Shown: piece by piece, positions 1-43,953 of the stretch
Position numbering within the stretch: position 1 is the first letter of the stretch
How the letters are laid out: each line of letters starts with the position of its first letter
Assembly: GCF_014696615.1 (NCBI RefSeq)
Contig: NZ_JACJQJ010000070.1
Coordinates: 1 to 43,953, forward strand
Length of the DNA: 43,953 bases
Direction of reading: 5' to 3'
DNA from: Nostoc linckia FACHB-104
GTDB lineage: Bacteria > Cyanobacteriota > Cyanobacteriia > Cyanobacteriales > Nostocaceae
Translations under genes and position numbers: made by a program
Notes under the pieces: generated by a model
Databases searched by the model: none
The model's input: only the letters and a program-made list of their open reading frames with translations
Told to the model about the DNA's origin: nothing

Positions 1-130
1 AATGTCAACTATATCAAGCTGTTAAGTCATATTTTTATACATTTATTGATTAGTTTTAACTTAAATAACTAATTATTTAGCATAACAAGTCCTGAAGAAC
101 CTAAAATTCTATTTTCGAGATAATTTGACT

Positions 131-281
131 TGAGTTCGGGATAGTCTGAAACCTTGATTCTGTCGTTAGTTTTGAGAGCCTGCAACCGTTACTTTTTCAT
201 TCAAGCGAGCAAAATTGAGTCCTTAACCCGAACTGAGTATTTAGGAGTCAGAACTACTATTGGCAATCCTGACTCTTTTTT
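131..281 (+). ncRNA. candidate structured small RNA
   Basis: AGTTCGGG at 134-141 is exactly complementary to CCCGAACT at 227-234, which would close an 85-nt internal region. Eleven bases later comes an intrinsic terminator (245-281). A GATAAT box at 119-124 would place a transcription start near 131-132, so the closing stem would lie at the very 5' end. No good -35 box and no ORF are visible. The layout (5' end pairing near the 3' end, then a terminator) suits a free-standing small RNA of about 150 nt. I could not match it to 6S RNA or the Yfr families, so it is inferred from structure only. Confidence 0.4.
245..281 (+). terminator. intrinsic terminator
   Basis: GAGTCAG at 245-251 pairs perfectly with CTGACTC at 269-275 and is followed directly by six T residues (276-281). 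The loop is 17 nt. It is oriented to stop plus-strand transcription, yet no plus-strand CDS precedes it in the window, which points to an RNA gene or a transcript entering from outside. Confidence 0.6.
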
Positions 282-338
282 GTATTAATTTCCATGATAT
301 GCCATCCTAAATGATGTGTGAAATCTGATCTGAAGGGT

Positions 339-375
339 TGTTGACTGTTAACCGTTGACAGTCAACAGTCAACAG
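339..375. repeat. GTTGACTG repeat hairpin
   Basis: TGTTGACTGT (339-348) is the exact reverse complement of ACAGTCAACA (358-367), and the right side continues with another CAACAGT heptamer. The same heptamer (ACTGTTG) is tandemly repeated at 38344-38379, so this is an interspersed STRR-type repeat. Confidence 0.7.
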
Positions 376-563
376 CCAAAACCAATATTTTTCACAACTG
401 AAATAGTATTGCTATAGATGTTTCAGATTTTTGGCTATCTGAGATTGAACGATTTAATTTTATAGTTCATCCTTATTTATATTGATACTAAATTGCGGTC
501 TGTTGTAGCTTAAAATTATTGAGATTGCTTCCCTTCAATGTGTTCTGGTCGCAATGACAGATA

Positions 564-1739
564 CTACATTTGATTGCAACTTGGTATGAGCATTTGCAAA
601 ATTTCTTGAGCAGCGCGATCGCATACACCAATTTCTCCCAAAGACTGGCGCATTTCTTGATAATCAGCTAAGGTTTGCTGTCTCTTCTCAGGGTTGAGCA
701 GTAATTCCATTGCAGCTTGGGTAATATTTGCGGCTGTAGCTTGTTCTTGTAAAAACTCTGGTACGATTTCCCGCATAACTAGTAAATTTGCTGGTGATGC
801 AAAGGGAATAGAACCTTTAAGAATTTTACGACCAATCCAAGCTGTAATGGCATTCAGGCGATAGACAACTACTTGCGGTACATTTAACAGAGCAAGTTCT
901 AGGTTGACTGTTCCTGATTTGGTAATGGCAAAATCAGCCGCAGCAATGACTTCTTTTTGTTGACCTGATAATACTGTCGCGCGCAAACCATAACGCGCAA
1001 TTGCTTGAGTAATGGGTTCCCTAAATTCTTCTAAAGATAGGGGTATCCAGAAATGTACCTCTGGTAATTTAGCTTGAATAGTTTGGGCAGCTTGAAAAAT
1101 TACTGGTACAAGATATTTTAATTCTTGACGACGGGAAGCAGGTAAAAGAGCAATTGCGATCGCCTCTGGCGAAATATTCAATTTAGCGCGGGCTTCCTGG
1201 CGGCTGGGGGCGGTTTGCATCCGATCAACTAGAGGATGCCCTACCCACGTCACATTGGCACCTTCCTGGCGATAATAACTGGCTTCTTGGGGGAAGATGG
1301 CTAAGAGTTTATCTGTAAAACTGACAATGCTTTGAGTCCTCCGCAAATTCATCGACCATACCCACTCTTGGGGCGCGATGTAATAAACTACTGGCACATC
1401 TGGGAAATTTTCTTGCATATAAGTGCCAATACCGATATTTGGACTCATGTAATCAATGAGTAATATCAAATCTGGGGGATTTTGCTTGAGGTAAGCGATC
1501 GCTTTTCGTTGTACTAAGAGAGTGGGTACAAGATAAGGCAGTGCTTCTAGAATCCCCATTGAGCCAATATGACTTGTATCGCCCAGTATGGTCGCCCCAG
1601 CCTCAGCCATTTTTTCGCCACCCAGCGCCACAATGTCTAATTCGCAGCCAATGGCCGCAGCTTGACGCTTCAGGGCTGCAATTATGAGAGAACCTTGCAA
1701 ATCGCCAGACACTTCGCCAGTGCTGATAAATATCCGCAT
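564..1739 (-). CDS. lpxB: lipid-A-disaccharide synthase LpxB
   Basis: A GT19-family glycosyltransferase that joins UDP-2,3-diacylglucosamine to lipid X to form the lipid A disaccharide, acting on the inner face of the cytoplasmic membrane. The protein opens with MRIFISTGEVSGDLQG, the family's N-terminal nucleotide-binding loop. YYIAPQEWVWS, LLPASRRQELK and the UDP-site segment KSGTVNLELAL follow in the usual order. The longest ORF begins 13 codons earlier (1778), but that extension carries nothing conserved, so the ATG at 1739 is chosen, giving 391 aa, normal for the family. It is the last gene of the run bamA-lpxC-fabZ-lpxA-lpxB. The 288-bp gap to lpxA holds a strong hairpin (1983-2016). Confidence 0.93.
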   Translation of the reverse strand: MRIFISTGEVSGDLQGSLIIAALKRQAAAIGCELDIVALGGEKMAEAGATILGDTSHIGSMGILEALPYLVPTLLVQRKAIAYLKQNPPDLILLIDYMSPNIGIGTYMQENFPDVPVVYYIAPQEWVWSMNLRRTQSIVSFTDKLLAIFPQEASYYRQEGANVTWVGHPLVDRMQTAPSRQEARAKLNISPEAIAIALLPASRRQELKYLVPVIFQAAQTIQAKLPEVHFWIPLSLEEFREPITQAIARYGLRATVLSGQQKEVIAAADFAITKSGTVNLELALLNVPQVVVYRLNAITAWIGRKILKGSIPFASPANLLVMREIVPEFLQEQATAANITQAAMELLLNPEKRQQTLADYQEMRQSLGEIGVCDRAAQEILQMLIPSCNQM

Positions 1740-1982
1740 TTGGTAATTGGGGGAAAATAAAGGACAGGATATTGGCAATTACGAATAAAATTTTTATCTG
1801 ACGCATTCAACCTTTACTGGAGGCGATCGCGTAGAGTAGTCGTTCTTGTAGAGTAGGCACAGAGACGCAAAGGCTCAAAAAATTAGGCAACCAATATACA
1901 TAAGAAACTGTTTTAGCAGCTTTTTGCCCTTTCGGTTCTGGCCTACAGTAACGGCTTTGCTGAATGTGGTTAGTTTGCTTGA

Positions 1983-2016
1983 GTTTGAGTTGGGTATTGA
2001 GAACCTCAACTCAAAC
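1983..2016. other. hairpin between lpxA and lpxB
   Basis: GTTTGAGTTGGGT (1983-1995) pairs with ACC-t-CAACTCAAAC (2003-2016), giving 13 base pairs with a single bulged T. It starts 11 bp past the lpxA stop codon. There is no T-run on the minus-strand exit side, so it is not a classical intrinsic terminator; an attenuator or 3'-end stabiliser is possible. Confidence 0.5.
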
Positions 2017-2027
2017 ATCTCACTAAC

Positions 2028-2846
2028 TTAGGACTCATCACTGGCGCTAGGCTTTCTTTTTCCAGGAATTAAACCACGTCTTCCTGGCATTTTAGAAAGC
2101 AATAGGAAGCGTCGCAGATGTTGTAGCTGTTCAGTATCGCCTAGCAGTTCTAACTGTTCTAAGGCTTCTGTAAAAGTTAAGTTAGAGCGATAGAGAATGC
2201 GGAAGGCTTTTTTGAGAAGTTGTAACTCATTCGCATTCATACCAGAACGTTTTAACCCTACTAAGTTAAGGGTTCTAACTCTGGCTGGATTTCCTTCCAC
2301 AAGCATATATGGCGGTACATCGCGGTCAACACGAGCCATACCGCCTACCATTGAGTGTTTGCCAATCCGCACAAATTGATGGACTCCCAAAACTCCGCCC
2401 AGCCTAGCGCGTGATTCTATGTGAACATGACCCGCTAAGGCTACTGAATTGGGGATAATCACATGGTCTTCGATCACGCAGTTATGAGCTACATGAACAT
2501 AAGCCATCAGTAGGTTACCATTGCCAATGATTGTGGCTTCTCCAGCACCAGTAGCACGGTTGATCGTGACGTACTCACGAATTTGGTTATTGTCGCCAAT
2601 TTTGACCCAGGTAGGTTCTCCCACATATTTGAGATCCTGGGGTTCCATACCGATAGCTGCACCAGGGAAAATCTGATTTCGCGCCCCAATTTCACATGGC
2701 CCTTCTAGCACTACGTGAGCACCAATTACGGTTTCAGGGCCAACTTTAACCTGCGCTCCAATCACAGCATAGGCACCGACTTCCACCGTTGGGTGGAGTT
2801 CCGATTTAGGATGAATTACAGCAGTTGGATGAATAAGCGTCTTCAA
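2028..2846 (-). CDS. lpxA: UDP-N-acetylglucosamine O-acyltransferase LpxA
   Basis: First enzyme of lipid A synthesis: moves a 3-hydroxyacyl chain from acyl-ACP to UDP-GlcNAc. The first 190 or so residues are left-handed beta-helix hexapeptide repeats ([LIV]Gxxxx). In HVAHNC the histidine at residue 121 corresponds to the catalytic His125 of E. coli. GGMARVDRDVPPYMLVEGNPARVRTLN leads into the helical C-terminal domain typical of LpxA. The length of 272 aa is close to E. coli's 262 aa; the short basic tail (GKRKPSASDES) is extra. The start is the ATG at 2846. It sits 203 bp after fabZ on the same strand. Confidence 0.95.
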   Translation of the reverse strand: MKTLIHPTAVIHPKSELHPTVEVGAYAVIGAQVKVGPETVIGAHVVLEGPCEIGARNQIFPGAAIGMEPQDLKYVGEPTWVKIGDNNQIREYVTINRATGAGEATIIGNGNLLMAYVHVAHNCVIEDHVIIPNSVALAGHVHIESRARLGGVLGVHQFVRIGKHSMVGGMARVDRDVPPYMLVEGNPARVRTLNLVGLKRSGMNANELQLLKKAFRILYRSNLTFTEALEQLELLGDTEQLQHLRRFLLLSKMPGRRGLIPGKRKPSASDES

Positions 2847-3049
2847 GGGTAAATCTCCAGAACTGTCATGAGTGCTGAACTTTTTGAGTATTCAGTTACG
2901 AAAGTGTCGGGCAAAGCAAGTTAAGTGTGAGGGCAGCGAAATTTAAAAATTATAAATTACTCTTGTGGCTGATTAATTTTACTGTTATCCTTTTTCAGGT
3001 CTCAGTAAAAAGCACATCACGGCTGTGCGCTCACCACAAGAGCAGGTTT

Positions 3050-3565
3050 TTAGTTTACAAGAGAAAACATTAATTCGCCTTCAGCCGCTAACTGACCGTC
3101 AACTTCAGCACGACCTTGCATTTTACCGAAACGACGTTGTTTAACCCACAACAGTTCCACGGTCATAATTAGCTGATCACCGGGAACTACTTGGCGACGA
3201 AAGCGGACTTTATCAATCCCAGCAAACACGAATAGTCCACCTTCTAACTCTGGTAGCTGTGTCATGACCATACCGCCTACCTGTGCCATTGCTTCGACAA
3301 TTAGCACTCCAGGCATCAGTGGCCGTCCTGGGAAATGTCCTTGAAAATGGGGTTCATTAAAAGTGACATTTTTCACGCCTACCGCTAGTTTGCCAGGTAC
3401 ATAGTCAATAATTTTATCTACCAGTAAAAATGGGTAGCGATGGGGCAAAAGGCTTTGAATCTCTTCAATGGCGAAGGTTTTCTTTGGCTCTGGTGCGCTT
3501 TGATTGTCATCATTAGCAGCAGATGCGATCGCATCGACGGTATTGGCTTCGGTGAGGGTTGTCAT
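3050..3565 (-). CDS. fabZ: 3-hydroxyacyl-ACP dehydratase FabZ
   Basis: A hot-dog-fold dehydratase of type II fatty acid synthesis. It competes with LpxA for 3-hydroxyacyl-ACP, which explains why it is encoded between lpxC and lpxA. The core [14 protein letters not shown] comes first, then [16 protein letters not shown] with catalytic His77, followed by Glu91 in [10 protein letters not shown]; this 14-residue spacing equals that of E. coli His54/Glu68. The first 30 residues (acidic, Asn/Ala rich) are an extra tail compared with the E. coli enzyme. The length is 171 aa. The gap to lpxC is 86 bp and contains heptamer repeats. Confidence 0.95.
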
Positions 3566-3646
3566 TGGCTATGTGTTTGTTTTTTATCTGGAATCAAGTC
3601 AGCGACGGAATTTTAGAGTTATAACTTCAGATTTTTGCATCAATCC

Positions 3647-3674
3647 AAAATCTAAAATCTAAAATCTAAAATTC
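3647..3674. repeat. AAAATCT heptamer array
   Basis: Three exact AAAATCT units (3647-3667) plus a decayed fourth. The minus-strand stop codon of lpxC (3652-3654) and its last codons (LDFRF) are written by this array. Confidence 0.75.
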
Positions 3675-4503
3675 TTTGTGCCAGTTGAATGTGTAAATTG
3701 TGGCTGGCCTTATACGCTAAGAAGTGAGCGCAGGGGATATTTCCCACTAAACTCAAATCTCCTACTAAATCCAAGATTTTATGACGTACTGGCTCATTTG
3801 CAAATCTTAATGGTGGATTTAACCATCCATCAGGGCCGCAAACAAGGGCATTTTCTAAACTACCACCTTTGATTAACCCAGACTTTTGCAAATGTTCTAT
3901 TTGATGCAATAAACCAAAAGTACGGGCGGGAGCAATTTCTATAGCGAAGTCTGCATAAGAGTTTTCTTTTTCAGATCGGGGTGACCAACTGTGCCATTGA
4001 TTACCAATAGCAGTCAGTTCAAAGTCAATACCATAGCTAAAACGAGTTTCTGGTGCGGGAATAGCCGCCACAAACGTATCACCCTCATAAATCCAAATTG
4101 GATCTTGAATAGCTAGGGGTGATTTTTCTTCAGCCACGGATTGCGATCGCAATCCCACTTGAGCGATGCTTTCCGTCCATATCCTTGCTGAACCATCCAT
4201 TAGGGGCACTTCTGGCCCATCAATTTCAATTCGGGCGTTATCTACACCCATACCTACCAGAGAAGCCAATAAATGCTCTACAGTGCGGACAGAAGCCACG
4301 CCTTTACCCAATTGGGTAGAGAGAACCGTTTGACTAACTGCGGCAACTTGCGCCGGAATAATGGGCGAATCTGGTAAATCGACTCGCACAAAGTAGCGCC
4401 CGCTACCTACTTCGGCTGGTAGTATTCGCACCTGAGTATTCACACCGCTATGCAGTCCTACTCCGGTTTGAGTGATTTCTGCGGCTATTGTGTGTTGTTG
4501 CAT
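3652..4503 (-). CDS. lpxC: UDP-3-O-acyl-N-acetylglucosamine deacetylase LpxC
   Basis: The zinc-dependent, committed step of lipid A synthesis, in the cytoplasm. Zinc ligands are visible as His77 (TVEHLLASL), His241 and Asp245 ([10 protein letters not shown]), with the catalytic His268 (ASHNLHIQL). The 241/245/268 spacing equals 238/242/265 of E. coli. GVGLHSG near the N terminus and [11 protein letters not shown] are conserved signatures. The length is 283 aa; the E. coli tail of about 20 residues is absent and the C terminus (LDFRF-stop) is encoded inside a heptamer array, so the natural end may have been redefined by repeat expansion. It is followed by fabZ and preceded by bamA. Confidence 0.95.
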
Positions 4504-4507
4504 AATT

Positions 4508-4693
4508 TTGGGGACTAGGGACTGGGGAACTCGGGGCCCCCACGATCGCAGGGAGTGGGGATTAGGGGTAATGGGGACTGGGGACTGGGGATTGGGTATT
4601 GGGATAGAGCAGGGGGGACAAGGGGAAATTACTGTTACCCATTACCTATTACCAAATATCCTATGCCCAATGCCCCATGCCCTATGCCCTATA
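4508..4693. repeat. composite STRR cassette between bamA and lpxC
   Basis: The left half is G-rich degenerate heptamers (GGGGACT, GGGGATT; about 4508-4620). The right half is C-rich heptamers of the TGCCCAA/TGCCCTA type (about 4660-4693), with an ATTACC-type stretch between. It lies just beyond the bamA stop (4699). The same G-rich to C-rich layout recurs at 9082-9257, 15254-15423 and 34024-34115. Confidence 0.75.
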
Positions 4694-4698
4694 TCCAT

Positions 4699-7305
4699 TT
4701 AAAACCTTTCCCCAATGCCAAAGTTGATGCGGCTGTCACCGTCGTCATTGACACCGTAGTCAATGCGAATTGGCCCTAATGGTGATTGCACACGCACGCC
4801 GAGACCGTAGCCGAAACCACTACCGTTTTTGTTCAGTAATTCTGCGGCTCTGGTACTGGTGCCTAAATCACTACCATAATCGAAAAATAATGCGCCACTA
4901 ACTACGGAGAATACGGGGAAGCGATACTCAACTGAGGCTTGCACGTAACTGCGAGCGCTGGTTAATGTGCCTTCTTCATAACCCCGAACGGAGTTACTAC
5001 CACCTAAGGTAAAGGCTTCATAGGGGGGTAAGTCACCTAAAACAGTGCCTCCTTGCAGGTTAAAAGCCAAAGTTTGCGGCCCTTTGCTAAAACTTAATAA
5101 ACTAATGGGGATATATTGGCTGTAGCTACCCCGTAACCTGGTGAGGAAAATGTTACCTTGCCCGATGGGAACTGACTGATCGACCCCGAAACGGAGATAA
5201 GAACCGCTAGTGGGTTGTAAGGGGTTATTACGGCGATCGCGTTGCGCTCCTAACTGTAATAGAAATAAATCGTCATCACCTGACCCTGATTGCGTAAGGG
5301 GAATCAGTTCTGTTGGTAGCCCATTCTGGTAAATTGTCCCTTGGGTTCTGCTATCGCCATCGGCATTCTTGGTGGAAACTCTTTGATATTGGAAACCAGC
5401 TGAAGCAGTCCATTCGGAATTACCAAAGGGATTCGCAGATAACGGACGTGTAAAAGTTACACCACCACCTAAGCGGACAACACGGGGGCGATCGCCTTCT
5501 GTATCTCCTGGGGCAAATGTCTCAATATTTTGGTCTTTGCCGTCAAAAATCAACGAAATGGAACGACGGCGGAAAATATTGGCAGTGTAGGACGTGCGGT
5601 AAGGGTCGCCGTCAATCCAAGGATCTGTAAAGCGCAGGTCAAATAGTAGTTCTCTTTCACCTACTTGCAACTCTGCTCCTAATCTTTGGTTTCTACCATT
5701 GAGGTTTTGCTGTTGGTAACTAATAGTACCAAATAGTCCGCTGGCAGAACTAATCCCTGCACCTGCGGCAATCGAACCACTATTACGTTCAGCTACGTTC
5801 ACTACTACATCTACCCGGCTGGGGTCGCTACCAGGGTCGAGGGAAACGTTGACATCTTCAAAGATGCCCAACCCATATACCCGTTGCAGGTCTTTTTGCA
5901 CTGTATTGCGGTTGAAGACTTGCCCTGGTTTCAACTCTAATTCTCGGGTAATGATGTAATCCTGTGTCCGCCCCCGAATTGGTTGTCCTTGCTCGTCGGT
6001 TTCCTGACCTTCTTTATTGCGGAACCGAACTTTAATATTCTCTACTACCCCTTCTGCGACTTGCAAAGTCACAACCCCATTTTCTGATACTTGGGGTGCG
6101 CCGATGACATTTGCTAGTACATAACCTTTATCTTGATAGCGTTTGGTTAATTGCTTGATACCTTCCTGCAAGTCACGCAAGTTGAGGATTTTACCATACT
6201 GATCGCGGAAAACTTCGTCTGCTGTGTTTTGTGGCAGTACTGAGGCCACGCTAGTACCAGGATTCGCTTGGATTTGGACTTTGGTGAGGGTGGGGTTGGG
6301 TTGCACAACAAAGCTGACCCGGACTCCCAATGGTGTATCTTCTGGCACTGCTTGGACATTTGAGAAGAAGCCAGTACCGAAGATAGCATTGATATCTTCT
6401 TGGAGTTGAGTACGGGTGGTTGTTCTTCCTGGCTGGGTACGAACGACAGAATAAACTTGATTTTCCAGTTCTGGTGTTAGTTGCCCCGCTTGCGCTCTCA
6501 CTGCAACTTCCGATACCAACACACGGGGTTCACTCGATTCTGTAGTGGTATCTGGATTTGTGGGAAACACAGGTGTACCCACAGGTGGAGTAGTACCAGG
6601 AGCCGGAGACGGTGCTGGTTGTTGCGTACCTGGCGTGGGTTGTGGGGTTGTTTGCTGTGGAGTTGTTTGCGGAGCTTGTTGGAGAGTTGGTTGCGGGGTT
6701 GTTTGCTGTGGAGTTGTTTGTGGAGCTTGTTGGAGAGTTGGTTGTGGAGTTGCTTCCTCTGGAGTTGGTTGTGGGGTTGTTTCCTGTGGAGTCTGTGCTA
6801 TCTGCATGGGAGAGACAGCGATGTTGCGAGATTGCAGACCCTGGAGTGCCCTCACCCCGGAGCTAGAGGTGTTAGGTGCGGCATTGGGCACTATGATAGA
6901 TTTGATTGCCGTATTTGCTGGCTGAATGGGCAAAGCGGCAATATTGCGAGACTGCAGACCTTGTAGTGCCTTCACCCCTGCACTTCGGGTAGTTGGTGCA
7001 ATCGCAGTTGGCACTATGACTGGTTGTGTCTGATTTGCGGCTGGAATTGCTAAGGTAGCCACAGTCTGAGGCTGAGAACCTTTCACCACTGCTGCTTGGG
7101 GGAAGGTAGCAACAGATTTGGCTTGTTCACCAGATTGTTCTTGAGCAATACCATTTTCAGACTGCTGATTTGTCGTCGGTGTCAACACCTCTACTGGTTG
7201 TGACAAATCTAAATCTGGGTTAGCTGTCTGTGCATTTGCACTTATGGGGTTACCTAAAGGGGCTGCAATTGCTACTGCTGCCACCATTGCGGGAGATAAA
7301 CGCAT
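4699..7305 (-). CDS. bamA: outer-membrane assembly factor BamA (Omp85)
   Basis: Inserts beta-barrel proteins into the outer membrane. Residues 1-26 (MRLSPAMVAAVAIAAPLGNP...ANAQ) are a signal peptide. About 60-255 is a low-complexity Pro/Gln/Thr linker with a 51-bp repeat. Three POTRA domains follow (about 260-345, 345-430, 430-505). The Bac_surface_Ag barrel runs from about 507 to 868, with the lid-loop motif VRGYEEG and a terminal Phe (GERF). Three POTRAs plus a Pro-rich N region is the cyanobacterial/chloroplast form. The longest ORF starts at a GTG at 7332; the ATG at 7305 (868 aa) is preferred because it puts the signal peptide at the N terminus and has GAGG 12 nt upstream. It is the first gene of the lpx run. 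Confidence 0.93.
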   Translation of the reverse strand: MRLSPAMVAAVAIAAPLGNPISANAQTANPDLDLSQPVEVLTPTTNQQSENGIAQEQSGEQAKSVATFPQAAVVKGSQPQTVATLAIPAANQTQPVIVPTAIAPTTRSAGVKALQGLQSRNIAALPIQPANTAIKSIIVPNAAPNTSSSGVRALQGLQSRNIAVSPMQIAQTPQETTPQPTPEEATPQPTLQQAPQTTPQQTTPQPTLQQAPQTTPQQTTPQPTPGTQQPAPSPAPGTTPPVGTPVFPTNPDTTTESSEPRVLVSEVAVRAQAGQLTPELENQVYSVVRTQPGRTTTRTQLQEDINAIFGTGFFSNVQAVPEDTPLGVRVSFVVQPNPTLTKVQIQANPGTSVASVLPQNTADEVFRDQYGKILNLRDLQEGIKQLTKRYQDKGYVLANVIGAPQVSENGVVTLQVAEGVVENIKVRFRNKEGQETDEQGQPIRGRTQDYIITRELELKPGQVFNRNTVQKDLQRVYGLGIFEDVNVSLDPGSDPSRVDVVVNVAERNSGSIAAGAGISSASGLFGTISYQQQNLNGRNQRLGAELQVGERELLFDLRFTDPWIDGDPYRTSYTANIFRRRSISLIFDGKDQNIETFAPGDTEGDRPRVVRLGGGVTFTRPLSANPFGNSEWTASAGFQYQRVSTKNADGDSRTQGTIYQNGLPTELIPLTQSGSGDDDLFLLQLGAQRDRRNNPLQPTSGSYLRFGVDQSVPIGQGNIFLTRLRGSYSQYIPISLLSFSKGPQTLAFNLQGGTVLGDLPPYEAFTLGGSNSVRGYEEGTLTSARSYVQASVEYRFPVFSVVSGALFFDYGSDLGTSTRAAELLNKNGSGFGYGLGVRVQSPLGPIRIDYGVNDDGDSRINFGIGERF
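6639..6788 (-). repeat. 51-bp coding repeat in bamA linker
   Basis: Two nearly identical 51-bp units (6639-6689, 6690-6740) and a third, decayed and partial, encode TPQPTLQQAPQTTPQQT in the linker ahead of the POTRA domains. A second internal duplication nearby gives two copies of ALQGLQSRNIA. Confidence 0.8.
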
Positions 7306-7358
7306 TTTATTTAAATTCCTCTTCTCGTCCACACACCATCAAAAAGCAATTATGAAAA

Positions 7359-7386
7359 GGATGAAGGATAAAGGATGAAGGATGAA
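7359..7386. repeat. GGATGAA heptamer array
   Basis: Four 7-bp units (GGATGAA, GGATAAA, GGATGAA, GGATGAA) in the leader region upstream of bamA. Confidence 0.75.
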
Positions 7387-7466
7387 ATGAGGAATAGGTG
7401 AAAACCCTAAGAGTAATTAGTACTTGTGGATGGGTTTTTCCTGTTTCACTTTATGGGTGGGTTAAT

Positions 7467-7498
7467 TTCATACTTCATACTTCATACTTCATACTTCA
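7467..7498. repeat. TTCATAC heptamer array
   Basis: Four perfect TTCATAC units plus TTCA. The purC stop codon (7489-7491, minus) and its last two codons lie inside this array. Confidence 0.8.
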
Positions 7499-8226
7499 GT
7501 TCCTACAGCTTGTAACACTCTTTGTAAAACCTCCTGGTAAGCATCTTCTACATTTCCTAAGTCCTTGCGAAAGCGGTCTTTGTCCATTACCCGACGGTTA
7601 GTATCCGCTTCGGCTGTATCCCACAACCGACAAGTGTCGGGACTAATTTCATCTGCCAAAAGCACCTGCTGATGTGAATCAACGCCAAACTCTAGTTTGA
7701 AGTCTACTAGTGTAATACGACATTGCTGCCAAAAGTCCCGTAGAAACTCGTTGATTTGCAATGCTAGATGGGTAATTGTCTCAACTTGTTCCAAAGTAGC
7801 TAGTTCCAGCAGGTAGAGGCGATCGCGTGTTAATAACGGATCTCCTAATGCGTCGTTTTTGTAGTAAAACTCTACCAAAGGCTGTTTTAGTATTGTGCCC
7901 AATGGCAGCCCTGTTTGTTGACACAGGCTACCAGCAGCAATATTCCGCACAACTACCTCTAAGGGTAAAATCTTCACAGCCTTTACCCGCATTTGGTTTG
8001 GGGCGGGGCTATCAATAAAGTGAGTTTTAATACCCTTAGCCTCTAACTGCTGAAACAGTTTGCTAGAAATAGTGCAATTAATATTTCCCTTACCTATGAT
8101 ACTGCCACGTTTTTGGGCATTAAAGGCTGTGGCATCGTCTTTATAATCAGCCAGTAAGATTTCAGGATCTTCCGTCGTATAGAGTATTTTTGCTTTGCCT
8201 TCGTATAACTTGGAATTAACAGACAT
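7489..8226 (-). CDS. purC: SAICAR synthetase PurC
   Basis: Phosphoribosylaminoimidazole-succinocarboxamide synthase: ATP-dependent joining of aspartate to CAIR in purine synthesis. The N-terminal KLYEGKAKILYTT and YKDDATAFN are the family's ATP-binding start. PLEVVVRNIAAGSL, VDFKLEFG and LLADEISPDTCRLWD are the conserved substrate and metal motifs. At 245 aa it is the usual length for the monofunctional bacterial enzyme. It starts at the ATG at 8226. The end runs into a TTCATAC array. It is on the same strand as bamA, 183 bp upstream, with repeats between, so co-transcription is possible but not shown. Confidence 0.95.
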   Translation of the reverse strand: MSVNSKLYEGKAKILYTTEDPEILLADYKDDATAFNAQKRGSIIGKGNINCTISSKLFQQLEAKGIKTHFIDSPAPNQMRVKAVKILPLEVVVRNIAAGSLCQQTGLPLGTILKQPLVEFYYKNDALGDPLLTRDRLYLLELATLEQVETITHLALQINEFLRDFWQQCRITLVDFKLEFGVDSHQQVLLADEISPDTCRLWDTAEADTNRRVMDKDRFRKDLGNVEDAYQEVLQRVLQAVGTEV

Positions 8227-8799
8227 GGTTGGCAGTAAATTTACAGGTGATGGGCAGATTTTGGTTTTTGAGGCTAAACCATTTTATCTTTAGTTATTAG
8301 CCATTCGCTATGATTCATGACTCAGGGGTTAATTACCACTGGTAGCTAGCTAACTCCCATCGTTATTTGACGCAATTTTACGCTGTCAACCACGAGTACT
8401 TTTTGACAATCTATATAAATTTGTTGATGAATAAAGGAAAATGCATCTTAATATTTAGCATATTATAGTATATATTAATACATTATTAATAATACTTTCT
8501 GTATACTTAATGATATGAGTTTTTTCAGGGAATGATGCCCTAAAATGTAATGAATTGGACAGCACAAGGAGCGTAAACTAGATTACTTTTTGTACGTTAA
8601 TAAAAAATTTTGTTTTTAAGTCTACTATTTAATGATTGTCAGCTTTCTAATCCCTAGCAACATCAAAATTGACAAATTTACCCAAAAGGTTTACACCAGA
8701 GAGGTTTAATTTTGCAATTACTCCCGACTGGACAAAAAATAGATGTAGATTGGCTAGAGATTCAGCTTCAGAATATAAACACAGGGGGGAGTTGAATAA
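8227..8799. other. intergenic region, divergent promoters
   Basis: This separates purC (minus) from the DUF7219-like gene (plus). 8440-8520 is strongly AT-rich (TATTATAGTATATATTAA and similar) and probably bent DNA. Two short plus-strand reading frames near the right end (8632-8795) are described as a finding. No tRNA or repeat is seen. Confidence 0.5.
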
Positions 8800-9087
8800 A
8801 TGGAGAAAAATATAGTGAGTAAAGATGATTTTCTCTATCCTCGTGGCCGTTACTACGGTCATGTGAAGCCAGAAAACTTAGTTTTCAATTCTAATCTACA
8901 GGAATTTGCCCAACGTGTAAGTTACATTTGTAACTTAGAGACTGGGGGAAAATTACCACCAGAAGAAGCATACGAACAAATTAAGAATCTTTGGAAACAA
9001 TTAAAACGTACAAAAAAACAATTGAGAATTGGTGAAAATCCTTTTCAGGATGACCAAGATAATCAGGATAAACCTCCTGAAGGCTAG
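8800..9087 (+). CDS. small DUF7219-like protein
   Basis: A 95-aa, highly charged, soluble protein without signal peptide or membrane segment. Conserved-looking core: FLYPRGRYYGHVKPENLVFNSNLQEFAQRVSYIC, then a helical stretch rich in Lys/Gln (YEQIKNLWKQLKRTKKQLRI) and an acidic tail (DDQDNQDKPPEG). I recognise it as the small cyanobacterial family now called DUF7219, from memory and with moderate certainty; its function is unknown. The ATG at 8800 has a GGGGGAG ribosome site at 8785-8791. Its stop codon is the TAG of the first unit of a GGCTAGG heptamer array. Confidence 0.75.
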   Translation: MEKNIVSKDDFLYPRGRYYGHVKPENLVFNSNLQEFAQRVSYICNLETGGKLPPEEAYEQIKNLWKQLKRTKKQLRIGENPFQDDQDNQDKPPEG

Positions 9088-9122
9088 GGGCTAGGGGCTA
9101 GGGACTAGGGACTAGGGGTTAG
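9082..9122. repeat. GGCTAGG heptamer array
   Basis: Three GGCTAGG and two GACTAGG units plus a partial one. The stop codon TAG (9085-9087) of the preceding gene is part of unit 1. It forms the G-rich half of a cassette whose C-rich half is 9223-9257. Confidence 0.8.
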
Positions 9123-9222
9123 AAATTAGTAAGAAAAATTTTTATAAACTGGTATACATATGCTTGATGGCTGACTTGGAAAGAACGAGAGGGGAAGCAG
9201 AGGGAGAAATAACAAATAATAA

Positions 9223-9257
9223 ATGCCCAATGCCCCATGCCCAATGCCCAATGCCCC
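9223..9257. repeat. AATGCCC heptamer array
   Basis: Five AATGCCC/CATGCCC-type heptamers immediately beyond the cyaB stop codon (minus strand, 9263-9265), between two convergent genes. Confidence 0.75.
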
Positions 9258-9262
9258 ACACC

Positions 9263-11860
9263 CTATTTATTGATCATTGTCCAGACACCATCCCAAGAAT
9301 CATGGGGTGGTGTTTTTTGGTAATTATAAGAGCGTTCTAGATGGATATTAACTGCTTGGTCTTGGGGGCGAAGGTTTTTTGCGGCTTCAAAGCAAGCGAT
9401 CGCGCGGGTAAAGTTCCGTGCCAAGTAAGCCATGCGTCCCGACTGGTAATAAAACAGAAATTCTTGGGTAGCATCATCTAGGGGTTGAGTGCGATCGCCA
9501 ATTAATTCATAGATATTTACCGCTTGATACTTACCTTTGACGCGGATTTTATCTAGTTGACGCGTCCAAATGCGATCGCTGCAAAGCTGGTAGGTAAATT
9601 CGCTCAAAATAATGTCACAACCATATTCTTTGGTGACAGCTTCCAAGCGGGAACTTAAATTTACGCCATCACCGATGACGGTGTAATCCATGCGTTTGTG
9701 GGAACCGATGTTACCAGAAACCACTTCTCCCGAACTAATACCAATCCCGATATTAATTTGTGGTTGTGATTGAATAATCCGCCGACGATTAAATTCTGCT
9801 AGGCGTTGGCGCATATCTAAGGCTGATTGTACAGAACGCCAGGCGTGATTTTCCGTCAGCGGTAAGGGTGCGCCAAATACTGCCATTAAAGCATCACCAA
9901 TAAATTTATCTAGGGTGCCTTCATGGTTAAATACTGCCTCTACCATCGTTTCAAAATATTGGTTGAGTAGCGATACCACCTCCGCCGCACCCAGATTTTC
10001 TGTGAGTGTGGTGTAACCGCGGATATCGGAAAATAAGATGGTGACTTCCTTGCGTTCCCCCACCATTAAAGCATCTTCCCCCAAAGCCATGACCTGTTCA
10101 GCTACATGGGGGGTGAGATAGCGGTACATGGTAGTTTTCATGCGTTTTTCCCGGCTGATGTCTTCTAAAACTACCAAGCCACCTCTCACGCCGCCTTCTG
10201 GGTTAGTTAAGGGATTTACTGTTAAATTAAGGCTGCGTTCTAACTTTTGTACCTCGCTAGCACTCAAAAACTTCGATTGGGGAGTCAGGGGTTGATTCCA
10301 GGGAATAAACACATCTGGATTAGTGCGATCGCGGACTGCCAAAATAAAATGCTGCGTCCAAACTCCTGCATCTAAGCTGTCACTAGGCGACTTAGTTTCA
10401 GAACTTTGGATAGGATATAGCCCTACTGTCAAACTTTGCTCGGGAACGTAATGTTTAGCCCCTGTTTTTAAACTATCTTCTAAGCGCATTTGTAGATTTT
10501 CAATTGGCACCACTTCCCAAACCAGGCGACCGAGTAAATTTTGTTCCCACAACCGCTTATTAGATTTTGTATTTGTATCTCTAACAGGACAACCCAGTAA
10601 TGCTAATGCGGCATCATTAATAGTGACAATTCTGCCTTCCATGTCTGTAGAAATAACCGCATCAGACAAACTTTGCAAAATGTCTTTTTGATACTGCTTT
10701 TCTAATAGTACATTTTCAAATAAACGAGCATTTTCCAAGGCAATTCCAGCTTGGATGTTAAAAGCCCGCATAAATTCTTCATCGGAGGCAGTAAAGCTCC
10801 CTTGCTGCTTATTAATTAACTGTGTTACACCAATTAATTCATTTGCCGAATTAAATACTGGCAAACACAAAATATTGCGCGTTACATACCCAGTTTTCCT
10901 ATCTGTAGATGGATCAAATCGGGGGTCTTTATAAGCATCAGGAATATTTACAGCTTGCCCAGTGGAAGCCACAAAGCCAACAATACCGCGATTGCTGGGC
11001 ATCCGGATTTCTATAGTATTTGCACCATCTGCGGCGGCGGCTACCTTTGTCCAAAGTTCGCCCATTTCTTTACGATGCAAAAACAGAGTACTGCGATCTG
11101 CTTGCATTAAAATTCGGGCTTGCTCCATGACTATTTGCAAAGTTGCTTCTAAATCTAAGCTTTGCCCTAGAGTTTGAGTTGCTCTTAAAAGTGCTGTTGC
11201 TCCCCGTTGGTTGCGTGCTGCAACATAAAAAGTCTGACAGCTTTCTAATATGATCCCAATCGAAGCGGCAAAATCCCGAAACCGCTCTTCATCATCTTGA
11301 TTAAATGGCAGATTACCTGCTTTATTTGCCAGTTGTACTACAGCTACAGTTTGATTTTTACTGCTCACAACCGGCATACATAAAATATTATGAATTTTAT
11401 AGCCCATTTGCTTTTCTAATTCTGGGCTAAATAAGGGATGAGTAGAAGTTTCAGCTATATTTAAATATTGCCCAGTACTGGCAACATGACCAGGAATACC
11501 AACTGTAATGGGCGTGCGAATTTCTAAAAATTTTTGTGTATTATCCTGAGGAACTTTTGACCACAATTGATTTTTATCATAATCCACTAAAAAAATAGCC
11601 GTGTGTTCTGCTTGCAGAATTTGACCTATTTTTAATGTGATTGCTTCTAGAACCTTCTCCAGCATAGTTTCTAGAGCTTCATTATTGATTAATTCAATTG
11701 CTCTCAGAAATTGCTGAAATTCTGCGGTAATAAAATCTAATAAACAAACAAATTCGTTAACAGAAAGGTCTTTCACACGACGCAATAAAGCGTGGGTACG
11801 ATTGACTTGAGTGAGTTCGGTTAATGTAGCCAAGACGCTACCAGGATTAGGGAGTGTCAT
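9263..11860 (-). CDS. cyaB: adenylate cyclase, GAF-GAF-PAS-cyclase (CyaB type)
   Basis: A class III adenylate cyclase that makes cAMP from ATP in the cytoplasm. Two GAF domains (about 55-215 and 235-395), each with the NKFDE-type cyclic-nucleotide signature (NKAGNLPFNQDDE; NKQQGSFTASDE), then a PAS domain (about 400-520). The catalytic domain is at about 590-785, with metal-binding Asp in FSDIRGYTT and GDALMAVFGAP, the adenine-selecting Lys in LDKFIGD, and MDYTVIGDGVNLSSRLE. A helical TPR-like tail follows. The architecture and 865 aa match Anabaena CyaB1/CyaB2 (about 860 aa), in which a GAF domain binds cAMP for positive feedback (known of the family). A longer frame from 11962 reads through repeats, so the ATG at 11860 is chosen. 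Confidence 0.93.
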   Translation of the reverse strand: MTLPNPGSVLATLTELTQVNRTHALLRRVKDLSVNEFVCLLDFITAEFQQFLRAIELINNEALETMLEKVLEAITLKIGQILQAEHTAIFLVDYDKNQLWSKVPQDNTQKFLEIRTPITVGIPGHVASTGQYLNIAETSTHPLFSPELEKQMGYKIHNILCMPVVSSKNQTVAVVQLANKAGNLPFNQDDEERFRDFAASIGIILESCQTFYVAARNQRGATALLRATQTLGQSLDLEATLQIVMEQARILMQADRSTLFLHRKEMGELWTKVAAAADGANTIEIRMPSNRGIVGFVASTGQAVNIPDAYKDPRFDPSTDRKTGYVTRNILCLPVFNSANELIGVTQLINKQQGSFTASDEEFMRAFNIQAGIALENARLFENVLLEKQYQKDILQSLSDAVISTDMEGRIVTINDAALALLGCPVRDTNTKSNKRLWEQNLLGRLVWEVVPIENLQMRLEDSLKTGAKHYVPEQSLTVGLYPIQSSETKSPSDSLDAGVWTQHFILAVRDRTNPDVFIPWNQPLTPQSKFLSASEVQKLERSLNLTVNPLTNPEGGVRGGLVVLEDISREKRMKTTMYRYLTPHVAEQVMALGEDALMVGERKEVTILFSDIRGYTTLTENLGAAEVVSLLNQYFETMVEAVFNHEGTLDKFIGDALMAVFGAPLPLTENHAWRSVQSALDMRQRLAEFNRRRIIQSQPQINIGIGISSGEVVSGNIGSHKRMDYTVIGDGVNLSSRLEAVTKEYGCDIILSEFTYQLCSDRIWTRQLDKIRVKGKYQAVNIYELIGDRTQPLDDATQEFLFYYQSGRMAYLARNFTRAIACFEAAKNLRPQDQAVNIHLERSYNYQKTPPHDSWDGVWTMINK

Positions 11861-11862
11861 GA

Positions 11863-11972
11863 GGACTGGGGATTGGGGACTGGGGATTGGGGACTGGGGA
11901 TTGGGGACTGGGGATTGGGGACTGGGGACTGGGGATTGGGAGACAAGGGGACAAGGGGACAAGGGGACAAGG
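11863..11972. repeat. STRR1 array (CCCCART) plus GGACAAGG array
   Basis: Eleven perfect 7-bp units (GGACTGG/GGATTGG, the complement of CCCCAGT/CCCCAAT; 11863-11939) followed by four 8-bp GGACAAGG-type units (11941-11972). It abuts the cyaB start codon and so forms its 5' leader. The plus strand has evenly spaced GGGG runs that could form G-quadruplexes. Confidence 0.9.
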
Positions 11973-11986
11973 ATAATAAACTAATT

Positions 11987-12025
11987 TTGACTTTTGACCC
12001 TTGACTCTTGACCCTTGACTCTTGA
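11987..12025. repeat. TTGACYC heptamer array
   Basis: Five TTGACTT/TTGACCC/TTGACTC units between cyaB and sqdX. Confidence 0.8.
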
Positions 12026-12070
12026 AGAATTTGAAGAGTTGTTGCTAATGTTAGGACTGTTAAATTTTTA

Positions 12071-13207
12071 TCAGATGGCTGCTGTCAATTGTTGCGCGTA
12101 AATTACCTTTTCATAGTAATCCTGTAACTGGCGAGTGGCGTTTGCCCATCCCCATTTTTCAGCTTCTTTACGAGCATTTTGACGGATCAGGTCACATTCT
12201 TGTTTCTCCTGTAACAGGCGAACAGTAGCGGTAATTGCACCTTGAATATCTGCTGTTGGCTCAAAAAGATAGCCGTTGACCCCATCTGTAACAATATCAG
12301 GAATTCCTCCAGAACGGGCTGCTACCACTGGGCAACCGGCTGCCATTGCTTCTAATAACACTAATCCTAGTGTCTCTGTACGGGAAGGAAAAATAAAGGC
12401 ATCAGCACTCGCAAAAGCCGAACCTAATTCCCTACCCATGAGATAGCCAACAAAGTTGGTGTTGGTGCCAGCAAAGTGCTTTTCTAGGGCTTGGCGGTGG
12501 GGGCCATCTCCGACCAATGCCAAGCGCGCTTGGGGAATTGTTTCTAAAATCGGTTTGATGCGCTCAATTTCTTTTTCCGCAGACAGGCGACCAACATAGA
12601 GTAACAAAGGGCTTTCTGGGTGATTCTGTGATAGACGCGATCGCATTTCGGCACTGGCTAAACTAGGATGAAATAGCTCTGTATCCACCCCTCTTTGCCA
12701 CAAATCTACTCTTTCAATACCATGTGCTGTCAATTCTGCCATCATTGCAGTGGAAGTACACAGATTAAGCTCGGCTTGATTATGTCCAGCTTTTAGCAAT
12801 TCCCAAAGCACACCTTCTAACATCCCTAAGCCGTAATGTTGCAGATATTGGGGTAAATGAGTATGATAAGAGGCTACTAAAGGAATTTTGAGGATTTTGC
12901 TGTAAAATATCCCAGATAAACCCAAAACGGCTGGATTTACGACATGAATAATATCGGGCTTAAACTCTTCTACAGCGTATCCTATCGCTGGGCGAGGTAA
13001 TGCCATTTTTAATTCTGGATACAATGGCAAGGGAAAGCCAGTAACGCCGTAAACTTTAGCTCCTTTATGTTCGGTGATCCCGCCTTCGGGGGCAACCACT
13101 AAAACTTGATTTCCATGACGCTGTAGATGGTCAACGGTATGACGCAAGCGCGTTACAATACCGTCAACCTTGGGCAAAAAGGTTTCGGTGAATAGAGCAA
13201 TTCTCAT
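12071..13207 (-). CDS. sqdX: sulfoquinovosyltransferase SqdX
   Basis: A GT4-family glycosyltransferase that moves sulfoquinovose from UDP-sulfoquinovose to diacylglycerol, the last step of sulfolipid (SQDG) synthesis for thylakoid membranes. MRIALFTETFLPKVDGIVTRL and VVAPEGG form the N-terminal Rossmann half. LLYVGRLSAEKEIERI and the Glu-x7-Glu motif in SRTETLGLVLLEAMAAG mark the UDP-sugar-binding C-terminal half. The 378 aa matches SqdX of other cyanobacteria. The ATG is at 13207, six bases after the stop of the DUF4291 gene, so the two are almost certainly co-transcribed. sqdB lies upstream in the same direction, which supports the assignment. Confidence 0.93.
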   Translation of the reverse strand: MRIALFTETFLPKVDGIVTRLRHTVDHLQRHGNQVLVVAPEGGITEHKGAKVYGVTGFPLPLYPELKMALPRPAIGYAVEEFKPDIIHVVNPAVLGLSGIFYSKILKIPLVASYHTHLPQYLQHYGLGMLEGVLWELLKAGHNQAELNLCTSTAMMAELTAHGIERVDLWQRGVDTELFHPSLASAEMRSRLSQNHPESPLLLYVGRLSAEKEIERIKPILETIPQARLALVGDGPHRQALEKHFAGTNTNFVGYLMGRELGSAFASADAFIFPSRTETLGLVLLEAMAAGCPVVAARSGGIPDIVTDGVNGYLFEPTADIQGAITATVRLLQEKQECDLIRQNARKEAEKWGWANATRQLQDYYEKVIYAQQLTAAI

Positions 13208-13213
13208 AAAATA

Positions 13214-13858
13214 CTATTCAGTCCAGGCAGATAATCCCAGCTGCTTTTGCGTTTGTTGATCACTCACAGAGTAAACTGTCTCCCGTGGCGTAATCAATTG
13301 GGCACAGCCAGAATTAATGTTTTGCCGCTGTTGTTGGACAAAATCAGAGATATCTTCAATATGTAAAATCCAATCTTTGGCATAATTAGCTAAGAATTTT
13401 CCGCGTAGCCCTAGCTGAATAGCACGCCGTTCTAATTTAGCTCCAGATGGGTGATGATCTGGGTCCCATTGTAATCTTACTTGTGATTCTTTTAGCGCAG
13501 CTTTCCAAGTATTTTCACTAGTATATAGTTCCGGGATAAAAGTCGAATGCACTGCAACTGATAACATTTCTTCAAAAGCCCAACGTTTAATCCAAATAGC
13601 TAATACTACTTCTTGCTGAGTTTTTATACCCCATCCGGAACGATACATCATCCATAAAAAATTAGGCTTGATCCAACTCATGCGGTCAAAACTAAATTCG
13701 CCGCCAAAATAACCATGAGTGGCGGCGAAATGACCAATAGCTGGACGATATGCTTGGTACACAACAATTGACTGGTCGTCATATTGGGCTAAAATGTGAC
13801 GACCAGTCTGAGGCCAGCGACTTACTTGATTTAAATAGGGTTCTGTTATCAGCCGCAT
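13214..13858 (-). CDS. DUF4291 family protein
   Basis: A 214-aa soluble protein, no signal peptide or membrane segment. The DUF4291 hallmarks are visible: RHILAQYDDQSIVVYQAYRP near residue 20, GYFGGEFSFDRMSWIKPNFLWMMYRSGW (about 50-75), and RLQWDPDHHPSGAKLERRAIQLGLRG (about 128-153). The function of the family is not known to me. It lies between sqdB (159 bp upstream) and sqdX (6 bp downstream) on the same strand, so it is expressed with the sulfolipid enzymes, yet it resembles no lipid or sugar enzyme. It could be a passenger or an unrecognised accessory factor. Start ATG at 13858. Confidence 0.88.
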   Translation of the reverse strand: MRLITEPYLNQVSRWPQTGRHILAQYDDQSIVVYQAYRPAIGHFAATHGYFGGEFSFDRMSWIKPNFLWMMYRSGWGIKTQQEVVLAIWIKRWAFEEMLSVAVHSTFIPELYTSENTWKAALKESQVRLQWDPDHHPSGAKLERRAIQLGLRGKFLANYAKDWILHIEDISDFVQQQRQNINSGCAQLITPRETVYSVSDQQTQKQLGLSAWTE

Positions 13859-13869
13859 AAATAATAACT

Positions 13870-14009
13870 AATTCGTAATTCGTAGTTCGTAATTCGTAAT
13901 TGAACAGCGTCTACCTTGAAAACTATAGTTTTCAACATGGACAAGGTGTAAATGGATAGCAGCTATCCATTAGTTGTAACTACGAATTACGAATTATAAA
14001 TTACGAATT
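13870..14009. mobile_element. 140-bp inverted-repeat (MITE-like) element
   Basis: The left arm 13870-13901 and right arm 13978-14009 are inverted copies, 28 of 32 positions identical, each built of AATTCGT-type heptamers. Inside are a perfect 20-bp palindrome (TTGAAAACTATAGTTTTCAA, 13916-13935) and a 9-bp stem ATGGATAGC/GCTATCCAT (13952-13970). ACT flanks both ends (13867-13869, 14010-14012), which could be a short target duplication. It sits inside the sqdB-sqdX operon and would fold into a long hairpin in the transcript. No transposase ORF. Confidence 0.6.
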
Positions 14010-14017
14010 ACTTAAGC

Positions 14018-15184
<1,167 letters not shown>

Positions 15185-15253
15185 TCACTCGCTGTAAGCT
15201 AAATCTACCAGGTTTGTGTCACCTCTCAACTACCTAAAGGGTGAAAATTGGGG

Positions 15254-15423
15254 AATGGGGGTTGGGGACTGGGGATTGGGGATGAGGGGGATGAGGGAGA
15301 TGAGAGGGATGAGGGAGATGAGGGGGATGAAGGAGATGAGGGGGATGAGGGAGCAGGTGAGAAATAACAGCCCAATTACCCAATGCCCAATGCCCAATGC
15401 CCCATGCCCCATGCCCCATGCCC
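15254..15423. repeat. composite repeat cassette (7-, 9- and 7-mers)
   Basis: GGGGACT/GGGGATT heptamers (15254-15280), eight 9-bp GATGAGGGG/GATGAGGGA units (15281-15352), then AATGCCC/CATGCCC heptamers (15375-15423). It ends one base before the stop codon of the PsbP-like gene (minus). The 9-mers make spurious Met-Arg-Gly repeat ORFs, which are not genes. Confidence 0.85.
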
Positions 15424-15424
15424 A

Positions 15425-15958
15425 TTATTGCTTTGGCACTTTATATTGCTGGGCTATGTAGTAAAACAAGTGGTAGTAATCAGTAAAATCTTGGCTTTGG
15501 CTTTGTCCTCGCCAGTAGTATTTAATTTGACCTTGAGTGATGGTTAGGGTCATGGAACTTTCTTTTTGACCTACTTCCACAACCAATACCCCAGATATTC
15601 CTTGAGCATTTTGAAAGTTGGGATTGACTGTGATTTTTGCGTTCTGGTCTGGATTCAAAGACGCTGGTAGCTGATTACCTGCCCAAGACCGAATTTTTAC
15701 TGATTCATCTTGCGGGGAAACAAAGACTATTCCATCATTATTTTCTGGTGGTGGTAAAGCATTCCAGTTACTAGGGTAGGGAAACTCAAAGTTATAACGT
15801 GTATTGATATAAGTTTTCCAAGTTAAATTAGAGGCATTAAAGCCTGGTGCTGTACACCCCCACAGCATCATAAATAAAGCGATCGCTCTGCCAAAGCTGT
15901 GGACGTTAAGATAAATGTTGCGCCCCAAACTACAGGCTTTAACCGTAGCAGTAGACAT
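15425..15958 (-). CDS. PsbP-like lipoprotein
   Basis: Residues 1-33 hold a long N region and hydrophobic stretch FGRAIALFMMLWGC, ending at a lipobox-like LWGC, so it is probably anchored to the thylakoid or plasma membrane lumenal side. The mature part has WKTYINTRYNFEFPYPSNW, DGIVFVSPQDESVKIRSW and repeated beta-strand patterns like the PsbP fold (photosystem II extrinsic protein family). Cyanobacteria have several such paralogues with varied roles. GTG at 15967 and ATG at 15958 are both possible; ATG is preferred (177 aa). It stands downstream-facing toward sqdB across a repeat cassette. The family call is moderate; a different small lipoprotein is possible. Confidence 0.65.
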   Translation of the reverse strand: MSTATVKACSLGRNIYLNVHSFGRAIALFMMLWGCTAPGFNASNLTWKTYINTRYNFEFPYPSNWNALPPPENNDGIVFVSPQDESVKIRSWAGNQLPASLNPDQNAKITVNPNFQNAQGISGVLVVEVGQKESSMTLTITQGQIKYYWRGQSQSQDFTDYYHLFYYIAQQYKVPKQ

Positions 15959-16144
15959 TAATTGCACCTAATAACTAATTTCTCGGAAATTTGGTTTTAG
16001 TTTATACCCAAAAGCCATTTTTAGCACCTTGATTTTTGACGATAAAGAAAATAGGCTTAACTATTTCCTATTCCCGAGTGAGAAACGGGTCTTTTGTTCG
16101 CTAATGGCGAGGCTAATTTTTGGGTAATAAAAAAATAGAATTCT

Positions 16145-16268
16145 TATAGGAATCCGATTTGATTTCTGAAAAAATCCCAGTAAGGTACGAAAATTTTTGG
16201 TAATGATGCGTTACTATCGCTAACGCATCCTACTACGTGAAATTCAAAAATAAAATAAGAGTCTTATA
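16145..16268. mobile_element. MITE-like element, copy A
   Basis: The ends form an imperfect inverted repeat (20 of 26 positions) starting TATAGGAATCCGATTTGATT on the left and, on the other strand, TATAAGACTCTTATTTTATT on the right. A GATGCGTTA hairpin (16205-16229) lies at the centre. The left end matches the element at 32331. Ends in TATA suit a TA-targeting (IS630/Tc1-like) transposase acting in trans, which is inference. Confidence 0.6.
16205..16229. repeat. GATGCGTTA hairpin, copy 1
   Basis: GATGCGTTA/TAACGCATC perfect 9-bp stem. Same family as 21063, 29338 and 31208. Confidence 0.8.
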
Positions 16269-16427
16269 GTAAGAAATAGCAATAATCATCATTGTAAAGA
16301 TTGGCAAGTAAAACATCTCGAATTCCTAAAGTTTTAAATTGCCATTATTGTATAGATTGAGGAGGCAAGGTAAACCTGCCTCTTATTTGAGCTTAATTCC
16401 AATTAAGTATCGAGGTTTTGGTTATCT

Positions 16428-16454
16428 AAAAATGCATTAGGGGATCTGACCCCT
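16428..16454 (-). terminator. weak terminator candidate
   Basis: AGGGG (16439-16443) pairs with CCCCT (16450-16454), and the minus strand then has a five-T run (AAAAA at 16428-16432 on the plus strand, seven bases away). It is 44 bp past the stop of the 898-aa gene. The stem is short, so this is tentative. Confidence 0.35.
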
Positions 16455-16497
16455 CACAACTTCGCATAACGTGATGAACCACTGCTTTCGGTATAGA

Positions 16498-19194
16498 TCA
16501 AATCATCAACTGAAAGAACAAAGCGGTAAAACCCAACATCAGTAATAGATGGGGAATGTTGTGCAATAGCGATCGCTTGGTAATCTGCAGCAGGGGATAA
16601 GGACTGAACAACATCGCTGAAATCAGGGTGACACCTTGCAAGAATTGAGCTACATCTAAACTCCAGGTGAGCGTAGGTAAGCTTGCGCCACTGTAGCCCA
16701 GGGTTTGGGCGACAACTGGCAGAATCTGCCCTGCTTCCGTGACAGCACCGGGAATGTAATGCGTCAGATTGGCTGCTAGGGTTAAGGGGAGGTAAGCATA
16801 GATGACGGTGAGATAATCTGGATGCTGAGAATCGAAAAAGCGAGCGATCGCATGAGTCAAATAAGTTAAAACGGCGGGAATGCTCAAGAGAACGAGGGCT
16901 ATGGGAATGCTGCTCAATAAATGCTCGGCATCGACAACAACAGTGTCAAAGCCCAACCATGCCAAAATCTGATGAGCATGATGCATAAAGACACCGCCCA
17001 ATAACAGCAGCAACAGAGCCACTTCTGCCCACAATCCTGTGTGATTTTCTAGCAAATCCGCAGCCGGGAACCGCAAATTGAATTGTGCTGAGCGATTGGG
17101 ACAACCTTTGAGACAGGTCATACAAAACGTACAGTCCCGGTTATCCTGCAATTGCGCTGGATGTAAATATAGCGGACATCCCCCCGTTGCTTGTCCTTCG
17201 GTTGGTAAGGCTTCAGCGAAGGTAATTGTGGTTGGGCCTGTACCTTTATAGCAGCCAAAAGTTTTGCATTGACTACCACAAAGTTGTTGAGCCGATCGCA
17301 ATTCGACTATCGCTAGTTTGGCAAATAAGCCGTTCATCCCACCAATAGGGCAAAGATAGCGACACCATAAGCGCCGTTCGTAAATCAAGCTGAAAATTAC
17401 GGCTCCGGCTGTGATGGTCAACAGCAAGCAAGCGGATAGATAAGCATGGTGCGGTAAATCCCAGAGTTTTTCCCACAGGTAAATGGCGACAAAGCCACTA
17501 AATACAATCCAACTTCCCCAACGGTTTAACCATTTGGTATTCCAGGTAAGTTGTTGGCGGGGAAATAACCACAGAGAAATTCGCCTGATCCACTCTCCAG
17601 TAATCATAAATGGACAAACAGCGCACCACAACCGCCCCACAAAGGCAAATAGGAAGAGATAGCCAGGCCACCACCACGCCCAAAATAAATTCAGCGTGAT
17701 ACTGCTATCCCGGCCTTGAGGGCCAATGAAACCCAGCACTGTCACAGGTACAAAAATTGCCATCATGACTACCCAAATAGCTTTGGGATACCAATGACTC
17801 AGCAAAATTTGCCGTAACCAGGGTACGTGAGTTAACAAATCCAGGCGAAAGGAATTTTTGGTTGATTCCACCGACCACAATGCTTGTTCTGGGATGATCG
17901 AATGTCCCAGAGGTGTCATCATTACGGCTCGGTGTAATATCTCTGCTAGTTCTGTAATATTTCCTGGGTAATCATAGCTAATCAGACGACGCAGATCGGA
18001 TTGATCTAGCCTTAACAAAGGGCGATTCTGTTCCTGACAAAACTGCTTCAAGAAATAGCTGGCAAAATCGGGAATGTCTGCTTTACGTTGGGGTAGGGTA
18101 AAAAGTTTGATGGTAATGGCATCAACATCAGATAAATCTAGTTTGTTAGGCGATGCCAAAATCAGACGCACCTGGGATTCAATAGGGGGAGCCGGTTTAG
18201 TAACAGGATTAATTTTGCCCACAATGCCTTGATTTGGCAGGATTAATCCCTTTGTTATGTAGTGAATCAAGCGCGAGCGATCGCCCTGACTCAATACATG
18301 GACATTATCTAGTAGTAGAGTTCCCCGTTCTAAAAGTTCGAGAATACTTGATTGCTGACCTACCCTACCAAACAACACATCTGTATTTAGCCGCCCATCT
18401 TCAGATCTGACTAACTCAGCACAGTCTAGTTCGGCAAAGGGTTGGGATGCCAATTCGGAACGACCATGAATTAACCCAGCCACAAATGTTTTACCCGTAC
18501 CTGCTTGCGCTTGCAACACCACAGGCTTGAGATTAGCTGCGGCTTCATTGATCTGTTCTGTGAGTTTTTGTGTGGCTTTACTATTACCCAGAATGCTTTT
18601 GTTGCTGGGTAATGGCTGGATGTATGGTTGTAAGCCTTGAATCCGTTCCTGTTCCTTAGCAATGCGAGTTGCGTACTCCAGCAAATCTTGAGAAAGTTGG
18701 GAGTGAACCAGCTTTTGAATCGCAGGGTATTTAGCAATCAGGTTGTAAAACTCTGCTTTGGGGAGAAACCAAATTTCGCTTTTGGCGAGAGCGATCGCAT
18801 TAGTTTGATAGGCTCCCTCAACTGCATTGGCAACCAGTGTATAACCAAACAAATCCCCTGGATGCCGATAGCGAATCAGCGATTGTCCCAGTAGCGATTG
18901 CCGGAAAATCTCCACCTTGCCCGATTTCAACAGGTATAGACCAATGGGGGTTTGTCCTTCTTGGTAAATCAGCGTTTGGGGTTCTACACAAAAGCAATGA
19001 AAAGACTCAGCGATCGCTTGCAGTGTTTCTGATGACAATTGTCCCCACACCTGATGCACGCTGAGGCAATCCCAACAATATTCCACCGCCTTGTCATCGA
19101 AAGTGACCTTATTCAAGGCATCCACAATCAACGGCAATGGTTGCTGAGTTAGGCTTTCCTGAATGGAAGAATCAATATATTGATTTAGGTACAA
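16498..19194 (-). CDS. CNBD / AAA+ / NosR-like iron-sulfur membrane fusion
   Basis: An 898-aa protein with three parts. Residues 45-170: a cAMP/Fnr-type cyclic-nucleotide-binding domain (LYLLKSGKVEIFRQ, RHPGDLFGYTLV). Residues 195-440: an AAA+ domain like that of sigma-54 activators, with Walker A QAGTGKT (about 228-236) but DN instead of DE in the Walker B (LLLDNVHVL, about 290) and no GAFTGA loop. Residues 460-898: six or more membrane helices with NosR/NapH/CcoG-type cysteine sets: WCAVCP (about 522), WCRYLCP (about 607), CGSQCKTFGC (about 636) and a ferredoxin-like CTFCMTCLKGCP (about 688). No DNA-binding HTH is seen. Probably a membrane redox/electron-transfer protein gated by a ligand; the role is unknown. 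Confidence 0.85.
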   Translation of the reverse strand: MYLNQYIDSSIQESLTQQPLPLIVDALNKVTFDDKAVEYCWDCLSVHQVWGQLSSETLQAIAESFHCFCVEPQTLIYQEGQTPIGLYLLKSGKVEIFRQSLLGQSLIRYRHPGDLFGYTLVANAVEGAYQTNAIALAKSEIWFLPKAEFYNLIAKYPAIQKLVHSQLSQDLLEYATRIAKEQERIQGLQPYIQPLPSNKSILGNSKATQKLTEQINEAAANLKPVVLQAQAGTGKTFVAGLIHGRSELASQPFAELDCAELVRSEDGRLNTDVLFGRVGQQSSILELLERGTLLLDNVHVLSQGDRSRLIHYITKGLILPNQGIVGKINPVTKPAPPIESQVRLILASPNKLDLSDVDAITIKLFTLPQRKADIPDFASYFLKQFCQEQNRPLLRLDQSDLRRLISYDYPGNITELAEILHRAVMMTPLGHSIIPEQALWSVESTKNSFRLDLLTHVPWLRQILLSHWYPKAIWVVMMAIFVPVTVLGFIGPQGRDSSITLNLFWAWWWPGYLFLFAFVGRLWCAVCPFMITGEWIRRISLWLFPRQQLTWNTKWLNRWGSWIVFSGFVAIYLWEKLWDLPHHAYLSACLLLTITAGAVIFSLIYERRLWCRYLCPIGGMNGLFAKLAIVELRSAQQLCGSQCKTFGCYKGTGPTTITFAEALPTEGQATGGCPLYLHPAQLQDNRDCTFCMTCLKGCPNRSAQFNLRFPAADLLENHTGLWAEVALLLLLLGGVFMHHAHQILAWLGFDTVVVDAEHLLSSIPIALVLLSIPAVLTYLTHAIARFFDSQHPDYLTVIYAYLPLTLAANLTHYIPGAVTEAGQILPVVAQTLGYSGASLPTLTWSLDVAQFLQGVTLISAMLFSPYPLLQITKRSLLHNIPHLLLMLGFTALFFQLMI

Positions 19195-19591
19195 TTTGAT
19201 ACCTCAAATTCTCAATTAATAAGTTAATTCTGTATAGAGCGCATTTAGGTTGAGTTGGAATCGGAGAAGTTTTTTTGGCAAAGGCTTTTAAGATTGTGTT
19301 TAACTTCTTGTATGTTCATTTGTAACCTGTGTTCTCAATATTTACCTCACAATTGCTGAGGATGTCACAGAGTTAAAAAGTAACTATTTGTAAGTCAGTG
19401 TACTGAGAAGATATTCTCCGTTAGGGTAGGGAAATTTCTGCGCGCTTCAAACTTTCGATAAAATAAAAAAAACACACCATCCCTCTGTTAGTTAAACAGC
19501 AAGCATTTTATACACCGATAAATAAAGAGATTTAGTGTAATGTAAAGGCGATCTGAGCGATCGCCTTTGAGTTGTGAAAGCGAGTTTTATT
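19195..19591. other. divergent promoter region
   Basis: This 397-bp gap separates two divergent genes, the 898-aa fusion and the carotenoid oxygenase, and must carry both promoters. A perfect hairpin (19544-19568) lies just before the oxygenase start. No clear NtcA site (GTA-N8-TAC) or small ORF was noticed. Confidence 0.5.
19544..19568 (+). promoter_or_regulatory. leader hairpin before carotenoid oxygenase
   Basis: AAAGGCGATC (19544-19553) and GATCGCCTTT (19559-19568) form a perfect 10-bp stem with a 5-nt loop, 24 nt before the ATG at 19592 and touching the alternative GTG start (19574). It could mask or present the ribosome site. It includes a HIP1-type octamer, so chance is also possible. 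Confidence 0.45.
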
Positions 19592-21025
19592 ATGCAGACA
19601 ATAGAAAAAGAGTCAACAAAAAAAGCTTGGGCAAATGCGATCGCCCAACCTGGGGTAGAATTTCCGCGTACCGAATTAGCAATTCTGGCTGGCAATATTC
19701 CTGAAGGCTTACGTGGCACACTTTACCGTAATGGCCCTGCAAGGCTAGAACGTGGTGGTATGCATATGGGACATTGGTTTGATGGCGATGGGGCAATTTT
19801 GGCTGTAAATTTTACCGATGCTGGAGCCACAGGAGTTTATCGCTACGTGCAAACCGCAGGTTATCAACATGAAACTGTCGCAGGTAAGCTGCTGTATGGT
19901 AACTATGGTATGACTGCACCTGGGCCAATTTGGAATCAATGGCGCAGACCGATCAAAAATGTCGCCAATACCTCAGTTTTGGCGTTACCTGATAAACTTC
20001 TGGCGCTTTGGGAAGGTGATAATCCATATAGCCTCGACCTTCAAAGCTTAGAAACTCAAGGCTTAGATAATTTAGGCGATTTGGATAAAGGATTGGCTTA
20101 TTCTGCTCATCCCAAAGTTGATTACCAAACAAAAGAGATTTTTAACTTTGGTGTTAGTCCTGGGCCAAATGCCACACTTAATATTTTTAAAAGCGACTCT
20201 ACTGGCAAAATTATCCAAAAAGCCAAGATTACGTTAGAAGGTACACCTTTAATTCATGATTTTGTCTTAGCAGGGCAGTATCTTGTATTTTTTGCCCCAT
20301 CTGTGCGTTTAAATATGTGGTCTATCCTGCTTGGGACTAGCACATATAGCGATTCTCTCAAATGGCAGCCAGAAGTGGGAACTCAGGTTTTGGTGATTGA
20401 CCGAGAAAACTTATCTTTGGTAAGCCGGGGAGAAACCGAACCTTGGTTTCAATGGCATTTTGCTAATGGTTATGTGGATGCTAGCGGTACAGTAATTGTT
20501 GACATTGCCCGCTATCAAGATTTTCAAACTAACCAATATCTTAAGGAAGTAGCTACAGGAGAAACTCACACTGCTGCTAAGAGTACCTTAACGCGAGTTC
20601 ATCTGCGTCCCGACACAGGTAAAGTGACAGCAATTCAAGAAATGATAGACAGATTTTGTGAATTTCCTAGCGTACCTCAGCAGCATGTCGGACAAGGTTC
20701 GCGCTACACCTATATGTCTTCATTCCGCCCAGAATCAGATATTAGCCGAGAAATATTAAATGCGATCGCTCGTTTCGATCATCAAACAGAAACCTTTACC
20801 GAAGCGGATTTAGGCGAAAATCGCTATTGTTCAGAACCGATTCACGTTCAAGACGCTCAAAATCAAGCGCAAAGCTGGCTTTTAACCGTTGTTTATGATG
20901 GTAATAGCCATAGTAGCGAAGTTTGGGTATTTGATAGCGATCGCCTAAATGAAACACCCGTGTGCAAACTTGCATTACCTAGTGTTATTCCCCCAGGTTT
21001 TCATGGTACTTGGAAGCAAGAGTGA
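19592..21025 (+). CDS. carotenoid cleavage oxygenase (RPE65/CCD family)
   Basis: A non-haem iron dioxygenase that cleaves carotenoids or apocarotenoids, e.g. to retinal. The four iron-binding histidines are present: His173 (SAHPK), His222 (LIHDF), His289 (QWHFANGY) and His471 (GFHGTW), the last in the family's C-terminal end. GTLYRNGPARLERGG near the N terminus and DGDGAI are typical. At 477 aa it is close to Synechocystis Diox1/ACO and the Nostoc NSC enzymes; which substrate is cut cannot be told. A GTG at 19574 gives six more residues; the ATG at 19592 is preferred. It is divergent from the CNBD-AAA-NosR fusion and ends in repeat-like DNA. Confidence 0.93.
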   Translation: MQTIEKESTKKAWANAIAQPGVEFPRTELAILAGNIPEGLRGTLYRNGPARLERGGMHMGHWFDGDGAILAVNFTDAGATGVYRYVQTAGYQHETVAGKLLYGNYGMTAPGPIWNQWRRPIKNVANTSVLALPDKLLALWEGDNPYSLDLQSLETQGLDNLGDLDKGLAYSAHPKVDYQTKEIFNFGVSPGPNATLNIFKSDSTGKIIQKAKITLEGTPLIHDFVLAGQYLVFFAPSVRLNMWSILLGTSTYSDSLKWQPEVGTQVLVIDRENLSLVSRGETEPWFQWHFANGYVDASGTVIVDIARYQDFQTNQYLKEVATGETHTAAKSTLTRVHLRPDTGKVTAIQEMIDRFCEFPSVPQQHVGQGSRYTYMSSFRPESDISREILNAIARFDHQTETFTEADLGENRYCSEPIHVQDAQNQAQSWLLTVVYDGNSHSSEVWVFDSDRLNETPVCKLALPSVIPPGFHGTWKQE

Positions 21026-21062
21026 ATGTTGGGGATTGGGTAATAGGTAATTAGTTCATGTA

Positions 21063-21091
21063 GGATGCGTTACGCTATCGCTAACGCATCC
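21063..21091. repeat. GATGCGTTA hairpin, copy 2
   Basis: GGATGCGTTA/TAACGCATCC, a perfect 10-bp stem, between the 3' ends of two convergent genes (carotenoid oxygenase and RNA ligase). It may serve as a bidirectional 3'-end structure, though no T-run follows. Confidence 0.8.
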
Positions 21092-21133
21092 ATACCAACG
21101 CTAATTTTCTCTTTGTCATGTGGACGAAAGACT

Positions 21134-22210
21134 TTATAATTGTGCATCAACTAGCTGTTGTGATGCTTGATTGAGTTGCTCAATCATACTTTTCTGAATC
21201 GTAGGTTCTAAGGCACTGAAAATACTTGCATATTCTTCTTGGAAACTTTCTAAAACATCTCTCACTAATAATTCCACTAATTGTTGACGTTGTTTTGTAT
21301 TGTTAGCAGCAACTCTACCAAATTTAGAAATAACATTGTTCAATCTTGTAGGTGTGACTAACGCCAGCATTTCTTGACTTAATTCTTCTTCAAGGCTTAC
21401 CTGATGTTGTAGTATGGGCTGTTGTGCAACAGTCCATTTTTGTGCTTGGTGAAATCGGTTATCTTCAGCAAACTCCGGAATTTTCTGCTTAATAATCGGA
21501 CGTGTTTTCTGTTTACCAGTCTCTACATAAATAGAATGGAGAGGTTTAATTACAACTCCTTCAGCTTTATTAGTAAAGGGTAATTTAGGTAAACCTAAAA
21601 TTGCCGGAATTGTAGATTCAAACTCGATGTTATATGCTAATGCATCATGATATTTACCGATAAATAACGGTGCAGATGCCATCATGCCAACTTGTTGAAA
21701 TAGTTTGAAGGCTATTTCATAATCTAAATAGTATGTTTCTGCCGCTATATCACCCTGCACCACTACAATATCAAAAGCAGAGTATTCTATTTTTGGTGAG
21801 TAATAAACACCAGTTTGCACAGCCTGCACATGGCTGATAGCCGGGACATCAGGATGGGGATACTCACCACCAAATAATTCTCCATAGATATATATTTTTT
21901 GCAACTGAGTGTCAGATTGCAAAATTCTAAAAATTTCCTGCGCTTGGGACATTAATTTAGGTTGTAAAGATTGATAACCAAAAAAATCTTCCCCTGGCTG
22001 CAAGAACTCCTTTCTTTTGGCAAAGCGTACCTCAAAACCATCAGTACATATCCCAAAGTTCGCACCATGAATTTTCTCCGTTACCACCCAATCTGTTTTG
22101 TTAAACAGGCGATAGTCGGATTCTGTCAAACCCAATTTATTGAAGTTTTCCGGAATTTTCTCATAACTGAGATAAGTCCAGTCTGTGATGTTGCTATCCA
22201 CTGTATTCAT
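21134..22210 (-). CDS. Rnl2-type RNA ligase
   Basis: An ATP-dependent RNA ligase of the T4 Rnl2 (nick-sealing) branch. All nucleotidyltransferase motifs are present in order: motif I EKIHGANF with the AMP-accepting Lys46; FAKRKEFLQPGEDFFGY (63-79), closely like T4 Rnl2; motif III YGELFGG (109-115); motif IIIa YSAFDIVV (143-150); motif IV EGVVIKP (217-223); motif V IIKQKIPEF (239-247). A helical C-terminal domain (about 250-358) is present, as in T4 Rnl2 (334 aa). The partner and RNA target are unknown; the neighbours are a carotenoid oxygenase and a BMP-binding protein, on separate transcripts. It starts at the ATG at 22210. Confidence 0.87.
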   Translation of the reverse strand: MNTVDSNITDWTYLSYEKIPENFNKLGLTESDYRLFNKTDWVVTEKIHGANFGICTDGFEVRFAKRKEFLQPGEDFFGYQSLQPKLMSQAQEIFRILQSDTQLQKIYIYGELFGGEYPHPDVPAISHVQAVQTGVYYSPKIEYSAFDIVVVQGDIAAETYYLDYEIAFKLFQQVGMMASAPLFIGKYHDALAYNIEFESTIPAILGLPKLPFTNKAEGVVIKPLHSIYVETGKQKTRPIIKQKIPEFAEDNRFHQAQKWTVAQQPILQHQVSLEEELSQEMLALVTPTRLNNVISKFGRVAANNTKQRQQLVELLVRDVLESFQEEYASIFSALEPTIQKSMIEQLNQASQQLVDAQL

Positions 22211-22280
22211 AAATAGTAAAACTACGCTTATAATTTTTGTAATATAATTGTAGTATAAAAATTAAGTAACAAACAGGTAG

Positions 22281-22301
22281 GGGCACAGAACTGCTGTGCC
22301 C
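22281..22301. repeat. GGGCACAG hairpin
   Basis: GGGCACAG (22281-22288) and CTGTGCCC (22294-22301) form a perfect 8-bp stem in the gap between the BMP-binding-protein gene and the RNA ligase gene. Confidence 0.6.
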
Positions 22302-22390
22302 TCATGAATAGTTCATGTTGCGCCAACATTATTTAAATTGGTCTGAAATGCTGGAATTATGCAGGCTATCAAGATAAATCAGAAATACAA

Positions 22391-22410
22391 TGATACCCTT
22401 TGGGGTATCA
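22391..22410 (-). terminator. 3' hairpin of BMP-binding protein gene
   Basis: TGATACCC/GGGTATCA, a perfect 8-bp stem with a 4-nt loop, 11 bp beyond the stop codon at 22422. The exit side on the minus strand reads TTGTATTTCT, so the T-tract is interrupted; probable but weak terminator. Confidence 0.55.
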
Positions 22411-22421
22411 AATACTGCAAT

Positions 22422-23483
22422 TTAAACAGCGGCTTTTTTCACACAGCGCGTATCTTTTCCGCCTTCTTTGCAAGCTTCAAAGATAATTTTTTGAGCCACA
22501 ATATTTTGCTTTGCACTCAAAGCTTTTTGCTGAATTGCTGACGGTACTGCTGCCCCAAATTTACCTAAAAATAAGATATCTGGTCTCTCTAAACCAATTG
22601 TATATATTTGTCCTTTTAATTGTTTTTGTTGCGCTAATTCTGCTATATAAGCTATTGCTAAATCTAAGCGTTTGACGGCGCTAGTTAAAACGGCTTTTGG
22701 TGCAACATCTAATTGATCATTTGTATTCCCAAAAGCGTATATTCCTTTTTCACTAGCTGTTTGTAACACTGCGGCTGAGGCATTATCTAACCATTGATAT
22801 ATCACATCAGTACCGGAAGAAATTAAAGCCAAAGTCGCTTCTTTCGCTTTAGCAACATCATTCCAATCTCCTGTAAAAGTAGAAGTAATTTGAATATTTG
22901 GTTTCACCGACTTTGCGCCTAATTCAAATCCCCTCAGTTCGCCTTCGGTAGCGGGAAACTTTTCGCCAGCAATGTAAGCTAATTTATTAGATTTAGTTAC
23001 CGAAGCGCCAATAATGCCACACAAATAGCTAGCTTGCAGATGATCTATTCGCAAAGAAGCAATATTATCTCCCTTGAGATTACCATTCACACCCACAAAA
23101 AATGTGTTGGGGAATTGTGTAGCAACTTGTTCTATTGCGGCATCAAATTGTCCGCCGTGGGCAAAAATGAGATTGTAGCCTTTACGGGCAAAATCAGTTA
23201 GGACTTCTGTTTGATCAGCTTGTGCTACTTTTTCTACATAAGCTGTTTCTGCACTCAGTTTTTGTTTTGCGAGGTTAACTCCCTCATAGCCAGATTGATT
23301 CCAAGCTTTATCGGTAATGATTCCTGGAAGTGCGATCGCTATTTTAAAACCTTCTGTAGCGCCTGTAGTCGCAACTGTGGGTGTGCTAGTTTGGTTGCTA
23401 CTGCAAGCTTTGAGGAAGAGGCTAGTAGTAAGTGCAGCTGAACCAAATAAGATAAATTCACGCCGATTAAAATTTGTTGTCAT
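22422..23483 (-). CDS. BMP family ABC substrate-binding lipoprotein
   Basis: The binding protein of a BMP/Med-type ABC importer; characterised relatives bind purine nucleosides. The N terminus has a twin-arginine-like start NRREFILFGSAALTTSLFLKAC, ending in a lipobox (LKAC), so it is an exported lipoprotein. The BMP pattern follows: FKIAIALPGIITDKAWNQSGYEG, IFAHGGQFDAAIEQVA, IAGEKFPATEGELRGFELGAKS, TFTGDWNDVAKAKEAT and YQWLDNASAAVLQTA. The ORF runs 24 codons further upstream, but the ATG at 23483 puts the RR motif at the correct distance, giving 353 aa. The matching ATPase is 9 kb away (32562-34058); no permease genes are in the window. Confidence 0.9.
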   Translation of the reverse strand: MTTNFNRREFILFGSAALTTSLFLKACSSNQTSTPTVATTGATEGFKIAIALPGIITDKAWNQSGYEGVNLAKQKLSAETAYVEKVAQADQTEVLTDFARKGYNLIFAHGGQFDAAIEQVATQFPNTFFVGVNGNLKGDNIASLRIDHLQASYLCGIIGASVTKSNKLAYIAGEKFPATEGELRGFELGAKSVKPNIQITSTFTGDWNDVAKAKEATLALISSGTDVIYQWLDNASAAVLQTASEKGIYAFGNTNDQLDVAPKAVLTSAVKRLDLAIAYIAELAQQKQLKGQIYTIGLERPDILFLGKFGAAVPSAIQQKALSAKQNIVAQKIIFEACKEGGKDTRCVKKAAV

Positions 23484-23837
23484 ACACTTTATTGAAAATA
23501 GGGGACAGAGAAAACCGATTTTCATGCTAGGTTGGATTGCGCTACGCTTAACCAAACCTACTTGTTTTGTTTAAAAACACTCTCTAGTGGCTAAATTTGA
23601 ATTTTGATTTATATTTTTGTTTTTAATACTTTATCTTAAGTTTTGTTGAACGCTCAAGTACCCTGACAACAAGGCATAAATAAAGCTACCATTTTAAATC
23701 CATCAAAACCTATATCATATACCTCTGTCTTTCATACTTTAGTCTTTATACTTCATCCTTGTTGTTAGCGAACATCTAGCTGATGGGAATACTTATTTGA
23801 GAAAGTAATACCAGCTTGTGCTACGAGGTAGGTTGAG
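23484..23837. other. divergent promoter region
   Basis: A 354-bp gap between the BMP-binding-protein gene (minus) and the giant kinase (plus). It contains degenerate TTCATAC-like heptamers (about 23730-23760) and no credible ORF. GAGGTAGG at 23825-23832 is the likely ribosome site of the kinase. Confidence 0.5.
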
Positions 23838-26800
23838 ATGACTAATGAAAATTTCACCCCGATTATTCCCGGATATCAAATTGTTTCTCAACTGTATGCG
23901 GGTTCTAGAACGAAGGTTTATCAAGCTATTCGAGAATCAGATTCACTTGCAGTCATCATGAAAATGTTGGCCGCTGAATATCCTAGTTTCTACGAATTAT
24001 TGCAATTTCGTAACCAATATACAATTAGCAAACATCTCAATATTCCTGGTATTATTCAACCACTATCACTAGCAACATATAGCAATGGTTATATTCTAGT
24101 GATGCCATATACAGGGGATATTTCTTTACAAGAATATATTAAAAATACTAATCTTTCTTTATTAGAATTTTTAACTATTGCAATTCAATTAACTAGTATT
24201 CTCCAAGAATTACATCACAACCGTGTCATTCATAAAGATATTAAGCCAGCAAATATTCTGATTCATCCCCAGACGAAACAAGTTCAACTGATTGATTTTA
24301 GTATTGCTTCTCTTTTACCGAAAGAAAGCCCAGAAATTAAAAATCCCAATGTCTTAGAAGGGACACTTGCTTATATTGCGCCCGAACAAACTGGGAGGAT
24401 GAACCGAGGTATAGACTACCGCAGTGATTATTATGCGCTGGGTGTGACATTTTATGAATTATTGAGTGGAGAATTACCATTCAATTGTGATGATGCGATG
24501 GAGTTAGTACATTGTCATCTGGCGAAAATTCCTCAGGAATTAGGGAACAGTAAAGAGATACCAAAAGTAATTTCTGATATTGTGATGAAATTGCTGGCGA
24601 AAAATGCTGAGGATAGATATCAAAGTGCTTTGGGATTAAAGCATGATTTAGAAACTTGTTTATATCAATTAAAAAATTATGGCGTGATTAGAGATTTTGA
24701 AATTGGTCAGCGGGATGTGTGCGATCGCTTCCTGATTCCGGAGAAATTATACGGGAGAGAAGCAGAAGTTAGCACTTTACTGCAAGCCTTTGAGCGCATC
24801 GCCAATGGTAATTCAGAAATGATGCTGGTGGCGGGCTTTTCGGGGATTGGGAAAACAGCTGTTGTGAATGAAGTTCATAAGCCGATTACCCGACAACAAG
24901 GCTATTTTATTAAAGGTAAATTTGACCAATTTAATCGTAATATTCCCTTCTCTGCTTTTGTGCAAGTCTTTCGCGATTTGATGGGGCAATTACTAGCAGA
25001 ATCTGATACTCAATTGCAAATTTGGAAAAATAAAATTATAGGAGCGTTGGGAGATAATGCCCAAGTAATTATTGAGGTAATTCCGGAATTAGAACGGATT
25101 ATTGGCGTACAACCACCTGCACCTGAATTATCAGGTACATCTGCACAAAATCGGTTTAATTTGCTCTTAGAAAAGTTCATTCAAGTTTTTACGACAGCAG
25201 AACATCCTTTAGTGATATTTTTAGATGATTTGCAATGGGCGGATTCCGCATCGCTAAAGTTGATTGAGTTGCTGATGGGTGAATCATCCACAGGGCATTT
25301 ATTATTAATTGGTGCTTACCGAGATAATGAAGTGTTTGCGGCCCATCCTTTGATGTTGACTTTAGATGCGATCGCCAAAGCCCAAGCTAAGGTAAATACT
25401 ATTACCTTAAAGCCCTTATCACAGCCAAGTTTGAATCAGTTAGTAGCTGATACTTTGCATTGTGCAGCAATATTGGCGCAACCATTAACAGAATTGATAT
25501 ATCAAAAAACTCAAGGAAATCCTTTTTTTGCCACCCAATTTTTGAAAGGATTACATCAAGATGGATTGATTACATTTGATTCCCAAACTAGATATTGGCA
25601 ATGTGATATTACTCAGGTAAGCGCTGCGGCATTAACAGATGATGTAGTCCAGTTTATGGCGCAGCAATTGCAAAAACTGCCAGTTGAGACACAGGAAGTA
25701 TTAAAACTAGCGGCTTGTATTGGTAATCAGTTTGATTTGGGGACATTAGCAATTGTCTGCGAACAATCAGAAACTACAGCTGCTACTGCTTTATGGAAGG
25801 CTTTACAGTTAGGGTTAATTTTGCCCCAAAGCGAAGTTTATAAATTTTATTTGAGTGGCGATCGCGCAGATGTAGATACTACAAATAATGAAAATGCTAC
25901 CTATCGATTTCTACATGATCGCGTTCAACAAGCGGCTTATTCTCTAATTCCTACTGACCAAAAACAAACTACTCATCTCACAATTGGGCAACTGTTACTT
26001 AAACATACATCATCAACAGAAATTGCCGAAAAAATCTTTGATATAGTTAATCAATTCAAATTAGGTATAGATTTAATTACTGATGGCCAAGAGCAAATAA
26101 AATTAGCTGAATTAGCTTTAATTGCTGGACGCAGAGCTAAACACGCCACAGCTTATGCCGCAGCAGTAGACTATTACAGTATAGCGAGAACATTGTTAGC
26201 AAATCACAATTGGCAAGAATTTTATGAATTAATGCTAGCAGTGTATACAGAAGCAGTGGAAGCAGCTTATCTCAATACTGATTTTGAGCAGATGGAACAA
26301 TTAGCGGAAATTGTTCTTAAATACATCACCAATATTTTAGATAGCATACCTATTTATGAAACCAAAATTTTAGCTTGTGTTGCCAAGAATCACCTGCGGT
26401 TAGGATTAGATATAGCTTTGGTTGTGCTTCATGATTTGGGTATAGATATTCCTGCCTACCCCACACCAGAAGATATCGGTAAATCCCTAGGGGAAACTCA
26501 TCAGATATTAGCAGGAAAAGACCCCTTAGAATTAATCGATTTACCTTTAATGACAGATGCGCGCGCCAAAGCAGCAATTCGCATTTTGTCGAGTATGTTT
26601 GGTTCTGCTTATAATGGTTGTCCCGAAATGTTACCCCTGATTATCGGGCAGCAGGTTAACTTATCAATTGCATATGGCAATACCAACTTATCTGCTTTTG
26701 CTTATGCCAGTTATGGTTTAATTCTCTGTGCTTTTGTTGGTGCTGTAGAAACAAGTTATCAATTTGGGCAACTGGCGTTAAATTTAATGGAAAAATTCTC

Positions 26801-29282
26801 TGCAGAAGAACTACACGCCAAAATTGCCGCCGTATTTAATAATTGCATCAGACATTGGCAAGATCCTCTACAAAAAACCCTAGAATCTTTACTCACAGGT
26901 TATCAAAGCGGATTGACAACGGGAGATTTAGAATGGGCTGTTTGGTGCATATTTGGCTATAGTTTCCATTCGTACTGCGCTGGTAAAGAACTGACAGGAT
27001 TAGAACCAGAATTAGCCACTTATGGAATAGCGATCGCAGAACTGAAACAAACCACAGCCCTGAATTATCAAAAAGCTTACCACCAAGCTGTTTTAAATTT
27101 ACTAGGTGGCAGTGAAATTCCTTATCGTTTGGTGGGTAATGTCTACAACGAAGATGTGATGTTACCGCAACACCAAGCAGTTAATGATCGCCCGGCTGTT
27201 TATCACGTACAAATTAACAAAGTAATTCTCTGCTACTTGTTTGGCGAATACGAACAAGCGATCGCACAAGCCACTCTTGCTGAACAATATTTAGATGGTG
27301 TACCGGGATTATTTGTCAGTGTTTTGCTGCCTTTTTATGATGCTTTAGCGCATTTGGCAATCTTAAAATCTGTGACTGAAGAATCATCTCATAGTTGGGA
27401 ACGCATTCAAAATCATCAAGCCAAACTTAAGCAATATGCCGATTTTGCCCCCAATAATCATTTGCACAAATTGCACCTAGTAGAAGCTGAATGCTGTCGC
27501 GTGTCGGGTGATTCTTACACAGCAATGGAACTCTATGATCGCGCCATCACGCAAGCAAAAGCAAACGGCTACCTACAAGAAGAAGCTTTAGCCAACGAAC
27601 TTGCGGCTAAATTCTATTTTGATTGGGGTAAAGAAAAAGTAGCTGCTGGTTATATGCAGTCAGCTTATTATTGCTATTCCCGTTGGGGTGCGAAAGCTAA
27701 AACCGATGATTTAGCAAATCGCTACCCCGATTTACTGCGTCCAATTTTACAGCCAGCCAACCAAAGCTGGAATCCTCTAGAAACTTTAGCAACTCTGGCT
27801 ACTTCCCGTGCCTCAGTTCATGCTTCTACAGGTACCCAGGCTGCTAGTACGAGTCTCAACATAGCTCTAGATTTTGCTGCTGTGCTCAAAGCATCTCAAA
27901 GTCTTTCGAGTACAATTCATTTTGACGAACTACTGCGCCAATTAACTCAAATTATTCTGCAAAACTCTGGTGGCGATCGCTGTGCTTTAATCCTACCCAA
28001 TAGTGATGGTAATTGGTATCTGCAAGCCATTACGACACCAGAAACTACAGAACTTTGCTCACAACCACTAGAGGGAAACTGTAATATACCAGTCAAGCTG
28101 ATTCAGTATGTCAAAAATACTCAAGAAGTTGTGGTAATTGAGCAGCTGAAAACAGATTTAACTGTCATTGATGAATATTTAACTCAAAAGCAACCTAAAA
28201 GTATCTTGTGCTTGCCAATTCTCCATCAAGGAAATTTGATTGGGATTTTATATTTGCAGAATCGTTTTACTAGTGGTGTATTTACGAGCGATCGCATCCT
28301 GATTTTAGATTTTCTTTGCACTCAAGCTGCTATTTCCTTAGAAAATGCTCGACTGTATCAACAAATCGCCAACTATTCGCAAAACCTAGAAGCAGAAGTA
28401 GAGCAAAAAACGCTGGCACTCAACCAAAAAGCCCAAGATTTAGAAGATACATTACAACATCTACAAAAAACCCATGCTCAATTGATTCATTCTGAAAAAA
28501 TGTCATCCTTGGGGCAATTAGTAGCAGGAATCGCTCACGAAATTAACAATCCTATCAGTTTTATTATGGGCAATATAGAGCATTTAGAAAATTATATTAC
28601 CGACTTGATGAGTTTAATGAAACTTTATCAGGAAGAATATGCTCAACCTTCTGCCAAAATTAAAGCTAAACGCGATGAAATAGATATCGATTTTATTTAT
28701 AAGGATGTAATTAATATCCTGCAATCAATGGAAGCTGGCAGCGATCGCATCAGTCAGATTGTCTTAAGTTTACGTAACTTTTCTCGCTTAGATGAATCAC
28801 CAATTAAAGCCGTGGATTTACATAGTGGCATAGAAAGTACACTATTAATTTTGCAAAATCGCTTGCAAGCTTATAAACACCAACCTGAAATACAACTCAT
28901 TAAAGAATATGGTAATCTTCCTGCTGTCACTTGCTATCCCGGACAGTTGAATCAAGTATTTTTGCATATCCTCAACAATGCCATTGATGCGATTCGCGAA
29001 GCTGGAAACAATATCACACAGCCACAAATTCGGATTCGTACAGAAGTAGTTGAAAATGAGCAGATAAAAATTGCGATCGCCAATACCAGCAGTTTTATTC
29101 CCTTGCATATCCAACAACGGATATTTGAACCATTTTTCACTACTAAACCTATAGGTAGGGGTACAGGTTTAGGATTATTTGTCAGCTATTCTATTATTAA
29201 AAAACATGGTGGTAATATCACCGTCAATTCTCTACCTAAACAAGAAACAGAATTTGTAATTTCCATTCCGATAGCACCTTAG
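23838..29282 (+). CDS. giant Ser/Thr kinase-AAA-GAF-histidine kinase hybrid
   Basis: A 1814-aa soluble signalling protein of the cyanobacterial HstK class. Residues 10-275: Ser/Thr kinase with HKDIKPANIL as catalytic loop and DFS in place of DFG (usual in this class), then GRMNRGIDYRSDYYALGVTFYELL. Residues 300-570: predicted AAA/NACHT-like ATPase with Walker A GFSGIGKT (about 333) and FLDDLQWAD. Residues 700-1290: helical TPR-like region. Residues 1365-1510: GAF. Residues 1515-1560: coiled coil. Residues 1545-1640: HisKA with phospho-acceptor in AHEINNPISF (about 1566). Residues 1670-1812: HATPase (NNAIDAI, GRGTGLGLF). The signal and response regulator are unknown. Start ATG at 23838. Confidence 0.92.
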   Translation: MTNENFTPIIPGYQIVSQLYAGSRTKVYQAIRESDSLAVIMKMLAAEYPSFYELLQFRNQYTISKHLNIPGIIQPLSLATYSNGYILVMPYTGDISLQEYIKNTNLSLLEFLTIAIQLTSILQELHHNRVIHKDIKPANILIHPQTKQVQLIDFSIASLLPKESPEIKNPNVLEGTLAYIAPEQTGRMNRGIDYRSDYYALGVTFYELLSGELPFNCDDAMELVHCHLAKIPQELGNSKEIPKVISDIVMKLLAKNAEDRYQSALGLKHDLETCLYQLKNYGVIRDFEIGQRDVCDRFLIPEKLYGREAEVSTLLQAFERIANGNSEMMLVAGFSGIGKTAVVNEVHKPITRQQGYFIKGKFDQFNRNIPFSAFVQVFRDLMGQLLAESDTQLQIWKNKIIGALGDNAQVIIEVIPELERIIGVQPPAPELSGTSAQNRFNLLLEKFIQVFTTAEHPLVIFLDDLQWADSASLKLIELLMGESSTGHLLLIGAYRDNEVFAAHPLMLTLDAIAKAQAKVNTITLKPLSQPSLNQLVADTLHCAAILAQPLTELIYQKTQGNPFFATQFLKGLHQDGLITFDSQTRYWQCDITQVSAAALTDDVVQFMAQQLQKLPVETQEVLKLAACIGNQFDLGTLAIVCEQSETTAATALWKALQLGLILPQSEVYKFYLSGDRADVDTTNNENATYRFLHDRVQQAAYSLIPTDQKQTTHLTIGQLLLKHTSSTEIAEKIFDIVNQFKLGIDLITDGQEQIKLAELALIAGRRAKHATAYAAAVDYYSIARTLLANHNWQEFYELMLAVYTEAVEAAYLNTDFEQMEQLAEIVLKYITNILDSIPIYETKILACVAKNHLRLGLDIALVVLHDLGIDIPAYPTPEDIGKSLGETHQILAGKDPLELIDLPLMTDARAKAAIRILSSMFGSAYNGCPEMLPLIIGQQVNLSIAYGNTNLSAFAYASYGLILCAFVGAVETSYQFGQLALNLMEKFSAEELHAKIAAVFNNCIRHWQDPLQKTLESLLTGYQSGLTTGDLEWAVWCIFGYSFHSYCAGKELTGLEPELATYGIAIAELKQTTALNYQKAYHQAVLNLLGGSEIPYRLVGNVYNEDVMLPQHQAVNDRPAVYHVQINKVILCYLFGEYEQAIAQATLAEQYLDGVPGLFVSVLLPFYDALAHLAILKSVTEESSHSWERIQNHQAKLKQYADFAPNNHLHKLHLVEAECCRVSGDSYTAMELYDRAITQAKANGYLQEEALANELAAKFYFDWGKEKVAAGYMQSAYYCYSRWGAKAKTDDLANRYPDLLRPILQPANQSWNPLETLATLATSRASVHASTGTQAASTSLNIALDFAAVLKASQSLSSTIHFDELLRQLTQIILQNSGGDRCALILPNSDGNWYLQAITTPETTELCSQPLEGNCNIPVKLIQYVKNTQEVVVIEQLKTDLTVIDEYLTQKQPKSILCLPILHQGNLIGILYLQNRFTSGVFTSDRILILDFLCTQAAISLENARLYQQIANYSQNLEAEVEQKTLALNQKAQDLEDTLQHLQKTHAQLIHSEKMSSLGQLVAGIAHEINNPISFIMGNIEHLENYITDLMSLMKLYQEEYAQPSAKIKAKRDEIDIDFIYKDVINILQSMEAGSDRISQIVLSLRNFSRLDESPIKAVDLHSGIESTLLILQNRLQAYKHQPEIQLIKEYGNLPAVTCYPGQLNQVFLHILNNAIDAIREAGNNITQPQIRIRTEVVENEQIKIAIANTSSFIPLHIQQRIFEPFFTTKPIGRGTGLGLFVSYSIIKKHGGNITVNSLPKQETEFVISIPIAP

Positions 29283-29337
29283 TGCATCGAATTAAGATTA
29301 ATAGAATCATCTGTTTTACCTTTAATAATTCACGTAG

Positions 29338-29364
29338 GATGCGTTAGCGATAGCGTAACGCATC
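29338..29364. repeat. GATGCGTTA hairpin, copy 3
   Basis: GATGCGTTA/TAACGCATC, a 9-bp stem, 56 bp after the stop of the giant kinase. Confidence 0.8.
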
Positions 29365-29469
29365 AGATTTCTTGATAAACAACCTCTTATTCTCACTGTA
29401 GGCTGAAGACAAAATTACATTCATCCTTAAAACTGAAGACAAGTGAGTAATTGAGATGAGGTAACTCAA

Positions 29470-29913
29470 ATGTACAAAAATAAAGAACTTTGGCGCGTCA
29501 TCCTAGCATTAGCAATCATTATCGTAGGAGTGACACACTTTTTAGTGCCACAACCATACGTTAAAATTATGCCTCCGCAACTGCCATATCCTTTAGAATT
29601 AGTTTATCTCAGCGGCTTTTATGAAATTTTAGGTGGGATAGGTTTATTGGTTCCGCCTGTGAGTCAAGCAGCAGCTTGGGGATTAATTTTATTATTTATT
29701 GCGGTTTTCCCTGCGAATATCAATATGGCGATTAATCATATTAAAATTGAAACCATACCATATTCAGATTCGCCTTGGTTACAAGCAATCCGGCTTCCCT
29801 TCCAAGCAGTTTTCATTGCTTGGGCTTGGTGGTATACCAAACCTTCAGATAAAGCAAAACAAGCCTCAATAATTCCCAAATCACTGATTCCCAAAGAAAT
29901 TGAATGGGAATAA
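29470..29913 (+). CDS. DoxX-like membrane protein
   Basis: A 147-aa integral membrane protein with four predicted helices: WRVILALAIIIVGVTHFLV (9-27), the LVYLSGFYEILGGIGLLV stretch (about 45-62), AAAWGLILLFIAVFPANINM (about 68-87) and a last helix around residues 108-125 (FQAVFIAWAWWY). The order and the GFYEILGGIGLL motif fit the DoxX family, whose members are often linked to redox or detoxification but lack an agreed activity. The ATG at 29470 has GAGG 9 nt upstream. The lyase-family gene begins 30 bp downstream on the same strand, so a two-gene operon is likely. Confidence 0.8.
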   Translation: MYKNKELWRVILALAIIIVGVTHFLVPQPYVKIMPPQLPYPLELVYLSGFYEILGGIGLLVPPVSQAAAWGLILLFIAVFPANINMAINHIKIETIPYSDSPWLQAIRLPFQAVFIAWAWWYTKPSDKAKQASIIPKSLIPKEIEWE

Positions 29914-29943
29914 TTTAAATTTTAAATCTTGATAGGTTTTTAT

Positions 29944-30438
29944 ATGACTACATCACAGACAGTCCAACAATTACAAGCTCAATTGGTAACACCAGAAAAT
30001 TTTCGGCGTTATGGACAGGTGATTTTTGCAAGTGCAGATGGTAAAGCTTTTGATACAGAAGATGCACAATTAAATCTGCAAAATGGCACGCCACGCTTTT
30101 ATATTATGCGCTTGCATCGTAAAGGGCGCAGGTTTCATAAAATTACCCGTCATGTGCAATGTACTCAATGTTTAGGTTCCTTGGAAGGTAAGGATTGGTT
30201 AATTGCGGTTTGTCCTCCTCATAATGATGTCCATGAACCAGCTTTAGAGGAAATAGCAGCCTTTCGCATTCCAGGGAATTGTTTTATTAAATTAGAGGTA
30301 GGAACTTGGCACGCGGGGCCATATTTTGACCATGAATTTGTAGATTTTTATAATTTAGAATTGAGCGATACCAATGTGGTAGACCATTTTACTCATGATT
30401 TTCTCCAGAGTCATCAATTAAAGTTTGAAATGGCATGA
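29944..30438 (+). CDS. ureidoglycolate lyase family protein
   Basis: A 164-aa cupin-fold protein. In AllA-type members ureidoglycolate is split to glyoxylate and urea, the end of purine (allantoin) breakdown. The family signatures are KITRHVQCTQCLGSLEGKDWLIAVCPP (about 60-86), FRIPGNCFIKLEVGTWHAGPYF with its conserved His, and VDFYNLELSDTNVVDHF. No other allantoin gene is in the window, and the family includes cyanobacterial members of untested function. The TTG at 29929 is an alternative start; ATG at 29944 is chosen. It is probably in an operon with the DoxX-like gene. Confidence 0.82.
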   Translation: MTTSQTVQQLQAQLVTPENFRRYGQVIFASADGKAFDTEDAQLNLQNGTPRFYIMRLHRKGRRFHKITRHVQCTQCLGSLEGKDWLIAVCPPHNDVHEPALEEIAAFRIPGNCFIKLEVGTWHAGPYFDHEFVDFYNLELSDTNVVDHFTHDFLQSHQLKFEMA

Positions 30439-30582
30439 AATGACTAAGTAAATAAGCATAAAAAGTGAGAAATTACAGTAAATTGTAAATAAATGAGTTA
30501 CAGATTGTTGTCATTGCACAACAATATTGTGTCTCTAATTGTATACTTCATTTACTTGCCAATGCCGTAATTATTGCTAACT

Positions 30583-31194
30583 ATGACTAGTGACTTTATA
30601 AGTAACAAAAAGCAAATTTTTGATATTTGGGCACCAAGCTACGACTGGCTTTTACCGTCTGTGTTCTATCAAACTATTCACAAACGGTTACTAGAATTTG
30701 TCGATTTACCACCTCACCCAAATGTATTAGATTTAGGCTGTGGTACTGGAAGGTTATTAGAACGCCTGGCTGCGAAATTTCCCGATTTGCGAGGGACTGG
30801 ATTAGATTTATCGAGTGAGATGTTGCGGGTAGCCAGACGCAACAATAGTCACCGTCCCAGGTTGATTTATGTTGAAGGTAAAGCTGAGTCTCTTCCCTTT
30901 GCTGAAGGACAATTTAATGCAGTTTTCAACACCATCAGTTTTTTGCATTATTTAGAACCGCAACAGATTTTCAGCGAAGTGGCGCGAGTGCTTTCACCAG
31001 GTGGACGCTTTTATTTAGTTGATACTACATTGAAAAGTAAACCTGAAGTGCAAGTAACACTGGGTTCTCTGGGGAAAGTGAGATTTTATAGTCCTCAGCA
31101 ACGGGAAGTTATGGGGGCTGCTGTTGGGTTAGATTGTGTTGCTCACTATTATTTATTAGGGCCTGTTTTATTGACGGTTTTTGCTAAGAAATAA
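30583..31194 (+). CDS. class I SAM-dependent methyltransferase
   Basis: A 203-aa soluble methyltransferase of the UbiE/Methyltransf_11 type. Motif I VLDLGCGTGRLLERLA (about 48-63) binds S-adenosylmethionine. GTGLDLSSEMLRVARR carries the acidic residue of motif II, and ARVLSPGGRFYLVD is motif III. No substrate can be given; quinone or small-molecule methylation is typical of close relatives. A TTG at 30574 gives three extra residues, but the ATG at 30583 is preferred. It is a single gene, ending against the GATGCGTTA hairpin and facing the GNAT gene. Confidence 0.85.
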   Translation: MTSDFISNKKQIFDIWAPSYDWLLPSVFYQTIHKRLLEFVDLPPHPNVLDLGCGTGRLLERLAAKFPDLRGTGLDLSSEMLRVARRNNSHRPRLIYVEGKAESLPFAEGQFNAVFNTISFLHYLEPQQIFSEVARVLSPGGRFYLVDTTLKSKPEVQVTLGSLGKVRFYSPQQREVMGAAVGLDCVAHYYLLGPVLLTVFAKK

Positions 31195-31207
31195 TAGCTT
31201 TGACGCT

Positions 31208-31233
31208 GATGCGTTACGCTAGCGCTAACGCAT
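31208..31233. repeat. GATGCGTTA hairpin, copy 4
   Basis: GATGCGTTA-cgctagcgc-TAACGCATC, between the converging methyltransferase and GNAT genes. Confidence 0.8.
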
Positions 31234-31256
31234 CCTACGAATGATGTAATTACCAA

Positions 31257-31721
31257 TTACCGATTCTGATATTGCATAAACACTACAGGAAGCCGAATTA
31301 GCTTTTTTCCTAATTCCGACAAGCCGAATTTAGATTTAAGCGATCGCGGTAATTCTTCAAAGGCGATCGCAACAAAACCAAAACGACTGTAAAATTCTGC
31401 TAGACCCTGTCCTAGACATTCTAAATATAACGGTTGCGTGGCTGTAGCAATGAGATGCTGTGTCAGTAAACTTCCTAAACCACGATTACGCCAAGCTGGT
31501 GCAACCACCAAACTACCCAGTTCTTGAGTATCATCAAAGTTGCGTAGCTGTCCACAAGCTGCTAATTTTCCATTACACTCAATCACCCAAAATTGTTGCC
31601 AGCGTAATTGAGTTGGATCGAGTTTAGCAGATAACACCAAAAACCGAATCGGCCAGTTATCTTGAGATGTTGCTTGGCGGAGAAAACAGCCAGATGGTAA
31701 TTCTAAATGGCGCTGGTTCAT
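31257..31721 (-). CDS. GNAT family N-acetyltransferase
   Basis: A 154-aa single-domain acetyltransferase. The acetyl-CoA motif A is clear: LGSLVVAPAWRNRGLGSLLTQHLIA, with R-x-x-G-x-G as RNRGLG (about 85-90). GLAEFYSRFGF is the usual motif B region near the end. The substrate is not predictable. The start ATG at 31721 gives MNQRHLELPSGCFLRQAT, the standard N-terminal beta strand. It has no operon partners. Confidence 0.85.
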   Translation of the reverse strand: MNQRHLELPSGCFLRQATSQDNWPIRFLVLSAKLDPTQLRWQQFWVIECNGKLAACGQLRNFDDTQELGSLVVAPAWRNRGLGSLLTQHLIATATQPLYLECLGQGLAEFYSRFGFVAIAFEELPRSLKSKFGLSELGKKLIRLPVVFMQYQNR

Positions 31722-31998
31722 TAATTATTTTTAATCGGAATTTACTAGTAAATATAGGAATCATATTTTATTTTGCGAATCCAGGTACACATCTATTATT
31801 TTCTTATTTTGTCCCTCCCTATAATTTCACGATTGCAGCCCTTAGCAATGACAAATGACTAAGGACTAAGGAGAAATGACAGCTTAAACATTACTTCCGA
31901 TAGAGGGATGAAAGAGCCTTAACCTTATTCTAGATAGATTAATTTCCCATACAGATATTCGTAAAATAAGGCATAAATTAAATGACAGGAGTTTGATT

Positions 31999-32199
31999 AT
32001 GTCTGAAGAACAAAAGCCAAAATCTAAGAATGAAGGTACTACACCTACAGCTTCTGGTGGTTATCAAACCCCCCTTGAGGATAGTATCCGCAAAACTGGT
32101 GATGCAGAAAAAAGCGATGCTAGAGAAACTGCTAAACCAGAAGCACCTGGTGAAGATAATGTAGCAGGTAGCCCCAATCAAGGTACTGAATCTCGCTAA
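31999..32199 (+). CDS. 66-aa hydrophilic disordered protein
   Basis: A small protein with no hydrophobic segment, rich in Glu, Lys, Ser, Gly and Pro and without Cys or Trp (SEEQKPKSKNEG... EDNVAGSPNQGTESR). It is predicted to be disordered over its whole length and recalls hydrophilin-like stress proteins, but no family was recognised. Evidence that it is a gene: AGGAG at 31987-31991 is 7 nt before the ATG, and an intrinsic terminator follows 22 bp after the stop. The TTG at 31993 is too near the ribosome site to be the start. Confidence 0.75.
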   Translation: MSEEQKPKSKNEGTTPTASGGYQTPLEDSIRKTGDAEKSDARETAKPEAPGEDNVAGSPNQGTESR

Positions 32200-32221
32200 T
32201 TAAATCCTACTCGGTAAAATT

Positions 32222-32248
32222 GACCCCTGACCAGGGTCTTTTTCTTTT
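32222..32248 (+). terminator. intrinsic terminator
   Basis: GACCC (32222-32226) and GGGTC (32234-32238) followed by TTTTTCTTTT. It ends the transcript of the 66-aa gene. Confidence 0.7.
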
Positions 32249-32330
32249 GACACTAATTAAGCAAATTATGAGTGGAGAGTTGTACTGTCATAAACAATTT
32301 CCACTCATTTTTATTGGTTATATAACAATA

Positions 32331-32477
32331 TATAAGAATCCGCTTTGATTGCTGAAAAAATTTCAGTGTACTGTGCTTACGCGTAAGCCGTAACGCACGA
32401 TAAGCATCCGCAAAGGTGCTTTACGCTGAGGCTAACCCACCCTACCTATATTTCAAAAATTAAATATCAATACTATA
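32331..32477. mobile_element. MITE-like element, copy B
   Basis: The left end (TATAAGAATCCGCTTTGATT, then GCTGAAAAAAT) matches the left end of copy A at 16145 almost base for base. The right end is a weaker inverted copy ending in CTATA. The interior carries a decayed, longer GATGCGTTA/TAACGC region. No ORF. Confidence 0.55.
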
Positions 32478-32561
32478 GTAGTTCTAAATCATATTTAAAT
32501 TGCAATCATTAGGGCAAACTTTAATTCTTTCTTGTCCCTGAAATTAGAAATTCTGATTAAC

Positions 32562-34058
32562 ATGAACTATTTACGGCTGCAAAATATTTCTAAACGCTTT
32601 GGGTCTTTTTTGGCTAACGATAATATTAGCCTGAGTGTGGCATCGGGGACAATTCATGCAATTTTAGGTGAAAACGGTGCTGGCAAGAGTACTTTAATGA
32701 ATATTATTAGTGGACTCTATCAACCTGATGCTGGTCAAATTTATTTACAAGAAAACCCTATAAAAATTACTTCACCGAATGCAGCAATTAAATTGGGAAT
32801 TGGCATGATTCATCAACATTTCATGCTTGTACCCCAGTTGACAGTTACAGAAAATATTATTTTAGGAATTGAGAAAAGCTGGCGGTTAAATTTGCGGCAA
32901 AAACAGCAAGAAATCGCCGCATTATCTCAAGCTTACGGCTTAGAAATTGACCCCACTGCTAAAATAGAAAATTTACCTGTTGGGGCACAACAAAGGGTAG
33001 AAATTCTCAAGGTTCTCTACCGCAAAGCCAAGTTATTGATTCTCGATGAACCTACAGCAGTATTAACACCAAAAGAAGTAGAATCATTAATTGCCATTTT
33101 GCGTCAACTCGCAGCTGCAGGTAACACAATTATCTTTATCAGCCACAAGTTAGAAGAAGTTATGCATCTCTGCGATACGGTCACAGTTTTGCGACAGGGA
33201 AAGGTTGTAGCCACCACCACAACGAAAGCAGCTACACCCCAACAATTAGCAGCTTTAATGGTAGGACGCGAGGTAGCTTTACAGTTAAATAAAAGCCCGA
33301 AATCAACAGGGGAAACTGTGCTGTCGGTGCAAAATTTACAGGTTACTGATGATAGAGGTATTTCTACTGTCCGCAATGTATCTTTTAAACTGCGGGCTGG
33401 GGAAATTTTAGGTGTGGCGGGTGTCGATGGAAATGGACAGCGAGAATTAGCAGATGCGATCGCAGGTTTACGAACGATTGGGCAAGGTAAAATCGAGTTT
33501 AGCCAAAATCCTTGCGTAGTAGGCTACATCCCAGAGGATAGGCAAACAATTGGCTTGGTGATGCAATTTAGTATTGCCCAAAACTTAATTTTGAAAGCTT
33601 TTAAACAATTACCATTTTGTCGCCATTTTTTGTTACAACAAGAAGCGATCGCCAATCATGCCCAAGCTGCAATCCAAGAATTTGATATTCGCGCCACAGG
33701 GAAAGATATCAAGGTAAGCCAGCTTTCCGGCGGAAATCAGCAAAAGGTGGTGCTAGCGCGAGAAATAGCCCGCCAACCAACTTTAATTGTCGCCATGCAA
33801 CCCACGAGAGGCTTAGATGTCGGTGCAACCGCAGCCGTCCATACAAGATTATTAGCAGAACGCGATCGCGGTGCCGCAATTATGTATATTTCTACTGAGT
33901 TAGAAGAAGTCATGGCAATGAGCGATCGCCTTGCTGTAATCTACAGAGGTGAATTTATCGCCATTTTAGATGCACAAACGGCGACAGTAGCAGAGATTGG
34001 TTTGTTGATGGGAGGGGGGAGGGGGACAAGGGGACAAGGGGACAAGGGGACAAGGTGA
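32562..34058 (+). CDS. double ABC ATPase of BMP-type importer
   Basis: A 498-aa protein with two ABC domains in tandem, as in RbsA/YufO-type importers. Domain 1 has Walker A GENGAGKST (about 36-44), signature VGAQQ and LILDEPTAVL. Domain 2 has a degenerate Walker A (GVDGNGQRE), normal for this class, and signature LSGGNQQKV. The relatives import nucleosides with a BMP lipoprotein, and such a lipoprotein lies at 22422-23483. The two expected permease genes are not in this window. The last residues (GGRGTRGQGDKGTR) are translated from an 8-bp repeat, so the C terminus is a repeat read-through. ATG at 32562 is preferred over 32532. Confidence 0.9.
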   Translation: MNYLRLQNISKRFGSFLANDNISLSVASGTIHAILGENGAGKSTLMNIISGLYQPDAGQIYLQENPIKITSPNAAIKLGIGMIHQHFMLVPQLTVTENIILGIEKSWRLNLRQKQQEIAALSQAYGLEIDPTAKIENLPVGAQQRVEILKVLYRKAKLLILDEPTAVLTPKEVESLIAILRQLAAAGNTIIFISHKLEEVMHLCDTVTVLRQGKVVATTTTKAATPQQLAALMVGREVALQLNKSPKSTGETVLSVQNLQVTDDRGISTVRNVSFKLRAGEILGVAGVDGNGQRELADAIAGLRTIGQGKIEFSQNPCVVGYIPEDRQTIGLVMQFSIAQNLILKAFKQLPFCRHFLLQQEAIANHAQAAIQEFDIRATGKDIKVSQLSGGNQQKVVLAREIARQPTLIVAMQPTRGLDVGATAAVHTRLLAERDRGAAIMYISTELEEVMAMSDRLAVIYRGEFIAILDAQTATVAEIGLLMGGGRGTRGQGDKGTR

Positions 34059-34115
34059 AAAATTCTTATTACCAATTACCAATTACCAATTACCAATTAC
34101 CCATACCCTATGCCC
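34024..34115. repeat. GGACAAGG and ATTACCA arrays
   Basis: Four exact 8-bp GGACAAGG units (34024-34055), coding for the end of the ATPase, then five ATTACCA-type heptamers (34068-34102) and TGCCCAA-like residue. It lies between two convergent genes. 34048-34087 recurs at 37271-37310 with one mismatch. Confidence 0.85.
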
Positions 34116-34117
34116 AA

Positions 34118-35854
34118 TTACGCAATACACCTAATTTCCCACTTTTCCCCATCACATAAATCTAAAACCTGTTGATGATATTTGAAGAGAGTCGGGCGAT
34201 GTCCAACACTAATAAAAGTTGTTTTTGTGTTGTATAAATGCTGATAAAGATTCTCTTCATTTTTAATATCTAAAGCGCTAGTAGCTTCATCCAAAATTAC
34301 ATACTTTGGTTGAGATATTAAAATTCTGGCGAACGCAACGCGCTGTTGTTCGCCTAAAGAAAGCACATCAGACCAATCTTTTTCGACATCAAAACCGCCA
34401 AATCTTTCGGCTAAATTTGGTAGATTGACTTTTTGTAAAACTTGATGGAGTTCTTGGTCGCTGATTTTAACATCAACTTGGGGATATATTAACTGCTCGC
34501 GGAGAGTTCCCAATATCATATAAGGACGCTGAGGTAAAAATAGGATTTCCTCAAGGTTGGGACGGTTAATTGTACCAGTACCAGAATTCCACAAACCTGC
34601 GATCGCTCGCAATAAAGAACTTTTTCCACAGCCACTAGTACCGACAATTAATAGCCCTTGTGCGGGTTGTAAGGTCAGCGAAACGTCGTTAAATAATATT
34701 CTTTGATAGTTTGGTGTATACAATGTCAGGTTGTGAATAGCTAAATGGCTATTTTCGACAGTCTGAATTGTTGAATTCGGAATTATTTCACAGGAAGCAC
34801 TATTTTTAGGCTGTTTGAGAAAATAATTTAATTCAGCTAACCGTTCAATTGCTGCTGCAAAACCTGTTAATTCATTGAATGTTCTGCTAATCACATACAA
34901 TGCCCAAAAAAGGCTTAAAAATGCTCCTTGGGCTTCACCAAATTTACCAATGTCTAGTTTTCCAGAGATTACTAATGGCGCAATAATGATTGCAGGTATT
35001 AGTTTTGGTACAAATTCATAAATTTTGACAAATACATTTAAATATAACTCTTGCCATAGCAGCAGGTAATTATAATTTTTAAATACTTGATTGAATAAAG
35101 ATTGAAGGTGACCTAATTCTTGTGTTTCTCCTCGATAAAAAGCCACAGATTCCGCATTTTCTCGCAGTCGGACTAAGCCAAAACGAAAGTCAGCTTCTTT
35201 TTTATTCTGGTCAAAATTGATTTTAACTAGCTTTCTCCCAAAGAAACCTGTAGTTATAAGAGTTCCACTGACAGCATAAATCACCAAAACCAGCATTAAA
35301 TTTGGTGAAATGAACCACAGGACTGCACTAAAAGCAATCATCTGTAAAGTGGCGTGTAACAAATCAAAAAACAAAGAAAGAAACCCGTCAACAAAGCTAA
35401 ATACATCTTGAGATATCCGTTGATCTGGGTTATCAAGTTCTCGTTGTGATTGAGTAAGTTGATAATAAGACCGATTTCTAAAATAGTGATTGAGAAAATG
35501 CTCTGTTAACCAACGTCGCCAGTAGAGAGTTAACTTTTTTCTGATATAGTTGTAAGCTGCCCAAATTAGCACTAAAGAAAGATATAGACCCAGCAAATAA
35601 CTGACTGTTGTCCAGAATGTGCTAGAATTTTTCGCCGCCAGCGCAGATAGTAAATTACCCTGTTGACTGTTAACAATAACATCTATTTGGGTACTACATA
35701 AAACAATCATGATGAGAATTGAGAGTAAACCAATTCCCCCAAGCTTCTCTTCGCTGTACCAGTAAATTTTTCCTACTTGCCAAAATCTTTTTAAAAAACT
35801 TGGGTCAACATTTGTAATTTGACTCAGCCTCAATGCTATATCTTGCTTGCTCAT
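34118..35854 (-). CDS. SbmA/ABCD-type ABC transporter
   Basis: A 578-aa transporter with membrane and ATPase parts in one chain. About 45-330 is the membrane domain with six likely helices and NPDQRISQDVFSFVDGF, the conserved segment of the SbmA/BacA/ABCD (Rv1819c-like) group. About 370-578 is the ATPase: Walker A GTSGCGKSSLL, signature LSLGEQQRV, Walker B YVILDEATSALD, switch His in ISVGHRP. Known relatives move peptides, vitamin B12-type or fatty-acyl compounds; the cargo here is unknown. It starts at the ATG at 35854 and converges on the BMP ATPase. Confidence 0.88.
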   Translation of the reverse strand: MSKQDIALRLSQITNVDPSFLKRFWQVGKIYWYSEEKLGGIGLLSILIMIVLCSTQIDVIVNSQQGNLLSALAAKNSSTFWTTVSYLLGLYLSLVLIWAAYNYIRKKLTLYWRRWLTEHFLNHYFRNRSYYQLTQSQRELDNPDQRISQDVFSFVDGFLSLFFDLLHATLQMIAFSAVLWFISPNLMLVLVIYAVSGTLITTGFFGRKLVKINFDQNKKEADFRFGLVRLRENAESVAFYRGETQELGHLQSLFNQVFKNYNYLLLWQELYLNVFVKIYEFVPKLIPAIIIAPLVISGKLDIGKFGEAQGAFLSLFWALYVISRTFNELTGFAAAIERLAELNYFLKQPKNSASCEIIPNSTIQTVENSHLAIHNLTLYTPNYQRILFNDVSLTLQPAQGLLIVGTSGCGKSSLLRAIAGLWNSGTGTINRPNLEEILFLPQRPYMILGTLREQLIYPQVDVKISDQELHQVLQKVNLPNLAERFGGFDVEKDWSDVLSLGEQQRVAFARILISQPKYVILDEATSALDIKNEENLYQHLYNTKTTFISVGHRPTLFKYHQQVLDLCDGEKWEIRCIA

Positions 35855-36222
35855 AGGCGATTTTGCTCGTCCGGAGGCGAGTTATTAAATAATTATTAAA
35901 ACTAAAAATATCACTATAAATAGACAGATAAATATAAAGTTTTAATCAAAAAATGCAATATTTAAGCTAGAAATACATAAAATTTAATTATGCTTAAGCG
36001 CGCTAAGTATTTGATGATGTCAATCTAGTTGCTGTTCATGTTGATAGAGAATAATCTATAAATATGATTGTTACTGGCTTTGGCTAGTGATTAGTTGAAA
36101 TGAAAAATAGTAATGCGATCGCATTATTTAATTTCCTATCCTAATTTGAGGGAAATTAGAATTTTTTTTGTTCATTTAGTGATAAAAAACAGTAAATTGT
36201 AATACTAATTGAGGAGATATTC
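35855..36222. other. divergent promoter region
   Basis: A 368-bp AT-rich gap between the SbmA-like transporter and the SMP-30 gene. It holds a perfect 16-bp palindrome TAATGCGATCGCATTA (36111-36126), which contains a HIP1 octamer. GAGGAG at 36211-36216 is the ribosome site of the next gene. No ORF is supported. Confidence 0.55.
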
Positions 36223-37158
36223 GTGAAAAAGATTAGTTTACAAATAACTGCGTGTAGTTTATTCCTTAGCTTGTTGACTTTACAACAAAGCAATGGCAAT
36301 ACAGCCGACAGTATCCAAACATTGATGGATAGTAACGCCAAAGTAGAAAAGTTAGCCGAGGGTTTGAAATTTACAGAAGGGCCTGTCTGGCATCCAGATG
36401 GCTTTTTACTCTTCAGCGATATTCCTGGCGACACTATTTATAAATGGACAACTGACGGTAAACTTGCTGTATTTCGTCATCCAGCTGGTAACCCCAACGG
36501 CAACACTTTTGATCGACAAGGAAGGTTAATTACAGCCCAACATAATCGCCGCCTTGTCCGCACAGAAAAAAACGGTAAAATCACAGTCTTGGCTGAACGC
36601 TATCAAGGCAAACGCCTGAATAGTCCCAACGATGTTGTAGTCAAATCCGATGGCAGCATTTATTTTACAGATCCACCTTACGGCCTCAAACAGGAAGAAA
36701 AAGAAGAACTCGGATTTTATGGTATCTATCGTTGGCGACCAAATGGCAGGCTGACTTTACTCAATAAAGAGATGGTGCGCCCAAATGGAATAGCGTTTTC
36801 ACCAGATGAGAAAAAACTGTATGTGAGTGATTCGGAAAAATTACACATCAAAGTTTTTAATGTGAAGCCAAATGGTACTTTAAGCCCAGGAAAGGTCTTT
36901 GCAGAGTTACCAGGCCCCAACGAAAAAGGTATACCAGATGGGCTGAAGGTGGATAGCAAAGGCAATATCTACTGTAGCGGCCCAGAAGGCATTTGGATTT
37001 TCTCGCCTACAGCTCAACTCTTGGGTAAGATTATCGTCCCCGAAGTAGTCACAAATTTGGCTTGGGGCAATAAAGACTACAAAACCCTTTACATCACAGC
37101 AGGTAAGGGACTTTATCGTATTCCGTTGAAGATAGCTGGCGAAGTACCAGGGAGATGA
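36223..37158 (+). CDS. exported SMP-30/gluconolactonase-like protein
   Basis: A 311-aa six-bladed beta-propeller. Residues 1-26 are a signal peptide (MKKISLQITACSLFLSLLTLQQSNG), so it acts outside the cytoplasm. The divalent metal site is complete: Glu in EGPVWHPDG (about 49), Asn and Asp in LNSPNDVVVKSDG, RPNGIAFSPDEKKLYVSDS and IPDGLKVDSKGNIY. Relatives hydrolyse sugar lactones or other lactones. The GTG start at 36223 is fixed by GAGGAG six bases upstream. The stop (37156-37158) is at the first base of a GATGAGGGG-type repeat. A second exported protein follows in the same direction. Confidence 0.88.
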   Translation: MKKISLQITACSLFLSLLTLQQSNGNTADSIQTLMDSNAKVEKLAEGLKFTEGPVWHPDGFLLFSDIPGDTIYKWTTDGKLAVFRHPAGNPNGNTFDRQGRLITAQHNRRLVRTEKNGKITVLAERYQGKRLNSPNDVVVKSDGSIYFTDPPYGLKQEEKEELGFYGIYRWRPNGRLTLLNKEMVRPNGIAFSPDEKKLYVSDSEKLHIKVFNVKPNGTLSPGKVFAELPGPNEKGIPDGLKVDSKGNIYCSGPEGIWIFSPTAQLLGKIIVPEVVTNLAWGNKDYKTLYITAGKGLYRIPLKIAGEVPGR

Positions 37159-37310
37159 GGGGATTGGGGACTGGGGGGATGAGGGGACAAGGTGAGACAG
37201 CGCTGCAGGAGGGTTTCCCTCCGTAGGCGACTGCGTTCCCCGAAGGGGTTCTCGAAGAGTACCCGAAGGGGGACAAGGTGAAAAATTCTGATTACCAATT
37301 ACCAATTACC
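37151..37310. repeat. composite repeat between two exported-protein genes
   Basis: G-rich heptamer-type repeats (37151-37196), then a cluster of tiny hairpins: GGAGGG-ttt-CCCTCC (37208-37222), CCCC-gaa-GGGG (37238-37248), CTC-gaa-GAG and CCC-gaa-GGG (about 37251-37270). A 40-bp unit (37271-37310) that also occurs at 34048-34087 comes last and reaches to 2 bp before the next ATG. Confidence 0.75.
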
Positions 37311-37312
37311 CT

Positions 37313-38335
37313 ATGAAAAATAAACTTTTACACCTATTCTGTGCTGGGTTGTTGACTGTTGTGATTGTAGGTGGAAAGCCTTCACCAGCAAATGTTTCTC
37401 AGCAAAAAGCCCCATTAGAAAATGCAAAACTTACAGTTACGAAAACCAATTACCAAGGCTGGAAAGATTCTTGGGTGTTGAGTAATGGTGAAGTAGAGGC
37501 TGTGATAGTCCCAGCTATAGGCCGAGTTATGCAGTTTCGGTTTAAGGGGGAAGAAAATACATTTTGGGAAAATGCCAAAATTGCTGGTAAAGCGCCTAAC
37601 CCAAAAGCGAAAAAATGGGAGAATTTCGGCGGCGATAAAACTTGGCCTGCACCTCAGTCAGATTGGGAAAAAATCACTGGTAGAGGTTGGCCGCCGCCAC
37701 TAGGATTTGATTCTTTTGATTCTGGTTCAATTCAGTCCCAGGTTAAGGGCAATGAGGTAACGTTAATTTATCCTGTAGACCCGTTTTATGGCATTCGGAC
37801 TTACCGTCGAATTAAACTTGATGCCAAAAAAGCGGTGATGACAATTTCTACAACTTTTGAAAAGGTCAAAGGTGAACCCAAAGATGTTTCTGTTTGGGTG
37901 ATTACGCAGTTGCGCGAACCAGTAGCGGTATATGCGGCTTTACCGCAACCTTCCATATTTCCTGAAGGTTATAACAAGCAATCTGAGGAATTACCAGCAA
38001 ATTTGAAGGTAGAAAACGGTATAATCTCCCTGACACGCGACCCAAAAAAATCGCACAAAATTGGCTGTGATGCCAGTAGCTTGTTATGGGTTGGGGAAAA
38101 GGTTGCAGTCCGCATAGATTCGCCCAGAATAGCTGGGGTGAGTTATCCCGACCAAGAAAGTAGTGCGGAAATTTTTACCAGCGCTGACCCAGATGCTTTT
38201 ATAGAACTAGAATTTCTCAGTCCCCTGAAAAACCTGAAAGTTGGGCAAAGAATGGATCTGACAACAACTTATACTTTAATCCGGCGTAAAAGTGCGATCG
38301 CAGACCAAGAAGCCAGAATGATATTCGGTAGATAA
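37313..38335 (+). CDS. exported DUF4380-like (mutarotase-fold) protein
   Basis: A 340-aa protein with an N-terminal signal (LLHLFCAGLLTVVIVGG). The DUF4380-type features are SWVLSNGEVEAVIVPAIGRVMQFRF (about 53-77), with NTFWENAKIAGK and FGGDKTWPAPQSDW shortly after, then RTYRRIKLDAKKAVMTI and SVWVITQLREP. The predicted fold is the galactose-mutarotase beta-sandwich, but the activity is not known. The tandem with the exported SMP-30 protein (154 bp apart) suggests they act on the same extracellular or periplasmic sugar. No Shine-Dalgarno is visible because the leader is a repeat; the ATG at 37313 is the only reasonable start. Confidence 0.7.
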   Translation: MKNKLLHLFCAGLLTVVIVGGKPSPANVSQQKAPLENAKLTVTKTNYQGWKDSWVLSNGEVEAVIVPAIGRVMQFRFKGEENTFWENAKIAGKAPNPKAKKWENFGGDKTWPAPQSDWEKITGRGWPPPLGFDSFDSGSIQSQVKGNEVTLIYPVDPFYGIRTYRRIKLDAKKAVMTISTTFEKVKGEPKDVSVWVITQLREPVAVYAALPQPSIFPEGYNKQSEELPANLKVENGIISLTRDPKKSHKIGCDASSLLWVGEKVAVRIDSPRIAGVSYPDQESSAEIFTSADPDAFIELEFLSPLKNLKVGQRMDLTTTYTLIRRKSAIADQEARMIFGR

Positions 38336-38994
38336 TGTCATAACTGTTGACTGTTGACTGTTGACTGTTAACGGTCAACGGCACCATGAAGGAATTATGG
38401 GGCAGCAGATTCAGAAGAATCAATTTTTCATCCCTAGAATTTCCTTGTTCCCTTATTTTTTGAAACATAGCCAGAAACAAAGGCTTGGTATACTTTAAAA
38501 AAAATAAACAGTCTAAAAATCTTGGCACTAAACAAGATAAAGTGAGACGCAGTATTAGTAAGTGAGCCAGATTAAACTAAAGTATGTAAAGTTTTGTATG
38601 GGCAAAGGTAAAAGCTTAAAAGTTAAGGCTTTTCTCTGTTCTCCTGCATCTACTGCCATATAGTTTCGTTTATTAATAAGCATTTACTGAACTGCACATT
38701 TAAGCATATAAGCTTCCAAATACCACTTTTAGGCGCAAGCAACAAATACTAGACACACCTGGTTCTCTGTCTCTCCTGTTATCTTGCATCTTCAAAGCAA
38801 CCCCACAGGCGACGCACTACCTGCTATGAATAGAACAAACACAAGCCCCTAGACCCTAAACCCTGGTTTCTTGGGAGCAACTAAGAAGAAAGTTAATAGA
38901 GATGTATAATTAGCGCGTCTCCTCCTTTTATAAATAAAAGCATAAAGTTAAAGGCTGGCCGGATTTCTGTTTTCTGTACCCTGATAAGGAGCAT
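38336..38994. other. 659-bp intergenic region
   Basis: It contains the ACTGTTG repeat (38344-38379), then about 500 bp with no supported ORF, and the leader of the 1492-aa gene. TAAGGAG at 38985-38991 is a good ribosome site, three bases before its ATG. I see no tRNA. A long leader or regulator-binding region is possible. Confidence 0.55.
38344..38379. repeat. ACTGTTG heptamer array
   Basis: Three CTGTTGA units, then CTGTTAACGGTCAAC. It is the counterpart of the repeat at 339-375 and directly follows the stop of the DUF4380-like gene. Confidence 0.8.
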
Positions 38995-41900
38995 ATGCGG
39001 CAACAAGAAAAAAAAGATAGTGCAATAGTCCGATTGGCATTACTGCTGGCCATAGGAACTACGCCTATGACAGCAATACTCTTAGTGCCAACACCGATAC
39101 AGGCACAATCTGCAACTGATGCTCCCGCTTTTCCTCTGCCAAAAACATTGGAGAATGGGACTACAGTGCGGATTGATGGCTCAAGTAGCTTGAGTGTAAT
39201 CAATCAAAACCTGAAACAAAGTTTTGAGAAGCAGTACTCTGGAACAAAAGTAGAAGTCGCGGCTAATGGTACTGATGCAGCACTGAAAGCTGTGCTAGAT
39301 GGCAAAATTGATATAGCGGCCCTAGGCCGTGGCTTGACACCACAAGAACAAGCACAAGGTTTAGAGCAAGTCCGTTTGTACCGCGAAAAGATTGCCATTA
39401 TTGTCGGTGCGGATAATCCTTTTAAAGGTAGCTTGACTGGTAGGGAATTCGCCAGGATTTTTCGAGGACGCAGCATTACAGATTGGTCGCAGGTGGGAGG
39501 GCCAAAGGGTAAAATTCGCGTCATCGATCGCCCCGCCACTAGCGACACCAGAGAAAATTTGCGTAGTTATCCAGTATTTAAGGCTGCTAACTTCACTACA
39601 GGTACAAATGCAATTCAAGTACCTGAAGATAACACCGCAGAAATCGCTAAACAATTGGGTAAAGATGGTATCAGTTATGCTTTAGCCAATCAAGTATCGC
39701 AACTTTCTGGGGTGCGATCGCTCAAGGTACATCAAACCTCACCTACCGATCCCAAATATCCCTTTTCGCAGCCATTGGTTTACGTCTACAAGAAAAACCC
39801 CAGTGCTGCGACAGCCGGATTTCTCGGCTTTGCGATCGCACCTCCAGGTAAGCAAGCTATAGAACAAGCCAGAACAGCCGAAGCCGCTGCGATCGCCAAA
39901 GGTGGCATACAAGCTTTGGTAGCAACAACTGCGACCGCAGCCTCTACAAATGCAACTGCAACAAATGCTATAGCTTCTCCCACTGTTGCAGCCGCAACAA
40001 CAAATGCTGTAACCGCTTCTCCCACAACCGAGGTAACAACAGAGTCAACTCCTGCCCCTGGGACAGAAGCAGTAAATAATACCGCAGACACTAGTGTAAC
40101 TACTGCCCCAGCCGCCACCGAGGGAACTGCTACTGATAACAGTGCCAGCGTGCAGCGAGAAGCACCATTTTGGTTATTATTGCCTTTGTTGGCGATCGCA
40201 CTTTTAGGCGGATTGTCTTATTGGTGGTTCCTGAAAAGGCGCTCATCGGCAGAAGACACAACAGATAAAGATTTACAATCTACTCCCACAGCAGCGCCTT
40301 TACCAGCAAACCCTAATGAGCCAACATCAGGAGTAACTAACCCCACTTTAGCAGCAGGTACAGGAGCATCTCTATCTTCTGAAGAGATGAAAAATAACGG
40401 CGAATTTGCCTGGGATACAGAAGCACCCGCGGCAGTGGTGAATACTTCTTATCCCAACCTAGCAGATGCCTCGAAAGTTACATCTCCCCAAGAATTGCCT
40501 CAAGAGCAAGTATTATCTGCTACTTCTGAATCTGGGAGCGTCAATGGCATAGAACAACCACAGTCAGAATCAAATATTGGTGAAAATATCTCTACAGCAG
40601 GCGCTACAGCCTTAGCTGGTGGTGCAGCTTTAGCCGCTGGTGCTGCTGCTTGGTCTGTGGTTGATGGTAAAGGACAAGATAAAGATGATACTACAACTAG
40701 CATCCCAGGCAGTGATTATGGTATATGGGATAACCCTGCAAATGATGAAGTAGTATCTGAGATAGAACAGCCAAGTCTGGAAACTACAGAGGCAATTCCA
40801 GATTCACCAATTGTTTCTGAACCAACATCAGATGTCATCTCAACAGTTGAAATTGCACCAACAGATAGTGATTCGCTAGAAGTAGGCGAACCAACATCGG
40901 ATGTAGAATTACCAATCATTGAAACCGCAGCCGCACTTCCCGATTTACCAGAAGTGGGGGAAGCAACATCGGATGTAGAATTACCAATCATTGAAACCGC
41001 CGCCGCATTTCCCGATTTACCAGAAGTAGGCGAACCAACATCAGAGTTAGAACTGCCAGAAGTAGGTGAACCAACATCGGATGTAGAATTACCAATCATT
41101 GAAACCGCCGCTACACTTCCCGATTTACCAGAAGTGGACGAATCCACATCCGATGTATCACTGCCCATCATTGAAACCGCAGCCGCACTTCCCGATTTGC
41201 CAGAGGTGGACGAATCCACATCCGATGTATCACTGCCAGATTTGGGGGAACCAACATCGGATGTAGAACTGCCAAATATAGAAACAGCAGCTACACTCCC
41301 AGATTTGCCAGAAGTGGGCGAACCAACATCAGAAACAGTCGCCACACTTGTGGATTTACCAGATGTTCCAGAAGTCGACTTAAATGCCATAGCAGACGAA
41401 GCCGAAGCAACTGGCGAAGGTACAGAAGAAGAGATCGTGGAAATTGTCTCGAATCTGCCAGAACAAACCAATGAACTAACAGCAAGCTTACCCGCCGAGG
41501 ATTCTCTACCTAACTTAGGGGCAGTAGCAGCTGGTGCAGTAGCAGCAGGTGCAGGAATTGCTGCTTGGTCTAAAGTTTATGGTAGTGAAGAATCTACAGA
41601 ATCAAACACGCCAACTCCTACAAATGATAGCGACGCAGCAGGGGGAGAAGAAGACAATGTTGAGAACAGAGTAACCCTCAGATCCCACACACCCAAATGG
41701 GCTTATGCGGCGTGGCAAATTTCTGATGCCAACCAGCAAATATTGGCAGATTCCGGTTCCCCATTAGTACTGCGGTTATATGATGTCACAGGAATCGACC
41801 TGAGTTATCAAACTCCGCAACTGGTGCAACAGTATGAATGCGATCCCACATCATACGATCGCTTTGTGGCAATTCCCGCTAGCGATCGCAACTACATCGC

Positions 41901-43473
41901 AGAAATCGGTTATGTTGCCGCAGATAACTGGGTATTAATCGACCGTTCTGAGGTGGTGCGTGTCTTTAGCAGTCCCTACACAACAGACGAAGAACCAGAC
42001 ACCCTAGTGGCAGATAAGGTAACCATTTCCCCCCAAAGTTCACACTCAGCCATTATTTCCTGGCAATTTTCCGACACAACCCAGCAGCAATTGCAGGATT
42101 CTGGTTCTCATTTGACCTTACGCTTGTATGATGTCACGGGAATTGACCTGAGTTACCAAACTCCCCGGTTGATTCAGCAATATGAATGCCCAGCCAGCAC
42201 AAATGAAATTGTCGTGACAATTCCCGCTAGCGATCGCAACTATATTGCAGAAATCGGTTATGTTGCCGCAGATAACTGGGTATTAATCGACCGTTCTGAA
42301 ATGGTGCGTGTCTTTGGCAGCTACTCCATAGTAGAAGACGAAACAGACACCAAAGTTCAAGACAGGGTAACTTTTACACCCCTAAATTCAGAATTAGCTC
42401 ATATTTTATGGGATATTACCCAGGTAACCCAGGAAATAGTACAAAATTACGGCTATCAACTAACGATACGCTTGTACGATGTTACAGGAATTGACCTGAG
42501 TTATCAAACTCCTCAGTTGCTTCAGGAGATTGAATGTCCAGACGGCACAAATGAAACTGTGATGGCAATTCCTAGAAGCGATCGCAATTACATCGCAGAA
42601 GTTGGTTATCTGACAGCAGGTGGCTGGGTATTAATCGACCGTTCCGAAATAGTACGTGTCTTTAGCCCCTACAGGCCAGAAACTCCCACACCGGAACCAG
42701 CAGATATGCATGAGTCAACTCCTGTAGCCGCAACCCCCACACCAGAACCAGCAGATGTGCATGAGTCAACTCCTGTAGCCGCAACCCCCACACCAGAACC
42801 AGCAGATATGCATGAGTCAACTCCTGCAGCCGCAACCCCCACACCAGAACCAGCAGATGTGCATGAGTCAATTCCCGTAGCCGCAACCCCCACACCAGAA
42901 CCAGCTGCAAATCTTGAAAGCAGCATTACTCTCTCACCCCGCACTCCCAAATGGGCTTACGTCGCTTGGCACATTTCTGATGATGACAAGCAACAATTAC
43001 ATAATGCTGGGATTTCCCAATTCATTATTCGGCTGTATGATGTCACCGATATCGACTTAAGTTATCAAACTCCCCATCTAGTACAGCAATATGAATGTGA
43101 GGAATTAGTCAACGATCGCTTTGTTGCCATACCCACTAGCGATCGCGACTACATAACCGAAATTGGCTATATTACAGAAGGCGATCGCTGGCAATCAATC
43201 ACTCGTTCTGCCACTATTCGCGTCTTCAGCCGTCCTCACCCAGATTTCTGGTTTGTCGCGGATGCTGAGTTAATTATCCACGGCGCAACTGAGCCAAATG
43301 CAACCGTCACCATTGCTGGCCATAACATTAAACTAAAGCCAGATGGTACTTTCCATTTGCGTATCCCCTTCTCAGACAGCTTAATCGACTATCTCATGAC
43401 GGCAAATTCTGCTAATGGAGAACAAACTCAAACCATTCATAAAAAATTCTCCCAGGAAACTCCAGAAGCATAG
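38995..43473 (+). CDS. phosphate-binding-protein-like/DUF4912 fusion, membrane anchored
   Basis: A 1492-aa protein. Residues 1-38 are a signal or anchor segment. About 48-300 resembles the PstS/PBP-like periplasmic binding domain (TVRIDGSSSLSVINQNLKQSF, DIAALGRGLTPQEQ, GREFARIFRGRSITDWSQVGG). About 300-390 is an Ala/Thr linker. About 391-413 is one membrane helix (FWLLLPLLAIALLGGLSYWW) followed by KRR, so the rest should be cytoplasmic. An acidic region follows, with 24-residue repeats (630-780), then four DUF4912 modules (about 897-995, 1010-1112, 1124-1226, 1311-1416; each has LYDVTGIDLSYQTP or DIDLSYQTP and a YIAEIGY-like segment) and a C-terminal beta domain. Possibly a periplasm-to-cytoplasm sensor. 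RBS TAAGGAG at 38985. Confidence 0.85.
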   Translation: MRQQEKKDSAIVRLALLLAIGTTPMTAILLVPTPIQAQSATDAPAFPLPKTLENGTTVRIDGSSSLSVINQNLKQSFEKQYSGTKVEVAANGTDAALKAVLDGKIDIAALGRGLTPQEQAQGLEQVRLYREKIAIIVGADNPFKGSLTGREFARIFRGRSITDWSQVGGPKGKIRVIDRPATSDTRENLRSYPVFKAANFTTGTNAIQVPEDNTAEIAKQLGKDGISYALANQVSQLSGVRSLKVHQTSPTDPKYPFSQPLVYVYKKNPSAATAGFLGFAIAPPGKQAIEQARTAEAAAIAKGGIQALVATTATAASTNATATNAIASPTVAAATTNAVTASPTTEVTTESTPAPGTEAVNNTADTSVTTAPAATEGTATDNSASVQREAPFWLLLPLLAIALLGGLSYWWFLKRRSSAEDTTDKDLQSTPTAAPLPANPNEPTSGVTNPTLAAGTGASLSSEEMKNNGEFAWDTEAPAAVVNTSYPNLADASKVTSPQELPQEQVLSATSESGSVNGIEQPQSESNIGENISTAGATALAGGAALAAGAAAWSVVDGKGQDKDDTTTSIPGSDYGIWDNPANDEVVSEIEQPSLETTEAIPDSPIVSEPTSDVISTVEIAPTDSDSLEVGEPTSDVELPIIETAAALPDLPEVGEATSDVELPIIETAAAFPDLPEVGEPTSELELPEVGEPTSDVELPIIETAATLPDLPEVDESTSDVSLPIIETAAALPDLPEVDESTSDVSLPDLGEPTSDVELPNIETAATLPDLPEVGEPTSETVATLVDLPDVPEVDLNAIADEAEATGEGTEEEIVEIVSNLPEQTNELTASLPAEDSLPNLGAVAAGAVAAGAGIAAWSKVYGSEESTESNTPTPTNDSDAAGGEEDNVENRVTLRSHTPKWAYAAWQISDANQQILADSGSPLVLRLYDVTGIDLSYQTPQLVQQYECDPTSYDRFVAIPASDRNYIAEIGYVAADNWVLIDRSEVVRVFSSPYTTDEEPDTLVADKVTISPQSSHSAIISWQFSDTTQQQLQDSGSHLTLRLYDVTGIDLSYQTPRLIQQYECPASTNEIVVTIPASDRNYIAEIGYVAADNWVLIDRSEMVRVFGSYSIVEDETDTKVQDRVTFTPLNSELAHILWDITQVTQEIVQNYGYQLTIRLYDVTGIDLSYQTPQLLQEIECPDGTNETVMAIPRSDRNYIAEVGYLTAGGWVLIDRSEIVRVFSPYRPETPTPEPADMHESTPVAATPTPEPADVHESTPVAATPTPEPADMHESTPAAATPTPEPADVHESIPVAATPTPEPAANLESSITLSPRTPKWAYVAWHISDDDKQQLHNAGISQFIIRLYDVTDIDLSYQTPHLVQQYECEELVNDRFVAIPTSDRDYITEIGYITEGDRWQSITRSATIRVFSRPHPDFWFVADAELIIHGATEPNATVTIAGHNIKLKPDGTFHLRIPFSDSLIDYLMTANSANGEQTQTIHKKFSQETPEA
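40882..41345 (+). repeat. 72-bp coding repeats, acidic stalk
   Basis: About five full and three partial copies of a 24-residue unit (VGEPTSDVELPIIETAAALPDLPE and variants; the DNA unit is 72 bp). Very acidic (Asp/Glu, no Lys). It creates a long antisense open frame that is not a gene. Confidence 0.85.
42682..42906 (+). repeat. 51-bp coding repeats between DUF4912 modules 3 and 4
   Basis: Four exact-length 51-bp units (42682, 42733, 42784, 42835) plus 21 bp of a fifth encode TPTPEPAD[MV]HESTPVAA. Met and Val alternate, which suggests duplication of a 102-bp pair. Confidence 0.9.
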
Positions 43474-43520
43474 AAGCCACTGCTGAGAAGCCAAAAGAAT
43501 TTTATTTTAAAGATAAAATC

Positions 43521-43567
43521 TAGATTCCCGTTTTCCTATCTTTTAAGAAAACGGGAATCTATTTTTT
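43521..43567 (+). terminator. strong intrinsic terminator
   Basis: TAGATTCCCGTTTTC (43521-43535) and GAAAACGGGAATCTA (43547-43561) form a perfect 15-bp stem, followed by six T (43562-43567). It ends the 1492-aa gene 48 bp after its stop. Confidence 0.9.
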
Positions 43568-43724
43568 CATAGCAGTGATAAATAATCTGTACAAAACATA
43601 CTATATTTATAAATCTTCTTCCCTGTTCCCCTTATAAGCAAATACAGTTCATTTAAGAAAATGAATTGATAACAAAACCAAAAAAATAGTACCGTCGTGA
43701 ATTCAAAATTCAAAATTTGTCTTG

Positions 43725-43763
43725 AAAAGTTGCGTGCGGGGGGAATCCCCGCACGCAACTTTT
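43725..43763. repeat. 17-bp perfect inverted repeat
   Basis: AAAAGTTGCGTGCGGGG (43725-43741) and its exact complement (43747-43763), loop GGAAT. The A/T ends and GC core have the shape of a bidirectional terminator, but no gene is adjacent. TTCAAAATT repeats flank both sides (43702-43717, 43770-43779). Confidence 0.75.
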
Positions 43764-43953
43764 CGCAAAATTCAAAATTAAGACAGAGTAAGCGTTTTGT
43801 TGATTTTGTAGACGTAAGGTCTGTTTATTTACACCGTGCTGTACTAGTTATACCAAATCAAATAATGTTTGCGACACATCAATAATATTCTAGAGGTCAA
43901 GGCAGTGCCTTGCCCCTACAATCTGTCGCATTCTTTTTTCAAATTGTTATTAC

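Follow-up and report, generated by a model that had tools for sequence, protein, structure and literature searches.

What function is carried by a protein that joins the sensory and ATPase-type parts of a transcription regulator to a membrane iron-sulfur module? The question is raised by the gene at positions 16498..19194 (reverse strand) of the window, the whole stretch of 43,953 nucleotides from Nostoc linckia FACHB-104 analysed here. The gene belongs to a widespread cyanobacterial family that goes under regulator names, and the only strongly conserved part of that family is the membrane redox module. The preferred reading, proposed tentatively and at slightly less than even confidence, is that of an iron-sulfur protein that carries electrons in the membrane and bears a degenerate regulator head.

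Architecture of the gene product

The open reading frame encodes 898 residues from a TTG start codon, as given in the ORF list of the window, with the sequence GAGGT lying a few bases 5' of the start. Pfam matches on the 898-residue protein, all above the curated cut-offs, comprise cNMP_binding (residues 70–156), Sigma54_activat (201–319), AAA_lid_14 (369–430) and two stretches of Fer4_5, which bears out the fusion of a cyclic-nucleotide-binding domain (CNBD), an AAA+ domain and a NosR/NapH-like iron-sulfur membrane domain described in the initial annotation. The search for the same architecture that it had proposed recovered cNMP_binding, Sigma54_activat, AAA_lid_14 and Fer4_5 in a single chain in 40/40 aligned homologues of clades A and B, the two main forms of the family (Pfam, E<=0.01). 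Since all 40 share the whole domain set, an assembly artefact or a chance fusion is excluded.

The membrane iron-sulfur module

Residues 471–616 (17347..17784, reverse strand, as are all features of the protein below) form a NapH/NosR-type membrane module of four helices, recognised by PF12801, NapH models, predicted helices and loop charges. Fer4_5 (PF12801) scores 28.9 bits against a curated cut-off of 22 in the window protein and is matched in 40/40 members (E<=0.01). The NapH-type models NF007013 and TIGR02163 align over residues 514–709 with 31.3 and 31.8 bits against cut-offs of 234 and 213, and NapH proper is rejected at these scores of about 30 bits. Fer4_5, the NapH models and a relative in Deinococcus described below thus identify the C-terminal membrane redox module postulated in the initial annotation as NapH/NosR-related.

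The module displays twelve cysteines in the order CX2CP, CX3CP, C-C-C-CP and CX2CX2CX3CP, which correspond to the four cysteine sets noticed earlier: Cys-524/527, Cys-611/615, Cys-639/643/648/673 and Cys-688/691/694/698. All twelve are invariant in 36/36 clade A, 37/37 clade B and 9/9 picocyanobacterial (clade C) sequences. The last eight, invariant in two sets in 82/82 sequences, lie in a ferredoxin-like segment (residues 639–698; 17101..17280) that would hold two putative [4Fe-4S] clusters, and PF00037 is matched in 24/40 members (Pfam, E<=0.01). A C-terminal membrane extension of about five predicted helices follows (residues 722–897; 16504..17031), in which Glu-724 is invariant and Tyr-799, Glu-820, His-738 and Gln-853 are nearly so among the 36 clade A, 37 clade B and 9 clade C sequences.

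In the structure prediction suggested in the initial annotation, four membrane helices and the two Cys-Pro motifs are present in the models, the first motif being CX2CP where the superfamily is defined by two CX3CP motifs, while the ferredoxin segment (about residues 627–717) is of low confidence in both structure models and comparison with PDB folds gave no usefully scoring support for the membrane module. From the modelled helices and the loop charges, the CX2CP and CX3CP motifs are predicted to face the cytosol together with the ferredoxin segment, if the head is taken as cytosolic; on the same assumption Lys and Arg number 2–11 per loop in four of five inner loops and 0–1 in the four outer loops. 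The membrane/Fe-S part is identical in at least 94% of both clades A and B at 104/270 positions, as compared with 14/156 in the AAA+ core and 4/106 in the CNBD. By this measure of column identity the conserved core of the family is the membrane module.

The AAA+ head has lost activator features

Residues 197–352 (18139..18606) form an AAA+ core of the NtrC type with the fold of Sigma54 activators. The Walker A motif (residues 229–236, AQAGTGKT; 18487..18510) retains its Lys and Thr in 36/36 clade A sequences, and the P-loop Thr is replaced by Asp in 37/37 of clade B. The Walker B motif (residues 293–297, LLLDN; 18304..18318) carries Asn at the position of the catalytic Glu, which is gone in all 73 clade A and B sequences, being Asn, His or Gln in 36/36 of the former and Asn in 37/37 of the latter. 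The L1 loop (residues 277–290; 18325..18366) is shortened to 14 residues in 34/36 clade A and 37/37 clade B sequences, compared with 22 in two activators, and GAFTGA is found in 0/75 aligned sequences. The counts of Walker residues and of cysteines in clades A and B cover 73/80 loci; seven clade A loci that are broken or short (L037, L039, L040, L044, L045, L046 and L047) are left out. After the AAA+ lid (residues 353–440; 17875..18138; PF25601) the membrane module stands where a helix-turn-helix (HTH) would be expected. Pfam gave no HTH family for the window protein (E<=0.05) or for any of 40 family members (E<=0.01), in line with the earlier statement that the chain has no DNA-binding domain, and a search for the sigma54 DNA-binding domain PF04552, with a control that is positive in 4/14 genomes, gave no match in the window genome.

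With HTH, GAFTGA and a genomic sigma54 match all missing, a promoter-binding activator role of the window protein is very unlikely on sequence grounds, and the doubt cast on the transcription-regulator label in the initial annotation was justified. The names that relatives bear in public records ('nitrogen assimilation regulatory protein', 'cyclic nucleotide-binding domain-containing protein') would speak for a transcription activator tethered to the membrane, but the lack of HTH, GAFTGA, Walker-B Glu and genomic sigma54 match leaves this reading scarcely credible, and the activator was rejected as a candidate. The head rather appears to be a pseudo-activator in which ATP hydrolysis is not supported, so that the earlier designation as an ATPase is not retained: the Walker-B Glu is absent throughout and the P-loop Thr is lost in clade B.

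The CNBD and the question of cAMP

The CNBD (residues 70–156; 18727..18987) matches PF00027 with 54.5 bits and was analysed by PDB alignment and column counts. Alignment to PDB 4ev0 places the Glu and the cAMP-contacting Arg of the phosphate cassette at positions 118 and 129, which in the window protein are Tyr-118 and Tyr-129. The Arg position is Tyr or His in 36/36 clade A sequences and Arg in 0/37 of clade B, while the Glu position is Tyr, His or Cys in 36/36 of clade A; in 33/37 clade B sequences a Glu is found at 119, one column off the cassette position. The CNBD was not found by Pfam in 9/9 picocyanobacterial members (family f25, clade C).

The initial annotation had pointed to a cyclase in the same window, and Pfam indeed finds a cyclase domain of class III, together with GAF and PAS domains, at 9263-11962 on the reverse strand. 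The presence of a CNBD fold and a cyclase in one window, together with the displaced Glu of clade B, could favour a mechanism in which the nearby cyclase supplies cAMP and the CNBD lets this cAMP control the electron flow. This mechanism is nevertheless highly improbable, as the cassette Arg is kept in neither clade, the cassette Glu is missing in clade A, and the domain is weakly conserved and missing from clade C. A cAMP receptor was likewise judged unlikely on the cassette residues and the low conservation, and cAMP control of the window protein is not supported by its sequence. Of the interpretation first offered, the membrane redox module and the improbability of promoter binding are kept, and the ATPase and the cAMP ligand are not.

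Distribution and clades

All of the best 80 of 370 relatives found in a scan of genome contigs bear cyanobacterial titles. When the phylum is sampled evenly, 104/386 Cyanobacteriota genomes contain a family member at E<=1e-20, all 104 belonging to the class of the window's own genome or nearer. Clade A, which contains the window protein, shares 57–97% identity with it among the best 80 of 370 relatives, the closest being those of Calothrix membranacea (97%) and Nostoc carneum (95%), and occurs in 11/386 genomes, window genome included. Clade B is the commoner form with about 40% identity to the window protein. The window is a contig of a 9.39-Mb genome that holds one 41% paralogue, alike over most of its length, on another contig (C35). 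Clade C is a short form, family f25, whose genomes are presumably picocyanobacteria. Its counts derive from the 9 of 20 f25 genomes with a match, L121 being left out; Fer4_5 is found in 9/9 of these proteins and the CNBD in 0/9 (Pfam), and an AAA+ or lid match lies in the same ORF in 8/9. A frameshift puts the AAA+ part of the ninth, L120, into a different frame at the same locus, where it is 62% identical to L113 (tblastn). A maximum-likelihood tree of the module supports clades A and C at 100/100 each, the deeper order being made unsure by long branches. The patchy occurrence of clade A among cyanobacterial families suggests that it spread horizontally.

The degenerate AAA+ head is present in every cyanobacterial form examined and is thus probably not useless. 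This retention favours the main rival to the preferred reading, a redox sensor in which the Fe-S module would read the state of plastoquinone or of sulfide and oxygen, and the head would signal by protein contacts, such as the titration of a partner, with no electron throughput. The head is, however, the least conserved part, the CNBD is gone in clade C and a headless module exists in Deinococcus, and the sensor is considered a serious but rather unlikely explanation.

The headless form is the standalone '4Fe-4S binding protein' WP_027463891.1 of Deinococcus ficus (452 residues), which has neither CNBD nor AAA+ domain and whose gene adjoins that of a His-rich, probably exported protein. It implies that the module is able to exist without the head. 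More distant relatives that keep the C-terminal extension adjoin genes of an FTR1 iron permease, an iron transporter and a cupredoxin in Rhizobium and Azospirillum, and a Sulfurovum relative adjoins TonB receptors. These surroundings would suit a metal reductase or cofactor-maturation factor passing electrons across the membrane to a metal or metalloenzyme, a role for which CcoG, and NosR towards NosZ, are precedents. The FTR1-linked relatives, however, keep the ferredoxin cysteines only in part and have CX3CP twice; in the present family the cysteine motifs are on the predicted cytosolic side, and no metal-uptake family occurs among the annotated neighbour clusters (a subset), an untyped RND transporter being found in four clade A loci. 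Such a role is accordingly held improbable.

Linkage of clade A to cysteine synthase

Beside the electron-transfer reading stands the genomic context, for which the comparison of gene neighbours proposed in the initial annotation gave a divided result: clade A is linked to the cysteine synthase gene cysK, a context that lay outside the view of the initial annotation, and no common pathway is evident beside clade B (37 loci). A cysK lies near the family gene in 24/48 clade A loci versus 1/37 clade B loci (p=6e-7), and is the only cluster that remains significant after correction for 43 clusters in an unselected comparison of clade A and B neighbours. Each of the 24 clade A cysK genes lies downstream of the family gene in the same orientation, the gap being 6–165 bp in 20 cases, and the cysteine synthase representative scores 438 bits versus the cysK cut-off of 351. 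The 48 clade A loci comprise 43 from the best 80 of 370 relatives and five non-duplicate further loci, the other five of ten (L103, L104, L105, L107 and L111) being left out as duplicates, and the mean number of ORFs per locus is equal (10.08 in clade A, 10.05 in clade B). Loci L039 and L044, where cysK is partial or in pieces in several frames, are outside the 24. In the module phylogeny the deepest lineages of clade A show the cysK link; the nostocalean subclade to which the window gene belongs has lost it.

Further genes of sulfur type, namely those resembling sulfide:quinone reductase (SQR-like), rhodanese, MBL-fold, TauE, DUF302, BLH and Hdr-like genes, are found in 12/48 clade A versus 0/37 clade B loci (nominal p 9e-4), and PetC, PsbA or CydA genes in 10/48 versus 0/37 (nominal p 0.004), values that are too good because these families were mostly picked after viewing the clade A loci, with representatives mostly from clade A. 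The labels SQR-like, Hdr-like and persulfide-dioxygenase-like stand for scores below the curated cut-offs. ArsR-type genes show the opposite trend, with 5/37 loci in clade B and 1/48 in clade A. Islands with cysK, psbA and petC also surround two plasmid copies, one in Aulosira laxa, where a 'transcriptional regulator' gene is present as well, and one in Pseudanabaena galeata, where DsrE, glutaredoxin and rhodanese genes are. The pair of family gene and cysK is also present in Phormidium pseudopriestleyi, where the family gene is broken into two frames in the record. This species is described in the available part of one source as a sulfide-tolerant cyanobacterium (PMC8002359).

This context is lost around the window copy. 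Among the eight neighbouring ORFs scanned with Pfam beside it (19 of the 29 window ORFs of at least 120 residues were scanned), neither cysK nor another sulfur island gene was found. Downstream on the same strand are genes of a 180-residue protein without a Pfam match and an epimerase, and further on those of a DUF4291 protein and a glycosyltransferase; the epimerase and the glycosyltransferase are presumably sqdB and sqdX. One SQR query found nothing in the window genome at E<=1e-40, and SQR does not separate the clades (5/11 clade A genomes versus 24/93 clade B and C genomes, p=0.18). Thus, any sulfur link of the window gene would be inherited by clade membership only.

Proposed role

The mechanism put forward, with a confidence just under the halfway mark, is that of a NapH/NosR/PceC-like electron-transfer protein that sits in the membrane, faces the cytosol and bears a degenerate regulatory head. 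It would exchange electrons between a carrier in the membrane and the cytosolic, ferredoxin-like 2[4Fe-4S] segment. The carrier, for which plastoquinone is the likeliest candidate, would bind at the helices and the CX2CP/CX3CP pair, and the ferredoxin-like segment would deliver electrons to, or take them from, a soluble partner. The CNBD and the inactivated AAA+ domain may descend from a transcription activator in which the membrane module took the place of the DNA-binding end. The head might now serve in docking, oligomerising or gating, its CNBD having been discarded in the picocyanobacterial forms. Clade A would have been drawn into islands for sulfide, persulfide and low oxygen, in its ancestral state as one gene pair with cysteine synthase, and may move electrons to or from sulfur chemistry while photosystem II is inhibited by sulfide.

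A bolder extension, which is regarded as doubtful, takes the head further: in cyanobacteria devoid of sigma54 the activator would have become the cytosolic gate of a quinone/Fe-S oxidoreductase, with the clade A head acting as an ATP (energy-charge) switch that has an intact P-loop without the Glu for hydrolysis. The protein would then constitute an unnamed plastoquinone-persulfide/cysteine route that sustains photosynthetic cells in sulfide together with the co-encoded cysteine synthase.

If the preferred reading is true, annotation conceals an electron-transfer branch of the photosynthetic/respiratory membrane, tied in clade A to cysteine synthase and often near SQR-like, persulfide-handling and extra psbA/petC genes. 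The family would further exemplify a pseudo-enhancer-binding protein with a non-transcriptional career, and the family gene with cysK is a concrete gene pair for testing sulfide survival and the low-oxygen shift in cyanobacteria. A literature search, with subscription journals mostly outside its reach, found no paper on a CNBD/pseudo-AAA+/membrane Fe-S family. The kind of membrane module is known; its fusion to a pseudo-activator and the clade-specific bond to cysteine synthase are new.

Comparison with known systems

The head departs from its nearest models at the functional positions. The Sigma54 activators NtrC1, NifA and PspF have an L1 loop of 22 residues, whereas the loop here is of 14, and GAFTGA, Walker-B Glu, HTH and a sigma54 match in the genome are lacking. 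Likewise, the CNBDs of CRP/FNR and PKA/PKG carry the cassette Glu and Arg, whereas here the Arg position is never Arg and the Glu position is not Glu in clade A; the DNA-binding domain of CRP/FNR is missing in the 40 members.

The membrane part shares more with its relatives. In the NapH/MauN quinol dehydrogenase ferredoxin subunit, as in the window protein, a membrane core with paired Cys-Pro motifs is followed by a two-cluster ferredoxin segment. Both motifs of Paracoccus NapH are CX3CP, whereas the present family has CX2CP first, and the window protein differs from NapH by about five added C-terminal helices and a large cytosolic head. Unlike in NapH systems, napG or a nitrate reductase is absent among the neighbours scanned. 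In the accessible portion of one source NapH is proposed to accept electrons from quinols (PMC5928378), and the excerpted text of another considers it probable that NapH-like proteins pass electrons across the membrane from a donor such as quinol (PMC8238504).

The Deinococcus ficus protein aligns with 92% of the window module at 26.6% identity and shares its leading CX2CP, the C-terminal helices and the ferredoxin segment, but its second cysteine motif is without the following Pro. A Natrinema relative also has CX2CP first, with several ferredoxin cysteines missing.

NosR and PceC (RdhC) likewise contain a membrane module with two Cys-Pro motifs, one that they have in common with NapH according to the part of the source at hand, which also places 4Fe-4S clusters at the C-terminal end of NosR (PMC5928378). 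NosR and PceC bear an extracytoplasmic FMN-binding domain, whereas the head of the present family consists of CNBD and AAA+; an FMN-binding domain is not among the 13 Pfam families matched by the 40 members, on which ground an ordinary NosR is rejected. Components of flavinylation are scarce in Cyanobacteria, as far as the consulted sections of PMC8238504 report. The closest parallel lies in the history of the name: in the same accessible portion of PMC5928378 NosR, too, was originally named a regulator and later reinterpreted as an electron-transfer protein.

Picocyanobacterial members and neighbouring genes

The picocyanobacterial relatives at loci L112-L119 retain the degenerate AAA+ domain while the CNBD is absent by Pfam, and by their domain content these proteins are CNBD-less versions of the family occurring in nature. 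At locus L120 (5638-7715, minus strand) the family gene is shared between two frames, one of which carries the AAA+ part and the other the membrane module. Clade A, to which the window gene belongs, includes islands L106 (3428-19427) and L021, both with heterodisulfide-reductase-like genes, as well as NifB/X-like and nitronate-monooxygenase genes; L106 also displays an SQR-like gene, the SQR-like and heterodisulfide-reductase-like names being given on scores below curated cut-offs.

By Pfam, the other genes of the window include, on the minus strand, a single run of LpxB, LpxA-type hexapeptide acyltransferase, LpxC and Omp85 genes (564-7332) and a T4 Rnl2-type RNA ligase complete with its C-terminal domain (21134-22210), here in a cyanobacterial genome. 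The plus strand encodes a single 1814-aa chain combining Ser/Thr kinase, AAA_16, GAF and histidine kinase domains (23838-29282) and a protein of 1492 aa in which DUF4912 matches four times, alongside one PBP_like_2 domain (38995-43473).

Relatives of the membrane ferredoxin module Fer4_5

Genes for Fer4_5 proteins that have a C-terminal extension and few ferredoxin cysteines, at 4007-5383 in L123 and 4782-6197 in L125, come immediately after genes for an FTR1 iron permease, a cupredoxin and an iron transporter. On a plasmid of Candidatus Chlorohelix allophototropha (L126, 532-8608), rhodanese, TusA, DsrE, MBL-fold and TauE genes surround a 312-aa Fer4_5-type protein. This locus is a separate case, in a different phototroph, of a membrane ferredoxin paired with sulfane-sulfur genes.
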